DNA from: an uncultured Alphaproteobacteria bacterium
Lineage (GTDB): Bacteria > Pseudomonadota > Alphaproteobacteria > Micropepsales > Micropepsaceae
NCBI GenBank assembly: GCA_903837555.1
Contig: CAILUV010000016.1
Location: forward strand, 1 to 64,000
Length of the DNA: 64,000 nucleotides
Direction: 5' to 3'
Position numbers and translations under genes: made by a program. This document shows, piece by piece, positions 1-64,000 of the stretch. The stretch's first letter is position 1; each line of letters opens with the position of its first letter. The notes under the pieces were generated by a model. That model saw only the letters and a list, made by a program, of their open reading frames with translations. It did no database searches and was not told where the DNA came from.

Positions 1-123
1 TCGGTGCTCACCAACCTGGTGGGCGGCGTGCATTATGACGGCGCCAAGCACGAGACCGGCGACGCGGTGGTCGCCATCTGGATGGACTGTCCGCTGACCG
101 GCGTGCCCGCCGAAAAGAAATAA
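1..123 (+). CDS. 3' end of an unidentified protein (partial, continues upstream of window)
   Basis: Frame 1 open from base 1: SVLTNLVGGVHYDGAKHETGDAVVAIWMDCPLTGVPAEKK, then TAA at 121-123. Confidence 0.6.
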   Translation, partial: SVLTNLVGGVHYDGAKHETGDAVVAIWMDCPLTGVPAEKK

Positions 124-1431
124 TCAGCGCTTCGCCACGGCACGATCGGGCATGAAGAACATGATGACCGCGGAGGCAAGCAGCGCCCCCGCCATCAGCA
201 GGTACGACATGCCCGGATTGCCGGTGGCGCCGTTGAGCCAGCCCACGCCGTAAGCGCCGACGAACGAGCCCAGCGCACCGAAGCTGTTGATCAGCGCGAT
301 GGCGCCGCCCGAAACGTTGGACGGCAGGATGTCGGGGATATAGGCGAAGAACGGCCCATAGGGCGCGTACATCGCCGCGCCCGCCAGCACCAGCAAACCG
401 AAGCTGGCCCAGAAATGCGTGTCGCCCAGAAGGTACGAGCCATAAAAGGCCAGCGCCGCGACCACGAAGCACGGCCAGGTCGTCGCCGTGCGCTTGCCGG
501 TCTTGTCCGACCAGGTGGAACAGGCAATCTCGGCAAAGATGGCAGCCAGATACGGCACCGCCGACAGCCAGCCAACTTCGACCATGCTCATCTCGCCGCG
601 CTTGAGGATGGACGGCAGCCACATCACAAAGCCGTAGACGCCCAGGCTCCAGAGGAAATAGACCGCCGTCAGGACCAGCACGCGCGGCATTTTAAATGCG
701 GCGAGATAGTTTTTGACCGGCGGTATATCCTTCTGCTCTTCGGCCAGTTGCGCTTCCAGCGCCTGGCGCTCGGCATCGGGCAGCCATTTGGCGCCAGCCG
801 GGCGGTCGGCCACCACCTTCCACCACACGATGCCCCACAGCACCGCCGGCAGGCCTTCGATGATGAACATTTCGCGCCAGCCGAAATTCTCGATCAGGTA
901 GCCCGACAGCACCGCCATCCACAGCATGGTGACGGGATTGCCCAGCACCAGAAAGGCGTTGGCGCGGGCGCGTTCCTTGCGGGTGTACCAGCGCGACTGC
1001 AGAATCAGCATCGCCGGCAACACCGCGCTTTCCACGATGCCCAGCGCGAAGCGCACGCCATAGAGCGCGTTGAGATTGTGCAGCAGGCCAGTGACGGTGG
1101 CGAGCAGACCCCAGCCGATCAGGCCCCACAGGATCAGCTTCTTGACGCTGTATTTCTGCGCGTAGGCGGCGCCGGGAATCTGGAACATGAAATAGCCCAG
1201 GAAGAACAGCGCGCTCAGCAGCGCGTTTTCCGAAGCGGTGATTCCAAGATCCTTGGCCATGCCGCCGGCGGCAGCGAAGCTGAAATTGGCGCGATCGAGA
1301 TAGGCCAGGCTGTAGGTGATGAAAATCACCGGCAGCAGAAGCGTCCAGCGGCGGCTCAAGGCAGTCCCCCCAATATCGTTAAGGGACAGGCAAGCATGTC
1401 TGACGTTCTGATTCAAACGGAACATGGCCAA
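124..1431 (-). CDS. MFS transporter (anion:cation symporter-like)
   Basis: 435 aa with ~12 hydrophobic segments, SLAYLDRANFSFAAAGGMAKDLGIT N-terminus typical of MFS; exact start uncertain. Confidence 0.85.
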   Translation of the reverse strand: MAMFRLNQNVRHACLSLNDIGGTALSRRWTLLLPVIFITYSLAYLDRANFSFAAAGGMAKDLGITASENALLSALFFLGYFMFQIPGAAYAQKYSVKKLILWGLIGWGLLATVTGLLHNLNALYGVRFALGIVESAVLPAMLILQSRWYTRKERARANAFLVLGNPVTMLWMAVLSGYLIENFGWREMFIIEGLPAVLWGIVWWKVVADRPAGAKWLPDAERQALEAQLAEEQKDIPPVKNYLAAFKMPRVLVLTAVYFLWSLGVYGFVMWLPSILKRGEMSMVEVGWLSAVPYLAAIFAEIACSTWSDKTGKRTATTWPCFVVAALAFYGSYLLGDTHFWASFGLLVLAGAAMYAPYGPFFAYIPDILPSNVSGGAIALINSFGALGSFVGAYGVGWLNGATGNPGMSYLLMAGALLASAVIMFFMPDRAVAKR

Positions 1432-1582
1432 AAGAATGAACAGGGCAGCAAGATTTGATTCAAATTTTCCGCAATCTCGAATTACGCGCTGTGCGTAACT
1501 GCGGCATTCGATAGTTTACAATTGCCTGCCGACCATGCCGCTCCCATGGTTTCGCCGGAACTGATTAACGACGGAGTGTTCC

Positions 1583-2062
1583 ATGGAAATCGATCCGGTT
1601 GTGTTCCTGGCGGAAGAGCTGCGCTGCAAGGAGCGCGCCCTGCGGGACGCGGTGAAGCGCTATGAACGGGACCATGCCCGCGAGAATGGCGAAGCGGTCA
1701 ACATGCTGCTGGAGACGTTGAAGGTCCTGTACCGCGAGTTTTTCGAAACCGTGCCCACCAGCGTGCTGGGCGCCAGCGAAATGGTGCGCATGACGGCGCA
1801 GCGCCTGCCCTTCTCCCTCGCGCGCTAAGCCAACCATTTTCACGAGGTGGCGGACCGGTTGAGCCAGGGCAAGCGCGAGCATGCGGACCTGGTATGGCTG
1901 CGGGCCATGCGCAACGCGCTCAAGGAAGGACAGGGCGGCGAACAGGGCATGAAAGCCGCGCCGTTGCTGGGGCTGGCGCTGAAGGGCGCGGCCCGGCCCA
2001 TCGTGGTCTTCCGCGCCTTCGCGCCGCCGCCCGATGACGACATTCCGGTCCGGACCCATTGA
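1583..2062 (+). pseudogene. Conserved-looking helical hypothetical protein interrupted by one in-frame TAA (1826-1828)
   Basis: ORFs 1583-1828 and 1847-2062 are in the same frame; codon pattern stays coding-like through the TAA (LPFSLAR*ANHFHEVADRLSQGKREHADLVWLRAMRNALKEG). Confidence 0.5.
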
Positions 2063-2114
2063 AGGCGCCAGAAGCCTGCACTAGCCTGCCGCAAAATAAA
2101 CCAGAGGATACGCC

Positions 2115-2531
2115 ATGAAGATCGCGAACGCCGCTTTTGCTTTCGTCTTGCTGAGTTCCGGCGCGGCCATGGCCGACACCAAGGTGCTGGAGCATCACGT
2201 CGCCCAGATGAAGACCGGCAATCTGGAAGCAGTGCTGTCCGATTACGCGCCCAACGCCGTCATCGTCACCCCGCCCGGCGCCATGTCGAAAAGCGGCGTG
2301 TTCATCGGCAAGGATGCGCGCACGCTGTTCGCCATCCTGACCAACAAGGAAAACCTGCCCGGCAACAAGACCATGCAGGTGAGCTATGAGAATCTTGGTC
2401 CCGACACCACGCTGATGCGCTGGGTTCAGTACAAGGGCACGCCCAAGCAGCTCTCCGGCCACGACGTCTTCGTGGTGCGCGGCGGAAAGATCGTGTTCCA
2501 GACGGTGAGCATCGACCCGCCGAAGAAGTAG
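2115..2531 (+). CDS. Exported SnoaL/NTF2-like protein
   Basis: Signal peptide MKIANAAFAFVLLSSGAAMA plus NTF2-like pattern (VLSDYAPNAVIVTPPG...LTNKENL). Confidence 0.7.
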   Translation: MKIANAAFAFVLLSSGAAMADTKVLEHHVAQMKTGNLEAVLSDYAPNAVIVTPPGAMSKSGVFIGKDARTLFAILTNKENLPGNKTMQVSYENLGPDTTLMRWVQYKGTPKQLSGHDVFVVRGGKIVFQTVSIDPPKK

Positions 2532-2595
2532 TCCTGCCGAACCCTCTGTATGGACTTTCTCTGCGGACAGACAGGGGAAAGCTGGAACAGAACGG

Positions 2596-3273
2596 CTAGG
2601 AGATTCCGCCCGCAAGCGCCAATGCGACGAGAATGGCGAGGAAAAGCGCCTTGGCCATAACCCACACGGCCTGGGCAACCGCCGCACCCGTGTCCAGACC
2701 CAGGGTGCGGCGCAACTGCAAAGTTTCGACAGTCAGGTACCAGCCCGCCGCCACGGCATAGCCTAGCGGCATCACGATGTGGGCGGCCTGGGGATACAGG
2801 CCCGAAATCGTGCTCGTGGCGGCGATGAAGATAACGAAGACCGCAACGACATAGCATTCAGCGAAAAACGGGGGGCGCAGATACTTGCGCTCAAGCGGCA
2901 GTTTCTCGCGTTTCACATAGGCGGCCGCGGTGAAAAGAGGCAGCAGGCCGAACACAAAGGCCCGCAGCGCGATCACATTCTGGTCGGAGGACACGATCGC
3001 CCGCGCCATGTCGCTTCCGGCCTTGATGACCTCCCGGTGAACATTCACCTCGATCACATGCGCAAAGACCAGCGTGATCAGCAGGAGCAAAGGCGGGCTC
3101 AGCGTATCGGTATACTGTTCCTCTTCCTTGTCGACCTGCTCGTGATTGGAATAATCGATCATGCGCAGGGGACGGCGAACGACCATCCACAAGGTGCGCG
3201 GGTAATAGATGATCCAGGTCAGAATTTCGAAGAGCAGTTCGTCCAGCGAACGAAGAAGCTTGAAGAAATCCAA
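2596..3273 (-). CDS. Integral membrane protein of unknown function
   Basis: 225 aa, multiple hydrophobic helices, clear ORF. Confidence 0.65.
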   Translation of the reverse strand: MDFFKLLRSLDELLFEILTWIIYYPRTLWMVVRRPLRMIDYSNHEQVDKEEEQYTDTLSPPLLLLITLVFAHVIEVNVHREVIKAGSDMARAIVSSDQNVIALRAFVFGLLPLFTAAAYVKREKLPLERKYLRPPFFAECYVVAVFVIFIAATSTISGLYPQAAHIVMPLGYAVAAGWYLTVETLQLRRTLGLDTGAAVAQAVWVMAKALFLAILVALALAGGIS

Positions 3274-3431
3274 GGCTCACCTGTTTGACGCGCAATCGCA
3301 TCATGGTGGGCAATCACCCAGCGCTTTTCAACAACGGCTTGTTGGCTGGGTCGCCCCTCGCCCGCTTTGCGGGCCGAAACGGGGCCAGTTTTTTTAAGTC
3401 ACTTCGCCCATATGAAGAGCTAGTCCCAAAT

Positions 3432-3506
3432 TGGTGCCCCCAAGGGGAATCGAACCCCTGTTTCAGCCTTGAGAGGGCCGCGTCCTGACCGCTAGACGAT
3501 GGGGGC
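3432..3506 (-). tRNA. tRNA-Glu (anticodon CTC), CCA encoded
   Basis: Reverse complement GCCCCCATCGTCTAGCGGTCAGGACGCGGCCCTCTCAAGGCTGAAACAGGGGTTCGATTCCCCTTGGGGGCACCA; acceptor, T-arm and CTC anticodon loop all present. Confidence 0.97.
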
Positions 3507-3630
3507 CAGCGGGAGGGCGCTTATAGCGGGGGGTGTGAGGAACCTGCAAGTTCCGGTCATTTGGTGCGTTTTTGGGACCGGAACGACCCAAGGTCTTGGG
3601 AATTAGAATGAGGAGCACCAGAGGCCAGCC

Positions 3631-3942
3631 ATGCCGCATTATTATTTCCATGTTCGCGAAGGATCAGAGCTCAGCAAAGACACCGAAGGTCAGGACCTTC
3701 CAAACGTCGAAGCGGCGCGAAAGGAAGCCATATCCGCAAGCCGGGAAATGCTGGGCGAGAAGCTGCTGCATGGTGGCTCGCTCAATCACCGCACCATCGA
3801 AATCGCCGATGAAACCGGGCATGTGGTGGACGTGGTCAGTTCCAACGACGTCTTATATCAGGCAGGCAAGTTTCGGACCTACGCGGATGATGTTACTCAG
3901 TCCGCGCCCGTCATACAGCCGCGGAACACACCGTCGCGATAA
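3631..3942 (+). CDS. DUF6894-like small protein
   Basis: MPHYYFHVREGSELSKDTEGQDLPNVEAARKEA is typical of this short family. Confidence 0.75.
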   Translation: MPHYYFHVREGSELSKDTEGQDLPNVEAARKEAISASREMLGEKLLHGGSLNHRTIEIADETGHVVDVVSSNDVLYQAGKFRTYADDVTQSAPVIQPRNTPSR

Positions 3943-4295
3943 ACGAACGCGTTCAGTTCGCGGTCGCTCACGATCAACCACAAAAAATTATCCTGCTCCG
4001 CACCGGCCAGATCGGTAGCGGAAGGGCGCGCCGCGCCGTGCGGGTGGGAGTGGTAGCAGCCGATAATGGCATGGCAGCTAGCGCGCGCGGTTTTCTGGGC
4101 CTTGAGATGATCGGCGGGATCGATCTCGAACCTGTCTGGCCGGGATGACAGGTTGCGCGCCGGATGCAGCGCGGTGATGCGGAACGCATTGCCATCATGC
4201 GCACCCTCCAGCAATCCGCAACATTCCTGAGGGTGCGCCGCATCAGCTTGCGCGAAGATCGCAGCCGCCAATGCGGCAGGCAGGCTGACCCTCAC
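3897..4295 (-). CDS. Mov34/MPN/PAD-1 (JAMM) family metallopeptidase
   Basis: JAMM motif HSHPHGAARPSATDLAGAE and upstream ECCGLLEG; GTG start at 4295 overlaps the upstream gene's TGA. Confidence 0.8.
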   Translation of the reverse strand: MRVSLPAALAAAIFAQADAAHPQECCGLLEGAHDGNAFRITALHPARNLSSRPDRFEIDPADHLKAQKTARASCHAIIGCYHSHPHGAARPSATDLAGAEQDNFLWLIVSDRELNAFVYRDGVFRGCMTGAD

Positions 4296-4606
4296 GGCTC
4301 GCTGCGGATGCGGGTGACCAGGCGGCCATTCTGCAGATCCACGATATAGATTTCCTCGCCGCCGCCGATGCGAGCCCGCAGGATCAAACGGCCCGGCTGG
4401 CTTTGCATTTCCATCAGCACCGCACCCTTGGGCAGAACGAAGCTTCCGGCCGCTACGGCTGGCGATGCGGCCTGCCGGTCCTTGGGACTCCTCAGCACGC
4501 CCGCGACTAGGACGAACAGGGCTATGATAATCAGGGCGGACAGAATAATAACGGCCCACTTGGCAGCCTTGTATCGGGCGGTCTGGTTTTCCGGAATGGG
4601 CGGCAT
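4292..4606 (-). CDS. Single-TM membrane-anchored protein of unknown function
   Basis: MPPIPENQTARYKAAKWAVIILSALIIIALFVLVAGVL; 104 aa; start at 4606. Confidence 0.7.
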   Translation of the reverse strand: MPPIPENQTARYKAAKWAVIILSALIIIALFVLVAGVLRSPKDRQAASPAVAAGSFVLPKGAVLMEMQSQPGRLILRARIGGGEEIYIVDLQNGRLVTRIRSEP

Positions 4607-5618
4607 GTCTGACAAGGAAGTCTCCTCAAGCGATCGGCGCGAAGCAGTGGCCGATGAAAGCCATGCCGGCTGGCGGTTGGACCGTTTCCTCAGCCATGCC
4701 CTGCCCGATTTCAGCCGCTCGCGGCTGCAGCAGTTGCTGGAAGCAGGCGCGGTGTCATCAGGCGCGCGGACGATAAAAGACGCCAACCACCGGGTCAAAC
4801 CGGGCGATGCTTTCGCGCTGGTAGTGCCGCCGGTCGCGCCCGCGATCCCGCAAGGCGAAAACATCCCGCTGGAGGTCATTTACGAAGACAAGGACCTGAT
4901 CGTGATCGACAAGCCAGCGGGGCTGGTGGTGCATCCCGCCGCCGGCAATCCCGACGGCACGCTCGTCAATGCGCTGATCGGTCATTGCGGCGAAGACATG
5001 CTGTCGATCGGCGGCGAAGCGCGGCCCGGCATCGTGCACCGGCTCGACAAGGACACATCCGGCTTGATGGTGGCCGCCAAGACCGAACGCGCCATGGCCA
5101 GCCTGGCCAAGCAGTTCGCCAACCACACGATCGAGCGCGCCTATAACGCCGTGGTGTGGGGCAGCCCGCGCGACTCCAGCGGCGTGATCGAAACCCAGAT
5201 CGGCCGCAGCCCATTCGACCGCAAGCGCATGACGGTGCTGCGCAGCGGCGGCAAGCGCGCCGTCACCCGCTACAAGGTGCTGGAGAAATTCGGCCCCGCA
5301 GAGAGACCTTTCGCATCTTTAATCGAATGCCGCCTGGAAACCGGGCGCACCCACCAGATCCGCGTGCATCTTACGCATATCGGCCATCCCCTGGTTGGCG
5401 ACCCCCAATATGGCCGCGCCCGGGCCGCGCCGCGTGCCAAAAACGCGGGCGAGGAAGCCGCGTTTACAGCGGTCACCGAATTCCCCCGCCAGGCGCTGCA
5501 TGCATTTGTCTTGGGATTCCAGCATCCTAGCCTGCACAAGACCCTGCGTTTTGAGTCCCCCTGGCCTGCGGATTTTAGTTCCCTTGCCGGGGCCCTGCGG
5601 AACTTGAATTCGCCCTGA
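4605..5618 (+). CDS. rluD: RluA/RluD-family 23S rRNA pseudouridine synthase
   Basis: GIVHRLDKDTSGLMVAAKT and RLETGRTHQIRVHLTHIGHPLVGDPQYG motifs with N-terminal S4 domain. Confidence 0.93.
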   Translation: MSDKEVSSSDRREAVADESHAGWRLDRFLSHALPDFSRSRLQQLLEAGAVSSGARTIKDANHRVKPGDAFALVVPPVAPAIPQGENIPLEVIYEDKDLIVIDKPAGLVVHPAAGNPDGTLVNALIGHCGEDMLSIGGEARPGIVHRLDKDTSGLMVAAKTERAMASLAKQFANHTIERAYNAVVWGSPRDSSGVIETQIGRSPFDRKRMTVLRSGGKRAVTRYKVLEKFGPAERPFASLIECRLETGRTHQIRVHLTHIGHPLVGDPQYGRARAAPRAKNAGEEAAFTAVTEFPRQALHAFVLGFQHPSLHKTLRFESPWPADFSSLAGALRNLNSP

Positions 5619-5704
5619 GCCGGCATATCTATTTTCAACTGCCCGCCGCTGACCCGATGGGCCGCCGGGCGTTATCTGATCTCAAGCCCGGATAAGGGGG
5701 ACTT

Positions 5705-6592
5705 ATGAGCAGTCGTGGACTTCCCGCTCTGTCGGGCGAAGCAGGCCTCTCGCGGTATCTCACCGAGATCCGCAAGTTTCCGCTGCTGTCCGCCGAGGAC
5801 GAATACATGTTCGCCAAGCGCTGGAAGGAGCATGAAGACCCGGAGGCCGCGCGCCGCCTGGTTACCAGCCATCTGCGCCTCGTCGCCAAGATCGCGATGG
5901 GTTATCGCGGCTATGGCCTGCCGGTTTCCGAAATCGTGTCCGAAGGCAATGTCGGGTTGATGCAGGCGGTGAAGCGTTTCGAGCCCGACAAGGGCTTCCG
6001 CCTTGCCACCTATGCGATGTGGTGGATCCGCGCCTCGATCCAGGAATATGTCCTGCGCTCGTGGAGCATGGTGAAGCTCGGCACCACCGCCGCGCAAAAG
6101 AAGCTGTTCTTCAACCTGCGCAAGGCAAAGTCGAACATCGGCGCCATCGAGGAAGGCGACCTGACGCCCGAACATGTCGCGACCCTGTCGGATCAGCTCG
6201 GCGTGACGCCCACCGAAGTCACGGACATGAACCGCCGCCTGTCGGGCCCGGATTCATCGCTGAACGCGCCGCTGCGTTCGGAAAGCGAAAGCGAATGGCA
6301 GGACTGGCTGGCGGATGATACCGCCGACCAGGAAACCCGCTTGGCCGAACGCGAAGAGATGGATGACCGTCACACGCTGCTGGTCAACGCGATGAAGGAC
6401 CTGACCGAGCGCGAGCGCGACATTATTCAGGCGCGCCGCCTGCAGGACGAACCCGTCACGCTGGAAGACCTGTCGCAGAAGTACGGCGTTTCCAGAGAAC
6501 GCGTGCGTCAGATCGAAGTAAGGGCGTTCGAGAAGCTGCAGCGCGGCATGCAGGCGGCCATGAATCCGGGCCAACTTCCGGCACCGGCCTAA
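5705..6592 (+). CDS. rpoH: RNA polymerase sigma-32 factor RpoH
   Basis: SLxRYL...HLRLVAKIA...GNVGLMQAVKRFEPDKGFRLATYAMWWIRASIQEYVLRSWSMVK and QKKLFFNLR RpoH box. Confidence 0.97.
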   Translation: MSSRGLPALSGEAGLSRYLTEIRKFPLLSAEDEYMFAKRWKEHEDPEAARRLVTSHLRLVAKIAMGYRGYGLPVSEIVSEGNVGLMQAVKRFEPDKGFRLATYAMWWIRASIQEYVLRSWSMVKLGTTAAQKKLFFNLRKAKSNIGAIEEGDLTPEHVATLSDQLGVTPTEVTDMNRRLSGPDSSLNAPLRSESESEWQDWLADDTADQETRLAEREEMDDRHTLLVNAMKDLTERERDIIQARRLQDEPVTLEDLSQKYGVSRERVRQIEVRAFEKLQRGMQAAMNPGQLPAPA

Positions 6593-6604
6593 ATACCTGC
6601 GCGG

Positions 6605-7120
6605 CTATTGTCGCGCAGGCTTGTCCGGCATGTTGCCCAGCGGCTGATTTTCCCCGTTCACGTCTTCACGCGTGTCGGGATCATCGACGATGCCTTCGTC
6701 GAACATGGCCAGGCCGTCTTCCAGGTAATCGCCCAAGAGCGGCAGGCCCAGCAGATATTCCGCCGTGCGGCGTGAATGTTCCGATTTGGCGGTTGCGATC
6801 GCTTCCTTCCACTCGTCCAGACCGAAGGTGCCGCGGCCCAGCCAGGCCAGCGCCACCAGCCGGATGCGTTCGTCATCGTTCAGGCCGCGGATCGCGCCCA
6901 GCAGTTCCTCGCGCACGGGGTCGTCCGCCGTGTCGAGCAATACATCGGTCTGGCCATCATCGATCGCGTTGGAACCGGAATCAGGATCGGCGTCGCTTTC
7001 CTTCACGTCATATTCGCGCGCCTTCAGGATGATGAAACTCACCTTGTCCAGCGGCAGGTTCAGAGAAGGCTCCTGGACGGATTTGCGCGGCAAACCGGAA
7101 CTGGACGAGAGCGAAGCCAT
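6605..7120 (-). CDS. DUF3775 domain protein
   Basis: 171 aa; LVALAWLGRGTFGLDEWKEAIATAKSEHSRRTAEYLLGLPLLGDYLEDGL typical of the family. Confidence 0.75.
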   Translation of the reverse strand: MASLSSSSGLPRKSVQEPSLNLPLDKVSFIILKAREYDVKESDADPDSGSNAIDDGQTDVLLDTADDPVREELLGAIRGLNDDERIRLVALAWLGRGTFGLDEWKEAIATAKSEHSRRTAEYLLGLPLLGDYLEDGLAMFDEGIVDDPDTREDVNGENQPLGNMPDKPARQ

Positions 7121-7234
7121 GGGAATTCCTGTTCTTTTTCTCTTTGGCGAGAACGCATGAACAGGTGCGGCGTTCCCGCATGGATTTCGGCGTTGACGCG
7201 GACAGGCGCGCACCCCTATATCGGCGGCGGGCCA

Positions 7235-7252
7235 CACCTCCCCAACGAGGTG
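7235..7252 (+). promoter_or_regulatory. Hairpin in the serC 5' region, candidate serC-motif leader RNA
   Basis: Perfect 6-bp stem CACCTC-cccaac-GAGGTG located 27 nt before serC ATG in an alphaproteobacterium. Confidence 0.4.
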
Positions 7253-7279
7253 CTATCATTCTGGAAGGAATGAACCGCG

Positions 7280-8443
7280 ATGACTGAAGAAGTAGTTCGT
7301 CCGGCTGTGCGTCCCGCGCGGCCTTTTTTTTCGTCCGGACCCTGCGCCAAGCGCCCGGGCTGGACCCATGAAGCGCTGAAGGGCGCGCTGGTGGGACGGT
7401 CCCACCGCTCCAAACCCGGCAAAGCCAAGCTTTCGGATGCGATCAACCGCACCAAAAAGCTGCTGAGCCTGCCCGAAGGCTATCGCTGCGGCATCGTCCC
7501 GGCATCGGATACCGGCGCGGTGGAAATGGCGCTGTGGTCGCTTCTGGGTCCGCGCCCGGTTGACCTGTTCGCCTGGGAGAGCTTTTCGGAAGACTGGGTG
7601 ACCGACACGGTCAAGGAGCTGAAAATCAAGGACACACGCGTGTTCAAGGCCGGTTACGGCCAGCTTCCCGACATGACGCAGTACAATCCCGCCCATGACG
7701 CGGTGTTCGTGTGGAACGGCACTACCAGCGGCGTGAAGTTGCCGGATGGCGACTGGATTCCCGACAACCGCGAAGGCCTGACCATCTGCGACGCCACCTC
7801 GGCAGCATTTGCGATGGATCTGCCGTGGGACAGGCTCGATGTCGTGACCTTTTCCTGGCAGAAGGTGCTGGGCGGCGAAGCGGCGCATGGCGTGCTGATG
7901 CTTTCGCCCCGCGCCGTCGCGCGGCTGGAATCCTACACCCCGCCCTGGCCGATGCCGAAAATCTTCCGCATGACCAAAGGCGGCAAGATCGTGGAAGGCA
8001 TTTTCGAAGGCGAGACCATCAACACACCGTCGATGGTGGCGGTGGAAGATTATCTCGACGCGCTGACCTGGGCGGAAGGCGTTGGCGGGCTGAAGGGCCT
8101 GATCCAGCGCTCCAACGCCAACCTCAAGGTGCTGGAAGACTGGGCCGCCAAATCGGACTGGGCCGGTTTCCTGGCGGAAGACAAAGCCATCCGCTCCAAC
8201 ACCAGCGTGTGCATCAAGGTCACCGACCCCTGGTTTGAATCGCTCAGCGACGACGCCAAGGCCGATACCGCCAAGAAGATCGCCACCCTGCTGGACAAGG
8301 AAGGCGTGGCGCTGGACATCGCCGGTTATCGCGCCGCCCCCGCCGGGCTTCGCATCTGGTGCGGCGCCACGGTGGACAAGGAAGACATCGCGGCGCTCAC
8401 GCCATGGCTCGACTGGGCCTGGGCGCAGGTCAAGAAAGCCTAG
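7280..8443 (+). CDS. serC: Phosphoserine aminotransferase
   Basis: 387 aa; [45 protein letters not shown] (PLP lysine region). Confidence 0.95.
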
Positions 8444-8462
8444 CAAGAAGGAAAAAATCCTC

Positions 8463-9215
8463 ATGCCGTTCATTTCGGAAAACAAGCTGGAAGAAGCGCT
8501 GGTGCGCGCGGTCAAAAGCCCCGCCACCGCGCCCGACTTCTATCGCCTGCTGCTGGAAAGCGAGCTGCTGGTGCTTGGCACCGTGGAAGGCCAGGACGAG
8601 TCCGGCGGCTCCTTCAGCCTGGAGCCGGGCGGTCAGCTTCAACTCGTCACCGGCGAGAATAACGGCCAGAAGTTCCTGCCGGTCTTCTCTTCGCTGGCGC
8701 GGATGCAGGAATATGTGAAGGAAGAGGCCAAGTATCTGTCGATCAATGGCCGCGCCCTGCTGGACCTGACGCGCGGCGCACCCGTGATCCTCAATCCGTC
8801 GTCCGAATATGGCCGCGAATTGACGCCCGAACAGATCGCGCAGTTGCTGGATCCGATGCCCGCCTCGGCGCCGGTGGCGCTGTCGACCAGCGACGCTTTC
8901 TACCCCATGCCGCTGATCAACGCCCTGACCGGCGTATTCGAGCGGCATCCCGAGGTCGAGACCGCCTGGATGATCCGGATCGGCATCGGCGAGGCGGGCA
9001 GCCAGGTCCAACCGCTGGTCGGCATCGAAACCACTGGCGACATGTCCGCCTTGATAGCCGATATCGAACGCGCGGCGGGCGAAGCCGCCGCCGGCATCGC
9101 GTTCGACGTGCAGCGGGTGGACCGCAGCCGCCCCACCGGCATGGCCGGCGCGCTTCTGCAAGCCCAGCCTTTCTATCAGCGCGCCGCCGCCCTGCCCGGC
9201 CGTCTCCTCAACTAA
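8463..9215 (+). CDS. SseB-family (enhanced serine sensitivity) protein
   Basis: LEEALVRAVKSPATAPDFYRLLLESELLVLG and C-terminal SseB-like pattern; sits between serC and serA. Confidence 0.8.
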   Translation: MPFISENKLEEALVRAVKSPATAPDFYRLLLESELLVLGTVEGQDESGGSFSLEPGGQLQLVTGENNGQKFLPVFSSLARMQEYVKEEAKYLSINGRALLDLTRGAPVILNPSSEYGRELTPEQIAQLLDPMPASAPVALSTSDAFYPMPLINALTGVFERHPEVETAWMIRIGIGEAGSQVQPLVGIETTGDMSALIADIERAAGEAAAGIAFDVQRVDRSRPTGMAGALLQAQPFYQRAAALPGRLLN

Positions 9216-9235
9216 TCCTTCAAAGGACTGATCCC

Positions 9236-10816
9236 ATGCCCAAGGTTCTGATCGCCGACAAGCTATCGCCCGCCGCCGTCGCTATCTTCAAGGAACGCGG
9301 CGTCGAGGCCGATGTGAAGACCGGCCTGACCAAGGAAGAACTGATCAAGATCGTCGACCAGTATGACGGCATCGCCGTGCGCTCGGCCACCAAGCTGACC
9401 GCCGACGTGCTGAAGGCCGCGAAAAACCTGAAAGTTGTCGGCCGCGCCGGTATCGGCGTCGACAATGTCGACATTCCCGCTGCCACCGCCGCGGGCGTGA
9501 TCGTGATGAACACGCCCTTCGGCAACTCGATCACCACCGCCGAGCACGCCATTTCGCTGATGCTGGCGCTGGCGCGCGAGCTTCCGGCCGCAAATGCCTC
9601 CACCCAGGCTGGCAAGTGGGAAAAGAACCGCTTCATGGGCGTGGAAATCACCGGCAAGGTGCTGGGCCTGATCGGCGCGGGCAATATCGGCTCCATCGTC
9701 GCCGACCGCGCCAAGGGCCTGAAGATGCGGGTCGTGGCCTATGATCCTTTCCTGTCGCAGGAACGCGCCAATGACCTGGGCATCGAGAAGGTCGAGCTGA
9801 ACGACCTGCTGGCCCGGGCCGATTTCATCACTCTGCATGTGCCGATGACGCCGGAAACCAAGAACATCCTGTCGGCCGACGCCATTGCCAAGACCAAGAA
9901 GGGCGTGCGGATCATCAACTGCGCGCGCGGCGGCTTGATCGACGAGAACGCGTTGAAGGCGGCGCTGGACAACGGCCATGTCGCGGGCGCGGCGCTGGAC
10001 GTGTTCGAGGTCGAGCCGGCCAAGGAAAACATCCTGTTCGGCAACGAAAAGGTCGTGGCGACGCCGCATCTGGGCGCTTCCACCACGGAAGCGCAGGAGA
10101 ATGTTGCGCTGCAGGTGGCAGAGCAGATTTCCGATTACCTGCTGACCGGCGCCATCACCAACGCGCTGAACATGCCGTCGATCTCGGCCAGCGAAGCGCA
10201 GAAGGTGCGCCCCTGGATTTCGCTCGCCGAAAAGCTGGGCTCCTTCGCGGGACAGCTCACCGGCACCAGCCTTGCGGGCGTGGAAATCGTCTATGAGGGC
10301 ACGCCGTCGGTGCTCAACACCCGCGCGCTGACCCAGGCCGCGCTGGCGGGCCTGCTCAAACCGATGCTGTCGGAGGTCAACATGGTCAACGCCCCGGTGC
10401 TGGCCAAGGATCGCGGCATCAAGGTCAGCGAAACCCGCCGTGATGCGCAGGGCATCTATGAAGGCTATATCAAGCTGGTGGTGACGATGGACGATGGCAG
10501 CACCCGCCGCGTCGCCGGCACCGTCTTCTCCGACGGCCTGCCGCGCCTGATCCAGATCAAGGACATCAGCCTGGATTCCAGCTTCGCGCCGCACATGCTG
10601 TATATCGTCAACGAGGACAAGCCCGGCTTCATCGGCAAGCTGGGCACCATCCTGGGCGACGCCAAGGTCAATATCGCCAACTTCACGCTGGGCCGGAGCG
10701 CGCCCGGCCAGGATGCGATCGCATTGATCGAGGTTGATGGTCCGGTGCCGGCAGCAGTGGCCGAGGCGGTCGCCAAGCTGCCGCAAGTCAAGCACGCCAA
10801 ACCGCTGGCGTTCTGA
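9236..10816 (+). CDS. serA: D-3-phosphoglycerate dehydrogenase
   Basis: VVGRAGIGVDNVDIPAATAAGVIVMNTP, GLIGAGNIGSIVADRAKGL, C-terminal ACT domain. Confidence 0.97.
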   Translation: MPKVLIADKLSPAAVAIFKERGVEADVKTGLTKEELIKIVDQYDGIAVRSATKLTADVLKAAKNLKVVGRAGIGVDNVDIPAATAAGVIVMNTPFGNSITTAEHAISLMLALARELPAANASTQAGKWEKNRFMGVEITGKVLGLIGAGNIGSIVADRAKGLKMRVVAYDPFLSQERANDLGIEKVELNDLLARADFITLHVPMTPETKNILSADAIAKTKKGVRIINCARGGLIDENALKAALDNGHVAGAALDVFEVEPAKENILFGNEKVVATPHLGASTTEAQENVALQVAEQISDYLLTGAITNALNMPSISASEAQKVRPWISLAEKLGSFAGQLTGTSLAGVEIVYEGTPSVLNTRALTQAALAGLLKPMLSEVNMVNAPVLAKDRGIKVSETRRDAQGIYEGYIKLVVTMDDGSTRRVAGTVFSDGLPRLIQIKDISLDSSFAPHMLYIVNEDKPGFIGKLGTILGDAKVNIANFTLGRSAPGQDAIALIEVDGPVPAAVAEAVAKLPQVKHAKPLAF

Positions 10817-10840
10817 TCGGCATCGAAGAAACGAAGCGAT

Positions 10841-10861
10841 AAGGGCGCCTCAGGCGCCCTT
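10841..10861. terminator. Bidirectional terminator-like hairpin between serA and chorismate mutase
   Basis: AAGGGCGCC-tca-GGCGCCCTT followed by ATTTTTTGC. Confidence 0.75.
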
Positions 10862-11140
10862 ATTTTTTGCTATCGCTTCGTGGTGGCGGATCACTTCCTT
10901 GACGATGAAGTTCAGGAACTTCTCGGCGAAGTCGGGATCCAGCTTGGCGCCCGCCGCAAGCTGGCGCAGCCGGGCGATCTGGGCGGCCTCGCGCGAGGGG
11001 TCGGCGGCCGGCAGGTCGTGTGTCGCCTTGAACTCGCCCACCGCCTGGGTGCACTTGAAGCGTTCCGCCAGAAGATGGATCAGCGCCGCATCAATATTGT
11101 CGATGCTGTCTCGCAAACGCAGCAGTTCGGGATGGCTCAT
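10850..11140 (-). CDS. Chorismate mutase (AroQ type)
   Basis: LRDSIDNIDAALIHLLAERFKCTQAVGEFKATHDLPAADPSREAAQIARL. Confidence 0.9.
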   Translation of the reverse strand: MSHPELLRLRDSIDNIDAALIHLLAERFKCTQAVGEFKATHDLPAADPSREAAQIARLRQLAAGAKLDPDFAEKFLNFIVKEVIRHHEAIAKNKGA

Positions 11141-11286
11141 GGCGGTCTTCCGAGGGTCCGTCGGTACGATGGATACAGGGTGTTTAAGCTAAGGCCGCGC
11201 CCCCGCCAAGATGCCCGGAAGTCGCCGGAATTGCTGAGGCGAGCCCGCCTTTTAACGGGCGCGCAAAAATGCTCTATACCGCCCCC

Positions 11287-13890
11287 ATGAAGATCGTCGA
11301 GCGCATTGTCGCTTTTTGCTGCCACTGGCCGGTGATGGTCGTCGTGGTTTCACTGCTGCTGGCCATCGGCGGCGGCTGGTACACCACCCAGAACTTCGCC
11401 ATCAACACCGATAGCGAACAGCTGATCGACGCCAAGGTTGGCTGGCGCATGCGCCAGGCGCGGTTCGATGCCGCCTTCCCGCAAAAGACGAATCTCACGG
11501 CGGTGGTGATCGACGGCAAGACGCCGGAGCTGGCGGAAGCCGCCGCCGCACGGCTGACCGAAAGGCTGCAGGCCAATCCCAAGCTGTTTACCCATGTGCG
11601 CCGCCCCGATGGCGGCACCTTCTTCAGCCAGAACGGCATGCTGTTCCTGTCGCTGGATGAAGTGCGCGACACAACCCAGCAACTGATCAAGGCGCAGCCC
11701 TTCCTGGGCGGGCTGGCCGCCGATCCCTCCTTGCGCGGGATCATGACCAATCTCGACACCGTCCTGCTGGGCGTGGGCGCGGGCGAAGCCAAGCTGGCCG
11801 ACATTCAGGGTCCGATGGCGCGGTTCGCCGATACCTTCAGCGCCGCAGCGCAGGGCAGGACCGCGTTCATGTCCTGGCGATCGCTGATCACAGGAACGCA
11901 CCCGCGGCCCGAAGAAATCCGCCGCTTCATCGAAGTCAAACCGCAGCTTGATTTCAACGCGCTGGAGCCAGGCGGCGCATCCAGCAATGCCATCCGCGCC
12001 GCCGCGCGGGACATGAACCTGACGCCCGAACACGGCGTGACCGTGCGCCTGACCGGGCCGGTGCCGATGGTGGACGAGGAATTCGCCACCATCACCGACC
12101 GCGTCTATCTGATGACGGCAGCGATGATGGGCGGGGTTCTGCTGACCCTGTGGCTGGCGCTGAAAAGCTTCAAGATCATCTTCGCCATCCTGGTGACGCT
12201 GTTCGTCGGACTGGCCATCACCATGGGCGCGGGCCTGATGCTGGTGGGCGTGTTCAACATCATCTCCATCGCCTTCATCGCGCTGTTCGTGGGACTGGGG
12301 GTGGATTTTGGAATCCAGTATGCCGTGCGATACCGGCACGAGCGGCATCTGGACCATAACCTGCCGCAGGCGTTGCGCACGGCCGGCTATGGCGTCGGCA
12401 TTCCGCTGGCGCTGGCCGCAGCCGCCACCGCCGCCGGGTTCTTTTCTTTCCTGCCCACCACCTATACCGGCGTCGCCGAATTGGGGATGGTCGCCGGCAT
12501 CGGCATGATCGTCGCCTTCGCGCTGTCGATCACCATGTTGCCCGCGCTGATCCTGCTGCTCAATCCGAAGGGCGAAGAGGATGAAGTCGGCTTCAAGGCG
12601 CTGGGGCCGCTGGACGATTTCATGACCCGCAACCGCAAGCGGGTGATCTGGGTCGCGGGCGCGGCGGGCGTGATATCGCTGGTGCTGATGCCTTTCGTGC
12701 AATTCGACTCCAACCCCCTCAACCTGCGCAGTCCCAAGGTGGAGTCGGTCTCGACGTTGTTCGACCTGATGAAAAACCCGATGACGTCGCCCAACCAGAT
12801 CGACGTGCCGGTCTTCTCGCTGCTGGCGGCAGACCAGTTGCGCGATCGCATCGCGCAAGGCTCGCTGGTGGCGCAGGCCATCACCTTGTCCAACTTCGTG
12901 CCCGATCAGCAGGCCGAGAAAGTCGCCCTGATCGCCGATGCCAACTCGCTGCTGGACGCCACCATCAATCCGTTTGAGGTCGCGCCCGCGCCCAGCGACG
13001 CAGACGTTGTCCAAAGCATGCGCACCACGGCGCAGAAGCTGCGCGCCGCCGCCGGATCGGCGCAGGATGCCCCGGCCCGCACCGCCCACCGCCTAGCGGA
13101 CAGCCTGGATGCCACAATCAAGGCCGGTCAGCCCGCGCGCGCGCGCGCCGAAGAAGCGCTGGTGCCGGGGCTGAAAACCATGCTCACCCAGGTGTCGGAT
13201 TCGCTCAAGGCCGCGCCGTTCACGGTCGAAACCATTCCCGCCGACATCCGCTCGGACTGGATCGCCAAGGACGGCACCGCCCGCATCCAGGTGTCGCCCA
13301 AGGACACCAGCGACAATCCCGCCGCGCTGTCGGCTTTCTCCGATCAGGTGCTGCGCATCGCGCCGCAGGCGACCGGCGCGCCGATCTCGATCCGCGAGTC
13401 CGGCAAGACCATCGTGGGCGCCTTCACGCAAGCGGGCATCCTGTCCTTCATCGCCATCACCATCCTGCTGGCGATCGTGCTGCGCAGCCTGCACGATGTG
13501 CTAATGACGCTGGCGCCGCTGGTGCTCACCTTCCTTTTGACGCTGGCGACCTGCGTGGTGCTGGATCTGCGGCTCAACTTCGCCAACGTGATCGCCTTGC
13601 CGCTGCTGCTTGGCATCGGCGTCGCCTTCAACATCTATTTCGTGGTGGCCTGGCGGCACGGCCAGCGCTGCTTCCTGGCCTCGGCCCTCACCCGCGCGGT
13701 GATCTTCTCCGCCGCCACAACGGCGTCGGGCTTCGGCACGCTATGGCTCAGCATCCATCCCGGCACCGCCAGCATGGGCGAGCTTTTGATGATCTCGCTG
13801 GGCTGGACGCTGGTGACGGTGCTGTTCCTGTCGCCCGCCCTGATGGGCCCGCCGCCGCATATGCTGCAAATGCACGATCCCGAGGTCTGA
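11287..13890 (+). CDS. hpnN: Hopanoid-associated RND/MMPL transporter HpnN
   Basis: MMPL-type protein; MKIVERIVAFCCHWPVMVVVVSLLLAIGGGWYTTQNFAINTDSEQLI; two RND transmembrane blocks. Confidence 0.92.
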   Translation: MKIVERIVAFCCHWPVMVVVVSLLLAIGGGWYTTQNFAINTDSEQLIDAKVGWRMRQARFDAAFPQKTNLTAVVIDGKTPELAEAAAARLTERLQANPKLFTHVRRPDGGTFFSQNGMLFLSLDEVRDTTQQLIKAQPFLGGLAADPSLRGIMTNLDTVLLGVGAGEAKLADIQGPMARFADTFSAAAQGRTAFMSWRSLITGTHPRPEEIRRFIEVKPQLDFNALEPGGASSNAIRAAARDMNLTPEHGVTVRLTGPVPMVDEEFATITDRVYLMTAAMMGGVLLTLWLALKSFKIIFAILVTLFVGLAITMGAGLMLVGVFNIISIAFIALFVGLGVDFGIQYAVRYRHERHLDHNLPQALRTAGYGVGIPLALAAAATAAGFFSFLPTTYTGVAELGMVAGIGMIVAFALSITMLPALILLLNPKGEEDEVGFKALGPLDDFMTRNRKRVIWVAGAAGVISLVLMPFVQFDSNPLNLRSPKVESVSTLFDLMKNPMTSPNQIDVPVFSLLAADQLRDRIAQGSLVAQAITLSNFVPDQQAEKVALIADANSLLDATINPFEVAPAPSDADVVQSMRTTAQKLRAAAGSAQDAPARTAHRLADSLDATIKAGQPARARAEEALVPGLKTMLTQVSDSLKAAPFTVETIPADIRSDWIAKDGTARIQVSPKDTSDNPAALSAFSDQVLRIAPQATGAPISIRESGKTIVGAFTQAGILSFIAITILLAIVLRSLHDVLMTLAPLVLTFLLTLATCVVLDLRLNFANVIALPLLLGIGVAFNIYFVVAWRHGQRCFLASALTRAVIFSAATTASGFGTLWLSIHPGTASMGELLMISLGWTLVTVLFLSPALMGPPPHMLQMHDPEV

Positions 13891-13908
13891 CGAAGCAAGC
13901 GCAGGCCG

Positions 13909-13942
13909 CCTCCCCTTCGCGCGAAGCGCCCTGAAGGGGAGG
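13909..13942. repeat. Intergenic inverted repeat
   Basis: CCTCCCCTTC (13909-13918) ... GAAGGGGAGG (13933-13942). Confidence 0.8.
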
Positions 13943-13943
13943 T

Positions 13944-13984
13944 GGTTTCAGCGTGCGAGGCCGTAGGCCGCAAAAGCTGAAACC
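13944..13984. repeat. Second adjacent inverted repeat
   Basis: GGTTTCAGC (13944-13952) ... GCTGAAACC (13976-13984). Confidence 0.8.
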
Positions 13985-13995
13985 GGAGGGGTTCA

Positions 13996-14616
13996 TTATC
14001 CGAGCATCTGGTCGGTCAGAGCATTCATCCGCTTCGTCAGCCCCGACGCGCCGCCGCTGGCCAGCGTGCCGGCGAAGTCGGAGCGCTTCTGCGCCATCTG
14101 GCTGATATTGCCGGCCAGATAAACGTCGGTGACCTTCCACTCGCCGCCCACCTGGTGGGTGCGGTAGTTGAAAGCGATGCTCTCGCTCTTGGTCTTCATC
14201 ACGCTCTTGACGAACTTGTCGTTGCCGCGCGCGATGGAGGCCGGCTCGACGGTGAATGTCTCGCCGCCATAGGAATCGAAATTCTTGGCGTAGTTGGCGA
14301 CCGTCATGCGCGTGAAGGCTTCGATCAGCGCCTTTTTGTCGGCATCGGACATCGCGGCGAAGCTGGGGCCGATCGCGGTCGCGGTCATGGCCGGAAGGTC
14401 GAAGGCTTTTTCCACCGCCGGGCGCAGTTTGTCGTAGCGGCCCTTGGCGCTGCCGCCCATCTTCATCGACGCAGTCAGCGCATCATAGAAACCGCGCACC
14501 TGGGCGACCGGCGCATCGGCGGCCTGCGCCTGGACGGGTTGAGACGGGATGGTGAGAAGCGCGGGCGCGGCAGCCAGAGTCAGCGCGACGGCGAAAGACT
14601 TCAGAAAACGGCTCAT
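13996..14616 (-). CDS. hpnM: HpnM (MlaC/Ttg2D-like periplasmic protein)
   Basis: Signal peptide; VRGFYDALTASMKMGGSAKGRYDKLRPAVEKAFDLPAMTATAIG; next to hpnN. Confidence 0.9.
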   Translation of the reverse strand: MSRFLKSFAVALTLAAAPALLTIPSQPVQAQAADAPVAQVRGFYDALTASMKMGGSAKGRYDKLRPAVEKAFDLPAMTATAIGPSFAAMSDADKKALIEAFTRMTVANYAKNFDSYGGETFTVEPASIARGNDKFVKSVMKTKSESIAFNYRTHQVGGEWKVTDVYLAGNISQMAQKRSDFAGTLASGGASGLTKRMNALTDQMLG

Positions 14617-14703
14617 CGAAAAACTCCCTATGCCCCGGTGTAACGCACAAGACCTGAAATTTGACGCCGGATCGCGGCTTTTTTTGGCCCTCGTGACGGC
14701 CCG

Positions 14704-15609
14704 TCAGGCGTCCCGGCCCAGCAGGAAGAAGGGCAGCGCCGACAGTTCGGGCGCCCTGGCGGCATAGGGCCCGAGCGCCTCGACCGCACGCGCCGCGCGC
14801 TTTTCGGCCTCTGCCCGGGCGCCGTCCAATCCCAGCAGGGTCACCAGCGTCTGCTTGCCCATGTCGGCATCCTTGCCCACCGCCTTGCCGGTTTTTTCGG
14901 CCGTGGACGTCACGTCCAGCAGATCGTCGGTGATCTGGAACACCACGCCCATGTCCTCGGCATAGGACTTCAACCGGGCGCGGTCTTGCGCCGACGCGCC
15001 GCCCAGGATCGGTCCGGCCTCGCAGGAGAATTCGAAGAGCTGGCCGGTCTTGAGCCGCTGCAGGTTGATCACGTCGTCGATGCCGAAGCTGGCATCGGCC
15101 AGCATGTCGATGATCTGGCCGCCGATCATGCCCCTATGGCCGCTGGCTTCGGCCAGCCGCGCGATCAACGCGCAGCGCACATTGGCGTCGGAATGGGTGC
15201 GGGCGTCGGCCAGGATTTCAAAGGCGATGGTCAGCAGCGCGTCGCCCGCCAGCACTGCCGTCATTTCGTCGAAGGCGATATGGGTGGTGGGACGGCCGCG
15301 GCGCATGTCGTCATCGTCCATGCAGGGCAGATCGTCATGGACCAGGCTGTAGGTGTGCAGCGCCTCGATGGCCGCGCCGACCCGCAGGGACCGCGAATCA
15401 TACACCCCGAAAAGCCGCGCCGAATGCAGCACCAGGAAGGGCCGCAGCCGCTTGCCCCCCGCCATGATGGCGTAGCGCATGGCCTCCTGGACCCGGCCCT
15501 GGGGGCCGGCGGGCGTGGGCAGGACAGCATCGAGGGCCAAATCCACCAGCTTGGCGCTGGCCGAAATGGCCTTGGGCAGGTCCGCCTTTGCTGCCTCCTG
15601 GGCAGCCAT
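14704..15609 (-). CDS. ispA: Polyprenyl (farnesyl/geranyl) diphosphate synthase
   Basis: First DDxxD motif DDLPCMDDDD, second DDLLD; GGKRLRPFLVL. Confidence 0.9.
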   Translation of the reverse strand: MAAQEAAKADLPKAISASAKLVDLALDAVLPTPAGPQGRVQEAMRYAIMAGGKRLRPFLVLHSARLFGVYDSRSLRVGAAIEALHTYSLVHDDLPCMDDDDMRRGRPTTHIAFDEMTAVLAGDALLTIAFEILADARTHSDANVRCALIARLAEASGHRGMIGGQIIDMLADASFGIDDVINLQRLKTGQLFEFSCEAGPILGGASAQDRARLKSYAEDMGVVFQITDDLLDVTSTAEKTGKAVGKDADMGKQTLVTLLGLDGARAEAEKRAARAVEALGPYAARAPELSALPFFLLGRDA

Positions 15610-15881
15610 TTTCACATTGTCTGACACGATATTACCCCATCCGCCCCAAAAGGCCGCCGGGGCCGCTTTTAGCCTCGAACCCCGCGGCTTTGCCAGTAGG
15701 GTCTTGAGGTCGCTTTTGGCTTGGGCCCGGGGACATTCTGGGGTACCTGACGGCGGCCAGAAGCCATGCCGGGACAGGGGTTGCACCCCCAAACCCAATG
15801 CGGGACAATGGCATGTTGCAGTGCCGCGAGCGGGGGCCCGATGCTGCCTTCGGAGCGCAACCCTAGGATTTTAGGTCGTCC

Positions 15882-16805
15882 ATGCGAGTGATCCTTGCCC
15901 AACCACGGGGCTTCTGCGCCGGCGTCGTGCGCGCCATCGATATCGTCGAAAAGGCGCTCGAAAAGTATGGCGAGCCCGTCTATGTGCGCCACGAGATCGT
16001 GCACAACAAGCATGTCGTCAACACGCTCAAGAACAAGGGCGCGCGCTTTGTCGAGGAACTGGACGAGGTTCCCAATGGCGCCGTCACCGTGTTCAGCGCT
16101 CATGGCGTGCCGCAGTCGGTGGTGAAGAACGCACAGGACCGCGGCCTGCCGGTGCTGGACGCGACCTGCCCGCTGGTTTCCAAGGTGCACAATCAGGGCA
16201 AGCGTTACGTCGCCCATGGCCGCACCCTGATCCTGATCGGCCATGCCGGCCATCCTGAAGTGGAAGGCACCATGGGCCAGGTCGGCGCGCCGGTGCACCT
16301 GGTGCAGGAAGAAGAAGACGTCGCCAAGCTGGAGATCCCCACCAACACGCCGGTGGCCTATATCACCCAGACGACGCTTTCGATCGACGACACCAAGGGC
16401 ATCATCGTCGCCCTGAAGAAGCATTTCAGCGACATTGTCGGCCCGGAAACCAGCGACATCTGCTACGCCACCCAGAACCGCCAGACGTCCGTGCGCGAAC
16501 TGGCAAAGCTGGCCGACGTGATCCTGGTGGTGGGCGCGGCCAACAGCTCCAACTCCAACCGGTTGCGCGAGATCGGCATCGAGGAAGGCATCCCCTCCTA
16601 CCTGATCAATGACGGCAGCGAGCTGAAGCCCGAATGGGTCAAAGGCAAGAAGGTGGTCGGCCTGACCGCCGGCGCGTCCGCCCCCGAAGAGCTGGTCCGC
16701 CACGTGATCGAGGTTCTGGGCGAAATCGAAGAAGTTCAGGTCGAAACCATGGACGGCAAGAAGGAACATATCGAGTTCCGCCTGCCCGCCGAGCTGAGAG
16801 CTTAA
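15882..16805 (+). CDS. ispH: 4-hydroxy-3-methylbut-2-enyl diphosphate reductase
   Basis: [49 protein letters not shown]. Confidence 0.98.
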
Positions 16806-16809
16806 GCAG

Positions 16810-17955
16810 ATGGGTCTCCCGATACGTCAGGCCGCCAAGATCGGCGCCTATGTCGTGAAAAAGCAGTTGTCGGGCAAGAAGTACCCGCTGGTGCTGATGC
16901 TGGAACCGCTGTTCCGCTGCAACCTGGCCTGCGCCGGTTGCGGCAAGATCGACTATCCCGATGAAATCCTGAACCAGCGCCTGTCGGTCAAGCAGTGCAT
17001 GGATGCGATCGACGAATGCGGCGCGCCCGCCGTATCGATCGCCGGCGGCGAGCCCCTGCTCCACCGCGACATGCCCAAGATCGTGGAAGGTTACATCGAA
17101 CGCGACAAGTTCGTGATCCTGTGCACCAACGCGCTGCTGCTGAAGAAGAAAATCCACCAGTACAAGCCGCACCCGAATTTCACCTGGTCGATCCACCTGG
17201 ACGGCGACAAGGTGATGCATGACAAGTCGGTGTGCCTGGACGGCACCTATGAAAAGGCGGTGGAAGCCATCAAGCTCAGCAAGTCGCTGGGCTTCCGCAC
17301 CCAGATCAACTGCACACTGTTCGACGGCGCCGATCCGGAACGCACCGCCAAGTTCTTCGACGAAATGATGGAAATGGGCGTGGACGGCATCACCGTCTCG
17401 CCGGGCTATGCCTATGAACGCGCGCCCGACCAGGAGCACTTCCTGAACCGCGAACGCACCAAGAAGATGTTCCGGGACATCCTGTCGCGCGGCAATGGCG
17501 GCAAGAACTGGGACTTCACCAACTCCACCCTGTTCATGGACTTCCTGGCGGGCAACCAGACCTATGAATGCACGCCCTGGTCGATGCCGCTGCTGACCGT
17601 GTTCGGCTGGCAGAAGCCCTGCTACCTCTTGGGCGAAGGCTATGCCAAGACCTTCACCGAGCTGATGGAAGGCACGGAGTGGGAAAAGTACGGCGTCGGC
17701 AAGTATGAAAAGTGCGCCAACTGCATGGTCCATTGCGGCTTCGAAGGCACCGCCGCCACCGATGCGATCAAGCATCCGCTCAAGATGCTGCCGATCCTGA
17801 TGAAGGGCATCCGCACCGAAGGCCCGATGGCCCCGGAAATCTCGCTGGCCAATCAGCGTCCGGCGGAATTCGTCTTTTCGAAGCACGTCGAAAAGAAGAT
17901 GTCAGAGATCAAGGCCGGCAATTCCAACACCACAGAGATCGCGGCAGCGGAGTAA
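16810..17955 (+). CDS. hpnH: Adenosyl-hopene transferase HpnH (radical SAM)
   Basis: PLFRCNLACAGCGKIDYP radical SAM motif; full-length HpnH pattern. Confidence 0.97.
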   Translation: MGLPIRQAAKIGAYVVKKQLSGKKYPLVLMLEPLFRCNLACAGCGKIDYPDEILNQRLSVKQCMDAIDECGAPAVSIAGGEPLLHRDMPKIVEGYIERDKFVILCTNALLLKKKIHQYKPHPNFTWSIHLDGDKVMHDKSVCLDGTYEKAVEAIKLSKSLGFRTQINCTLFDGADPERTAKFFDEMMEMGVDGITVSPGYAYERAPDQEHFLNRERTKKMFRDILSRGNGGKNWDFTNSTLFMDFLAGNQTYECTPWSMPLLTVFGWQKPCYLLGEGYAKTFTELMEGTEWEKYGVGKYEKCANCMVHCGFEGTAATDAIKHPLKMLPILMKGIRTEGPMAPEISLANQRPAEFVFSKHVEKKMSEIKAGNSNTTEIAAAE

Positions 17956-18564
17956 TTCCGCAAACGCCTTGCTGGATCCGCGTGCCGTGCGCACCAGCGC
18001 CGGTATCTGCCCCGGCCTGCGCAGCAGCGATCCCAGAACGCGCCCAATGGCGATCCGACCATCGGGCTTCATCGCCACCAATGCGGCCGGCGGCAGCACA
18101 TGCCCCGCATCGTCCGAAATCACCCGCAAGGCCGCCAGCGGCAGGTTGCGGCTTGCGGCGAAGCGCGCCGCGACCTGGCTTTCCATATCGACCACCAGAG
18201 CGCCGGTGGCATCAAACAGCCCGGTCTTGGTCGCCGCTTCGTGAATAATGATATCGCTGCCGAAAATCGGGCCCTGAACCGCGCCGGGCACGCGCGACAT
18301 CAGCCGCACCCGCCAGGTTTCATGGCAATCCCAACTTTCCGCCCCCGTGATGATGCGGTCGGCGATCACCACGTCACCGACTTTAAGATGCGGCGACAGT
18401 CCGCCGCCCAGCCCGATGGAAATCACGCCGCGAATGTCGCCATGCAGGGCATCGAGCTTCTGCGCCAGCAGCTCGCCATTGCCGCCGCCCGCCACCGCCA
18501 CCACGCCGGATGTGCCGACGATCTCGGCCTCTTTCACCAGGCCAGTGACTGCGATAACCGTCAC
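17902..18564 (-). CDS. hpnG: HpnG, hopanoid-associated nucleoside phosphorylase-like protein
   Basis: GLGGGLSPHLKVGDVVIAD, VDMESQVAARFA; next to shc. Confidence 0.92.
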   Translation of the reverse strand: MTVIAVTGLVKEAEIVGTSGVVAVAGGGNGELLAQKLDALHGDIRGVISIGLGGGLSPHLKVGDVVIADRIITGAESWDCHETWRVRLMSRVPGAVQGPIFGSDIIIHEAATKTGLFDATGALVVDMESQVAARFAASRNLPLAALRVISDDAGHVLPPAALVAMKPDGRIAIGRVLGSLLRRPGQIPALVRTARGSSKAFAELLRCRDLCGVGIAGLDL

Positions 18565-18574
18565 TTTGTTTTCC

Positions 18575-20503
18575 TCACAGGCCGTATTCCACGCGGCGCG
18601 AATTGCTGCTTTTGAGATTGCGGTAGCGCGCCAGCGCCCAGAGCGGGAAGAATTTCGGATAGCCGTGATAGTTCAGATAGAAGACGCGCGGGAAACCGCC
18701 GCCGGTATAGTGCGCCTGGGTCCACAAGCCATCAGCCTGCTGCGTCGCCTTCAGGTAATTGACGCCGCGCGCTACCGCGGGGTGATCCACCTGCCCCGCC
18801 GCCATCAGGCCCAGCAGCGCCCAGGCGGTCTGTGACGCGGTGGAGGGCGCAGGCTCATAGCCACGATAATCCAGCTTGTAGCTGTCGCAATTCTCGCCCC
18901 AGCCGCCATCGGGATTCTGGATCGTCACGAGCCAGTCGGCGCCCTTTTTCATGGTGGGATGATCGGGCGCGAGGCCCGCGCCATTCAGGCCCGCCAGCGC
19001 AGACCAGGTGCCGTAGATGTAATTGACGCCCCAGCGACCCCACCAGCTTCCGTCCGCGCACTGCTTCTGGATCAAATAGTCGATGCCGGCCTTGAGCCTG
19101 GGATCATCGGGCTTAGCGCCAAGCTGCGCCAGCATGCCGACGCAGCGCCCCGACACGTCTTCGGTCGGCGGGTCCAGAAACGCGCCGTGATCGGCGAAGG
19201 GAATGTTGTTGAGGTAATAGTAGCTGTTGTCGGCATCGAACGCGCCCCAGCCCCCATCGCGGCTTTGCAGGCCCTCGACCCATTCGGCGCCGCGCGCGAT
19301 GCCGTCCTTGTGCTGCTCGCGCTCGCGCGAACGGTCCATCGCCATCACCACCACGGCGGTGTCGTCCAGATCGGGATAGTGATCGTTGCGGTACTGGAAA
19401 GCCCAGCCGCCTGGGCGCACATCGGGCTTTTCCTCGGCCCAGTCGCCCTTCACATCCAGCACCTGCAGCGGTTTGAGCCAGTCCAGGCCCCGGGTCACCG
19501 CGTCTTGCGCCTTGGAATCCTTGGTTTCCAGCAAGGCGTGGGCGACGAGCGCGGTGTCCCACACCGGCGAGACGCAAGGCTGGCAATAGGCCTCGTCCTC
19601 CTTGATCACCAGCAGTTTTTCGACCGAAAGGCGCGCGATGGCGCGGTGCGGGTGATCCTCCGGATAGCCCAGCAGGTCGTACATCATCACGCTATTGGCC
19701 ATGGCGGGATAGATTGCGCCCAGCCCGTCTTCGCCATTGAGCCGCTCGGTGGTCCAGACCCGGCATTTTTCGATGGCGCGGTCACGCAGCCCCTTGGGCC
19801 AGGGCACGATCTTCAGCACCTTGTCGAGCTGATGAAAGAAGAAAGACCAGCCCGCGCTCTGGTGTGGTGCGCGCGGCGAAGCTGCGCCCACGCCATCCAC
19901 GAACAGTTCGCCGATATGGATGCCGCGCGGATTGCGCGCGACCGGCTGGCGGGCGCACAGCACCAGCAGCGGCACGATCACGGTGCGGGCCCAATAGCTC
20001 ATCTTGGACAGATGCACCGGGAACCAGCGCGGCAGCAGGATCAATTCGACCGGCACGGTCGGCACATTCTGCCATGAGGTCTCGCCATACAGCGCGAGAA
20101 GAATGCGGGTGAAGACATTGGCCTTGATGGCGCCGCCGCGTTCCCGGACCGCCTCGCGGGCACGCACCATGTGCGGCGCGTTGATGTCGTCGCCGATCAT
20201 CTTGAGGGCGAAATAGGCTTTCACGGTCGCCGAAATGTCGAACGCGCCCTCGTGATAGAGCGGCCAGCCGCCATGGGCGCCCTGAATGCGGCGCAGATAT
20301 GCGCCGATCTTCTTTTCCAGCTCCAGGTTCGGCGTTTCGGCGAGGTAATGCACCAGGAGCACGTATTCCGCCGGTATGGTGGCATCGGCTTCCAGCTCAT
20401 AGACCCAGTGCCCGTCCGGCTTCTGCTGGGACAGGATGGCATCGGTGGCGGCGCGGATCGCGCCGTCCACGTCGGTGAATGCTGCCGGGTTGATCTGGTT
20501 CAT
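18575..20503 (-). CDS. shc: Squalene-hopene cyclase
   Basis: Catalytic DxDD motif DLDDTAVV and multiple QW repeats (QNPDGGWGE, QADGLWTQ, QSRDGGWGAFD). Confidence 0.98.
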   Translation of the reverse strand: MNQINPAAFTDVDGAIRAATDAILSQQKPDGHWVYELEADATIPAEYVLLVHYLAETPNLELEKKIGAYLRRIQGAHGGWPLYHEGAFDISATVKAYFALKMIGDDINAPHMVRAREAVRERGGAIKANVFTRILLALYGETSWQNVPTVPVELILLPRWFPVHLSKMSYWARTVIVPLLVLCARQPVARNPRGIHIGELFVDGVGAASPRAPHQSAGWSFFFHQLDKVLKIVPWPKGLRDRAIEKCRVWTTERLNGEDGLGAIYPAMANSVMMYDLLGYPEDHPHRAIARLSVEKLLVIKEDEAYCQPCVSPVWDTALVAHALLETKDSKAQDAVTRGLDWLKPLQVLDVKGDWAEEKPDVRPGGWAFQYRNDHYPDLDDTAVVVMAMDRSREREQHKDGIARGAEWVEGLQSRDGGWGAFDADNSYYYLNNIPFADHGAFLDPPTEDVSGRCVGMLAQLGAKPDDPRLKAGIDYLIQKQCADGSWWGRWGVNYIYGTWSALAGLNGAGLAPDHPTMKKGADWLVTIQNPDGGWGENCDSYKLDYRGYEPAPSTASQTAWALLGLMAAGQVDHPAVARGVNYLKATQQADGLWTQAHYTGGGFPRVFYLNYHGYPKFFPLWALARYRNLKSSNSRRVEYGL

Positions 20504-20510
20504 GGCGGAA

Positions 20511-21782
20511 TTATAGGCCCAGGTGAGCTTGCGCCAAAGCGGCGGCAGTCGCGCCAGACCGGACCGCGCCTTCGATGGTGGCGGGCAAGCCGGTCTGGAT
20601 CCAGTCGCCGGCCAGAAACAGGTTGCGCCAGCCTGTCTGGGCGCCGGGGCGGCGGGCGTCCTGCTGCGGCGTGGCGGCGAAAGTGGCGCGTTTTTCCTTG
20701 ACGATCTGCCAGGCCGGCATCGGCGCGGTGATGTCCAGCGCCCTGGCGACATCGGCCCAGATGCGCGTGGCCAGCGTTTCGCGGTCCTGGTCGACGATGG
20801 CATCGGCCCCCGACACCGTGACCGAGATGCGGTCCTCGAAACCGAAAATCCATTCGGCGGTGCCGCCGATCACGCCCAGCATGCCGGGCGCGCCATTGGC
20901 CTGCAGGAACGAAGCCGGCGCGGGCATTTTGAAATGCGCGTTGACGATGGCGCGGAAATCATCGGGCACGGTCAGGCCGGGGATCAGGTCGGCCGCCGCC
21001 CAGGGCGGCACCGCCAAAATCACCACATCGCGCGGCCCCACCGGCAGGGTGGCGTCGGCAATATCCAGCGTCATGGCTTCGCGCGGCCCCAGCGTAAGAC
21101 CACGCAGCCGGGTGCCCAGCCGCACCGCGCCGTTACGCTGTTCCAGATATTTCACCGCCGGATCGATAAAGGCCGCCGCCAGCGTGGGATGGGCGATGCG
21201 CGGGCGATAATGGCTGCCGCCTCTGGCCAGCGTCTCGCGCAGCAGCGCGCCTGACAGTTTGGCGGAGGATTCTTCGGGCGCCGTGTTCAGCGCCGCCAGC
21301 AGGAAGGGGCGCATCAGGCGCTGCCAGAGCAGCCCGCGTTCTTTCACGACGGCATCGACGCGCGTCTGCGCGCCGGCCCACATCAGGGGCGCGTACTGGA
21401 AATAGTCGGTGGTGTGGGTGCCGGGCACCCGGCGGCTGCGCGACGCCACCCAATAGGGGAGCGGGCCTTCATTGGGCCGCAAGGTCCAGCGCCCACCATT
21501 GCCAAAATCGACAAAGGAAAATTCCGCGTGCGGCGGGCCCACCAGCGCATCCTTCGCGCCGATGCGTTCCAGATAGGCGGCAACCGCATGATTGCCCGAC
21601 AGCACCAGATGATTGCCATTGTCGATCACCCCGCCCATGGCGGCGTCAAAATAGGAGCGGCACCGGCCACCCGCCTGGCCTGCGCCTTCGATCACATCGA
21701 CCGCAATGCCGCGCGAGGCCAGATGCGTGGCCGCCGACAAGCCAGCCAGCCCGCCACCGACGATGTAAGCTTTGCCTGTCAC
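20511..21782 (-). CDS. hpnE: HpnE, squalene-forming FAD-dependent desaturase
   Basis: AYIVGGGLAGLSAATHLASRGIAVDVIEGAGQAGGRC; operon context. Confidence 0.96.
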   Translation of the reverse strand: MTGKAYIVGGGLAGLSAATHLASRGIAVDVIEGAGQAGGRCRSYFDAAMGGVIDNGNHLVLSGNHAVAAYLERIGAKDALVGPPHAEFSFVDFGNGGRWTLRPNEGPLPYWVASRSRRVPGTHTTDYFQYAPLMWAGAQTRVDAVVKERGLLWQRLMRPFLLAALNTAPEESSAKLSGALLRETLARGGSHYRPRIAHPTLAAAFIDPAVKYLEQRNGAVRLGTRLRGLTLGPREAMTLDIADATLPVGPRDVVILAVPPWAAADLIPGLTVPDDFRAIVNAHFKMPAPASFLQANGAPGMLGVIGGTAEWIFGFEDRISVTVSGADAIVDQDRETLATRIWADVARALDITAPMPAWQIVKEKRATFAATPQQDARRPGAQTGWRNLFLAGDWIQTGLPATIEGAVRSGATAAALAQAHLGL

Positions 21783-22633
21783 GAAAACAGTCCTTGCCGC
21801 AGCACCAGCGACAGCAGGCGGGTCTTGGGCAGCGAGACGCGGCGGCGCGGCGCGGCAAAGCCCTGGGCTTCGCTGGCCGCCAGAATTTCGGAATAGACCG
21901 CGCCCATCAGGCGCGGGGTCTTGATGCGGCCCCTGGGGCGCGCCGCCAGGATGCGCTGCGCCTCGTCATAATGGTGGTGCGCCAGCTTGGCGACGCGGCG
22001 GCAGACGCCGTCGATGCAGGGGCTGGCGACGATGGCCTTGGGGTCCAGCGCGGTGATGCCCGCTTCCTGAAGATATTCGCGCGGCAGGTACAGGCGCCCG
22101 ATGGCGGCGTCTTCATCGATGTCGCGCAGGATATTGGTGAGCTGCAGCGCCCGGCCCAGATGATGGGCGAGATCGAAACCCGGCCCCTCGTCCATGCCGA
22201 ACACCTTGATCGACAGGCGGCCCACCGCGCTGGCAACCCGGTCGCAATACAGGTCAAGCGTGGCCAGATCAGGCGCAACAATGTCTTCGGCCACGTCCAT
22301 GTCCATGCCGTCCAGCACGGCTATGAAATCTTCCAGCCGCAAGCCATAGGCCGTGACGTGCGGTGCCAGAAACGCCACGCGCGGCGGTTTGCCCCCCGCA
22401 TAAAGCCCGGCCAGATCGGCACGCCACTGTTCCAGCTTTTCATGGCGTTCGGGGCGGGTGCCCACGCCGTCATCGGCAATGTCGTCCACCTTGCGGCAGA
22501 AGGCATAGATGGCGAACATGGCGTCGCGCTCTTCGCGCGGCATCAATCGCATCGCCAGGTAAAAGGAACTGCCAGCGGCTTTTTTCTGGACGGCGGCGGC
22601 AGCGGCGCCACCAATATTCTCGGCGTTGGTCAT
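21779..22633 (-). CDS. hpnD: Presqualene diphosphate synthase HpnD
   Basis: YAFCRKVDDIADD, LTNILRDIDEDAAIGRLYLP. Confidence 0.95.
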   Translation of the reverse strand: MTNAENIGGAAAAAVQKKAAGSSFYLAMRLMPREERDAMFAIYAFCRKVDDIADDGVGTRPERHEKLEQWRADLAGLYAGGKPPRVAFLAPHVTAYGLRLEDFIAVLDGMDMDVAEDIVAPDLATLDLYCDRVASAVGRLSIKVFGMDEGPGFDLAHHLGRALQLTNILRDIDEDAAIGRLYLPREYLQEAGITALDPKAIVASPCIDGVCRRVAKLAHHHYDEAQRILAARPRGRIKTPRLMGAVYSEILAASEAQGFAAPRRRVSLPKTRLLSLVLRQGLFS

Positions 22634-23481
22634 CGCGAAGATCCCAGGCGCATCAGGGCGAAAGCAGGCAGGCGTTTGAGAAACAGCGCCGCAACGCGCG
22701 GCTTGGAATGGTGGACGACATCACACAGCGGATCGCGGGTCATCAGCATGGTGTTGATATCGTCGGCCAGTGTCTGGATGAGATCGACTTCCAGCGCAAG
22801 CCTTGTGTCCTTGATGCCCCGCGCGAAGGGCCGGGCGGCCTCCAGCAGCGCAGCATTGCGGCGGGTCAGGCCAGCAATCACGCCCCTCAGGGCTGGGCTG
22901 GATTTGCTGCCGGCCAGCGCCGCGACGGTGACGCCGGCTTCGGTCAAAAGCGGCTCCGGAATATAGACGCGGTTCAACTGGCGGTAATCCTTGCCGCAGT
23001 CCTGCAGATGATTGTTGATCTGCAGCGCCGCGCACAGCGCGTCATTGGCAGGCCACAGGCTTTGGGATTCGCCATGCACATCCAGCACGAAGCGCCCCAC
23101 TGGCATGGCGCTGTAGCGGCAGTAATCGATCAGCTCGTCCCAATCGCGATACCGCAGCTTGGTGCAGTCGCGGCTGAAGGCTTCCAGAAGATCGAGCGCA
23201 TGCACCGGGGAAAGTCCCCGTTCGGCCAAGCTGGCGCGCAGCGCCACACCCACGGCAACGGCATCGCTTTCGCCGGTCAGGCTGGCGCGCATCTTTTCCA
23301 GCAGCGCCAGCTTTTCGTCAGCGGAGGTGGTTTCATGGTCCGATACATCATCAGCCGCGCGCACAAAGCGATAGAACGCCATCACCGGGGCGCGGTATTG
23401 GGGCGCGATCAGGACCGAGGCGACGGGGAAGTTCTCGTCCTTGTGGCCCTTGCCCGATTGAAGGTCAGCGATATCGCTCAT
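22630..23481 (-). CDS. hpnC: Hydroxysqualene synthase HpnC
   Basis: ENFPVASVLI, FYRFVRAADDVSDH, INNHLQDCGKDYRQLNRVYIP; start codon at 23481. Confidence 0.95.
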   Translation of the reverse strand: MSDIADLQSGKGHKDENFPVASVLIAPQYRAPVMAFYRFVRAADDVSDHETTSADEKLALLEKMRASLTGESDAVAVGVALRASLAERGLSPVHALDLLEAFSRDCTKLRYRDWDELIDYCRYSAMPVGRFVLDVHGESQSLWPANDALCAALQINNHLQDCGKDYRQLNRVYIPEPLLTEAGVTVAALAGSKSSPALRGVIAGLTRRNAALLEAARPFARGIKDTRLALEVDLIQTLADDINTMLMTRDPLCDVVHHSKPRVAALFLKRLPAFALMRLGSSR

Positions 23482-24626
23482 GCCTTCTCGCCTCCCCCGG
23501 CATTGGCCTGCGCGCGGCCTTTCCACATGCCGCCCTTGCCCGACCAGTATTGTATCGCCGATTCCAGGGTGAAGGCGGCATAGAATGCGCCGATCAACGG
23601 CAGCGCCAGGCCCCACAAGGGCGACTGGCGGTAGAAGCGCAGGATGGGCTGGAACATGATCGCCATGATCGCCCAGGCAGCCCAACCGGCGAGCTGGGAG
23701 ACGCCCCAGGCAAACAGCGCCGTCATCACCGGCGCGATATAGACCAGGAACAGGCCCAGCAGCGTACCCGCCAGCAGCAGCGGCGAATAATTGAGCTGCG
23801 CATAGGCGGAGCGCGACACCATCTGGCGGATATCGGCCAGATGCTCGTAAGGGCGAAGCGACAGCGCGCGGTCGGTCAGGCCCAGCCAGATCGGGCCCTG
23901 GCGTTTCATGGCGCGGCCCAAGGCGCAATCGTCGATGATGTTGTGGCGGATGGCGGCAATGCCGCCCGCAGCATCCAGCGCAGTGCGCCGCGTCAGCATG
24001 CAGCCGCCCGCCGCCGCGGCGACCTTGGACTTGGGATCGTTGACCGCGCCGAAGGGAAACAGCATGTCGAAGAAAAAGACGAAGGCGGGGATCAGGAAAT
24101 GCTCGGCCGCCGTCTTGCAGGACAGCCGCGCCATCAGCGACACCAGCACCTTGTCGCCGTCTTGCGCGCGCGCCACCAGATGGCGCAGATTCTCGGGTGT
24201 ATGGGCAATATCGGCGTCGGTGAACCAGACAAATTCGGGGGCGCGCTTGGACGCCAGCTCGCTGCCCTGGTGCATCGCCCACAATTTTCCGGTCCACCCC
24301 TGCGGGCGTTCCGCGCCAGTCAGAACCGTCAGGCGCGCCGAATTCAGCGCCGTGGCGAGATAGGCGGTGCCGTCATCGGACTGGTCGTCCACCAGCACGA
24401 TATGGAAATCGCCGGGATAATCCTGGGCGACCAGGCTGCCGATGCTGCGCTGGATCACGTCGGCTTCGTTGCGGGCCGGCACCACCGCCACCACCGACGG
24501 CCAGCGTTCGGGCATCTGCACCGCCAGCGTGTCGCGCTCGCGCAACCGCCAGAAGCCGTGATGGAACAGCAGCAGGTAAAGCCACACCGCGAGCGGCAGG
24601 AAACCGAACAGGATACCGGCGATCAT
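23478..24626 (-). CDS. hpnB: HpnB glycosyltransferase
   Basis: GT2-type VAVVPARNEADVIQRSIGSLVAQDYPG...LVDDQSDDGT; operon position. Confidence 0.93.
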   Translation of the reverse strand: MIAGILFGFLPLAVWLYLLLFHHGFWRLRERDTLAVQMPERWPSVVAVVPARNEADVIQRSIGSLVAQDYPGDFHIVLVDDQSDDGTAYLATALNSARLTVLTGAERPQGWTGKLWAMHQGSELASKRAPEFVWFTDADIAHTPENLRHLVARAQDGDKVLVSLMARLSCKTAAEHFLIPAFVFFFDMLFPFGAVNDPKSKVAAAAGGCMLTRRTALDAAGGIAAIRHNIIDDCALGRAMKRQGPIWLGLTDRALSLRPYEHLADIRQMVSRSAYAQLNYSPLLLAGTLLGLFLVYIAPVMTALFAWGVSQLAGWAAWAIMAIMFQPILRFYRQSPLWGLALPLIGAFYAAFTLESAIQYWSGKGGMWKGRAQANAGGGEKA

Positions 24627-25612
24627 TTCAGGTATCCGTTGGCGGCGAACCAGCCCAACGCATCCTTCAGGCCCTCGCGGTACGGGCGGGCGGTATAGCC
24701 CAGTTCGCGTTTGGCTTTTTCAGAGCTGAAGAACATGCGATAGCGCGACATGCGCAAGGCATCGGCGGTGAGGAACGGCTCCTTGCCGGTCAGGCGGGCG
24801 ATGAATTCCGCGCCCCAGGCCAGCGGAAACAGCGGCGCGCGCGGCAGCTTTATGGTCGGCGCCTTGCGGCTGGTCAGCGCGGCGATATCGGCCAGCATCA
24901 CTTCCAGCGACACATCCTCGCCGCCCAGGATGTAATTCTCGCCGACCTTGCCCTTGTCCAGCGCCAGCAGGTGGCCCTGTGCCACGTCATCGACATGCAC
25001 CAGATTGAGTCCGGTATCGACGAAGGCCGGAATGCGCCCGGTTGCGGCTTCGACGATGATGCGGCCTGTCGGCGTAGGCTTGATGTCGCGCGGGCCGATC
25101 GGAGTCGATGGTGCCACGATCACAGCGGGCAGCTTTTCACTGTTAATCAGGCGCTCGACTTCGCGTTCGGCCACCAGCTTGCTGCGCTTGTAGGCGCCGA
25201 CGACGCCTTCTGCGGTGTTGCGCGAAGTTTCATCGACCGCCGTTTCCCCCGGCTTCAGTGCAGCCACCGACGAAGTGTAGACAACTTTTTCGACACCGCA
25301 TTTCAGCGCCGCGCCCATCGAGGCCTGCGCGCCCAGAAGGTTGTTGCGCTCGATCTCGCCCGGATCGCGCGCCCACAGCCGGTAATCGGCCGCGACATGG
25401 AAGAAATAGCGCGCGCCCTTCATGGCTGCCGTCATCGCGGCTTCGTCGCGCATGTCGCCGATCACCGGCTCGCACGCCGTGCCGGCGATATTGTCGCGCG
25501 AAGCGCTGGCCCGCATCAGAACCCGCACATGCAGTCCGCGCGCCACCAGCGCCCGCGCCACGGCGGAACCGACAAAGCCCGATGCCCCGGTGACCAGCGC
25601 GACATCAGACAT
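24623..25612 (-). CDS. hpnA: HpnA hopanoid-associated sugar epimerase
   Basis: VTGASGFVGSAVARALVARGLHVRVLMR; NAD-dependent epimerase. Confidence 0.93.
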   Translation of the reverse strand: MSDVALVTGASGFVGSAVARALVARGLHVRVLMRASASRDNIAGTACEPVIGDMRDEAAMTAAMKGARYFFHVAADYRLWARDPGEIERNNLLGAQASMGAALKCGVEKVVYTSSVAALKPGETAVDETSRNTAEGVVGAYKRSKLVAEREVERLINSEKLPAVIVAPSTPIGPRDIKPTPTGRIIVEAATGRIPAFVDTGLNLVHVDDVAQGHLLALDKGKVGENYILGGEDVSLEVMLADIAALTSRKAPTIKLPRAPLFPLAWGAEFIARLTGKEPFLTADALRMSRYRMFFSSEKAKRELGYTARPYREGLKDALGWFAANGYLK

Positions 25613-26648
25613 TGCGATCGTCCCCCGGCCGTTCGCTCAAGCTCGCGGCGCTCGCCGTCTGCGCGGGTCCATTGGACCTACTTGGCGCTTCGCGCCACAC
25701 GGCTCGCCCTTCATAAGCCTGCCAGTAGAGAAGCGCCGGAACGCCCAGCACAATCTCGCGCGCCCGTTTCAGCAGCGACACCGCAAGACCCATTTCCGCC
25801 GGCAGGCCGAACAGCGGGGCCAGCATGGCATAGCCCCATTCCTGCACGCCGATGGCAGCGGGCACCGGCGTGGCGATGCTGCGCAGGGCGCACAGCAGAG
25901 CCTCCAGCGCGATGGCGTCAAGAAGACTGATGTCGCCGCCGATCAACTGAAATGAGAGGAACGTGCCGCCACCCGCACCGATCCAGGCAAGCAGATGCCA
26001 GCCCGTGGACGCCGCCAACCGCGAGGGCGAACTGTAAAGGTCCAGGATCGCCTGGTGGAAAGATACGCCCTGCTGCATCTGGGGAAAGAACCGCCGGGCG
26101 AGGCGTTCCGCAAAACCCGCACCACGCTTTTGCAGGAAGATCAGCAGCGCGATGCCGGGCACCGCCAGCAGCAGCATGGCGACCATGGTCACGGTCAGAG
26201 GGCCGGTGCCTTCGATATTGCGGAAATGGGTCAGGCCCATGCCAAGACCGAAGGCCAGGAACACCACCTGCGCCATGGCTTCGGTGGTCGCATCGGCCGC
26301 CACCGAACCGGCGGCATAGGCGGGCGTCATGCGCTTGAGGATCATCAACCGCGCCGCCGCCACCATGCCGCCCACCGGCGAGAATGGCGAAATCTCGGCG
26401 ATGGAATCGCGCACCAGACGGGCGATGTAGAAATTCCACAGGCTGCTGCGCTCGGACGGCGGCATCAGGAAATACCAGGCGAACGCCAGCGTGATGAAAA
26501 TGACCGCTGAATACAGGCACAGCAGCGCCAGGCCATCGAAACCTGCGCGCGATACCGCATCGAAGACCGGATCAAAGCCGATCGACCAGACCAGATAGAT
26601 GGCGGCGATCACGCCCGCCAGCAGCGCCAGGACGACTCCCCACTTCAT
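25605..26648 (-). CDS. hpnL: HpnL-like / lysylphosphatidylglycerol synthase TM-region protein
   Basis: Polytopic protein, GGMVAAARLMILKRM...PVPAAIGVQEWGYAML; hopanoid context. Confidence 0.85.
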   Translation of the reverse strand: MKWGVVLALLAGVIAAIYLVWSIGFDPVFDAVSRAGFDGLALLCLYSAVIFITLAFAWYFLMPPSERSSLWNFYIARLVRDSIAEISPFSPVGGMVAAARLMILKRMTPAYAAGSVAADATTEAMAQVVFLAFGLGMGLTHFRNIEGTGPLTVTMVAMLLLAVPGIALLIFLQKRGAGFAERLARRFFPQMQQGVSFHQAILDLYSSPSRLAASTGWHLLAWIGAGGGTFLSFQLIGGDISLLDAIALEALLCALRSIATPVPAAIGVQEWGYAMLAPLFGLPAEMGLAVSLLKRAREIVLGVPALLYWQAYEGRAVWREAPSRSNGPAQTASAASLSERPGDDRNV

Positions 26649-27496
26649 CAGGCAGGCAGCGGCTTGGCGCGGAAGCTCCACAGGCGCATGGCGCCCAGCG
26701 CGGTTTCCGCCAGTTGCGGCAGGAAGCTGGGGCGCAGCAATTCCGGTTCGAAGGCGCCCATGCGGCGGCGGTTTTCCGAATAGCAGTCTTCCAGGAAGCG
26801 GCGGAAGGTAAAGCCGTCCAGGAACACGCTGGCCTGAGTGGCGGAGAACTCCTTTCCGTCGTTCATCTCGGCGCCGCGTTTGGCGGTGCCGATCATGCGG
26901 CCCAGCGCGCGCATGTAATAGCGGAAATCGGTGAGCGGCAGCATCGCGCGCGCCACAAACCCCTTCTGCGCCTGGTTGTACGCCATCCAGTTGACGAAGA
27001 AGACGATGTGACGGGTTTCCTCGTACATCAGGGTTTCGAAGATGGCGAACATCTCCTTGGGCAGGAACTGCGACTGCATGGCGATCTTGAAGACGCCAAA
27101 GCCCAGGAAGGAATCCATGCACTCGCCAAAGCCGAAATCCTTGAAACGGGTTTCGATATTGTCGCTGACATCCTCCAGCGGGCGTTCGGCGGCGTCGATG
27201 CCGTACCTCTCGATCATCACCCGGATCAGCTTGGCATGGCGGGCTTCCTCGAAACCCTGTAGCGCCACCGCTTCCTTCATCACCGGATCTTTGATGGTCT
27301 TGACGAATTCGGCGACGATCGCGCCGGCGCGGCGCTCGGTATAGAAGACTTCTTCCCAGAAGGGCACGGATTTCAGGCGCTTCAGCGCCTCTTCGTCCAG
27401 GTCCGGCCAGGGCAGCGTATCGGGATCGAACTCCGTATAGGTCTGCATGAAGTGGCGACAGAAGGTGTCGCGATGTTCGGGCGATCCGATTTTCAT
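26648..27496 (-). CDS. Ferritin-like (putative diiron) protein, paralogue 1, function unknown
   Basis: Two ExxRH-type motifs GFEEARHAK and YEETRHIVFF spaced on helices; stop overlaps the hpnL-like start (ATGA). Confidence 0.75.
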   Translation of the reverse strand: MKIGSPEHRDTFCRHFMQTYTEFDPDTLPWPDLDEEALKRLKSVPFWEEVFYTERRAGAIVAEFVKTIKDPVMKEAVALQGFEEARHAKLIRVMIERYGIDAAERPLEDVSDNIETRFKDFGFGECMDSFLGFGVFKIAMQSQFLPKEMFAIFETLMYEETRHIVFFVNWMAYNQAQKGFVARAMLPLTDFRYYMRALGRMIGTAKRGAEMNDGKEFSATQASVFLDGFTFRRFLEDCYSENRRRMGAFEPELLRPSFLPQLAETALGAMRLWSFRAKPLPA

Positions 27497-27497
27497 T

Positions 27498-28403
27498 CTA
27501 AGCAGCCTTCTTCTTCGGACCGATGAACTTCAGCGCCAGACGCGCCATGAAAGGCACGAAACGCGGCCGCTTGAGGCGCGCGTCATAAGGCGCCAGGCGG
27601 CGGTCATTCTCCGCCAGGCACACGGCCACCAGCTCGCCGACATTGATGTCGGAGCCCAGCGCTTCAGCGCCGTTGACGGTGAAGTTGGCGTCCTGTTCGC
27701 CATGGCCGACATCCTTGGCGATGCCGATGCGCTCATAGATTAGGAAGATCCAGACCGCGAGCACCTTGAGTTCGAAATACGGGCGGCGCCACGCCGGCAT
27801 GTTGCGGCGATGCCAGGCAATCCAGTTGACGAAGAACAGGATGTGGCGAGCTTCCTCGTTCACCACCGGATCGAAGGTCTGCACCAGTTCGGGCGGGAAA
27901 TAGCCGGTGTCCTTGGCGGCCTTGAACAGGCCAAACGCAAAGAAGCTGTCGATGCATTCGCTGTAGCCGGTGACCATGAAGGCCCATTCGGGGTCTTTCG
28001 GCCGTGCCGGCACCGGTTCGGGCGCCAGCTTGACGCCATAGGCTTCCACCAGATTGGCCAGCACATGACGGTGGCGACGTTCCTCAAAGCCGTTCAGCTC
28101 GATCGCCTTGCGCAGCAGCGGGTCGGGCACGCCTTCGGCATAGGTGCAGACATTCATGCCCGCCTTGTTTTCGGTCTGCACCGCGATGTCCCAGATGGGC
28201 AGCGAGGTGATGCGCCTTTCGGCTTCTGCTTCCAGCTTGGGCCAGTCCAGCACCGCCGGCTTGTAGGGATCGTGGGTGTCCAGCAGCGTCTTGCAGAACA
28301 GGCGCTTGTGCGCGTCCGAACCGAAACGGATCGGGCCGCCATCCGGCCACACGCCGGTGTCGCGGGTCAGGTCGGGGGGAATGGCAAAGGCCGGGCTGCT
28401 CAT
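27498..28403 (-). CDS. Ferritin-like (putative diiron) protein, paralogue 2, function unknown
   Basis: GFEERRHRHV and NEEARHILFF motifs; shares FGLFK and FFVNWIAW/FFVNWMAY with paralogue 1; start taken at MSSPAFAIPP (28403). Confidence 0.75.
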   Translation of the reverse strand: MSSPAFAIPPDLTRDTGVWPDGGPIRFGSDAHKRLFCKTLLDTHDPYKPAVLDWPKLEAEAERRITSLPIWDIAVQTENKAGMNVCTYAEGVPDPLLRKAIELNGFEERRHRHVLANLVEAYGVKLAPEPVPARPKDPEWAFMVTGYSECIDSFFAFGLFKAAKDTGYFPPELVQTFDPVVNEEARHILFFVNWIAWHRRNMPAWRRPYFELKVLAVWIFLIYERIGIAKDVGHGEQDANFTVNGAEALGSDINVGELVAVCLAENDRRLAPYDARLKRPRFVPFMARLALKFIGPKKKAA

Positions 28404-28505
28404 CGGTACAGAACGCTCCCTATTCGCTCCTGCATTACCCCTTTGGGCCACGCAATTGAACCCCAAAATGGGGGGTGCGAATTTTCGCCTAAGATACTGA
28501 ATTTA

Positions 28506-29345
28506 CTAGGAAGAAAAGTCCGTAAAACCACCGATGCGGACTCCTTGGGCGGCCAGGAGTCCAGGCAGGCTGGGATCGGTCAGGGCCGCCAGTTCCGCTT
28601 CATACTGATAGCCCGGCGCCGAGCCCGGATAAGGCCCCGTGGCGGGGTGCATGTAAATCTCTGTCAGCCCGCCCGGAAGCTGCTGGAGCAGCCCCTTCAG
28701 GCGTTCCTTGGTCATGGCCCCGGACCAGGCCAGGCCGAACACGGAATCGGGCGCGGCGATTCCGGCGCGGCGAAAACGGGCCCGCAACATCCTGGCAAAA
28801 GGCGCTGTCAGCGCCACGACGCCCGACGCCTTGTGGTTCTCGATCCGGCCCAGCACGTCCTGCGGCTCCAGCGGCACGCGCGCGGCTTTCACCCGGTGAC
28901 GGCGCGCCGCCTTGACGATCGCGCCCGCGATGGTGGGATGCAGGTGAAAATGCTTGTGCGCGTTGACGTGATCCAGCCGCAGGCCCGTGGCGTCGAATGC
29001 CGCGAACTGCGCTTCGATCTCGGCGGCGAGCTGGCGGCGCACCTTGGGCAAAAAGAACATCGCCGCGCCGGCCCGCGCCATGTCGGTGCGAAAATGCCCG
29101 CTGGCATCGACAAGATCGGGCACAGCCGCCACCGGCAAAACTGGACGGCCCTCGACCAGCACCAGATGCAGGCCAACACGCAAGGACGGCAGATTGCGGG
29201 CGCGGGTTACGGCGTCACCGGCGGCATTGCCCGCCACCATCAGACTGGCGGCGGACAGGATGCCGTCGCGATGGGCGCGCTCGACGGCTTCGTTGACCGC
29301 GATGGCGGCACCGAAGTCATCCGCCGTGACGATCAGGCGCTTCAA
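28506..29345 (-). CDS. hpnK: HpnK, YdjC/ChbG-family deacetylase
   Basis: LIVTADDFGAAIAVNEAVERAHRDG...HVNAHKHFHLHPTI; probable TTG start at 29345. Confidence 0.92.
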   Translation of the reverse strand: MKRLIVTADDFGAAIAVNEAVERAHRDGILSAASLMVAGNAAGDAVTRARNLPSLRVGLHLVLVEGRPVLPVAAVPDLVDASGHFRTDMARAGAAMFFLPKVRRQLAAEIEAQFAAFDATGLRLDHVNAHKHFHLHPTIAGAIVKAARRHRVKAARVPLEPQDVLGRIENHKASGVVALTAPFARMLRARFRRAGIAAPDSVFGLAWSGAMTKERLKGLLQQLPGGLTEIYMHPATGPYPGSAPGYQYEAELAALTDPSLPGLLAAQGVRIGGFTDFSS

Positions 29346-29349
29346 CGGA

Positions 29350-30783
29350 TCAGGCGGCGTGCTGCTTGCGGTCCTTGAGGAAGTGGAAGAACTCCACACC
29401 CTCCCGCAGGCGACGCTTCATCATGTCGGGCTGCGTGACCATTTCCTTGACGATCGAGCCGATCTTGCCCGGACGGAAATAGAACTGCCGGTAGAAGGTC
29501 TCCAGCGAGTCGAAGATTTCCTTGTGCGACAGATGCGGGTAGTGCAGCGGCGCGATCTGGATGCCGTTGTCGTCGATCAGCTCGGCATTGGCGGCGTCGA
29601 GCCAGCCATTCTGCAAGGCCTGATTGTAGAGGAAGGTGCCGGGATAGGGCGCCGCCAGCGATATCTGCACGGTGTGCGGATTGATGCGCTTGGCGAATTC
29701 GCGCGTCTCGCGCATGGTTTCCAGCGTTTCGCCCGGCAGGCCCAGAATGAAGGTGCCGTGAATCTGGATGCCCAGCGTGTGGCAGTCACGGGTGAACTTC
29801 TCGGCAACCTCGATGCGCATGCCCTTCTTGATGTTGTGCAGGATTTGCTGGTTGCCGGATTCATAGCCGACCAGCAGCAGGCGCAGGCCGCCTTCGTTGA
29901 GCTTCTTGAGCGATTCATACGGCACGTTCGCCTTGGCGTTGCACGACCACTGGATGCCCAGCTTGCCCAGCTCCTTGGCTATGGCTTCGGCGCGCGGCAG
30001 GTCGTCGGTGAAGGTGTCGTCGTCGAAGAAGAATTCCTTGGTCTGCGGAAACGCCTTCATCGCCCATTTGATCTCTTCGATCACGTGACCGACGCTGCGG
30101 GTGCGATAATTGTGACCGCCCACGGTCTGCGGCCACAGGCAGAAGGTGCAGCGCGATTTGCAGCCGCGGCCGGTATAGATCGAGATGTAGGGGTGCTTGA
30201 GATAGCCGATGAAATACTTTTCCATCACCAGGTCGCGCTTGTAGACCGGGGTGACGAAGGGCAGCGAATCCATATTCTCGATGATCGGACGGTCGTCGTT
30301 ATGGGTGATGACGCCATGCTTGTTGCGCCAGGAAATGCCCTTGATGCCGGCCCAGTCCTGGCCGTCGGCAACGTCCTTGATGGTGAAATCGAATTCGTTG
30401 CGGGCGACGAAGTCGATCGCCGCGCCTTCGCGAAGCGAACCTTCGGCGTTCACCGCAACCTTGGCGCCGATGAAGCCGGCCTTGAGGTTCGGGTTGGCGG
30501 CCTTCATCGCCTCGATGACTTTGACGTCCGATTTGAAGGACGGCACCGAGGTGTGCGCCACCACCAGGTCGAAATCCTTCGCCTGGGCGACGACTTCGGC
30601 CAGGGTGGTGTCATGCGGCGGGGCGTCGATCAGCTTGGAGTTTTCCACCAGCGCGGCGGGCTGCGCCAGCCAGGTCGGATACCAGAAGCTCTTGATCTCG
30701 CGCTTAGCCTGGTAGCGCGAACCGGCGCCGCCATCGAAACCGTCAAAGGACGGGGCCTGCAGGAAAAGGGTCTTCATCGACAT
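29350..30783 (-). CDS. hpnJ: HpnJ, B12-binding radical SAM protein
   Basis: MKTLFLQAPSFDGFDGGAGSRYQ, radical SAM GRGCKSRCTFCLWP. Confidence 0.96.
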   Translation of the reverse strand: MSMKTLFLQAPSFDGFDGGAGSRYQAKREIKSFWYPTWLAQPAALVENSKLIDAPPHDTTLAEVVAQAKDFDLVVAHTSVPSFKSDVKVIEAMKAANPNLKAGFIGAKVAVNAEGSLREGAAIDFVARNEFDFTIKDVADGQDWAGIKGISWRNKHGVITHNDDRPIIENMDSLPFVTPVYKRDLVMEKYFIGYLKHPYISIYTGRGCKSRCTFCLWPQTVGGHNYRTRSVGHVIEEIKWAMKAFPQTKEFFFDDDTFTDDLPRAEAIAKELGKLGIQWSCNAKANVPYESLKKLNEGGLRLLLVGYESGNQQILHNIKKGMRIEVAEKFTRDCHTLGIQIHGTFILGLPGETLETMRETREFAKRINPHTVQISLAAPYPGTFLYNQALQNGWLDAANAELIDDNGIQIAPLHYPHLSHKEIFDSLETFYRQFYFRPGKIGSIVKEMVTQPDMMKRRLREGVEFFHFLKDRKQHAA

Positions 30784-30811
30784 GGTCAAAACCTCGGGAA
30801 CCTAAGAACCG

Positions 30812-31963
30812 TCAACCGGAAGATATTGCGCCGCAGCGCTGTACCGTAAAGTGGCTTCCGCGCCAATGCACTGTTTCGCCGAACAGCGAGGCCAGGAATA
30901 CGGCAAAACTCAGCAAATCGCGCGCCGGCAGCAGCCAGAAAGGCCCGGCATTGGTGCCGAAAAGCCCGTCAATCCGCCATTTCAGGGCCAGCCGGGCGGC
31001 CAGCACCAGCGCCAAGACCGCCAGGGCGCCGGGGGTGAAACCCAGCAAAACCGCGCCCATCAGGGCAAACGGCAGACCATGGGTGACGATGCTGCCGACA
31101 TGACCGGCCGGATTGACCAGCCGGATGGTGCGGGTCCAGCGCAGTTCGTGCCGCACCAGGTCCCAAAGGCTGTTTTCAGCCGCGGTGTGTCCCACGCCCA
31201 GCGCCGGAATCGCCAGTTCATAGCCGCGGTCCCGAACGGCGCGCCCGATCTCGTAATCATCGGCCAGCAGGTCGGCGAAAGCGTTGAATCCGCCGATCTC
31301 CTCCAGCGTCTGGCGCCTGAGCGCGATGGTCGAACCGAAACAGGGCGCGGCCAGACCCAGGCTGAAACCGAGAATCGCATTGGGCAGGAAACCGTAGGAG
31401 GTGCCCATCGCCGCCAGCCCGGACCACAGCCGGTTCGTGCCCTGCGCCGGTTGGCCCGTGTAGAAACAGGTCACCACGCCCACCTTGGGGCGATGCAGCG
31501 CTTCGACCACCTGCGCCAGCCATCCCTGCTTAACCGCGATATCGCTGTCGGACAGCACCAGCACATCATGCCGGGCGGCCCCAAGCATGTTGATCAGGTT
31601 GGAAACCTTGGCGTTGGCGCCGTGATAGGCGGCATCGGCGACGATGACGCTGTCGGTTTGCGGATATTTCGCCTGCAAGGCGCGCACAATGGATAATGCG
31701 GGATCACCCGCGTCATGCGCGCCGAAAACGATCTGCACCGCGCCGGGATAGGCGTGGTTGAAAACCGTTTCCAGGTTGCGCGCCAGATCCGGCTCGTCCT
31801 GGTGCAGCGGCTTGAGAATGGTGACGGCGGGATGATGCGTCGGCGCGGGTGCCGCGCGGTGCATAAAGCGCTGCGCCAGCAGAGCGGACAACAAGGCATA
31901 GCCCGCGCCAATCATTGCGATGGCGCAAAACGTCCAGCCCAGAATGGTAAAAGCCAGCACCAT
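30812..31963 (-). CDS. hpnI: HpnI glycosyltransferase (GT2)
   Basis: VTILKPLHQDEPDLARNLETVF, VLVLSDSDIAV, DDYEIGRAVRDRGY; GTG at 31969 is an alternative start. Confidence 0.93.
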   Translation of the reverse strand: MVLAFTILGWTFCAIAMIGAGYALLSALLAQRFMHRAAPAPTHHPAVTILKPLHQDEPDLARNLETVFNHAYPGAVQIVFGAHDAGDPALSIVRALQAKYPQTDSVIVADAAYHGANAKVSNLINMLGAARHDVLVLSDSDIAVKQGWLAQVVEALHRPKVGVVTCFYTGQPAQGTNRLWSGLAAMGTSYGFLPNAILGFSLGLAAPCFGSTIALRRQTLEEIGGFNAFADLLADDYEIGRAVRDRGYELAIPALGVGHTAAENSLWDLVRHELRWTRTIRLVNPAGHVGSIVTHGLPFALMGAVLLGFTPGALAVLALVLAARLALKWRIDGLFGTNAGPFWLLPARDLLSFAVFLASLFGETVHWRGSHFTVQRCGAISSG

Positions 31964-32157
31964 GCTCACGCGAACCGCCCCCCGGCGACGCACACTTGAT
32001 AAATGATCCCCCACCAGAGCGGGAGCGACTTTGCGTGACCGATTGCGACACCCCGAAATTCCGGGCTAGTCCTTTGATAAGTATGCCAAATTACTGACAA
32101 ACAATCAATGTTGACGGGTGTATGGGAAGCCCCGCGGTCTCGCGATAGGCTTGCGAC

Positions 32158-33981
32158 ATGCTGCCAGCCGCTTCCGCCCCCGCTCTTCAGCAAGCCGTGG
32201 TCACCGCCACCCGCGCGCTGCAAGCGGGCAACCTTGCGGCAGCGGAGATGGCGATGGCGCCGTTCTTCGCCAGCGGGCTGCCGGGCCATCCCGATCTGCT
32301 GAATCTCGCCGGCACCTTGCGGATGAATCAGGGGCGCGGCGGCGAAGCGGCAACCTTCTTCGCCGAAGCCGCCCGCCTGGCGCCACGCGATCCGCTCTAT
32401 GCCTTCAACCACGGACTGGTTCTGTCGCGCATGGGCCGCACGGCGGAAGCGCAAACCGCCTTGCGCACGGCCATAAGGCGCAAGCCGGATTTCCCCGAAG
32501 CATTGTTCGAGCTGGGCGCGATCCTGCACCGTGATGGCCAGCTCGCGGAAGCGGAGAAGATTTTCCGCCAGTTGCTGCGCGCCGCCCCAAACCAGGTCCA
32601 TGCCAAGCTTGCACTGGGCGCGGTGCTGGTGGACGCGCGCCGCCCCGAAGATGCCGAAGTGCCGCTGCGCCGGGGCTTGAGCGAAACCAGCGACCCGCAG
32701 CTCAAGGCGCAACTGCATCTGCAACTGGGCCAGGCACTGCGCCGCCAGCGCAAGGACACCGAAGCGCTGGCCGAGCTGGATCAGGCCCAGGCGCTGTTTC
32801 CCGCCCTGCCCAATCTGGCGCTGCACCGCGCCGAGACACTGCAGAATCTGGAGCGTTTCGACGAAACATTGGCGATCATGCGCAGCGAACTGGCGCGCAA
32901 TCCCGCCAATGCCGAGCTGCATCACGACTACAATGCCCTGCTCTATCAGCTCGGCCATGAGGACTTCCTCAAATCCTATGACCGCGCGCCGCAGACCCGC
33001 GAGGTGCTGATGGACAAGGCATTCTTCCTCAGCCATGAAAAGCGCGACGAAGAGGCCTATGCGATCTATGCCGGTCTGGCGGCGCGCGATCCAGGTGACC
33101 GGGCGGCGGCGCTGTGCGCGGCCAACGAACTGAGCATGCTGGACCGCCATCACGAGGCGCTGGCCTCGTTCGAAGCGCAGATGGCGCGCTATGGCCGCAA
33201 TGCCGACATCCTGCGCCGTACCGCCGAGCCCGCGCTGCTCATCGGCGATCCGCAGAAGGCCGCAGCCTTCTGCGAAGAAGCCTTGAAGCTGGCGCCTGGT
33301 GACGGCGCCGCCATCGCCATGCTGTCCGTCGCCTCGCGCATGCTGGAAGACGGGCGCGATGACTTCCTCAACGAATATGACACGCTGGTCCGCAGCTTCG
33401 ACCTGGAGCCGCCGGAGGGATTTTCCGACATGGAAAGCTTCAACCAGGCGCTGAATGCCGAACTCGACAAGCTGCATCCCAGGACGCGCGAATTCGTCAG
33501 CCAGTCCTTGCGCGGCGGCACGCAGTCGGCGGGCCACCTGTTTCCCACCGGCCTGCCGCTGGTCACCAAACTGAAGTCGCGCATCGACGAAGCGGTGGCG
33601 CGCTATATCGACGACATGGGATCGGACGCGGCGCATCCCCTGCGCGCGCGGCGCAGCGGCGATTTCGACTATGCCGGGTCCTGGTCATCGCGGCTGAAGG
33701 ATTGCGGCTTTCACGTCAATCACATCCATCCCGATGGCTGGATCAGTTCCTGCTATTATGTGGCGGTGCCGGATGCCGCGAAGGACCAAGCCACGCGCCA
33801 GGGCTGGATCAAGTTCGGCGAGCCGGCGCTGGATGTCGAACTGAAGACACCCATCCGCCGCGCCATCCAGCCGGTGCCGGGGCGGCTGGTGCTGTTCCCG
33901 TCCTACATGTGGCACGGCACCATCGCGTTCCGTGATACGGCAGCGCGGACGACGATCGCCTTCGACGTTATTCCGACTTAA
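32158..33981 (+). CDS. TPR-repeat protein with C-terminal putative 2OG-Fe(II) oxygenase domain
   Basis: Tandem TPR helices then GFHVNHIHPDGWISSCYYVAVP...FPSYMWHGT...RTTIAFDV. Confidence 0.85.
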   Translation: MLPAASAPALQQAVVTATRALQAGNLAAAEMAMAPFFASGLPGHPDLLNLAGTLRMNQGRGGEAATFFAEAARLAPRDPLYAFNHGLVLSRMGRTAEAQTALRTAIRRKPDFPEALFELGAILHRDGQLAEAEKIFRQLLRAAPNQVHAKLALGAVLVDARRPEDAEVPLRRGLSETSDPQLKAQLHLQLGQALRRQRKDTEALAELDQAQALFPALPNLALHRAETLQNLERFDETLAIMRSELARNPANAELHHDYNALLYQLGHEDFLKSYDRAPQTREVLMDKAFFLSHEKRDEEAYAIYAGLAARDPGDRAAALCAANELSMLDRHHEALASFEAQMARYGRNADILRRTAEPALLIGDPQKAAAFCEEALKLAPGDGAAIAMLSVASRMLEDGRDDFLNEYDTLVRSFDLEPPEGFSDMESFNQALNAELDKLHPRTREFVSQSLRGGTQSAGHLFPTGLPLVTKLKSRIDEAVARYIDDMGSDAAHPLRARRSGDFDYAGSWSSRLKDCGFHVNHIHPDGWISSCYYVAVPDAAKDQATRQGWIKFGEPALDVELKTPIRRAIQPVPGRLVLFPSYMWHGTIAFRDTAARTTIAFDVIPT

Positions 33982-34940
33982 GACGAGGCCCACTTGCGGG
34001 TGTGAACGCCGAGCGAGGTCGCGCGCCGCGACTTGGCCGCCGCCACCAGCGTCAGCCAGTTGGCGAACAGCCGCCCGGTATGCAGCCGCCAGGATTGCAG
34101 CGGCAAGGCCTGGGATACGATCTCGCCGGCGCGGGCCAGATCGGCGCCCGCCTCGGCCAGCCGGTTTTCGGTGGCGCGGTCGAAATAGTTTTCCGGCACA
34201 GCGGGAGGCTCGGGCGTCTCGCCGCCATGGAAGCGTTCCAGGTCGCGCAGATATTCGCGGCCCAGCGTGGCGCCGTCATATTCGGGATGGCCCTGCAGGA
34301 AGACGAAGCGGCTGCGGCCCGCCGGTTCGCGGGTAAAGCTGTCGACCTGGCCGTTGGCCAGCCGCGACAGAACGCGATAGTTGCCCAGATCTTCTTCGGG
34401 AATGTCGTGGCTGCGGCCATGCGGCACCGGCATGGTCAGGGTCTGGCTGAAGAACAGTGGGTCGTCTTCCACCCGCATCGCGGGAAACACGCCTGCCAGC
34501 TTGCGCGGCAAAGCGCGCGCCGCAATACCGTCCAGGTGCAGCACCGCAGCCTGCGCCGCCGGGCCGGAAAAAATTGTGGAGAGTGTGCCGGTTTCGGCCC
34601 AGTCGATGAGTTGCGTCAGTTCCTGCCAGTGGGGTTGCAGGCGCGGATCGCCCTCGCCGGCGCCGGTCACGATCAAGGCGTCGATACTGGCGGCCTGCAG
34701 GAACTCGGCGTCATCATAGAAACCGTCCATGCGCGAACGCGCCTGTTCGCTGCGCGCGATGCCGCGAAACGAAAACAGCCGCAAGCGCACGTCCAGCGCG
34801 CCGGCGGAATCCTTCAGCAGCTTGGCGAATTGCAGCTCGGTGGCGCGCATGTCGGCGTCGGGCATGTTGTTGACCAGACCCACATGCACGGCCGTGCGAT
34901 TGTGACGCCCGCCCAGCAGAAAATTCTCAACCCGGCTCAT
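33978..34940 (-). CDS. Homoserine O-acyltransferase (MetA/HTS) family protein lacking catalytic Cys
   Basis: NNMPDADMRATELQFAKLL, IVTGAGEGDPRL, FLQGHPEYDGATLGREYLRDL; nucleophile region reads TIFSGPAAQAAVLHLDGI. Confidence 0.85.
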   Translation of the reverse strand: MSRVENFLLGGRHNRTAVHVGLVNNMPDADMRATELQFAKLLKDSAGALDVRLRLFSFRGIARSEQARSRMDGFYDDAEFLQAASIDALIVTGAGEGDPRLQPHWQELTQLIDWAETGTLSTIFSGPAAQAAVLHLDGIAARALPRKLAGVFPAMRVEDDPLFFSQTLTMPVPHGRSHDIPEEDLGNYRVLSRLANGQVDSFTREPAGRSRFVFLQGHPEYDGATLGREYLRDLERFHGGETPEPPAVPENYFDRATENRLAEAGADLARAGEIVSQALPLQSWRLHTGRLFANWLTLVAAAKSRRATSLGVHTRKWASS

Positions 34941-35074
34941 CGCGTATCCCCATGAACGGGCGGAATTTTAGGCGCGTTGGATTAACAAACTGTCGGCGCA
35001 ATGCAGGAGCGATGGCGCGTTTCAATCTGGGACAAGGCCGCGCTATCATGCGTAGGTTCCAACGGAAACGCCGC

Positions 35075-36754
35075 ATGACATCGCAAACTTCTGGGCACGC
35101 TTCTGGTCGCACCGCCGCGCAGGTTCTGGTCCGGCAACTTCGCATCCAGGGCGTGACCCGCGTCTTCTGCGTGCCGGGTGAATCCTATCTGGCGGTGCTG
35201 GATGCGCTCAAGGACAGCGGCATCGAGATCATCATCTGTCGCAACGAAGGCGGCGCGGCGATGATGGCCGAATCCCATGGCAAGGTAACGGGCCGCCCCG
35301 GCATCTGTTTCGTCACGCGCGGCCCCGGCGCCACCAACGCGTCCGGCGGCATCCATATCGCCCAGCAGGATTCCACGCCCCTGATCCTGTTTGCCGGTCA
35401 GGTCGAAAGTTACAACCGTGGCCGGGGCGCGTTCCAGGAGCTGGATTTTGCGGCCGTGTTCGGCAGCATGACCAAGTTCACCGCCGAGATCGACGATCCG
35501 GACACGGTGGCCGATCACGTCACCCGCGCTTTCACCGAAGCGATGAACGGGCGGCCCGGCCCGGTGGTGCTGGCGCTGCCGCACGACATGCTGTCGCGGC
35601 CCTCCAACGCCCCTGATGGCGCATATGTCGAAGCTCCGGAGATAGCGCCGGGCGCCCCGCAGCTTGAACAGTTGCAGGCGCTGCTGGCGCAGGCGCAGCG
35701 GCCCATGCTGCTGCTGGGCGGTTCACGCTGGGACCAGGAGGCCTGCGATGCGATCAGGACATTCGCGGAAGCTTTCGGCATTCCGGTCGCCACCGGGTTT
35801 CGCCGGGCACATCTGTTCGACGCCACGCACCCCAATTATGCCGGCGACCTGGGCCTTGGCCCCAATCCCAAACTGCTGGCGCGCTTCAAGGCCAGTGATC
35901 TGGTGATTGTCGCGGGTGGGCGGCCCAATGAATTGACCCAGCAGAGCTACACGCTGTTCGACCTGCCGACGCCGCAGATGAAGACGGTGCATCTGTATCC
36001 GGGACAAGAAGAGATCGGCCAGGTGTGGCAGCCGCATCTGGGTATTCATGCCAGCCCGCGCGCCTTTGCCCCCGCGCTGGCGGCGCTGAAGCCCAATGCC
36101 CACAACCGCGACGTGCGCGCGGCGCGGCAGGATTATCTCGACTGGTCGGACCAGCCGACGCCACAGCCCGGCGCGGTAAATCTCAGCGAGATCATGATCT
36201 GGCTGCGCGGCCATCTGCCCGCCGACGCCACGCTGACCAACGGCGCGGGCAATTACGCCGCCTGGATTCACCGCTTCTACCGCTTCCGCCGTTTCGCCAC
36301 CCAGGTGGCGCCGATCAGCGGCTTTATGGGCTTTGGGCTTCCCGCCGCCGTGGCGATCAAGTGCCTGTATCCGCAGCGCCCGGCGATCGTGCTGGCGGGC
36401 GATGGCGACTTTCTGATGACGGGTCAGGAATTCGCCACCGCCATGCAGTACCGCCTGCCCATCATCGTGATCGTTTATGACAATGGCTGTTACGGCACCA
36501 TCCGCATGCATCAGGAGCGCGAATATCCGGGGCGTGTGTCCGGCACCGAGCTGGTCAATCCTGACTTCGCCGCCATGGCGCGCAGCTTTGGCGGTTTCGG
36601 CGCGACGGTGGAGAAGACGGAGGATTTCGCGCCCGCCTTCGCGAAAGCGGAAGCCTCAGGCCTGCCGTCGATCATTCACGTGAAATATGATGCCGAAGGC
36701 ATTACGCCGGCCACTACGCTGAGCGCGATCCGGGAGAAAGCACTGAAGGGCTAG
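35075..36754 (+). CDS. Thiamine pyrophosphate-binding (acetolactate synthase-like) enzyme
   Basis: GVTRVFCVPGESYLAVLDAL, NEGGAAMMAESHGKVTGRPGICFVTRGPGATNASGGIHIAQQDSTP, VLAGDGDFLMTGQEFATAMQY...YDNGCYGTIRMHQ. Confidence 0.93.
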   Translation: MTSQTSGHASGRTAAQVLVRQLRIQGVTRVFCVPGESYLAVLDALKDSGIEIIICRNEGGAAMMAESHGKVTGRPGICFVTRGPGATNASGGIHIAQQDSTPLILFAGQVESYNRGRGAFQELDFAAVFGSMTKFTAEIDDPDTVADHVTRAFTEAMNGRPGPVVLALPHDMLSRPSNAPDGAYVEAPEIAPGAPQLEQLQALLAQAQRPMLLLGGSRWDQEACDAIRTFAEAFGIPVATGFRRAHLFDATHPNYAGDLGLGPNPKLLARFKASDLVIVAGGRPNELTQQSYTLFDLPTPQMKTVHLYPGQEEIGQVWQPHLGIHASPRAFAPALAALKPNAHNRDVRAARQDYLDWSDQPTPQPGAVNLSEIMIWLRGHLPADATLTNGAGNYAAWIHRFYRFRRFATQVAPISGFMGFGLPAAVAIKCLYPQRPAIVLAGDGDFLMTGQEFATAMQYRLPIIVIVYDNGCYGTIRMHQEREYPGRVSGTELVNPDFAAMARSFGGFGATVEKTEDFAPAFAKAEASGLPSIIHVKYDAEGITPATTLSAIREKALKG

Positions 36755-37491
36755 TGACCCAGCGCTACGGGCAAAGCTTCTTTCACCGGCAGCACGTCGA
36801 TGCGCGCCGCTTTCAGGCGCGACAGCGCCCAGTCCAGCATCTGCGGCGTCGAGCCGTACAGGCCCGGATTGTCGGACACGCCATGGGTATAAAGGATCAG
36901 CCAGCCGTGATCGTGCAGCGCGCGCCCGATCGCATCCTGGATTCGGCCCTCGTCCCACAGCCGTGTTTCCAGCGAGATGACGTCGAGCTGCGCCAGGTCC
37001 ACCCGGCCGATATTGATGCCTTCATGGGTGCCGCGCAGGGATGAGAAGTGCGCTGCCTGCGACTGCTTGCTGCGCGGGCTGACGCGCCCGAACGGATAGG
37101 CATAGCTGGCGGGCGCGGCGCCGTTCAGAAACGGCTGGAGGAATTCGCGGTTGCGCTCTGCATCCTTTGCCAGATCGTCCGGCGCGAAGTCGGATACCGG
37201 CTGATGCGCGAAACCGTGACAGCCGATCTCGTGTCCCGCCGCCGCCAGTTCCGTCAGATCCTGTGCATCGTAGAAGCGCGTGCCATCCACGGTCTGGCCG
37301 CAGAAGCTCCCACCCGTATAATAAGTGCCGCGCACCCCGTGCCGCGCCAGCACCGGGCCGCCCAGGGTCCAGGCCGATTTGGGGAAATCGTCGAAGCTGA
37401 TGCTGGCAACCGGCCGGCGCCCGGCCAGCTTGGCGGGTCGCACCCGGATATGGCGTCCGATCAGGCTGGCGAGCTGGGTTTTCAGGCGCAT
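36751..37491 (-). CDS. Polysaccharide deacetylase (NodB homology) family protein
   Basis: ASISFDDFPKSAW, GHEIGCHGFAHQPVSD, SYAYPFG. Confidence 0.9.
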   Translation of the reverse strand: MRLKTQLASLIGRHIRVRPAKLAGRRPVASISFDDFPKSAWTLGGPVLARHGVRGTYYTGGSFCGQTVDGTRFYDAQDLTELAAAGHEIGCHGFAHQPVSDFAPDDLAKDAERNREFLQPFLNGAAPASYAYPFGRVSPRSKQSQAAHFSSLRGTHEGINIGRVDLAQLDVISLETRLWDEGRIQDAIGRALHDHGWLILYTHGVSDNPGLYGSTPQMLDWALSRLKAARIDVLPVKEALPVALGH

Positions 37492-37578
37492 GGCGGGTTT
37501 TTACGCCCCAAAGCCTTAAGCCGGGGTAAGGGAGCTACTACCTTGCATCACAAGGTATCGTGTGATAGGTAATAGATC

Positions 37579-37905
37579 ATGGCCGAGTCGCTACAGATTC
37601 AGTTGAAAAAAGGCGTGTTGGAGATGTGCGTGCTGGCGCTGCTCTCCAAGGGCGACAACTATGCTTATGACATCGCCAGCCGCATGGCCGACGCGGTGGG
37701 CATGGGCGAAGGCACCATCTATCCGCTGATGCGCCGGATGCAGAATGACGGGCTGGTCACGACCTACCTGCAGGAATCCGGCAGCGGCCCGCCGCGCAAA
37801 TATTACAAGCTCACCAAGGCCGGGGCGACTGCCCTGAAGGCCCAGATATCAGACTGGCTCGCCTTCGAAACCGCGGTGCGGAAAATTCTGGGGGAGGTCA
37901 TATGA
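37579..37905 (+). CDS. PadR-family transcriptional regulator
   Basis: LKKGVLEMCVLALLSKGDNYAYDIASRM...EGTIYPLMRRMQNDGLVTTYL...GPPRKYYKLT. Confidence 0.95.
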   Translation: MAESLQIQLKKGVLEMCVLALLSKGDNYAYDIASRMADAVGMGEGTIYPLMRRMQNDGLVTTYLQESGSGPPRKYYKLTKAGATALKAQISDWLAFETAVRKILGEVI

Positions 37906-38474
37906 ACCGCGCGAATTTCCTGGCGCAACTGCGGGCGGGCCTGTCGGGCCTGCACCAGAGCGACATCAACGACGTCATCGCCGATTATGAATCCCATTTC
38001 GCCGACGGCGTCGCCGACGGACGCACGGAGGATGAAGTCGCCGCTGCGCTGGGCGATCCGGCACGGCTGGCGCGCGAACTGCGCGCCGAGATCGGCTTCA
38101 AGCGCTGGGAGCAGGAGCGCAGCGCCGGCAACTTCTTCGGCGTGGTGCTGGCGCTGATCGGCCTGGCCACCATCGATATCCTGTTCCTGTTGCCCATTCT
38201 GGGCATGATGCTGGCCGTCTTCTTCGGCGTCACGCTTGTTTGCGTCGGCTGCGTGATCGGGGGCGGCATCCTACTGGGCAACCTGATGCTGGGCGGCGAC
38301 GGCCTGATGATGGGCAACCAGACGCTGCAGATGCTGACCAGCATCGGCCTGCTCAGCGGCGGCATCGGCGGCGGCGCGCTGCTGCTGCTGGTTCTGGACT
38401 GGGTGGCGCGCGGCCTCATCAAATATGCCCGGCTGCATTTCCGTCTCTTCAAATCCGCCAACGATTCCATCTGA
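37902..38474 (+). CDS. DUF1700 (HAAS-type) membrane protein
   Basis: MNRANFLAQLRAGLSGLHQSDINDVIADYESHFADGVADGRTEDEVAAALGDPARLARELRAE then TM helices. Confidence 0.9.
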   Translation: MNRANFLAQLRAGLSGLHQSDINDVIADYESHFADGVADGRTEDEVAAALGDPARLARELRAEIGFKRWEQERSAGNFFGVVLALIGLATIDILFLLPILGMMLAVFFGVTLVCVGCVIGGGILLGNLMLGGDGLMMGNQTLQMLTSIGLLSGGIGGGALLLLVLDWVARGLIKYARLHFRLFKSANDSI

Positions 38475-38485
38475 GGATCAGACCC

Positions 38486-39247
38486 ATGGTGCACAAGCTC
38501 GCAATCGTCGCTTTCTCCGGCCTGGTAATTTCGGCTGTCGCCATGGGCGCGGCTGCCGCCATCGGCGCGCGGGAATTCGGCGCGAACTTTGAAGGGATGG
38601 ATTTTTCCAACTGGGGCGGCGACCGTCCGCGCTGCGAACGCGTGGCCGGCGACACGTCTGGCAGAACCGCTTCAAATGGCAGCCGCACCCTGAATTGGGA
38701 CGGCAGCGACCATGTCTCGCTGAACGTGCCGGCCACGGCACGCTATGTCCCCAACGGTTCCAAACAGTGGCATATAAGCGGCGATCCCGACGTGGTGGCG
38801 CATGTGCGCGTGCGTGACGGACGCATCGAACTGAACTGCCGCGGCCGCTGGAGCGACGACGCGCTGCAGATCACCCTGCCCGGTACGCGCATGGAAAAGT
38901 TCAGCATCGCGGGCAGCGGCAAGCTGGAACTGGAAAATCTCGACCAGCAGGACCTGAAGGTTTCGATCGCCGGGTCGGGCAGCATCAAGGCCAGCGGCAA
39001 GGTCAAGGACCTGGAAGTGGCCATCGCCGGGTCGGGTGATGTCGATATGGGCCGCGTGGCTTCGGAAGATGTTTCGGTGCGGATCGCAGGCAGCGGTAAT
39101 GCCGACATCGCGCCGCGCGGCGAAGCCAAAATCCGCATTGCCGGTTCGGGCGACGTCAATTTGCACAGCAATCCGCGCAACGTCGAAACTCGCATCGCCG
39201 GGTCGGGCCGCATCCACAATGTCGCCGCCAGCGGCGACAATATCTAA
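38486..39247 (+). CDS. DUF2807/DUF4097-type exported beta-helix protein
   Basis: Repeated IAGSG motif (KFSIAGSGKL, VSIAGSGSI, VAIAGSGDV, VRIAGSGNA, IRIAGSGDV, TRIAGSGRI). Confidence 0.85.
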   Translation: MVHKLAIVAFSGLVISAVAMGAAAAIGAREFGANFEGMDFSNWGGDRPRCERVAGDTSGRTASNGSRTLNWDGSDHVSLNVPATARYVPNGSKQWHISGDPDVVAHVRVRDGRIELNCRGRWSDDALQITLPGTRMEKFSIAGSGKLELENLDQQDLKVSIAGSGSIKASGKVKDLEVAIAGSGDVDMGRVASEDVSVRIAGSGNADIAPRGEAKIRIAGSGDVNLHSNPRNVETRIAGSGRIHNVAASGDNI

Positions 39248-39265
39248 CGCGCCGGGAGAGTTTCG

Positions 39266-39979
39266 ATGGGCCGCAAACTTGCCGTGATTGCCATTCTCGG
39301 GATTGGCGTGTCCGTGGTGTGCATGGGCGCGGCCGCCGCCATCGGCGGCAGCGTGCTGGACATGGATTTTCTCGCTTTCGGCGACGGGCCGCGCTGCAAG
39401 ATGAGCCCGGCCGCAACCGCGCGCGAACGCACCTTGGAATGGGATGGCAGCGATCATGTCGGCCTGTCGCTGCGCGGCCATGCCCGCTACCGGCCCGGCA
39501 CCGATAACCGCGTGCATGTCAGCGGCGATCCGCAGGTGGTGGCGCGCCTGGAGATCCGCGACGGCGCCATAGAGCTGGATTGCCGGGGCTGGGGCAGCCG
39601 CACCAAGGACCTGGAAATCACCCTGCCGGGGCGCACCTTCAAGCGTTTTGAAATCGCCGGCACCGGCAAGCTGACGCTGGATGCGCTGGACCAGCAGAAC
39701 CTGAAAGTCGAGATGGCCGGCATCGCCAAGGTCGAGGCCAATGGCAAGGTTGAGGATCTGAATATCGAAATGGCGGGCGTTGGCCATGCCGATTTCGCCA
39801 GGGTTTCCGGCAGCGAGGCGCGGGTCGAACTGGCGGGCGTCGGCAAGGCGGATATCGCGCCCATTGACGAAGCCCATATCGAGATCGCGGGGCCTGGTGA
39901 AGTGCGCCTGCATACCAATCCCAAAAAGTTGGACAGCGAAATCTCCGGCCCCGGCCGCATCCGCAATCTCGGCGATTAA
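39266..39979 (+). CDS. Tandem DUF2807-type paralogue
   Basis: Same architecture; repeats diverged to EIAGTG, EMAGIA, EMAGVG, ELAGVG, EIAGPG. Confidence 0.85.
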   Translation: MGRKLAVIAILGIGVSVVCMGAAAAIGGSVLDMDFLAFGDGPRCKMSPAATARERTLEWDGSDHVGLSLRGHARYRPGTDNRVHVSGDPQVVARLEIRDGAIELDCRGWGSRTKDLEITLPGRTFKRFEIAGTGKLTLDALDQQNLKVEMAGIAKVEANGKVEDLNIEMAGVGHADFARVSGSEARVELAGVGKADIAPIDEAHIEIAGPGEVRLHTNPKKLDSEISGPGRIRNLGD

Positions 39980-40017
39980 CTCGACAAATCCGCGGCGGGG
40001 GCCTATGTCCCGGCCCC

Positions 40018-41052
40018 ATGTCCGCCAGCCTCAAAATCGGTGATGTCACCATTCCCGGCCGGGTTCTGACCGCGCCGATGACGGGCGTTTCGGACCTGCC
40101 CTTCCGGCGCATCGCCAGCAAGTACGGCGCGCCCTATGTAGCGACCGAGATGGTGGCCTGTGACAGCTTCGCGCGTGGCCGCCCCGATGTCGTGCGCCGC
40201 GCCGCGATTGGCGACGGACTTCCACTGATGGTGATCCAGCTTGTCGGCCGCACGCCGGAATGGATTTCCAGAGGCGCTAAGCTGGCGGAAGAGGCCGGCG
40301 CCGACATCATCGACTTCAACATGGGCTGTCCCGCCAAGGAAGTAACCGGCGCGCTGTCGGGTTCGGCGCTGATGCGCGAACCCGAGCTGGCGGCGCGGTT
40401 GATCGAGGCTGCGGTGAACGGCACGTCGCGCCCCGTGACGTTGAAAATGCGCCTGGGCTGGGACGATCAGAATCGCAACGCGCCGCAGATCGCCGCGATG
40501 GCTGAACAGTTGGGCGTCAAAGCCATCACCGTGCATGGCCGCACCCGTCAGCAATTCTATAAAGGCCAGGCCGACTGGCGTGCTGTCGCCGAAGTGAAAA
40601 AAGCCACGCGGCTTCCCGTGATCGTGAACGGTGACATCATGGATGCGGCGTCGGCCCGCGCCGCGCTAGCCCAGTCGGGCGCCGATGCGGTGATGATCGG
40701 GCGCGGCGCCTATGGCCGTCCCTGGATCGCTGCGGCGCTGGACCGCGCCCTGAATGACGGCGCTGAAATGTCAGAGCCCGATGCTGCCTCCCGTTTGGGC
40801 ATTGCGCTTGAACATTTTACAGACACGCTGCGCTTCTATGGCGACGCGCTGGGGCTGAAGGTCTTCCGCAAACACTTGGGATGGTATGTCGAACAGGCAT
40901 CCATACCGGCTGATCCGCAGCAAAGGCGCGCGCACAAGGCCCGTTTGTGTCAAATTGACCATGCGAAGGATTTGGAATCGGCTTTAACCGAGCTGTGGAC
41001 TCCACTTTCTTTTTCGCGCGCCCTTCCCTTTTTTGCACCTGCACATATCTAA
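40018..41052 (+). CDS. dusB: tRNA-dihydrouridine synthase B
   Basis: APMTGVSDLPFR, FNMGCPAKEV, VKAITVHGRTRQQFYKG, VIVNGDI. Confidence 0.94.
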   Translation: MSASLKIGDVTIPGRVLTAPMTGVSDLPFRRIASKYGAPYVATEMVACDSFARGRPDVVRRAAIGDGLPLMVIQLVGRTPEWISRGAKLAEEAGADIIDFNMGCPAKEVTGALSGSALMREPELAARLIEAAVNGTSRPVTLKMRLGWDDQNRNAPQIAAMAEQLGVKAITVHGRTRQQFYKGQADWRAVAEVKKATRLPVIVNGDIMDAASARAALAQSGADAVMIGRGAYGRPWIAAALDRALNDGAEMSEPDAASRLGIALEHFTDTLRFYGDALGLKVFRKHLGWYVEQASIPADPQQRRAHKARLCQIDHAKDLESALTELWTPLSFSRALPFFAPAHI

Positions 41053-41153
41053 GGGCCGCCGGCGGCATTACGCTGGGGGACGTTATTTATTGATGGATGT
41101 CTGTTAGGGCACTGCCCGTTCGTCATCTGACAAAGCAGCTATTGGGGACTTGC

Positions 41154-42293
41154 ATGTCGTCGCGCCTTTTCCTTTTCGCCCTGGCCTCTTCTCTCGCGCT
41201 GGCCGGATGCGGTGAAGCCCCGCAGCAGCAGATGCCGCCACCATCCGTCGGCGTGATAACGATCAAGGAAACCCCGGTGGCGCTGACCACCGAACTGCCC
41301 GGCCGCACCAGCCCCTATGCGGTGTCGGAAATCCGTCCGCAGATCACCGGCATCGTGAAGGCGCGCCTGTTCGTCGAAGGCTCGGCCGTCAAGGCCGGCC
41401 AGGCGCTCTACCAGATCGATCCCGCGCCATATGAAGCGGCCTATGCCGCCGCTGCCGCGACCCTGGCCGCCGCCAAGACCCGCGCGGACCGCTTCGCAAT
41501 CCTGCTGAAGGAAAACGCCGTTGCGCCCCAGGCCAACGACGATGCCCGCGCCACCTATCTGCAGGCCAAGGCGCAGGCCGATGCCGCGCGCATCAATCTC
41601 AATTACACCCGCATCACCTCGCCCATCTCGGGCCGCATCGGGGCATCCAGCGTGACCGTCGGCGCGCTGGTGACGGCGCAGCAGCCCACCGCGCTCACCA
41701 CCGTCTCCACGCTTGATCCCATTTATGTCGATGTCGACCAATCGAGCTCCGAACTGGTGGCGCTGCGCCGCGCCGCCCAGGCGGGCACTCTCAGCGAAGG
41801 CGGCACCGCCGTTGTGAAGCTGAAGCTGGAAGACGGCAGCGATTATGCCCATGAAGGCAAGCTGCAGTTCACCGACGTCACGGTTGATCCTTCGACCGGC
41901 GCGGTGCGCCTGCGCGCCATCTTCCCCAATCCGGAAGGCCTGCTGCTGCCCGGCCTGTATGTCCGCGCCACGGTCACGCAAGGCACCGACCCGCACGGCA
42001 TTCTGGCGCCGCAGCAGGGCGTGGGCCGCAACGCCAAGGGCGAACCCACCGCGCTGGTGGTGGACGCCAAGAATTTCGCCCGCCTGCGCGTGCTGAAGAC
42101 CGGCCGCTCGATCGGTGGCGACTGGCAAGTGCTGGAAGGTCTGAAGGTTGGCGACCGCGTTATCGTGGAAGGTCTGCAGCGCGTGCAGCCCGACATGCCG
42201 GTGTCGCCGCGGCCGATGGGCGCTGCACCCGCGACCCCTGCCGGCGCGCCTTCTGGAGCTTCTGGCGCCCAGCCCAAGCCGGCGGCCCACTAA
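41154..42293 (+). CDS. RND efflux periplasmic adaptor (AcrA-type lipoprotein)
   Basis: Lipobox LALAGCGE; LPGRTSPYAVSEIRPQITGIVKARLFVEGSAVKAGQALYQIDPAPYEAA. Confidence 0.95.
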   Translation: MSSRLFLFALASSLALAGCGEAPQQQMPPPSVGVITIKETPVALTTELPGRTSPYAVSEIRPQITGIVKARLFVEGSAVKAGQALYQIDPAPYEAAYAAAAATLAAAKTRADRFAILLKENAVAPQANDDARATYLQAKAQADAARINLNYTRITSPISGRIGASSVTVGALVTAQQPTALTTVSTLDPIYVDVDQSSSELVALRRAAQAGTLSEGGTAVVKLKLEDGSDYAHEGKLQFTDVTVDPSTGAVRLRAIFPNPEGLLLPGLYVRATVTQGTDPHGILAPQQGVGRNAKGEPTALVVDAKNFARLRVLKTGRSIGGDWQVLEGLKVGDRVIVEGLQRVQPDMPVSPRPMGAAPATPAGAPSGASGAQPKPAAH

Positions 42294-45200
42294 ATGTCGC
42301 TCTCCCGCTTCTTCATCGACCGCCCGGTTTTCGCCTGGGTCATCGCCATCGTCACCATGCTGGCGGGCGGCATCGCCGCCACCAGCCTGCCGATCGAACA
42401 GTATCCCACCATCGCCCCGCCGGCGGTGGTGATCAACGCCGTCTATCCCGGCGCCGACGCCCAGACGGTGCAGAACTCGGTCACCCAGGTGATCGAGCAG
42501 CAGCTTACCGGCCTGGACAACCTGCTTTATTTCTCGTCCGCCTCGAACGCCAATGGCAGCGCCGCCATCACCGTCACCTTCGCGCCCGGCACCGATCCGG
42601 ACATCGCCCAGGTGCAGGTGCAGAACAAGGTGCAGGCCGCCGTTCCCAAGCTGCCGTCCCAGGTGCAGCAGATCGGCGTCACCGTCGCCAAGAACCAGCC
42701 CAACTTCATCATCGTCATCGGCGTCTATGACGATACCGGCCGCTACAACAACGTCGACGTGTCAGACTTCATCACCAGCCGCATGGCCGATCAGCTTGCC
42801 CGCGTGCCGGGCGTGGGCAACACCCAGGTGTTCGGCGCGCAGTATGCGATGCGCATCTGGCTGGACCCGTTCAAGCTGAAGAATTTCAGCCTGATGCCGT
42901 CGGACGTGTCCGCCGCGATCCAGGCGCAGAACGTGCAGGTTTCCGCCGGCCAGATCGGCCAGCAGCCGTCCGTGAAGGGCCAGCAGCTCAACGCCACCGT
43001 CACGGCCCAGTCGCGCCTGCAGACGCCGGAGCAATTCCGCGAAATCGTGCTGAAGACGTCGCCCGGCGGCGCCGTCGTGCGCCTGAGCGATGTCGCCCGC
43101 GTCGAACTGGGCGCGGAGTCCTACGAAATCACCAGCCTGTTCAACGGTCATCCGGCCGCCGGTGTGGCCGTGATGCTGGCGCCAGGCGCCAATGCGCTCA
43201 GCACCGTGGCCCTGGTCAAGGAACGCGCCGAAGAACTGCGTGCCACCCTGCCGCCGGGCATGAAGATGGTCTATCCGGTGGACAACACCACCTTCATCCG
43301 CCTTTCCATCCGCGACGTGGTGGTAACGCTGATCGAAGCCATCATCCTGGTCGTTCTGGTGATGTACCTGTTCCTGCAGAACTGGCGCGCCACGCTGATC
43401 CCCGCCATTGCCGTGCCGGTCGTGTTGCTGGGCACCTTCGGCATCCTGGCCATGTTCGGCTACACGATAAACACGCTGACGCTGTTCGCGCTCGTGCTGG
43501 TCATCGGCCTGTTGGTGGACGACGCGATTGTCGTGGTCGAAAACGTCGAGCGCATCATGCATGAGGAAAAGCTCAGTCCGTATGACGCGACGCTGAAATC
43601 GATGCAGGAAATCACCGGCGCCCTGATCGGCATCGGCCTGGTGCTGACGGCGGTGTTCCTGCCGATGGCCTTCTTCGGCGGTTCGACAGGCGTGATCTAT
43701 CGCCAGTTCTCCATCACCATCGTTTCGGCGATGACGCTGTCGATCCTGGTGGCGCTGATCCTGACCCCGTCGCTCTGCGCCACCATGATGAAGCCGGTGG
43801 AAGGCGACGGTCACAAGCATGGCCGCTTCTTCACCTGGTTCAACCGCAACTTCGATGCCTTCCGCGACTGGTACCAGAAGCGCACCTCCTGGTTCCTGCA
43901 CAACACCTGGAAGGTGATGGCAGCGTTCATGGCCATCGTCGCCCTAATGGCGTTCCTGTTTGTGCGCCTGCCCACCGGGTTTCTGCCGGACGAAGACCAG
44001 GGCTTTGTCATCACCCTGATCACCCTGCCCACCGGCGCGGTGCAGGAACGCACCATGGCCGTGGCCAAGGAAGTGTCGAAATTCTATCTCGAAGACGAGA
44101 AGGACAATGTGGACTTCACGTTCGTCATCGCCGGCTTCAGCTTCTCCGGCGCGGGCCAGAATACGGGCCTTGCCTTTACCCGGCTGAAAGACTGGGACCA
44201 GCGCAAGGGCAAGCAGAACACCGCACAGGCCGTCGCCCAGCGCGCTTTCATGAAGTTCATGCAGCTTCCTGATGCCCAGGTCTTCGCCCTGGTGCCGCCC
44301 AGCGTGCAGGAACTGGGTCAGTCGTCCGGCTTCGACATCCAGATGCAGGATCGCGGCAATGTCGGTCATGCCGCGCTGATGGGATACCGCAACCAGGTTC
44401 TGGGCATGTCGATGCAGAACCCCAAGCTGCAGGGCGTTCGCCCCAACAGCCTGGAAGACACGCCCCAGCTTCACATCGATATCGACCAGGCCAAGGCCAA
44501 CACGCTGGGCGTGCTGCCGTCGAACATCAACGCGACCCTCAGCGCCGCCTGGGGCAGCGCCTATATCAACGACTTCCTCGACCGGGGCCGCGTCAAGCGC
44601 GTCTACATGCAGGGCGACGCGCCCTATCGCATGAAGCCGGAAGACCTGAACCGCTGGTATGTGCGCAACAATGCGGGCGAGATGACACCCTTCTCGTCCT
44701 TTGCCACCTCGACCTGGAAACAGGGTCCGGCGTCGCTGACGCGCTACAACGGCTTTCCCTCCATCCAGTTGATGGGTGCGGGCGCGCCGGGCGTGTCCTC
44801 GGGTACGGCATTGAAAGAGATGGACGCCATCTTCAAGAAACTGCCGCCGGACATCGGCTATGAGCTGACCGGCCTGTCCTATCAGGAACAGGCCAGCGGG
44901 GCGCAGGCGCCTGCCCTGTACGCCCTGTCGATCCTGGTGATCTATCTGTGCCTTGCGGCGCTGTATGAAAGCTGGGCCATCCCGCTGTCGGTGATGCTGG
45001 TGATCCCGCTGGGCGTGGTCGGCGCGTTGCTGGCCGCCTGGAGTCGCGGGCTGTTCAACGACATCTACTTCCAGGTCGGCCTGCTCACCACCATCGGGCT
45101 ATCGGCAAAGAACGCAATTCTGATTGTCGAGTTCGCGGTCGATGCGGAGCGACGAGGCGCCAGCGCCTACGACGCCGCGATGGAAGCGGCGCGGCTGCGG

Positions 45201-45401
45201 CTGCGCCCCATCCTGATGACCTCGATCGCCTTCATCGCGGGCGTGGCGCCGCTGGCCATGGCCACGGGCGCGGGCGCGGGTTCGCAGAACGACATCGGCA
45301 CCGGCGTGATCGGCGGCATGATCAGCGCCACCGTGCTGGCGATCTTCTTCGTGCCGGTCTTCTTCCAGCTCGTGAACACCAAGCTGCAGCACCATAAATA
45401 G
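42294..45401 (+). CDS. RND efflux permease (AcrB/HAE1 type)
   Basis: MSLSRFFIDRPVFAWVIAIVTMLAGGIAATSLPIEQYPTIAPPAVVINAVYPGADAQTV; 1035 aa. Confidence 0.97.
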   Translation: MSLSRFFIDRPVFAWVIAIVTMLAGGIAATSLPIEQYPTIAPPAVVINAVYPGADAQTVQNSVTQVIEQQLTGLDNLLYFSSASNANGSAAITVTFAPGTDPDIAQVQVQNKVQAAVPKLPSQVQQIGVTVAKNQPNFIIVIGVYDDTGRYNNVDVSDFITSRMADQLARVPGVGNTQVFGAQYAMRIWLDPFKLKNFSLMPSDVSAAIQAQNVQVSAGQIGQQPSVKGQQLNATVTAQSRLQTPEQFREIVLKTSPGGAVVRLSDVARVELGAESYEITSLFNGHPAAGVAVMLAPGANALSTVALVKERAEELRATLPPGMKMVYPVDNTTFIRLSIRDVVVTLIEAIILVVLVMYLFLQNWRATLIPAIAVPVVLLGTFGILAMFGYTINTLTLFALVLVIGLLVDDAIVVVENVERIMHEEKLSPYDATLKSMQEITGALIGIGLVLTAVFLPMAFFGGSTGVIYRQFSITIVSAMTLSILVALILTPSLCATMMKPVEGDGHKHGRFFTWFNRNFDAFRDWYQKRTSWFLHNTWKVMAAFMAIVALMAFLFVRLPTGFLPDEDQGFVITLITLPTGAVQERTMAVAKEVSKFYLEDEKDNVDFTFVIAGFSFSGAGQNTGLAFTRLKDWDQRKGKQNTAQAVAQRAFMKFMQLPDAQVFALVPPSVQELGQSSGFDIQMQDRGNVGHAALMGYRNQVLGMSMQNPKLQGVRPNSLEDTPQLHIDIDQAKANTLGVLPSNINATLSAAWGSAYINDFLDRGRVKRVYMQGDAPYRMKPEDLNRWYVRNNAGEMTPFSSFATSTWKQGPASLTRYNGFPSIQLMGAGAPGVSSGTALKEMDAIFKKLPPDIGYELTGLSYQEQASGAQAPALYALSILVIYLCLAALYESWAIPLSVMLVIPLGVVGALLAAWSRGLFNDIYFQVGLLTTIGLSAKNAILIVEFAVDAERRGASAYDAAMEAARLRLRPILMTSIAFIAGVAPLAMATGAGAGSQNDIGTGVIGGMISATVLAIFFVPVFFQLVNTKLQHHK

Positions 45402-45426
45402 GCCTGACCGGCCTTCACGGACGGCC

Positions 45427-45457
45427 AAGGGGCGCTCCTGACATCAGGGGCGCCCTT
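45427..45457 (+). terminator. Rho-independent terminator-like hairpin after the RND pump
   Basis: AAGGGGCGCtCCTGA ca TCAGGGGCGCCCTT followed by TGCTTTTTG. Confidence 0.7.
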
Positions 45458-45512
45458 TGCTTTTTGGGCACCAATGCGCATGCTTGCCCCCACAAAAGAA
45501 CAGGGGTGGGAC

Positions 45513-46622
45513 ATGAAACGCTGGACCTTGGGACTGCTGGCGGCGCTGGCCGCGATACCGGCGCTGGCGCCCGCACAAGCCCAAGAGACGCGCATGCGCG
45601 AGCACAGCGTCACCGTCACCTCGACCGTGCCCGCCATCGCCGGACAGAAGGTCAAATTGTACCTGCGCGAGCGGGCGCTGCCGAACGTGCTGCAGCGGGG
45701 TGCGGGCGACAAGGTGGTGCTGTTCGTGCACGGCGCGGGCACCCCCGCCGAAGTCAGCTTCGACGTGCCCTATCAGGATTATAGCTGGATGGGCTATCTG
45801 GCCAAGGCTGGATACGACGTGTTCAGCGTCGACATGACCGGCTATGGCCGCTCGCACCGCCCGCCGCAGATGAACGACAAGTGCAACCTGTCGCCCGAGC
45901 AGCAGAAGCTGTTCGGCGTGAACTGCGCCCAGACCTATCCAGGCGCGCTGACCAATATGGGATCGGACTGGAACGATATTTCTGCGGCGGTCGAGTACAT
46001 CAAGAAATTGCGCAAGGTGGACAAGGTCCATCTGATCGCCTGGTCGCAGGGCGGCCCGCGCGCGGGTGGCTGGGCGGCGCAGAACCCTTCGCAGGTGAAC
46101 AAGCTGATCCTGCTGGCGCCCGCCTATGGCCGCGCCGTCAAGGCCGAGCCGCCGCCATTGCCCGCGCCCGGCCCAGCCTTCAACGTGCAGAGCCACAAGA
46201 TCTTCACCGACAACTGGACCCGCCAGGCGCCGTGCGAAAAGCAGATCGATCCGGCCGCCGCCGCATCCGTCTGGTCGGAAATGCTGAAATCCGATCCGGT
46301 GGGTTCACGCTGGACGCCCGCGGTGCGCCGCGCGCCCATCGCTACCACCTATGGCTGGACCACCGAACGGGTGAAGGCGATGACCACGCCGACGCTGATG
46401 GTGGTGGGCACCCATGATGCCCAGGTGCAGCCCCAGCGGGTGAAGGATTTTTATGAAGATCTCGGCAGCCCGCAAAAAGCCTATGTCGAGCTGGGCTGCG
46501 CCTCGCACAATGCGATGTGGGAAAGCAGCCGCCACATCCTGTTCAAGGCATCGCTGGAATGGCTGGAAAAAGGCACCGTGGAAGGTCAGACGAACACCAT
46601 GCAGCGGCTGGGGTTCCAGTAG
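45513..46622 (+). CDS. Exported alpha/beta hydrolase
   Basis: Signal peptide; VVLFVHGAGTPAEVSFDVPYQDYSWMGYLAKAGYDVFSVDMTGYGRS; LIAWSQGGPRAGG. Confidence 0.88.
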   Translation: MKRWTLGLLAALAAIPALAPAQAQETRMREHSVTVTSTVPAIAGQKVKLYLRERALPNVLQRGAGDKVVLFVHGAGTPAEVSFDVPYQDYSWMGYLAKAGYDVFSVDMTGYGRSHRPPQMNDKCNLSPEQQKLFGVNCAQTYPGALTNMGSDWNDISAAVEYIKKLRKVDKVHLIAWSQGGPRAGGWAAQNPSQVNKLILLAPAYGRAVKAEPPPLPAPGPAFNVQSHKIFTDNWTRQAPCEKQIDPAAAASVWSEMLKSDPVGSRWTPAVRRAPIATTYGWTTERVKAMTTPTLMVVGTHDAQVQPQRVKDFYEDLGSPQKAYVELGCASHNAMWESSRHILFKASLEWLEKGTVEGQTNTMQRLGFQ

Positions 46623-46654
46623 CGTTAAGGCTGGCGGGGCGGTAAAAGCCCGCC

Positions 46655-47623
46655 ATGTACCACCGCTTTTCCGTCGCCCCGATGATGGACTGGACCGACA
46701 GTCCCTGCCGGGTGCTGCATCGCTGCCTGACGCGACATGCGCTGCTGTACACCGAGATGGTGACGGCGGATGCGGTATTGCACGGCGACCGGATGCGGCT
46801 GCTGGCGTTTGACGGCAGCGAACATCCGCTGGCGCTGCAACTGGGCGGCAGCGATCCGGGCAAGCTGGCGCAGGCGTCGCGCATTGCCGCCGATTTTGGC
46901 TATGACGAAGTGAACTTGAATGTCGGCTGCCCGTCGGACCGGGTGCAGTCGGGGCGGTTCGGCGCTTGTCTTATGCGGGAGCCTGCGTTGGTGGCGGAGT
47001 GTGTCGCCGCAATGCGCGCTGCAGTTTCCATTCCGGTCACGGTGAAGTGCCGCATCGGGGTGGACGACCAGGATCCGGAAACTGCCTTGCGTGCGCTGAT
47101 CGATGCCTGCGCTGCTTCCGGCGTGACGGTGTTCGCGGTTCATGCCCGCAAAGCGTGGCTGGAAGGCCTGTCGCCCAAGGAAAACCGCGACGTGCCGCCG
47201 CTGGATTACGGCCTGGTCTATCGCGTGAAGCACGAACGACCCAGCCTCACCATCCTGGTCAATGGCGGCATCGAGACGCTGGAACAGGCGGACGAGCATC
47301 TGCGCCATGTCGACGGCGTGATGCTGGGCCGCGCCGCCTATCACAATCCGGTGCTGTTGGCCGAGGTGGATGCGCGCTTCTTCGGCGGCGAGCAGCGCGA
47401 CCTGGATGCGGCGGTGGCGCAATATTGCGAACATGTCGAACGCGAACTGGGCAAAGGCGCGCGGCTGCATACGCTGATCAAGCCGATGCTGGGGCTGTAC
47501 AATGGCCGCCCCGGCGCCCGCCTGTTTCGCCGTCATCTTAGCGAGAATGCCCCGTCCCATGATGCCGGCATCAGCGTGCTGCGCGATGCCCTCGCCTTTA
47601 TAGGCCAGCGCCGCGCGGCATAA
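46655..47623 (+). CDS. dusA: tRNA-dihydrouridine(20/20a) synthase DusA
   Basis: YHRFSVAPMMDWTDSPCRVLHR, VNLNVGCPSDRVQSGRFGACLM, VHARKAWLEGLSPKENRDVPPLDY. Confidence 0.96.
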   Translation: MYHRFSVAPMMDWTDSPCRVLHRCLTRHALLYTEMVTADAVLHGDRMRLLAFDGSEHPLALQLGGSDPGKLAQASRIAADFGYDEVNLNVGCPSDRVQSGRFGACLMREPALVAECVAAMRAAVSIPVTVKCRIGVDDQDPETALRALIDACAASGVTVFAVHARKAWLEGLSPKENRDVPPLDYGLVYRVKHERPSLTILVNGGIETLEQADEHLRHVDGVMLGRAAYHNPVLLAEVDARFFGGEQRDLDAAVAQYCEHVERELGKGARLHTLIKPMLGLYNGRPGARLFRRHLSENAPSHDAGISVLRDALAFIGQRRAA

Positions 47624-47635
47624 GCGCGATCATTA

Positions 47636-48637
47636 CTAAACCGCGTTCTTGAAAAAGCCATGCGTTGCGCCCCAGCGCAGCACCAGCTCCGGCCACACCG
47701 CCGTGGGCTTTCCCACCGTGCGCGCCAGGCCGAAGCCATGGCCGCCGGTTTCAAAAATATGGATTTCCGACGGCACCCGCGAACCCTGCAGCGCGGCGTA
47801 ATAGGCAAGGCTGTTGGGCACGGTCGGCACCACCGTGTCGTCGGCGGCGGCAACGATAAAGGTGGGCGGCGAAGCGGCGATCACCAGCCGCTGGCAGGAA
47901 TAGGCCTCGATCTGCTCGCTGGTGGCATTGGGGCCCAGCAATCTGTCGCGCGATCCCGCATGCGCGCCCTGCCCCAGCGTGATCACCGGATACATCGGCA
48001 CCGAGAACGTCGGCCGCGCATCGACCTTGTCGATCTCGTCGATCGGCTTGTAGACCGTGTCGTCGAAGCGCGTGGCGATGGACGCGGCCAGGTGCCCGCC
48101 GGCGGAAAAACCCATGAAGCCGATCTGGTTTTCGTCGAGATGGAATTTGGCGGCATTGGCGCGAACCAGCCGCATGGCGCGCTGGGCATCCTGCAGCGGC
48201 ACGTCGCTGCGATTGGCCCAGCCTTCGCCCGGCAGGCGGTAGCGCAGCACAAAACAGGTCACGCCCGCTTTGTTGAAGCGCCGCGCGATATCCATGCCTT
48301 CGAAATCCAGCATCTGGCGGGCATAGCCGCCGCCCGGCGCGATGATCAGCGCCGAACCGTCGGGCTTGGGCGCGCGAAAGACATTCATCACCGGCACGCC
48401 GACCTGGTCGATGGCGCGGTCGTGCGGCGTGATATAGGGGGGCTCGTGATTGTGGACGCGGATCGGCGGCAGCTTCAGCCCTTCGCCGCCGGGCGGGGTG
48501 CCCGGCCACAGCAGGATATTTTCCTTCGGATCGCTGGGCAGCACGCCATCGCCCGGCACCAGCGTGTCGGCCAATGCGGGTCTTGCGACAGCGGCGGCGA
48601 TGCCCAATCCGATGGCGGTGCGGCGATCCATGTCCAT
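47636..48637 (-). CDS. Alpha/beta hydrolase/esterase (acetylxylan-esterase-like), paralogue A
   Basis: APGGGYARQM, GFSAGGHLAASIA, HGFG; 'LLWPGTPPGGEGLKLP' N-terminal segment. Confidence 0.88.
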   Translation of the reverse strand: MDMDRRTAIGLGIAAAVARPALADTLVPGDGVLPSDPKENILLWPGTPPGGEGLKLPPIRVHNHEPPYITPHDRAIDQVGVPVMNVFRAPKPDGSALIIAPGGGYARQMLDFEGMDIARRFNKAGVTCFVLRYRLPGEGWANRSDVPLQDAQRAMRLVRANAAKFHLDENQIGFMGFSAGGHLAASIATRFDDTVYKPIDEIDKVDARPTFSVPMYPVITLGQGAHAGSRDRLLGPNATSEQIEAYSCQRLVIAASPPTFIVAAADDTVVPTVPNSLAYYAALQGSRVPSEIHIFETGGHGFGLARTVGKPTAVWPELVLRWGATHGFFKNAV

Positions 48638-48706
48638 GCGTCCTTAATTCATGGCGGGAAAGATCACACTCTTTCCCTTTTTCCGGCAAGGCGTAATGTG
48701 CGCCCC

Positions 48707-49693
48707 ATGATCAAGCGCGCGGTACTTCTTTTCCTGCTTTTCACCCTGCCGGCATCGGCGCAGGACGCACCGGTCTATGGCGCGCGGCTGGAAGGCTTCG
48801 ATTACCCGCACCCGGTGCAAATTTTCCGCTTCACCAGCCAGAAGACGCCGATGGAAATGGCGTACATGGATGTGAAGCCGTCCAAGCCCAACGGACGCAC
48901 CGTGGTGCTGCTGCATGGCAAGAATTTCTGCGCCGCCACATGGGAAGGCACGATTGCAGCGCTGACCGGCGCGGGCTACCGGGTAATCGCGCCCGACCAG
49001 GTGGGCTTCTGCAAATCCACCAAGCCCGCGCACTACCAGTATTCGTTCGAGCAGCTCGCCGCCAACACCAAGGCGCTGCTGGACAGCCTGGGCATTTCCC
49101 GCGTCACCATCATGGGCCATTCCATGGGCGGCATGCTGGCGACACGTTTCGCCCTCACCTTCCCGCAAGTGACCGAACAGTTGGTGTCGGTCAATCCGCT
49201 GGGGCTGGAAGATGGCCGCGCCAAGGGCGTGCCGTGGGGCAGCGTGGACGAGAATTACAAGGCTGCGCTGAACACCACCGCCGACAGCGCGCGGGAATAC
49301 CAGCGCACGGTGTATTACGCCGGCATCTGGAAACCCGAATATGAAAAGTGGGTGCAGATGCAGGTCGGCATGTATCGCGGCGCAGGCAAGGAAATCATGG
49401 CCTGGAACAGCGCCCTGACCTCCGAAATGATCGCCACCCAGCCGGTGGTCCATGAGCTGGAGCGGCTGAAGATGCCGGTGCTGCTGCTGATCGGCGACAA
49501 GGACACGACGGGCCGCAGCAACCGCGCGCCCAAGGAGGTGCAGGCCACGCTGGGTAATTTCCCGGCCATGAGCGAAGCCGCGAAGGCGCGTATTCCAACC
49601 GCCAAACTGGTGCGCTTTGCCGACATGGGCCACTCACCCCAGATTCAGGACCCGGCGCGGTTCCACGCGGCGTTGCTGAGCGGACTCAGATAA
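48707..49693 (+). CDS. Exported alpha/beta hydrolase
   Basis: Signal peptide; VVLLHGKNFCAATWEGTIAALTGAGYRVIAPDQVGF; GHSMGGMLATRFAL. Confidence 0.9.
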   Translation: MIKRAVLLFLLFTLPASAQDAPVYGARLEGFDYPHPVQIFRFTSQKTPMEMAYMDVKPSKPNGRTVVLLHGKNFCAATWEGTIAALTGAGYRVIAPDQVGFCKSTKPAHYQYSFEQLAANTKALLDSLGISRVTIMGHSMGGMLATRFALTFPQVTEQLVSVNPLGLEDGRAKGVPWGSVDENYKAALNTTADSAREYQRTVYYAGIWKPEYEKWVQMQVGMYRGAGKEIMAWNSALTSEMIATQPVVHELERLKMPVLLLIGDKDTTGRSNRAPKEVQATLGNFPAMSEAAKARIPTAKLVRFADMGHSPQIQDPARFHAALLSGLR

Positions 49694-49702
49694 CCATAAC
49701 TG

Positions 49703-50496
49703 CTATTTGCCCAAATCAGGCTCGTTGATCAGAAGTTCGTCATGGCTGGTCTGAGGAGTTTCATTCCTCACAAATTCATTGTGGTAATTGGAAAGCCAGA
49801 AATACTTTTGTTTAGGGCCGGAAAACCCCTTCGATGCAGATAGTGCATGAACGATATTCTCACGATGCCTCGACAAGAAGCCGCCGAACTCACCCTCTTC
49901 TGCCTCGATATCTTCTTGAGAGCCGCGCAAATAATCGATGAAGTAAAGCCGATCATCCCCTCTCTTTATTAGTTTGGATATCTCAGCCCAATCCTGAGAT
50001 ACCGTATACCCCCCCCTCTCAACGCTGGCTCCAAACGATGAGCTTTAATAAGCTCGGGATCCAATACTATCCGAGGATAAATCGCGAAATTTGACTCTAA
50101 GTCATAGGCCTTAACCAGCGCTGGCCCATAAATCATCTTCGTTTCCTGATCGAAGAAAATATTTCCTATTGTAACTCCCCCACGCAGAAACACACCGCGC
50201 GCAGCTAGGTGAGCTTGCGCGAACACCAGCGATAGAAGCTCATAAAACACGGCCCCCGTTTTCCGCTGAGTATCTACTGGGCATACACGGACTACTGAAT
50301 CTGAAAAGGCTAGTGAAGCTGCTAGACCTGCCTCCAGCACGACGCCTTCGTTTCCGTCGCTGGCAATTCCTCGGAGTTGTTCAAGTATTTCCCCTATCTC
50401 GTCAGAACTTCGTTGCGCGACTATCTCCCGAAAACCTAGAATATCAATGAATGTAACTATCGCACGACGATAGGGGAACGACTGGGTAGCGGGCAT
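49703..50496 (-). pseudogene. Nucleotidyl-cyclase-fold protein, frameshifted at a G8 (C8 on + strand) tract
   Basis: ORF 50496-49969 (FIDILGFREIV...FSDSVV...LRGGVTIGN) ends soon after the G8 run; adding one base gives continuous coding into ORF 49703-49930 with 265 codons total; visibly AT-richer than flanks. Confidence 0.65.
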
Positions 50497-50515
50497 TTTC
50501 TCTCCTTGGAATGGA

Positions 50516-51508
50516 TTATGCCTCAAATCCGTGGGCTGCGGCCCAGGTCATAAACAGGCTGGGCCAGGCAGCGGCGGGTTTGCCCTTGGTCCAGTGCAGG
50601 CTGAAGCCGTGGCCGCCTTCCTGGAAGATGTGCATCTGTGACGGAATCTTCGCGGCCTGCAGTGCTTCATAAAAGGCGATGCCGTTGTCGAACGGCAGCA
50701 CGACCTCGTCATCGGCGGGCAGCACGATGAAGGATGGCACCGTTTCCGCCGCGACATTCTTTTCCAGCGAATAGCGCGTCACGGCTTCGGGCGACGGATT
50801 TTCGCCCAGCAGCTTGTCGCGCGAACCCTGATGCGCGCCTTCACCCATGGTGATCACCGGGTACATATGGACCGCCACCAGCGGCCTGGCGCTCAGCGTA
50901 TCGGCGGCATCGACCGGCAGGTAACTCTGCGTGGCATAGCGCATGGCCAGCATCGCAGACAGATGGCCGCCGGCGCTGAAGCCGATCGCGGCCAGCCTGG
51001 CCGGATCGACGCCATAAGCGGCCGCGTTGTGGCGGATAAGCCGCATGGCGCGCTGCGCGTCTTGCAACGGCACTTCGCTGCGGTTGGCCCAGCCTTCGCC
51101 CGGCAGGCGATAACGCAGCACAAAACAGGTGATGCCCAGCGCGGCAAAATGCTGCGCGATCTCGCGCCCGCCCCGGTCCATGCCCTGCGCGGCATAGCCG
51201 CCGCCTGGAATGATCAAGAGGCCCAGGCCATTGGGCTTTGTGGGGCGGTAGACGAAAAAGCCCGGTGTCTGGATCTGGCTGACGGCGCGGACGTGAAAGC
51301 CGTCCGCCTCGACCGTGTCGGTGAATTTCAGGGTGAGCTTGACGCCCTCGCCATCCGGCGGCGTGCCCGGCCACAGCCGCACGAAGTCGGTGGTGTCCCC
51401 GGGCAGATAGCCATCGGCGCGCATGGCCACGGACCCGCTTTGGGCGAAGGCAAAACGCGGCAGCAGCGCGGTGATGGCGCCAAGGCCCAGGGCAACGCGG
51501 CGGTTCAT
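50516..51508 (-). CDS. Alpha/beta hydrolase/esterase, paralogue B
   Basis: IPGGGYAAQGM, GFSAGGHLSAML, EGGHGFSLHW; closely related to 47636-48637. Confidence 0.9.
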   Translation of the reverse strand: MNRRVALGLGAITALLPRFAFAQSGSVAMRADGYLPGDTTDFVRLWPGTPPDGEGVKLTLKFTDTVEADGFHVRAVSQIQTPGFFVYRPTKPNGLGLLIIPGGGYAAQGMDRGGREIAQHFAALGITCFVLRYRLPGEGWANRSEVPLQDAQRAMRLIRHNAAAYGVDPARLAAIGFSAGGHLSAMLAMRYATQSYLPVDAADTLSARPLVAVHMYPVITMGEGAHQGSRDKLLGENPSPEAVTRYSLEKNVAAETVPSFIVLPADDEVVLPFDNGIAFYEALQAAKIPSQMHIFQEGGHGFSLHWTKGKPAAAWPSLFMTWAAAHGFEA

Positions 51509-51533
51509 GGCGAACTCCCCTTTTGAGGAGATG

Positions 51534-53033
51534 CTAGATTTTCTGATCGTATTCGCCAACCTCGGGATGCTTGCCAAGCCGCGTGTCGACGTCCTTGAAC
51601 ATCGCCCGCATATTGGCTTGCGAGGCCGGGCTTTCCACCACCACCACCAGCGAAGGCTTGTTCGACGAGGCGCGCACCAGGCCCCAGGTGCCGTCTTCCA
51701 GCGTGACGCGCACGCCGTTCACGGTCACCACCGACATGATCTTCTGGCCCAGCAGCTTTTCGCCCTTTTCGGCCAGGGCCGAATATTCCTTCACCATCGC
51801 ATCGACCACGGCATACTTCTTCTCGTCGGGGCAGAAGGGCGCCATGGTAGGCGAACCCCAGCTTTGCGGCAGGGCATCGTACAGCGACGACAGCTTTGCC
51901 CCCGCGCCTGCCTTGTCCAGCATCTCCAGCACCTGGATGCCGGCAACGATGCCATCGTCATAGCCAAAGCCGATCGGCGGATTGAAGAAGAAGTGGCCGG
52001 ACTTTTCGAAACCCGCCAGCGCCTTCAGTTCGGAGGTGCGGCGCTTGATATAGGAGTGGCCGGTCTTCCAGTAATCGGTCTTCACGCCATTGGCCTTCAG
52101 CACCGGATCGGTCAGGTAAAGCCCGGTCGATTTCACATCGACCACGAACTGCGCGTTCTTGTGCTGGGCCGAAAGACCGCGCGCCAGCATCACCCCGATC
52201 TTGTCGGCGAAAATCTCGCGGCCCTGATCGTCGACCACGCCGCAGCGGTCGCCGTCGCCGTCAAAGCCCAGGCAGACGTCAGCGCCCTGTTCCTTCACCG
52301 CATGGCCCATGGCATGCAGCATTTCCATGTCTTCGGGATTGGGATTGTATTTGGGGAAATTGTAATCCAGCTCGGTGTCCATGCCGATCACCTCGGCGCC
52401 GATGCGGCGCAGCGCTTCGGGCGCAAACGCGCCCGCCGTGCCGTTGCCGCAGGCCGCAATCACCTTGATGGGACGCGACAGCTTGTGGCCCTTGGTCACG
52501 GCCTGCAGGTAGGTTTCGCGCATGTCGGCCACGGCGATGTACTTGCCGCCGTCGCGTTCCTTGCCCTTGCCGTTCAGCACAATGTCTTTGATTGCGTTGA
52601 TTTCGTCGGGACCAAAAGTCAGCGGCCTTGCGGCGCCCATCTTCACCCCGGTCCAGCCATTTTCGTTGTGGCTGGCGGTGACCATGGCGACGGCCGGGCA
52701 ATCCAGGTGAAACTGCGCGAAATAGGCAACCGGCGACAGCGCCAGGCCGATGTCATGCACTTCGCAGCCCGCCTGCAACAGGCCCAGGATCAGCGACTGC
52801 TTGATCGACTGCGAATAGGATCGGTAATCGTGCCCGGTGACGACCTTGGGCTGTACCCCGATATCGTGCAGATAGGTGCCCAGCCCCAGGCCCAACGCCT
52901 GAATGCCCAGCAGGTTGATCTCCTTGCCGAACAGCCAACGCGCGTCATATTCGCGAAAGCCGTTGGCGGTCACCAGCGGCAGGTTTTCGTAATCGGCTGT
53001 GTTGGCAACGAGGTCGGCGCGGGGCTTGATCAT
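51534..53033 (-). CDS. manB: Phosphomannomutase/phosphoglucomutase
   Basis: GFREYDARW, TASHNENGWTGVKMG, GFDGDGDRCGVVDDQG. Confidence 0.93.
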   Translation of the reverse strand: MIKPRADLVANTADYENLPLVTANGFREYDARWLFGKEINLLGIQALGLGLGTYLHDIGVQPKVVTGHDYRSYSQSIKQSLILGLLQAGCEVHDIGLALSPVAYFAQFHLDCPAVAMVTASHNENGWTGVKMGAARPLTFGPDEINAIKDIVLNGKGKERDGGKYIAVADMRETYLQAVTKGHKLSRPIKVIAACGNGTAGAFAPEALRRIGAEVIGMDTELDYNFPKYNPNPEDMEMLHAMGHAVKEQGADVCLGFDGDGDRCGVVDDQGREIFADKIGVMLARGLSAQHKNAQFVVDVKSTGLYLTDPVLKANGVKTDYWKTGHSYIKRRTSELKALAGFEKSGHFFFNPPIGFGYDDGIVAGIQVLEMLDKAGAGAKLSSLYDALPQSWGSPTMAPFCPDEKKYAVVDAMVKEYSALAEKGEKLLGQKIMSVVTVNGVRVTLEDGTWGLVRASSNKPSLVVVVESPASQANMRAMFKDVDTRLGKHPEVGEYDQKI

Positions 53034-53096
53034 AAGGTCCGTGAGCTGAAACGCGGGAGGGTTTTAGCCCCCCACCCTCGCGACCTCAACCCGGCC

Positions 53097-53288
53097 TCAA
53101 CTGGGCTCGTGCGGACCCAGCGTGCCGTCCTTGCGCTCGAAACGCGGGTTGGAAATATCGTAGGTCCCGAAGCCGCAATGAGGACAGGCGGGGATCAGAT
53201 CGCCCTGGGAAAAGCGCGTCAGCTTGTGGCATTGCTCGCAGCGGTAATCAGACGATTCGCGTGCGATTTCACCGACTTTTTCGCTCAT
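53097..53288 (-). CDS. Small zinc-ribbon protein
   Basis: 63 aa; YRCEQCHKLTRFSQGDLIPACPHCGFGTYD (two CxxC). Confidence 0.8.
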   Translation of the reverse strand: MSEKVGEIARESSDYRCEQCHKLTRFSQGDLIPACPHCGFGTYDISNPRFERKDGTLGPHEPS

Positions 53289-53386
53289 CTCAGGCCTCCA
53301 TTTGCCCTGAGCCAACGCCGCGATGCATGGCTGCGTTCCCTTGCCATCCTGTTTTTCGCGCAGTTCAGCATGATAGGATGTTCGGC

Positions 53387-54169
53387 ATGCAGAATGATCT
53401 CATTGTGGCGCTGGGTTTGGCGTCCCTGGAAAAAGGCTGGGTCTGGCTGGTGGGCGCAGGCCCCGGCGATCCCGGCCTGATCACCGCATTGGGTCTGCAA
53501 GCGCTCAACCAGGCCGATGTAATCCTCTATGACGCGCTGGTCGACGAGCGTCTGCTGACGCTGTCCACAGCCGAAAAGATCTATGCCGGCAAACGCGCGG
53601 GCGTGCGCTCCTGCAAGCAGGACGAGATTTCGCAGACGCTGGTGGCGCTGGCCAAGGACGGCAGGCGCGTGCTGCGCCTCAAGGGCGGCGATCCCTTCGT
53701 GTTCGGCCGCGGCGGCGAGGAAGCCCAGGCGCTGGCGCGCGCCGGCGTGCCATTCCGCATCGTGCCGGGCGTGACGGCAGGCATCGGCGGGCTGGCCTAT
53801 GCCGGCATTCCGGTCACCCACCGCGACACCAACCATGCGGTTACCTTCATCACCGGCCATGGCGCGGACGGCAAGCTAACCCAGATGGACTGGGCGGCAG
53901 TGTCGCGCGGCGCCCCCACACTGGTGCTGTACATGGCGCGCAAGTTCGCCGGCGAGATTGCGCAGGCCTTGCTAGCGGCAGGCCGCAGCCCCGATCAACC
54001 CGCGGCGATCGTCGCCAATGCGGCGCGCGCCGATCAGCAGGTGATCGTCACCACGCTGGGCGGCCTAGAAGGCGCGGCGCAAAATGCGCCATCGCTGGCC
54101 ATCATCGTAATCGGCGAGAATGTGAAGCTGGCCGAAGAACTCAACTGGCTGGCGAAGACGGCGCCTTGA
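53387..54169 (+). CDS. cobA: Uroporphyrinogen-III C-methyltransferase
   Basis: VWLVGAGPGDPGLITALGLQALNQADVILYDALV, RLKGGDPFVFGRGGEEAQAL. Confidence 0.95.
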   Translation: MQNDLIVALGLASLEKGWVWLVGAGPGDPGLITALGLQALNQADVILYDALVDERLLTLSTAEKIYAGKRAGVRSCKQDEISQTLVALAKDGRRVLRLKGGDPFVFGRGGEEAQALARAGVPFRIVPGVTAGIGGLAYAGIPVTHRDTNHAVTFITGHGADGKLTQMDWAAVSRGAPTLVLYMARKFAGEIAQALLAAGRSPDQPAAIVANAARADQQVIVTTLGGLEGAAQNAPSLAIIVIGENVKLAEELNWLAKTAP

Positions 54170-54317
54170 GCCGCTGGGGCAATTGTTCCATCACCGCGCG
54201 GCGCTGATCGTCGGTCATCGAGAACCAGTTCCCGATTTCCGCCAGCGTGCGGCCACAGCCGGAACAAAGCCCGCTTTGCGCGTCATAGGTGCAGATTTTC
54301 ACGCAGGGGCTTTCCAT
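54141..54317 (-). CDS. DUF1289 family small Cys-rich protein (below the ORF track length cut-off)
   Basis: Read from the minus strand: MESPCVKICTYDAQSGLCSGCGRTLAEIGNWFSMTDDQRRAVMEQLPQRLKAPSSPAS*. Confidence 0.88.
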   Translation of the reverse strand: MESPCVKICTYDAQSGLCSGCGRTLAEIGNWFSMTDDQRRAVMEQLPQRLKAPSSPAS

Positions 54318-54422
54318 AACCTGCGGAAACTAGCCCTTTTGATCGAAACGGAACAATGACCTTAACCGGGGTTTAACAGCGCTTTCCCTAGTCTGAGGGC
54401 GCAGTTTTGGAAAACCTCGTCC

Positions 54423-54953
54423 ATGGCGAAAGCGCAGTTCCACAAGAACCAGCGGGTGTATGTGAAGCCGGTCGGCACCTGGGCGCTGATCGAGCATGTC
54501 GTGCCGCACTGGGCCAAGGGCATCGATGAGCCGATCCGCATTCATTACGATGTCGGCCTGGGCCGCGAATTCGCCGCCGAGGAATTGCTGAGCGAAGAAC
54601 CGCTGGGCGACAAGACGCCCGCCACCGCGCAAAGCTGGCGCGTGGTGCGTGCCCGCAATAAGTGGCAACCGGCCGAAGATTGCGCCCGCCATCCCGTGCC
54701 GGGCACCTATCCCGTTGTCGTCACCGGCGAGGCGGAATGGGGCGGCTGGCGCGTGCCGGGCGCCGAATACGACCTGGACCCGGCCAAGACCGAGGAACAG
54801 GCGCGGCTGATCGCCAGCGCCCCCAAGCTGGCCGCCTTTGCGACATCGCTGGTCGACTGGGCCCGCAAGTCGGGCGAGGACATGCCCAACGCACTGGCGG
54901 AACTGGCGCATGAAGCGCAGGACCTGCTGACCGAGGTCAAGCGGCAGGCTTAA
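54423..54953 (+). CDS. Conserved hypothetical protein
   Basis: 176 aa clean ORF: MAKAQFHKNQRVYVKPVGTWALIEHVVPHWAKGIDEPIRI. Confidence 0.7.
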   Translation: MAKAQFHKNQRVYVKPVGTWALIEHVVPHWAKGIDEPIRIHYDVGLGREFAAEELLSEEPLGDKTPATAQSWRVVRARNKWQPAEDCARHPVPGTYPVVVTGEAEWGGWRVPGAEYDLDPAKTEEQARLIASAPKLAAFATSLVDWARKSGEDMPNALAELAHEAQDLLTEVKRQA

Positions 54954-55021
54954 TTGCCCGATTCGGGGTGTTACGGCAGAAGGGGCGGGCTATAAATCCC
55001 GGCCCCTTGCCCGAGTCCGTC

Positions 55022-57643
55022 ATGCGTACCGAAGACCATCGCGCCATTCACCTTTCGGACTATCGCGCCCCCGAATTTCGCATTTCCACCGTGCATCTGG
55101 ATTTTGCGCTGGAGCCGGAAGCAACCCGCGTCACCGCAAAACTGACGATTGCGCGCCAGAGCGGCAACGGCCCGCTGGTGCTGAATGGCGAAAACCAGAA
55201 GCTGATTGCGGTGACGCTAGACGGGCGCGCGCTGGCGGCGGGCGATTACCTGCTGGACGACAAGAGCCTGACGCTGCCAAAACCGCCCGACAGCTTCACG
55301 CTGGAAATTGTCTCGGAGATCGATCCGTCCGCCAACACCGCGCTGGAAGGACTGTTCCTGTCCAGCGGCATATTCTGCACCCAGTGCGAGCCGGAAGGCT
55401 TTCGCCGCATCACCTACTTCCTAGACCGGCCCGACAATCTGTCGGTGTTCACGGTGCGCATCGAGGCGGCCAAGGAGCAGTATCCGGTGCTGCTGTCGAA
55501 CGGCAACCGCATGGACAGCGGCGACCTGCCCGGTGGCCGTCACTTCGCCCTGTGGCACGACCCCTTCCCCAAGCCGTCTTATCTGTTCGCGCTGGTGGCG
55601 GGCGACCTGGGCAGCATCCATGACAGCTTTACCACCATGACCGGGCGGCGCATCGAACTGGCGTTGTATGTCGAGCATGGCAACGAGCTGCGCGCCACCT
55701 ATGCGATGGGCGCGCTAAAACGGTCGATGACGTGGGACGAAGAGGCCTACGGCCGGGAATACGATCTGGACATCTTCATGATCGTGGCGGTCAGCGCCTT
55801 CAACATGGGGGCGATGGAAAACAAGGGCCTCAACATCTTCAACGACAAGGTGCTGCTGGCTTCGCCGGAAACCGCAACCGATGACGATTACGCCCGCATC
55901 GAAAGCGTGGTGGCGCACGAGTATTTCCACAACTGGACCGGCAACCGCATCACCTGCCGCGACTGGTTCCAACTGTCGCTGAAGGAGGGCCTCACCGTCT
56001 TCCGCGACCAGAAATTTTCCGGCGATGTGCGCAGCCATGGCGTGCAGCGCATCCAGGATGTGCGCGCGTTGCGCGCGCGCCAGTTTCCCGAAGATGCCGG
56101 ACCGCTGGCCCATCCGGTGCAGCCGCAAAGCTATATCGAGATCAACAACTTCTACACGTCGACCATCTATGAAAAGGGCTCCGAAGTGATCGGCATGCTC
56201 CAGACGCTGGTGGGCGATGCGGGCTATCGCGCCGCCACCGATCTGTATTTCGAGCGCCATGACGGCCAGGCCGCGACGGTGGAAGACTGGGTCAAGTGTT
56301 TCGAAGACACGTCGGGCCGCGACCTGTCGCAGTTCCGCCTATGGTACCGCCAGGCGGGCACGCCGGTGATCGAAGCGCGCACCGCTTATGATGCCGACGC
56401 GCGCACCTTCACGCTCGACCTGACGCAAAGCCTGGCGCCCACGCCGGGCCAGCCGGAAAAACTGCCGATGCACATTCCGGTGCGTATCGGCCTGATGAGC
56501 CGCAAGGGCGATGGACTGCCCACGACACTGGAAGGCGAGAACCGCGCCGGGCCGGATAGCCGTGTGCTGGAACTGACGGAAAATTTCCACCGCTTCGTCT
56601 TTGTCGATGTCGCCGAAGAACCGCTGTTGTCGCTGGGCCGTGGCTTTTCCGCCCCCGCCGTCTTCCGCACGCCCTATGGCCGCGAGGAGCGTGCTGTGCT
56701 GATGGGCTGCGACCACGACGATTTCAACCGCTGGGAAGCGGGTCAAATTCTGGCCGCCGAGATCATGCTGGAAGTGGCGGGCAAGGCGCGGCCCGATGCC
56801 GACCGCGACTATATCGCCGCCATCGGCCATGTGTTGTCGCGGGCCGAAGACGATCCGGCCTTCGCCGCCCAGATGCTGATGCCGCCGACCGAGAATGAAC
56901 TGGCGGCCAAGAAGACGCCGGCGGATCCGGACGGCATCCACACCGCGCGGGTGACGCTGGTCAAAGCCATCGCTTTGGCCCATCGGGACCGCCTGGCGCA
57001 GCTTTACGAGCATATGCGCGACGAGGATGATTTCAGCCCCGACGCCAAGTCGGCTGGCCGCCGCGCCCTGCGCAACGCCTGCCTGCGCTACCTGACGGCG
57101 GAAGACGATGAAGCCGCAGCAGGATTGGCCGAAGCGCACTACCGCAGCGCCACCAACATGACCGATATGATCGCCGGGCTGGCGGCGCTGACCCGCATGG
57201 AAAGCCCCTTGCGCGACAATGCCTTCACCGATTTCCACGACCGCTTCAAATCGGACCCACTGGTGCTGGACAAGTGGATGGGCCTGCAGGCGGGCTCGCC
57301 CCTGCCCGAGACCGTGCCCAGCGTGCGGGCGCTGATGCGGCACCCGGCCTTCGACATCAAGAATCCCAACCGGGTGCGCGCGCTGATCGGCGCCTTTGGC
57401 GGCAACCATCTGCGCTTTCATTCCGCCAGCGGCGACGGCTACCGGCTGGTGGGCGACGTGATCCGCACGCTGGACCCGATCAACCCGCAGGTAGCCGCAA
57501 GGCTGACCGGCGCGTTCGAAAGCTGGCGGCGCTACGATCCCGCGCGCCAGGCGCTGATGAAGGCCGAGCTGGAAAAGATCCATGCCATGCCCGGCATCTC
57601 GCCCAACCTGTTCGAGATTGCCGGAAAAATGCTCGGCGGCTGA
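55022..57643 (+). CDS. pepN: Aminopeptidase N
   Basis: GAMENKGLNIFN and HEYFHNWTGNRIT zinc motif; 873 aa. Confidence 0.98.
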   Translation: MRTEDHRAIHLSDYRAPEFRISTVHLDFALEPEATRVTAKLTIARQSGNGPLVLNGENQKLIAVTLDGRALAAGDYLLDDKSLTLPKPPDSFTLEIVSEIDPSANTALEGLFLSSGIFCTQCEPEGFRRITYFLDRPDNLSVFTVRIEAAKEQYPVLLSNGNRMDSGDLPGGRHFALWHDPFPKPSYLFALVAGDLGSIHDSFTTMTGRRIELALYVEHGNELRATYAMGALKRSMTWDEEAYGREYDLDIFMIVAVSAFNMGAMENKGLNIFNDKVLLASPETATDDDYARIESVVAHEYFHNWTGNRITCRDWFQLSLKEGLTVFRDQKFSGDVRSHGVQRIQDVRALRARQFPEDAGPLAHPVQPQSYIEINNFYTSTIYEKGSEVIGMLQTLVGDAGYRAATDLYFERHDGQAATVEDWVKCFEDTSGRDLSQFRLWYRQAGTPVIEARTAYDADARTFTLDLTQSLAPTPGQPEKLPMHIPVRIGLMSRKGDGLPTTLEGENRAGPDSRVLELTENFHRFVFVDVAEEPLLSLGRGFSAPAVFRTPYGREERAVLMGCDHDDFNRWEAGQILAAEIMLEVAGKARPDADRDYIAAIGHVLSRAEDDPAFAAQMLMPPTENELAAKKTPADPDGIHTARVTLVKAIALAHRDRLAQLYEHMRDEDDFSPDAKSAGRRALRNACLRYLTAEDDEAAAGLAEAHYRSATNMTDMIAGLAALTRMESPLRDNAFTDFHDRFKSDPLVLDKWMGLQAGSPLPETVPSVRALMRHPAFDIKNPNRVRALIGAFGGNHLRFHSASGDGYRLVGDVIRTLDPINPQVAARLTGAFESWRRYDPARQALMKAELEKIHAMPGISPNLFEIAGKMLGG

Positions 57644-57822
57644 TTCCTTTCGCGGAGCTGCATTACATGCCAGCGCCGGGCGTCGATCTGGCGCTAGGCG
57701 TGCGGCACTCCAACGTCTCCTGGGTGCAGGGCCAGACCGGCAAGCAGACCACCGCCGGCCTCAACCTGACCCTGGGCATGGGCGCTCCGCCGCAGCCGAG
57801 CTGGCTGTCCAACCAATTGTAA
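57643..57822 (+). pseudogene. Probable remnant: C-terminal strand region of an outer-membrane beta-barrel protein
   Basis: Frame reads IPFAELHYMPAPGVDLALGVRHSNVSWVQGQTGKQTTAGLNLTLGMGAPPQPSWLSNQL* immediately after pepN stop, with no start of its own. Confidence 0.4.
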
Positions 57823-57872
57823 GTCGCGCCGCTCTGCGTCTAACCTGACTTCGCGGTTGCGAAGACGGGGTC

Positions 57873-58958
57873 GTGATGAAAACGGGCTGGACATCTTTCC
57901 TGAAGATGGGTGGCGGCATCCTTGCCGCGCTGGTGATCGCGGGCGGCGGTTTGACAAGCTGCTCGCCATCCGAAACCCAGGTCACGCTGTTCCAGTGGGA
58001 AGACTATGTCTCTCAGCCGTTCCTGGCCGGCTATGAAGCGCGCTACGGCCAAAAGCCCGCCACCATGATCTTCGCCGATGAGGACGAGGCCTTTGCCAAG
58101 ATGCGCGCCGGCTTCAAGCCCGACGTGATGGGGCCCTGTTACTACGAATTCCCGCGCTGGCAGGAAGCCGGACTGCTGAAACCGATCGAAACCGCCAAGC
58201 TGAAAAACTGGAGCAAGCTGTCGCCCACCTTGCGCGAGCTGCCGGGCATTTCGGCGGGACCGGGCAAGGTGTGGTTCGTGCCGCATTACTGGGGCAACAC
58301 CTCGCTGACCATCCGCACCGACCTGGCGCCCGAATACGCCAAGTCGCAAAGCTGGGACATCCTGTTCGATCCCAAATACAAGGGCCGGGTGTCGGTGATG
58401 GACGGGGTGGACGACACCGTGCCGTTCATTGCCCGGATGATCGGCGTCGACGCCTATACGATGAACGAGGCGGACTGGACGCGCGTGCAGGCCAAGCTGC
58501 GCGAACTGGCGGGCCAGTTGCGTTTCGTTTCGTCCGACGCCACGGCACTGGCCCAGGGGCTGGCCTCGGGCGAACTGGTGGCCGCCATGAGCTGGCGCAA
58601 TACTTTTGCCGCATTGAACCGCGAAAAGAAGCCGGTGGCGTATCTGAACGCGCCGGGCGGCATTTTCACCTATGTCTGCGGACTGGTCATGCACAAGGAT
58701 ACCAAGGACGAGGAAAAGGCGCTGGCGCTGATCGATTCCGGGATTGATGACACCGCCGCCGTCTACACCATCACCCAGATCGGCGACGGCCCGGCCAATG
58801 TCGACGCCACCGCCAAGGTGCCCGAGTCGGTGTTCACGGAGCTCGGCGTCCAGCGCGACCTGGAAGGCTTCCTCAAGGGCGGCATCTTCCAGCAGCGCTT
58901 GAAGAACAAGGACAAGATCATCAGCGCCTGGACGGACATCAAGAGCGGGGTGCAGTGA
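57873..58958 (+). CDS. PotD/PotF-like polyamine-binding lipoprotein
   Basis: Lipobox GGLTSCS; TLFQWEDYVSQPFLAGYEARYGQKPATMIFADEDEAFAKMRAG...WFVPHYWGNTSLTIRTDLAPE. Confidence 0.88.
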   Translation: MMKTGWTSFLKMGGGILAALVIAGGGLTSCSPSETQVTLFQWEDYVSQPFLAGYEARYGQKPATMIFADEDEAFAKMRAGFKPDVMGPCYYEFPRWQEAGLLKPIETAKLKNWSKLSPTLRELPGISAGPGKVWFVPHYWGNTSLTIRTDLAPEYAKSQSWDILFDPKYKGRVSVMDGVDDTVPFIARMIGVDAYTMNEADWTRVQAKLRELAGQLRFVSSDATALAQGLASGELVAAMSWRNTFAALNREKKPVAYLNAPGGIFTYVCGLVMHKDTKDEEKALALIDSGIDDTAAVYTITQIGDGPANVDATAKVPESVFTELGVQRDLEGFLKGGIFQQRLKNKDKIISAWTDIKSGVQ

Positions 58959-59377
58959 TGCGAATGGGCGTCCTGCTGTGCGCGGCTTTTTTCGTTTCAC
59001 CCGCCGTTGCGCAGCCGTCCGCAGGGTCCGCGCCGTTCGACAATTGCGGCTGGCTGGTACTGCGCGGAGATACGCTGGTGGATTTGCCTGACGCAAAGCT
59101 GAAGCCGCGCAATCCCGAGCCGCTGGCGACACCGCCTGCGGACGCCAAAGCCGCCTATTGCGCGCGCGAAAAATTCACAATGGAAGAGGGCGATACCCGG
59201 TTGATTCAGATGCGGTTGCCACTGGTCGTCCGCGCCCGCGGCACGGAAGGCATTCTGGAACTGATGCCGGAAGTGCCATTCAACTATCATAAGGTCGGCG
59301 ACCGCTACCTGCCTGGACGCGACACCAGCAACCAAGAGACAATCACGGTGGGCGAACCAAAAGCAGGAAGCAAATGA
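58958..59377 (+). CDS. Exported hypothetical protein
   Basis: Signal peptide MRMGVLLCAAFFVSPAVAQ; start overlaps previous stop. Confidence 0.7.
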   Translation: MRMGVLLCAAFFVSPAVAQPSAGSAPFDNCGWLVLRGDTLVDLPDAKLKPRNPEPLATPPADAKAAYCAREKFTMEEGDTRLIQMRLPLVVRARGTEGILELMPEVPFNYHKVGDRYLPGRDTSNQETITVGEPKAGSK

Positions 59378-59874
59378 TGAAGACTGCTCTCGGAATTTGC
59401 GCGCTGCTTGTGGCGCTGACGCCCCCCGCCATGGCGCAGCAGCAGAGCGCGCTGGATAGTCCCGGCGCCTTCGTGCAGCGCTTCTATAATTCCTATGTGA
59501 AGCGCGAAGCGCCCCGCTGGGGCCGCACCGTCCAGATCCGCCGCGGCCTATTCGAGCCCAGCCTGTCGGCCGCGCTGCAGGCGGAAGCCGCCGCCCAGGC
59601 CAAGGCGAAGGGCGAGATTGTCGGGCTGGATTTCGATCCCTTCCTGGGCAGCCAGGACCCGGGCGAGGCGTTCACCGTGCGCCGCGTCACCGACCTTGCG
59701 GACGGCGCGCGCGTGGAAGTCCATGACCAGGCGTTTCCCGGGAAGCCGATGGTGCTGGTGGATGTCGTGCCGCGCGGCGGAAGCTGGGTGATCAACAACA
59801 TCCGCTATCCGCGCACCTCCAGCGACCTGCGGGCGCTGCTCAACACCGCCAAACAGAATCGCCAGCGCCGCTAG
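59374..59874 (+). CDS. Exported DUF3828-like protein
   Basis: Signal peptide; SPGAFVQRFYNSYVKREAPRWG...FDPFLGSQDPGEAFTV; 4-bp overlap with previous gene. Confidence 0.7.
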   Translation: MMKTALGICALLVALTPPAMAQQQSALDSPGAFVQRFYNSYVKREAPRWGRTVQIRRGLFEPSLSAALQAEAAAQAKAKGEIVGLDFDPFLGSQDPGEAFTVRRVTDLADGARVEVHDQAFPGKPMVLVDVVPRGGSWVINNIRYPRTSSDLRALLNTAKQNRQRR

Positions 59875-59894
59875 GCGTCATAACGCGCAAAGAA

Positions 59895-59924
59895 AAAAGG
59901 CCGGAACTTGCGTTCCGGCCTTTT
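59895..59924 (+). terminator. Rho-independent terminator
   Basis: AAAAGGCCGGAAC-ttgc-GTTCCGGCCTTTT, then agttctttt. Confidence 0.88.
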
Positions 59925-60007
59925 AGTTCTTTTGCGTTTCCGTCGCGTGGGTTCGCGCGTGACCCGCACCGCTTAGGGGTGCGTTCCGCGGGCAAACAAC
60001 AAGGGCG

Positions 60008-60490
60008 TCAGATAACGCCGCGCTTGTGTTCGCCGACCACGACGCGGCCAGGCTGGAAGGCGCGCTTGAAGACGTCCAGCGCCTTGCGGGGCTCGGCATC
60101 GCCGCACATGAACACGTCGAAGGCCGCAAAGCCCTTTTCCGGCCAGGTGTGGACGGAGATGTGGCTTTCGGCCAGCACGGCCACGCCCGAAATGCCGCCG
60201 CCATCTTCGAACTTGTGAAGATGGATGTGCAGCAGGGTCGCACCGGCTTCCTGCACGGCGTCGATCAGCGCGTTTTCGATGCGCTCGCGGTCATCCAGGC
60301 CCTTGGCATCCCAAAGGTCGATGATCACATGGCTGCCGGCATAGACGACGCCATTGCGATTGATGAAATGGTCCTTGTAGTCGTCATTCGACGGAGCGAC
60401 GACAACGGGGCGCGGCGCTTTGGGCGCACGGACCTTGGTTTCTTTTTGCTGCGGGATTTTATTCGCCGCCACCAGATTCAGTCGAGCCAT
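60008..60490 (-). CDS. speD: S-adenosylmethionine decarboxylase (bacterial SpeD/SpeH type)
   Basis: ESHISVHTWPEKGFAAFDVFMCG. Confidence 0.95.
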   Translation of the reverse strand: MARLNLVAANKIPQQKETKVRAPKAPRPVVVAPSNDDYKDHFINRNGVVYAGSHVIIDLWDAKGLDDRERIENALIDAVQEAGATLLHIHLHKFEDGGGISGVAVLAESHISVHTWPEKGFAAFDVFMCGDAEPRKALDVFKRAFQPGRVVVGEHKRGVI

Positions 60491-60876
60491 TGAGCACCTA
60501 CCCGTCTTGGAGTTGACACCTAACGCCTTGGCCTTGCGGACTTCCGGACGCGCCTTAAATAAGAAAGCGACGCACGGGGGTCACCCAGGCGCCGCTTCGT
60601 CCGGCTTTTTTTCTCGCCGGGTCAATTGCGAAATAGGGCCTACTGCCCCCCCATGCAAGAGAAAATTCCCCCCCCGGGGCATTTTTTTTGGGAGCGTGGC
60701 TGAACGCCATGCCGCTGCGCGCCAGCTTGAAGCGCTCCGCAAGGCCGCTCGCCGGAACGCGCGCGACGCTGGAAAGTTCGATGAAATGGGCATCAGATGC
60801 GTTCAAGGCCGCGCGGTAGACAGCGGCGCGAAGCAGCCGTATACGCGGCTCCTGTCACATCTCTTAAGGAAACGTT

Positions 60877-61785
60877 ATGGCCCGTCCCCAGCCCCAGCCG
60901 ACCAAGAGCAAGCGCCACACGGCGTCTGACGACCAGCAGGTGGAGCGCCTGCACAAGGGTTACGCCCAGTCCATGGAAGTCACCAAGGTTCTGGCGGACG
61001 AGCAAAGCAAGTTCCAGCACATCCGCATTTTCGACACAGTTGCCAACGGCCGGGTGATGACGCTGGACGACATCGTCCAGATCACCAGCCGGGACGAGAG
61101 CGCCTATGCCGACATGCTCACCCACCTGCCCATGCTGGAACACGGCAAGGTCCAGTCGGTGATGATCGTGGGCGGCGGCGACCTGTCGATCGCCGACGAG
61201 GCTCTCAAGCACAAGAACGTCAAGGAAGTGGTGCTGGTCGACATTGACGGCCGGGTGATCGAGCTGTGCCAGAAGCATTTCGGCGAGATTAATGCCAAGG
61301 CCTTCAAGGACAAGCGCATGACCATCGAGGCGGCGGACGCCTTCGAATATCTGGGCCGCAAGTCCTCCAAGAACCGCTTCGACCTGATCATCGCCGACCG
61401 CCCCGATCCGGTGGGGCCCGGCAAGGCGCTGTTCGGCGAAACCTTCTATGACCGCGTCAAGAACGCCCTGAAACCGGGCGGCTACGCCACCTTCCAGACC
61501 GGCGTGCCCTTCTACCAGCCGTGGGAAATCACCGAGGCGCTGCAGGAACTGTCGCGCTTCTTCCCCAAAAGCGGCCTGTATCTGAGCGTGGTGCCCACCT
61601 ATATCGGCGGCTTCATGGCGCTGAGCTGGGCCAGCAAGGGCGGCAAGCCGCTGGGCACGCCCGCCGGCATCAAGAAGGCGGCGGCGGCCTACAAGAAGTC
61701 CAAGCTGAAGTGCGATTACTACAATCCGCAGATCCACGCCGCGGCGTTCGCACTGCCCAACTGGATCGCGAAACTCGTTCCTTGA
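60877..61785 (+). CDS. speE: Spermidine synthase-family aminopropyltransferase
   Basis: VMIVGGGDLSIADEALKHKNVKEVVLVDIDGRVIELCQKHF...IIADRPDPVGPGKALFGETFYD. Confidence 0.9.
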   Translation: MARPQPQPTKSKRHTASDDQQVERLHKGYAQSMEVTKVLADEQSKFQHIRIFDTVANGRVMTLDDIVQITSRDESAYADMLTHLPMLEHGKVQSVMIVGGGDLSIADEALKHKNVKEVVLVDIDGRVIELCQKHFGEINAKAFKDKRMTIEAADAFEYLGRKSSKNRFDLIIADRPDPVGPGKALFGETFYDRVKNALKPGGYATFQTGVPFYQPWEITEALQELSRFFPKSGLYLSVVPTYIGGFMALSWASKGGKPLGTPAGIKKAAAAYKKSKLKCDYYNPQIHAAAFALPNWIAKLVP

Positions 61786-62174
61786 ACCAAGAACGCCTCC
61801 TGCAGGTCGCCGTCGCTGTCGCCGGACTGGTGCCGGTCAGCGCCGGGGCCACGGGCGCGTTCTGGCCGGAGCTTTTCTTTGCACCCATCCGTCCCGGCGG
61901 CCTGACGCACGCCGCCTATCTGAGCGGGCTGCTGCTGGGCATCGGCCTTGCCTTCTGGTCACTGATTCCGGACATCGCCCAGAAAGGCCGCGCCTTCACC
62001 CTGTTGACGGCCATTATCTTCCTGGGCGGGCTAGCACGGCTGCTGCTGGCGGCGCGGCTTGGCGCGTGGGGACCATCCGTCCTGCTGCCGCTGGCCATGG
62101 AACTGGCCGTCACGCCCGCTCTGTGGCTGTGGCAGCAGCGCGTGGCGCGCCCTTCCCTTTTTGGCCCTGAGTGA
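61782..62174 (+). CDS. Small four-TM membrane protein (DUF4345-like)
   Basis: LNQERLLQVAVAVAGLVPVSAGATGAFWPELFF...; probable TTG start overlapping speE stop. Confidence 0.65.
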   Translation: MNQERLLQVAVAVAGLVPVSAGATGAFWPELFFAPIRPGGLTHAAYLSGLLLGIGLAFWSLIPDIAQKGRAFTLLTAIIFLGGLARLLLAARLGAWGPSVLLPLAMELAVTPALWLWQQRVARPSLFGPE

Positions 62175-62211
62175 CCACATTCCGGACAGGAAACCTGCGG
62201 AATATCTTCTC

Positions 62212-63201
62212 ATGGCATTGATCGGCCCCGGCGGACGCCCCGTCACCTCCCAGCCCGCCCAAGGCGCGAGCACCAACAGCCCCCACGTCAAGGATTCGGG
62301 TCTGGCGACCTTCGCCGCCGAAGTGTTGCAGGCCAGCCGCGAAGTGCCGGTGATCGTCGACTTCTGGGCGCCCTGGTGCGGCCCCTGCAAGACGCTGGGT
62401 CCGCAGCTCGAAGCCGCCGTCAACGCCGCCAATGGCGCGGTGAAGATGGTGAAGGTCAATATCGACGAGAATCCCGAGATCGCCCAGCAACTGCGCATCC
62501 AGTCGATTCCCACCGTCTATGCCTTCCGGGACGGCCAGCCGGTGGACGGTTTCATGGGCGCGATTCCCGAAAGCCAGATCAAGAGCTTCGTGGCCAACCT
62601 GGCCAGCGGCGGTGGCCAGGGACACGATCATGGTCACGATCATGACCATGGACACGGTCATGGCGGCCCCGAACACACCGCCGAAGTGCTGGCGGTGGGC
62701 GAAGAGGCGCTGACAGCGGGCGACTTCGCCATGGCGGCGCAGGCCTTCGGCCATGTGCTGCAGGACGAGCCGGGCCATCCGGCCGCCGTGGCGGGCCTGG
62801 CCCGCGCGTACCTCAAGGGCGGCGATGTCGAACGCGCCAGGCAGACACTGCAGATGGTGCGCCCCGATGGCGCGGCCGACGACGCGATCCGCGCGGTGGA
62901 AGCCGAACTGAAGCTACGCGAGGCGCCCCCGCCGGAAGCCGCCGCGACCACCGCGCTGCGCGCCAAGCTGGAGGCTGATCCCAAGGATCATCAGGCCCGC
63001 TTTGACCTGGCCATGGCGCTGGACGCCGGCGGCGACCGTGATGGTGCGGTAGCCGAGCTGCTGGAGCTGGTGAAGCGCGACCGCAAGTGGAACGATGAAG
63101 CGGCGAGAAAGCAGCTCGTCACCTTGTTCGAGGCGATGGGCTTCACCGATCCGCGCGCTGTCGAAGGACGGCGCAAACTGTCGGGGATACTGTTCTCGTA
63201 A
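62212..63201 (+). CDS. Thioredoxin-TPR protein (CnoX/YbbN type) with His-rich linker
   Basis: VDFWAPWCGPCKTLGPQLE; GHDHGHDHDHGHGHGG linker; C-terminal TPR. Confidence 0.93.
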   Translation: MALIGPGGRPVTSQPAQGASTNSPHVKDSGLATFAAEVLQASREVPVIVDFWAPWCGPCKTLGPQLEAAVNAANGAVKMVKVNIDENPEIAQQLRIQSIPTVYAFRDGQPVDGFMGAIPESQIKSFVANLASGGGQGHDHGHDHDHGHGHGGPEHTAEVLAVGEEALTAGDFAMAAQAFGHVLQDEPGHPAAVAGLARAYLKGGDVERARQTLQMVRPDGAADDAIRAVEAELKLREAPPPEAAATTALRAKLEADPKDHQARFDLAMALDAGGDRDGAVAELLELVKRDRKWNDEAARKQLVTLFEAMGFTDPRAVEGRRKLSGILFS

Positions 63202-63848
63202 TGCCGCGCCAGTATCACTCCTACACCGACCTGCCCGGCTCGCTGCCGCTGTTTCCGCTGACGGGCGCGGTGCTGCTGCCGCACGGCGCGCTGCCGCTCA
63301 ACATCTTCGAACCGCGCTATCTGGAGATGGTGGACTATGCCCTGACCGGCGACCGGCTGATCGGCATGATCCAGCCGACCGAGCATGAAGACACCACCCT
63401 GAAGCCCAAACTGTCTCAGGTGGGCTGCGCCGGAAAGATCACCTCCTTCCGCGAGACCGAGGACAATCGCTACCTGATCACCCTGTCGGGCATCTGCCGC
63501 TTTCGCCTGACGGGCGAGATGGACAGCACCACGCCCTGGCGCGCGGGCTTTTGCGACTTCGCGGCCTTTGCGGGCGACCTGGCGCAGATGGGCGACGAGG
63601 ATTTCCCGCGCGACCGCCTGCTGGCTGCGCTCAAGACCTATCTGTCCAGCCGCGACATGAAGGCGGACTGGAAAAGCGTGATGACCGCACCGGGCGAAAC
63701 CCTGGTCAATGCGCTGGCCATGATGTGCCCCTTCGATCCGGCGGAAAAACAGGCGCTGCTGGAAGCCCAAAGCTTCCAGGACCGCGCGTCGACCCTGATG
63801 GCCTTGCTGGAGATGGGCGGCGAGGCCGGTTCGACAACGTTGAATTGA
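63201..63848 (+). CDS. LON peptidase N-terminal (substrate-binding) domain protein
   Basis: [34 protein letters not shown]. Confidence 0.93.
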
Positions 63849-63862
63849 GGGCGTTGAACTGA

Positions 63863-64000
63863 TGGATACCGATCCCAAACTGCTGGAAATACTGGTCTGC
63901 CCGCGGACCAAGACCACGCTGCACTATGACCGCGAAAAACAGGAACTGGTCAGCCGCGCCGCGGGCCTGGCCTATCCCATTCGCGGCGGCGTGCCGATCA
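63863..64000 (+). CDS. Trm112 family protein (partial, runs off window)
   Basis: [46 protein letters not shown]. Confidence 0.92.

Follow-up and report, generated by a model that had tools for sequence, protein, structure and literature searches.

Two tandem genes in the hopanoid operon of an uncultured alphaproteobacterium of the Micropepsaceae encode members of a protein family, here called F, that is found almost only in genomes with a squalene-hopene cyclase, and whose link is to hopanoids generally and not to hpnIJK. We consider it likely that the two putative enzymes, F1 and F2, are hopanoid-directed di-metal (diiron) proteins; as a candidate for the exact reaction we propose, with a little less than even odds, an O2-dependent hydroxylation of the hopanoid side chain that would make bacteriohopanepentol and bacteriohopanehexol. 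The best explanation of the whole, to which we give a probability of roughly 0.4, is a hopanoid-tailoring family in which F2 would be the core hydroxylase and F1 an accessory partner.

The window, a stretch of 64,000 nucleotides from contig CAILUV010000016.1, holds a complete hopanoid region in which hpnI-J-K-F2-F1-L-A-B-C-D-E-shc-G are co-directional on the minus strand, from 32014 down to 17902. Upstream of the pair lie hpnI (30812–32014), the radical SAM gene hpnJ (29350–30789) and hpnK (28506–29399); these are followed by F2 (27498–28403; 301 aa) and F1 (26648–27496; 282 aa), and then by hpnL (25605–26648; 253 bits to NCBIfam TIGR03476), hpnA (24623–25612), hpnB (23478–24626), an hpnC-like gene (22630–23480), an hpnD-like gene (21779–22633), hpnE (20511–21782), the squalene-hopene cyclase gene shc (18575–20503; 765 bits to TIGR01507) and hpnG (17902–18564). 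HpnL, HpnK, HpnJ, HpnI, HpnA, HpnB, HpnE and HpnG all score above their NCBIfam cut-offs, and the description of the flanking genes as bona fide hpn genes in an earlier note on this DNA is therefore sound. The hpnC-like gene is placed by operon position and tblastn synteny with relatives (its open reading frame, 22630–24297, extends further upstream, and the reference corresponds to its C-terminal part), and the hpnD-like gene by the list of reading frames and tblastn synteny. Beyond hpnG are an hpnH-like radical SAM gene on the plus strand, divergent from the operon (16810–17955), and ispH-like (15882–16805, plus), hpnM-like (13996–14616, minus) and hpnN-like (11269–13890, plus) genes; these four are identified by sequence reading and synteny. 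The two tandem paralogous frames reported between hpnL and hpnK are both present and intact on the minus strand, separated from each other by one base. The ATGA overlap claimed at 26648 has to be corrected: the F1/hpnL junction is TGATG, with the F1 stop codon TGA at 26650–26648 and the hpnL ATG at 26648–26646, and the genes thus overlap by a single base.

F1 and F2 are paralogs, being 32% identical over 267 residues in an ungapped alignment (E = 7e-58). The ExxRH-type motifs that had been read in them are correct, and each protein carries besides a complete series of di-metal ligands in the order E / ExxH / E / ExxH, which in F2 numbering are E78, E108xxH111, E149 and E184xxH187. The set is invariant in an alignment of 101 relatives with the single exception of one H111, so that its conservation goes far beyond chance; Y122, G146, C150, S153, F154, R110, R186, N193 and R269 are also invariant in this alignment. 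Neither protein has a match above cut-offs in Pfam, NCBIfam, PHROGs or PDB sequences, and assignment to a known family at the sequence level was dropped. The subthreshold matches are mostly to di-iron ferritin-like proteins, among them the Pfam families Ferritin_2 (19.2 bits, gathering cut-off 24.7), Rubrerythrin (12.6, cut-off 22.8) and AurF (13.3, cut-off 29.6) and the aerobic Mg-protoporphyrin cyclase (PRK13654), all of them weak and partial and below curated cut-offs. The sole di-iron enzyme returned by the PDB sequence search is a MiaE-like tRNA hydroxylase (5ux1), a ferritin-like di-iron hydroxylase, but the similarity is not significant (E = 0.6) and the substrate of MiaE is tRNA. The named Hpn proteins share their operon and their hopanoid-producing hosts with F1 and F2, but none of the NCBIfam Hpn models matches either protein.

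The AlphaFold model of F2, built from 48 sequences, is a confident helical bundle (pLDDT 85.8, pTM 0.87), and the ligands fall on its helices 71–90, 95–121, 138–166 and 171–201. A Foldseek search of the PDB with this model returns R2lox, the ribonucleotide reductase (RNR) R2 subunit and aldehyde-deformylating oxygenase, mostly with a probability of 1.00, TM scores of about 0.5 and E values of 5e-3 or weaker, and the sensible matches in a viral fold library are likewise RNR-R2/ferritin-like. Both hallmarks of the ferritin-like di-metal carboxylate superfamily are found, the four-helix bundle in the F2 model and in the listed PDB matches of the same fold, and the E / ExxH / E / ExxH ligands spread over four helices in the 101 homologs. 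The conserved ligands, the model and the structural matches together support the ferritin-like four-helix di-metal architecture that the earlier note had read from motifs, and the structure prediction, judged by ligand placement on the helices, favours a di-metal fold. We infer that F2 and F1 are ferritin-like di-iron (or Mn/Fe) enzymes with a putative metal centre.

The nearest structural relatives, R2lox and RNR R2, are helical bundles of a length similar to that of F2 (about 285 aa) and head the Foldseek matches (probability 1.00, TM 0.5), but they are only 12–18% identical to it, their E value is only 5e-3, and their genomic context is entirely different. R2lox has the same ligand order as F1 and F2 and binds a long-chain lipid ligand; it is further characterized by a Tyr-Val ether cross-link and a Mn/Fe cofactor. 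A relationship to R2lox may be reflected in the fold of the F2 model, where the match is weak (TM 0.5, E = 5e-3), and PDB sequences gave no match to R2lox for F1 or F2. The fold is known, and the family is so far unnamed. Neither the libraries nor the open-access literature (subscription literature lay mostly outside the search) yielded a description of the family, its hopanoid link, the pairing of F2 with F1 or their fusions.

The association with hopanoid genes is apparent both in gene neighbourhoods and in the distribution of the family. A scan of 84,980 species genomes gave at least 572 relatives, of which the best 80 were examined; in 74 of these 80 there are hpn genes no more than 10 kb away, and each of the 74 has an hpn gene or F1 on the same strand within 400 bp. 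The upstream neighbour among these best 80 of at least 572 is hpnK in 49, hpnL in 12 and hpnJ in seven. The closest homologs are in Alpha- and Gammaproteobacteria, including Sphingomonas, Caulobacterales, Dyella, Rhodanobacter and Nevskia; most of the more distant members are not clustered with hpn genes, yet still lie in hopanoid genomes. Among 241 alphaproteobacteria, F is present in 17 and the cyclase in 65, and all 17 F-containing genomes have the cyclase; when the genus of the window itself is set aside, all 13 F-containing genomes, from nine families, are cyclase-positive (hypergeometric p = 8e-9, a value that ignores phylogeny). Three of 185 gammaproteobacteria contain F, all cyclase-positive (25 genomes exceed the cyclase cut-off), as do three of 121 Sphingomonadales, again all cyclase-positive (14 overall); in each of these two samples one of the F-containing genomes is the chosen centre of the sample. 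Among the genomes behind the selected loci, 17 of 18 are cyclase-positive, the exception being a metagenome-assembled genome (MAG). The survey of relatives that the earlier note had called for thus turns up a genomic association with hopanoid genes, the absence of which would have counted against the note's reading.

This association does not run through the HpnI-K-J cyclitol-ether route. HpnJ is encoded by 19 of the 241 alphaproteobacteria, nine with F and ten without it, and eight F-containing genomes lack HpnJ; among the cyclase-positive genomes, F and HpnJ are not significantly associated (five shared, Fisher p = 0.28), and we have therefore rejected this route as the main link. In Cupriavidus metallidurans CH34, F2 precedes hpnB; the same stretch has hpnA-ispH-hpnH-hpnN close by and contains no hpnIJK. 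In genome G123, which has no hpnJ, F1 adjoins hpnN and F2 adjoins hpnA, the two genes lying at opposite ends (loci L157 and L158) of a large hpn cluster without hpnIJK; should the organism make hexol, its genome would lend itself to a test.

F1 and F2 form separate clades in trees. F2, the widely distributed clade, is often solitary. F1-type genes have been found accompanied by F2, joined to it in a fusion, or paired with another ferritin-like protein, X; genome G018 shows F1 alone, and the gene sits at the edge of its 3.3-kb contig. The fusions, in five MAGs of two subclades, are single proteins of 580–581 aa in which the N-terminal half is F2 and the C-terminal half belongs to the F1 clade, and hpnL follows them. 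An origin of these fusions by frameshift or misassembly was rejected, as the same open gene of 580–581 codons is present in five genomes and two subclades. In seven Methylococcales genomes the F1-type gene has X just upstream, and of the 111 genomes of this order the seven with X are precisely the seven with F (p = 3e-11). X, which is ferritin-like/AurF-like, recalls F2 in its tandem arrangement with an F1-type protein, but it is of another subfamily (20 bits to AurF, 14 bits to DUF455) and not close to F2. As F1-type proteins are seen with F2, fused to F2, or with X, F1 would seem to require a partner. The suggestion of a heterodimer is in this form strengthened by the five fusions and by the second ferritin-like protein elsewhere, and a complex of F2 and F1 is plausible on this comparative evidence. 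In an AlphaFold model of a fusion both halves fold, but with a pTM of only 0.51 the domain arrangement and interface are not interpretable.

Several loci have neighbourhoods of their own. In most of the Methylococcales flanks read (L204, L205, L207 and L198), genes for SCO1-like and PCu(A)C copper chaperones follow the F1-type gene. In genome G165 (L159) the genes beside a tandem F1-F2 pair (SCO1, DUF1775, DUF2946 and PCu(A)C) make up a neighbourhood for copper handling, and the 9.9-kb contig has no hpn genes. In Burkholderia cenocepacia (L155) and at one further locus (L106), roughly 1 kb separates a solitary F2 from a very large open reading frame downstream of it (2742 and 2654 aa, respectively) whose start resembles trimeric autotransporter adhesins, with no hpn genes within 10 kb.

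R2lox and aldehyde-deformylating oxygenase bind lipid-like ligands, and the chemistry of the fold, together with the restriction of the family to hopanoid producers, points to an O2-activating enzyme acting on hopanoids. In the scheme that we propose, each protein would bind a di-metal centre that activates O2 with electrons from some redox partner, and the extended side chain would be hydroxylated at an unactivated CH2 adjoining the tetrol, first at C-31 and then at C-30, giving bacteriohopanepentol, bacteriohopanehexol and their cyclitol ethers. F2 would be the core enzyme, and F1 an accessory partner, bound to it in a complex or, in the fusions, part of the same chain; F1 would either modulate F2 or carry out the second hydroxylation. 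A strict division of labour, in which F2 would form the pentol by hydroxylation at C-31 and the hexol would arise through C-30 hydroxylation by the F2-F1 complex or fusion, both O2-dependent, is a specific version that we regard as doubtful.

The genes for pentol and hexol formation are stated in a survey of November 2025 as not known, with no candidate near hpn clusters (PMC12583986), and the genes for ring double bonds are likewise said there to be unknown. F2 and F1 might instead be ring desaturases, introducing a delta-6 or delta-11 double bond by the same di-metal chemistry, although we think this rather unlikely. Genotype and phenotype can be matched in two species only, both F-containing and with no F-negative species for comparison. 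In Sphingomonas formosensis CC-Nfb-2 the one F gene found is an F2 within the hpn operon (L057), and the strain makes 23% pentol and only 1% unsaturated hopanoids, while the other Sphingomonadales of the survey have 0% unsaturated hopanoids (PMC12583986). Burkholderia cenocepacia, of which one strain carries F2, makes bacteriohopanepentol cyclitol ether and also unsaturated, delta-6 forms (PMC8560942; the strain differs from that of the F2 genotype); because the species makes both, its genotype alone cannot separate a hydroxylase from a desaturase. Methylocaldum szegediense, here known by phenotype alone, makes a delta-11 unsaturated aminopentol (PMC6460317), as a desaturase would allow, but membrane candidates of the FAH/sterol-desaturase type have already been proposed for unsaturation (PMC6460317, PMC12583986). 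The two matched species taken together favour hydroxylation over desaturation. Against a hydroxylase we count that only seven of 111 genomes of the Methylococcales, the classic aminopentol producers (PMC11844350, PMC6460317), contain F (a single pmoA-bearing gammaproteobacterial genome with F was found, and it belongs to this order), so that hydroxylation at C-30 and C-31 must also be possible without F. We also count against it that F is present in only three of 14 cyclase-positive Sphingomonadales, whereas six of eight cultured hopanoid-polyol producers of this order make pentol (PMC12583986). The occurrence of F therefore fits pentol and hexol production in the two matched species and misfits the frequencies in the two orders. 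Bacteriohopanepentol cyclitol ether is present in a Rhodopila strain that was cultured without oxygen as well as in air (PMC8590665, which leaves unstated how the cells for LC-MS were grown); if this pentol was made anoxically, an O2-independent route would be needed. An alternative route to pentol and hexol through an oxo intermediate and hydration has been proposed (PMC12583986), and both points also count against the hydroxylase. The survey, which phenotyped 54 strains, reports no pentol from Hyphomicrobiales and gives pentol plus hexol as 90% in Sphingomonas mali, 77% in Enhydrobacter aerosaccus and 51% in S. haloaromaticamans (PMC12583986). F cannot be the sole route to pentol.

Some other uncatalogued hopanoid oxidation is an unlikely explanation; it might convert a side-chain hydroxyl into the 32-oxo form, or act on the amino-sugar or cyclitol head group that HpnI-K-J make. 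Such an oxidation would suit the position of F2, which where it has hpn neighbours mostly comes directly after hpnK (49 of 80) or hpnJ (seven of 80), a 32-oxo glycoside reported from Zymomonas (PMC12583986), and the NodS-like methyltransferase gene that two congeners carry at this position, which gives the locus the look of a gathering place for tailoring genes. It sits poorly with the eight of 17 F-containing alphaproteobacteria that lack HpnJ and the ten genomes with HpnJ but no F, with loci at which F adjoins hpnB/hpnA or hpnN and hpnIJK are missing from the vicinity, and with the description of the HpnIKJ cyclitol-ether route as complete without F (PMC12583986). Improbable, in our judgement, is an absence of hopanoid catalysis altogether, with F as a metal-storage, detoxification or redox-sensing ferritin-like protein merely co-transcribed with hopanoid genes. 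Rubrerythrin, Ferritin_2 and encapsulin ferritin-like models are among the best subthreshold similarities, and genes for the copper chaperones SCO1 and PCu(A)C are found close to F in Methylococcales and one alphaproteobacterial genome; but passive co-transcription would hardly give a near-exclusive co-occurrence with squalene-hopene cyclase across families and classes, even outside the hpn cluster and with hpn neighbours that differ between lineages, and a bundle of about 300 aa is nearer to R2lox, R2 and aldehyde-deformylating oxygenase than to the small ferritins.

The methyltransferase gene of the two congeners lies in the hpnK-F2-hpnL stretch, at 7471–8232 (plus strand) in locus L034 and between F2 and F1 at about 2341–3140 in locus L020, and in one case it replaces F1. 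Its product is a SAM methyltransferase whose top NCBIfam match is NodS, at 50.8 bits and well below the cut-off of 300. NodS N-methylates deacetylated glucosamine, and by analogy the head group that HpnI/K/J produce, with its amino sugar or cyclitol, could be what the NodS-like protein methylates; a methylated cyclitol ether without an assigned gene has been reported (PMC12583986).

Hopanoids, which are sterol-like membrane lipids, rank with the most widely used molecular fossils, and a conserved di-metal family in hpn clusters provides a concrete gene candidate for hopanoid modifications without known genes. If F is O2-dependent, its products would inform on oxygen in the rock record, and should F2 and F1 indeed hydroxylate the side chain with O2, the pentol and hexol of these lineages would be biomarkers that depend on molecular oxygen and can be traced to a gene.
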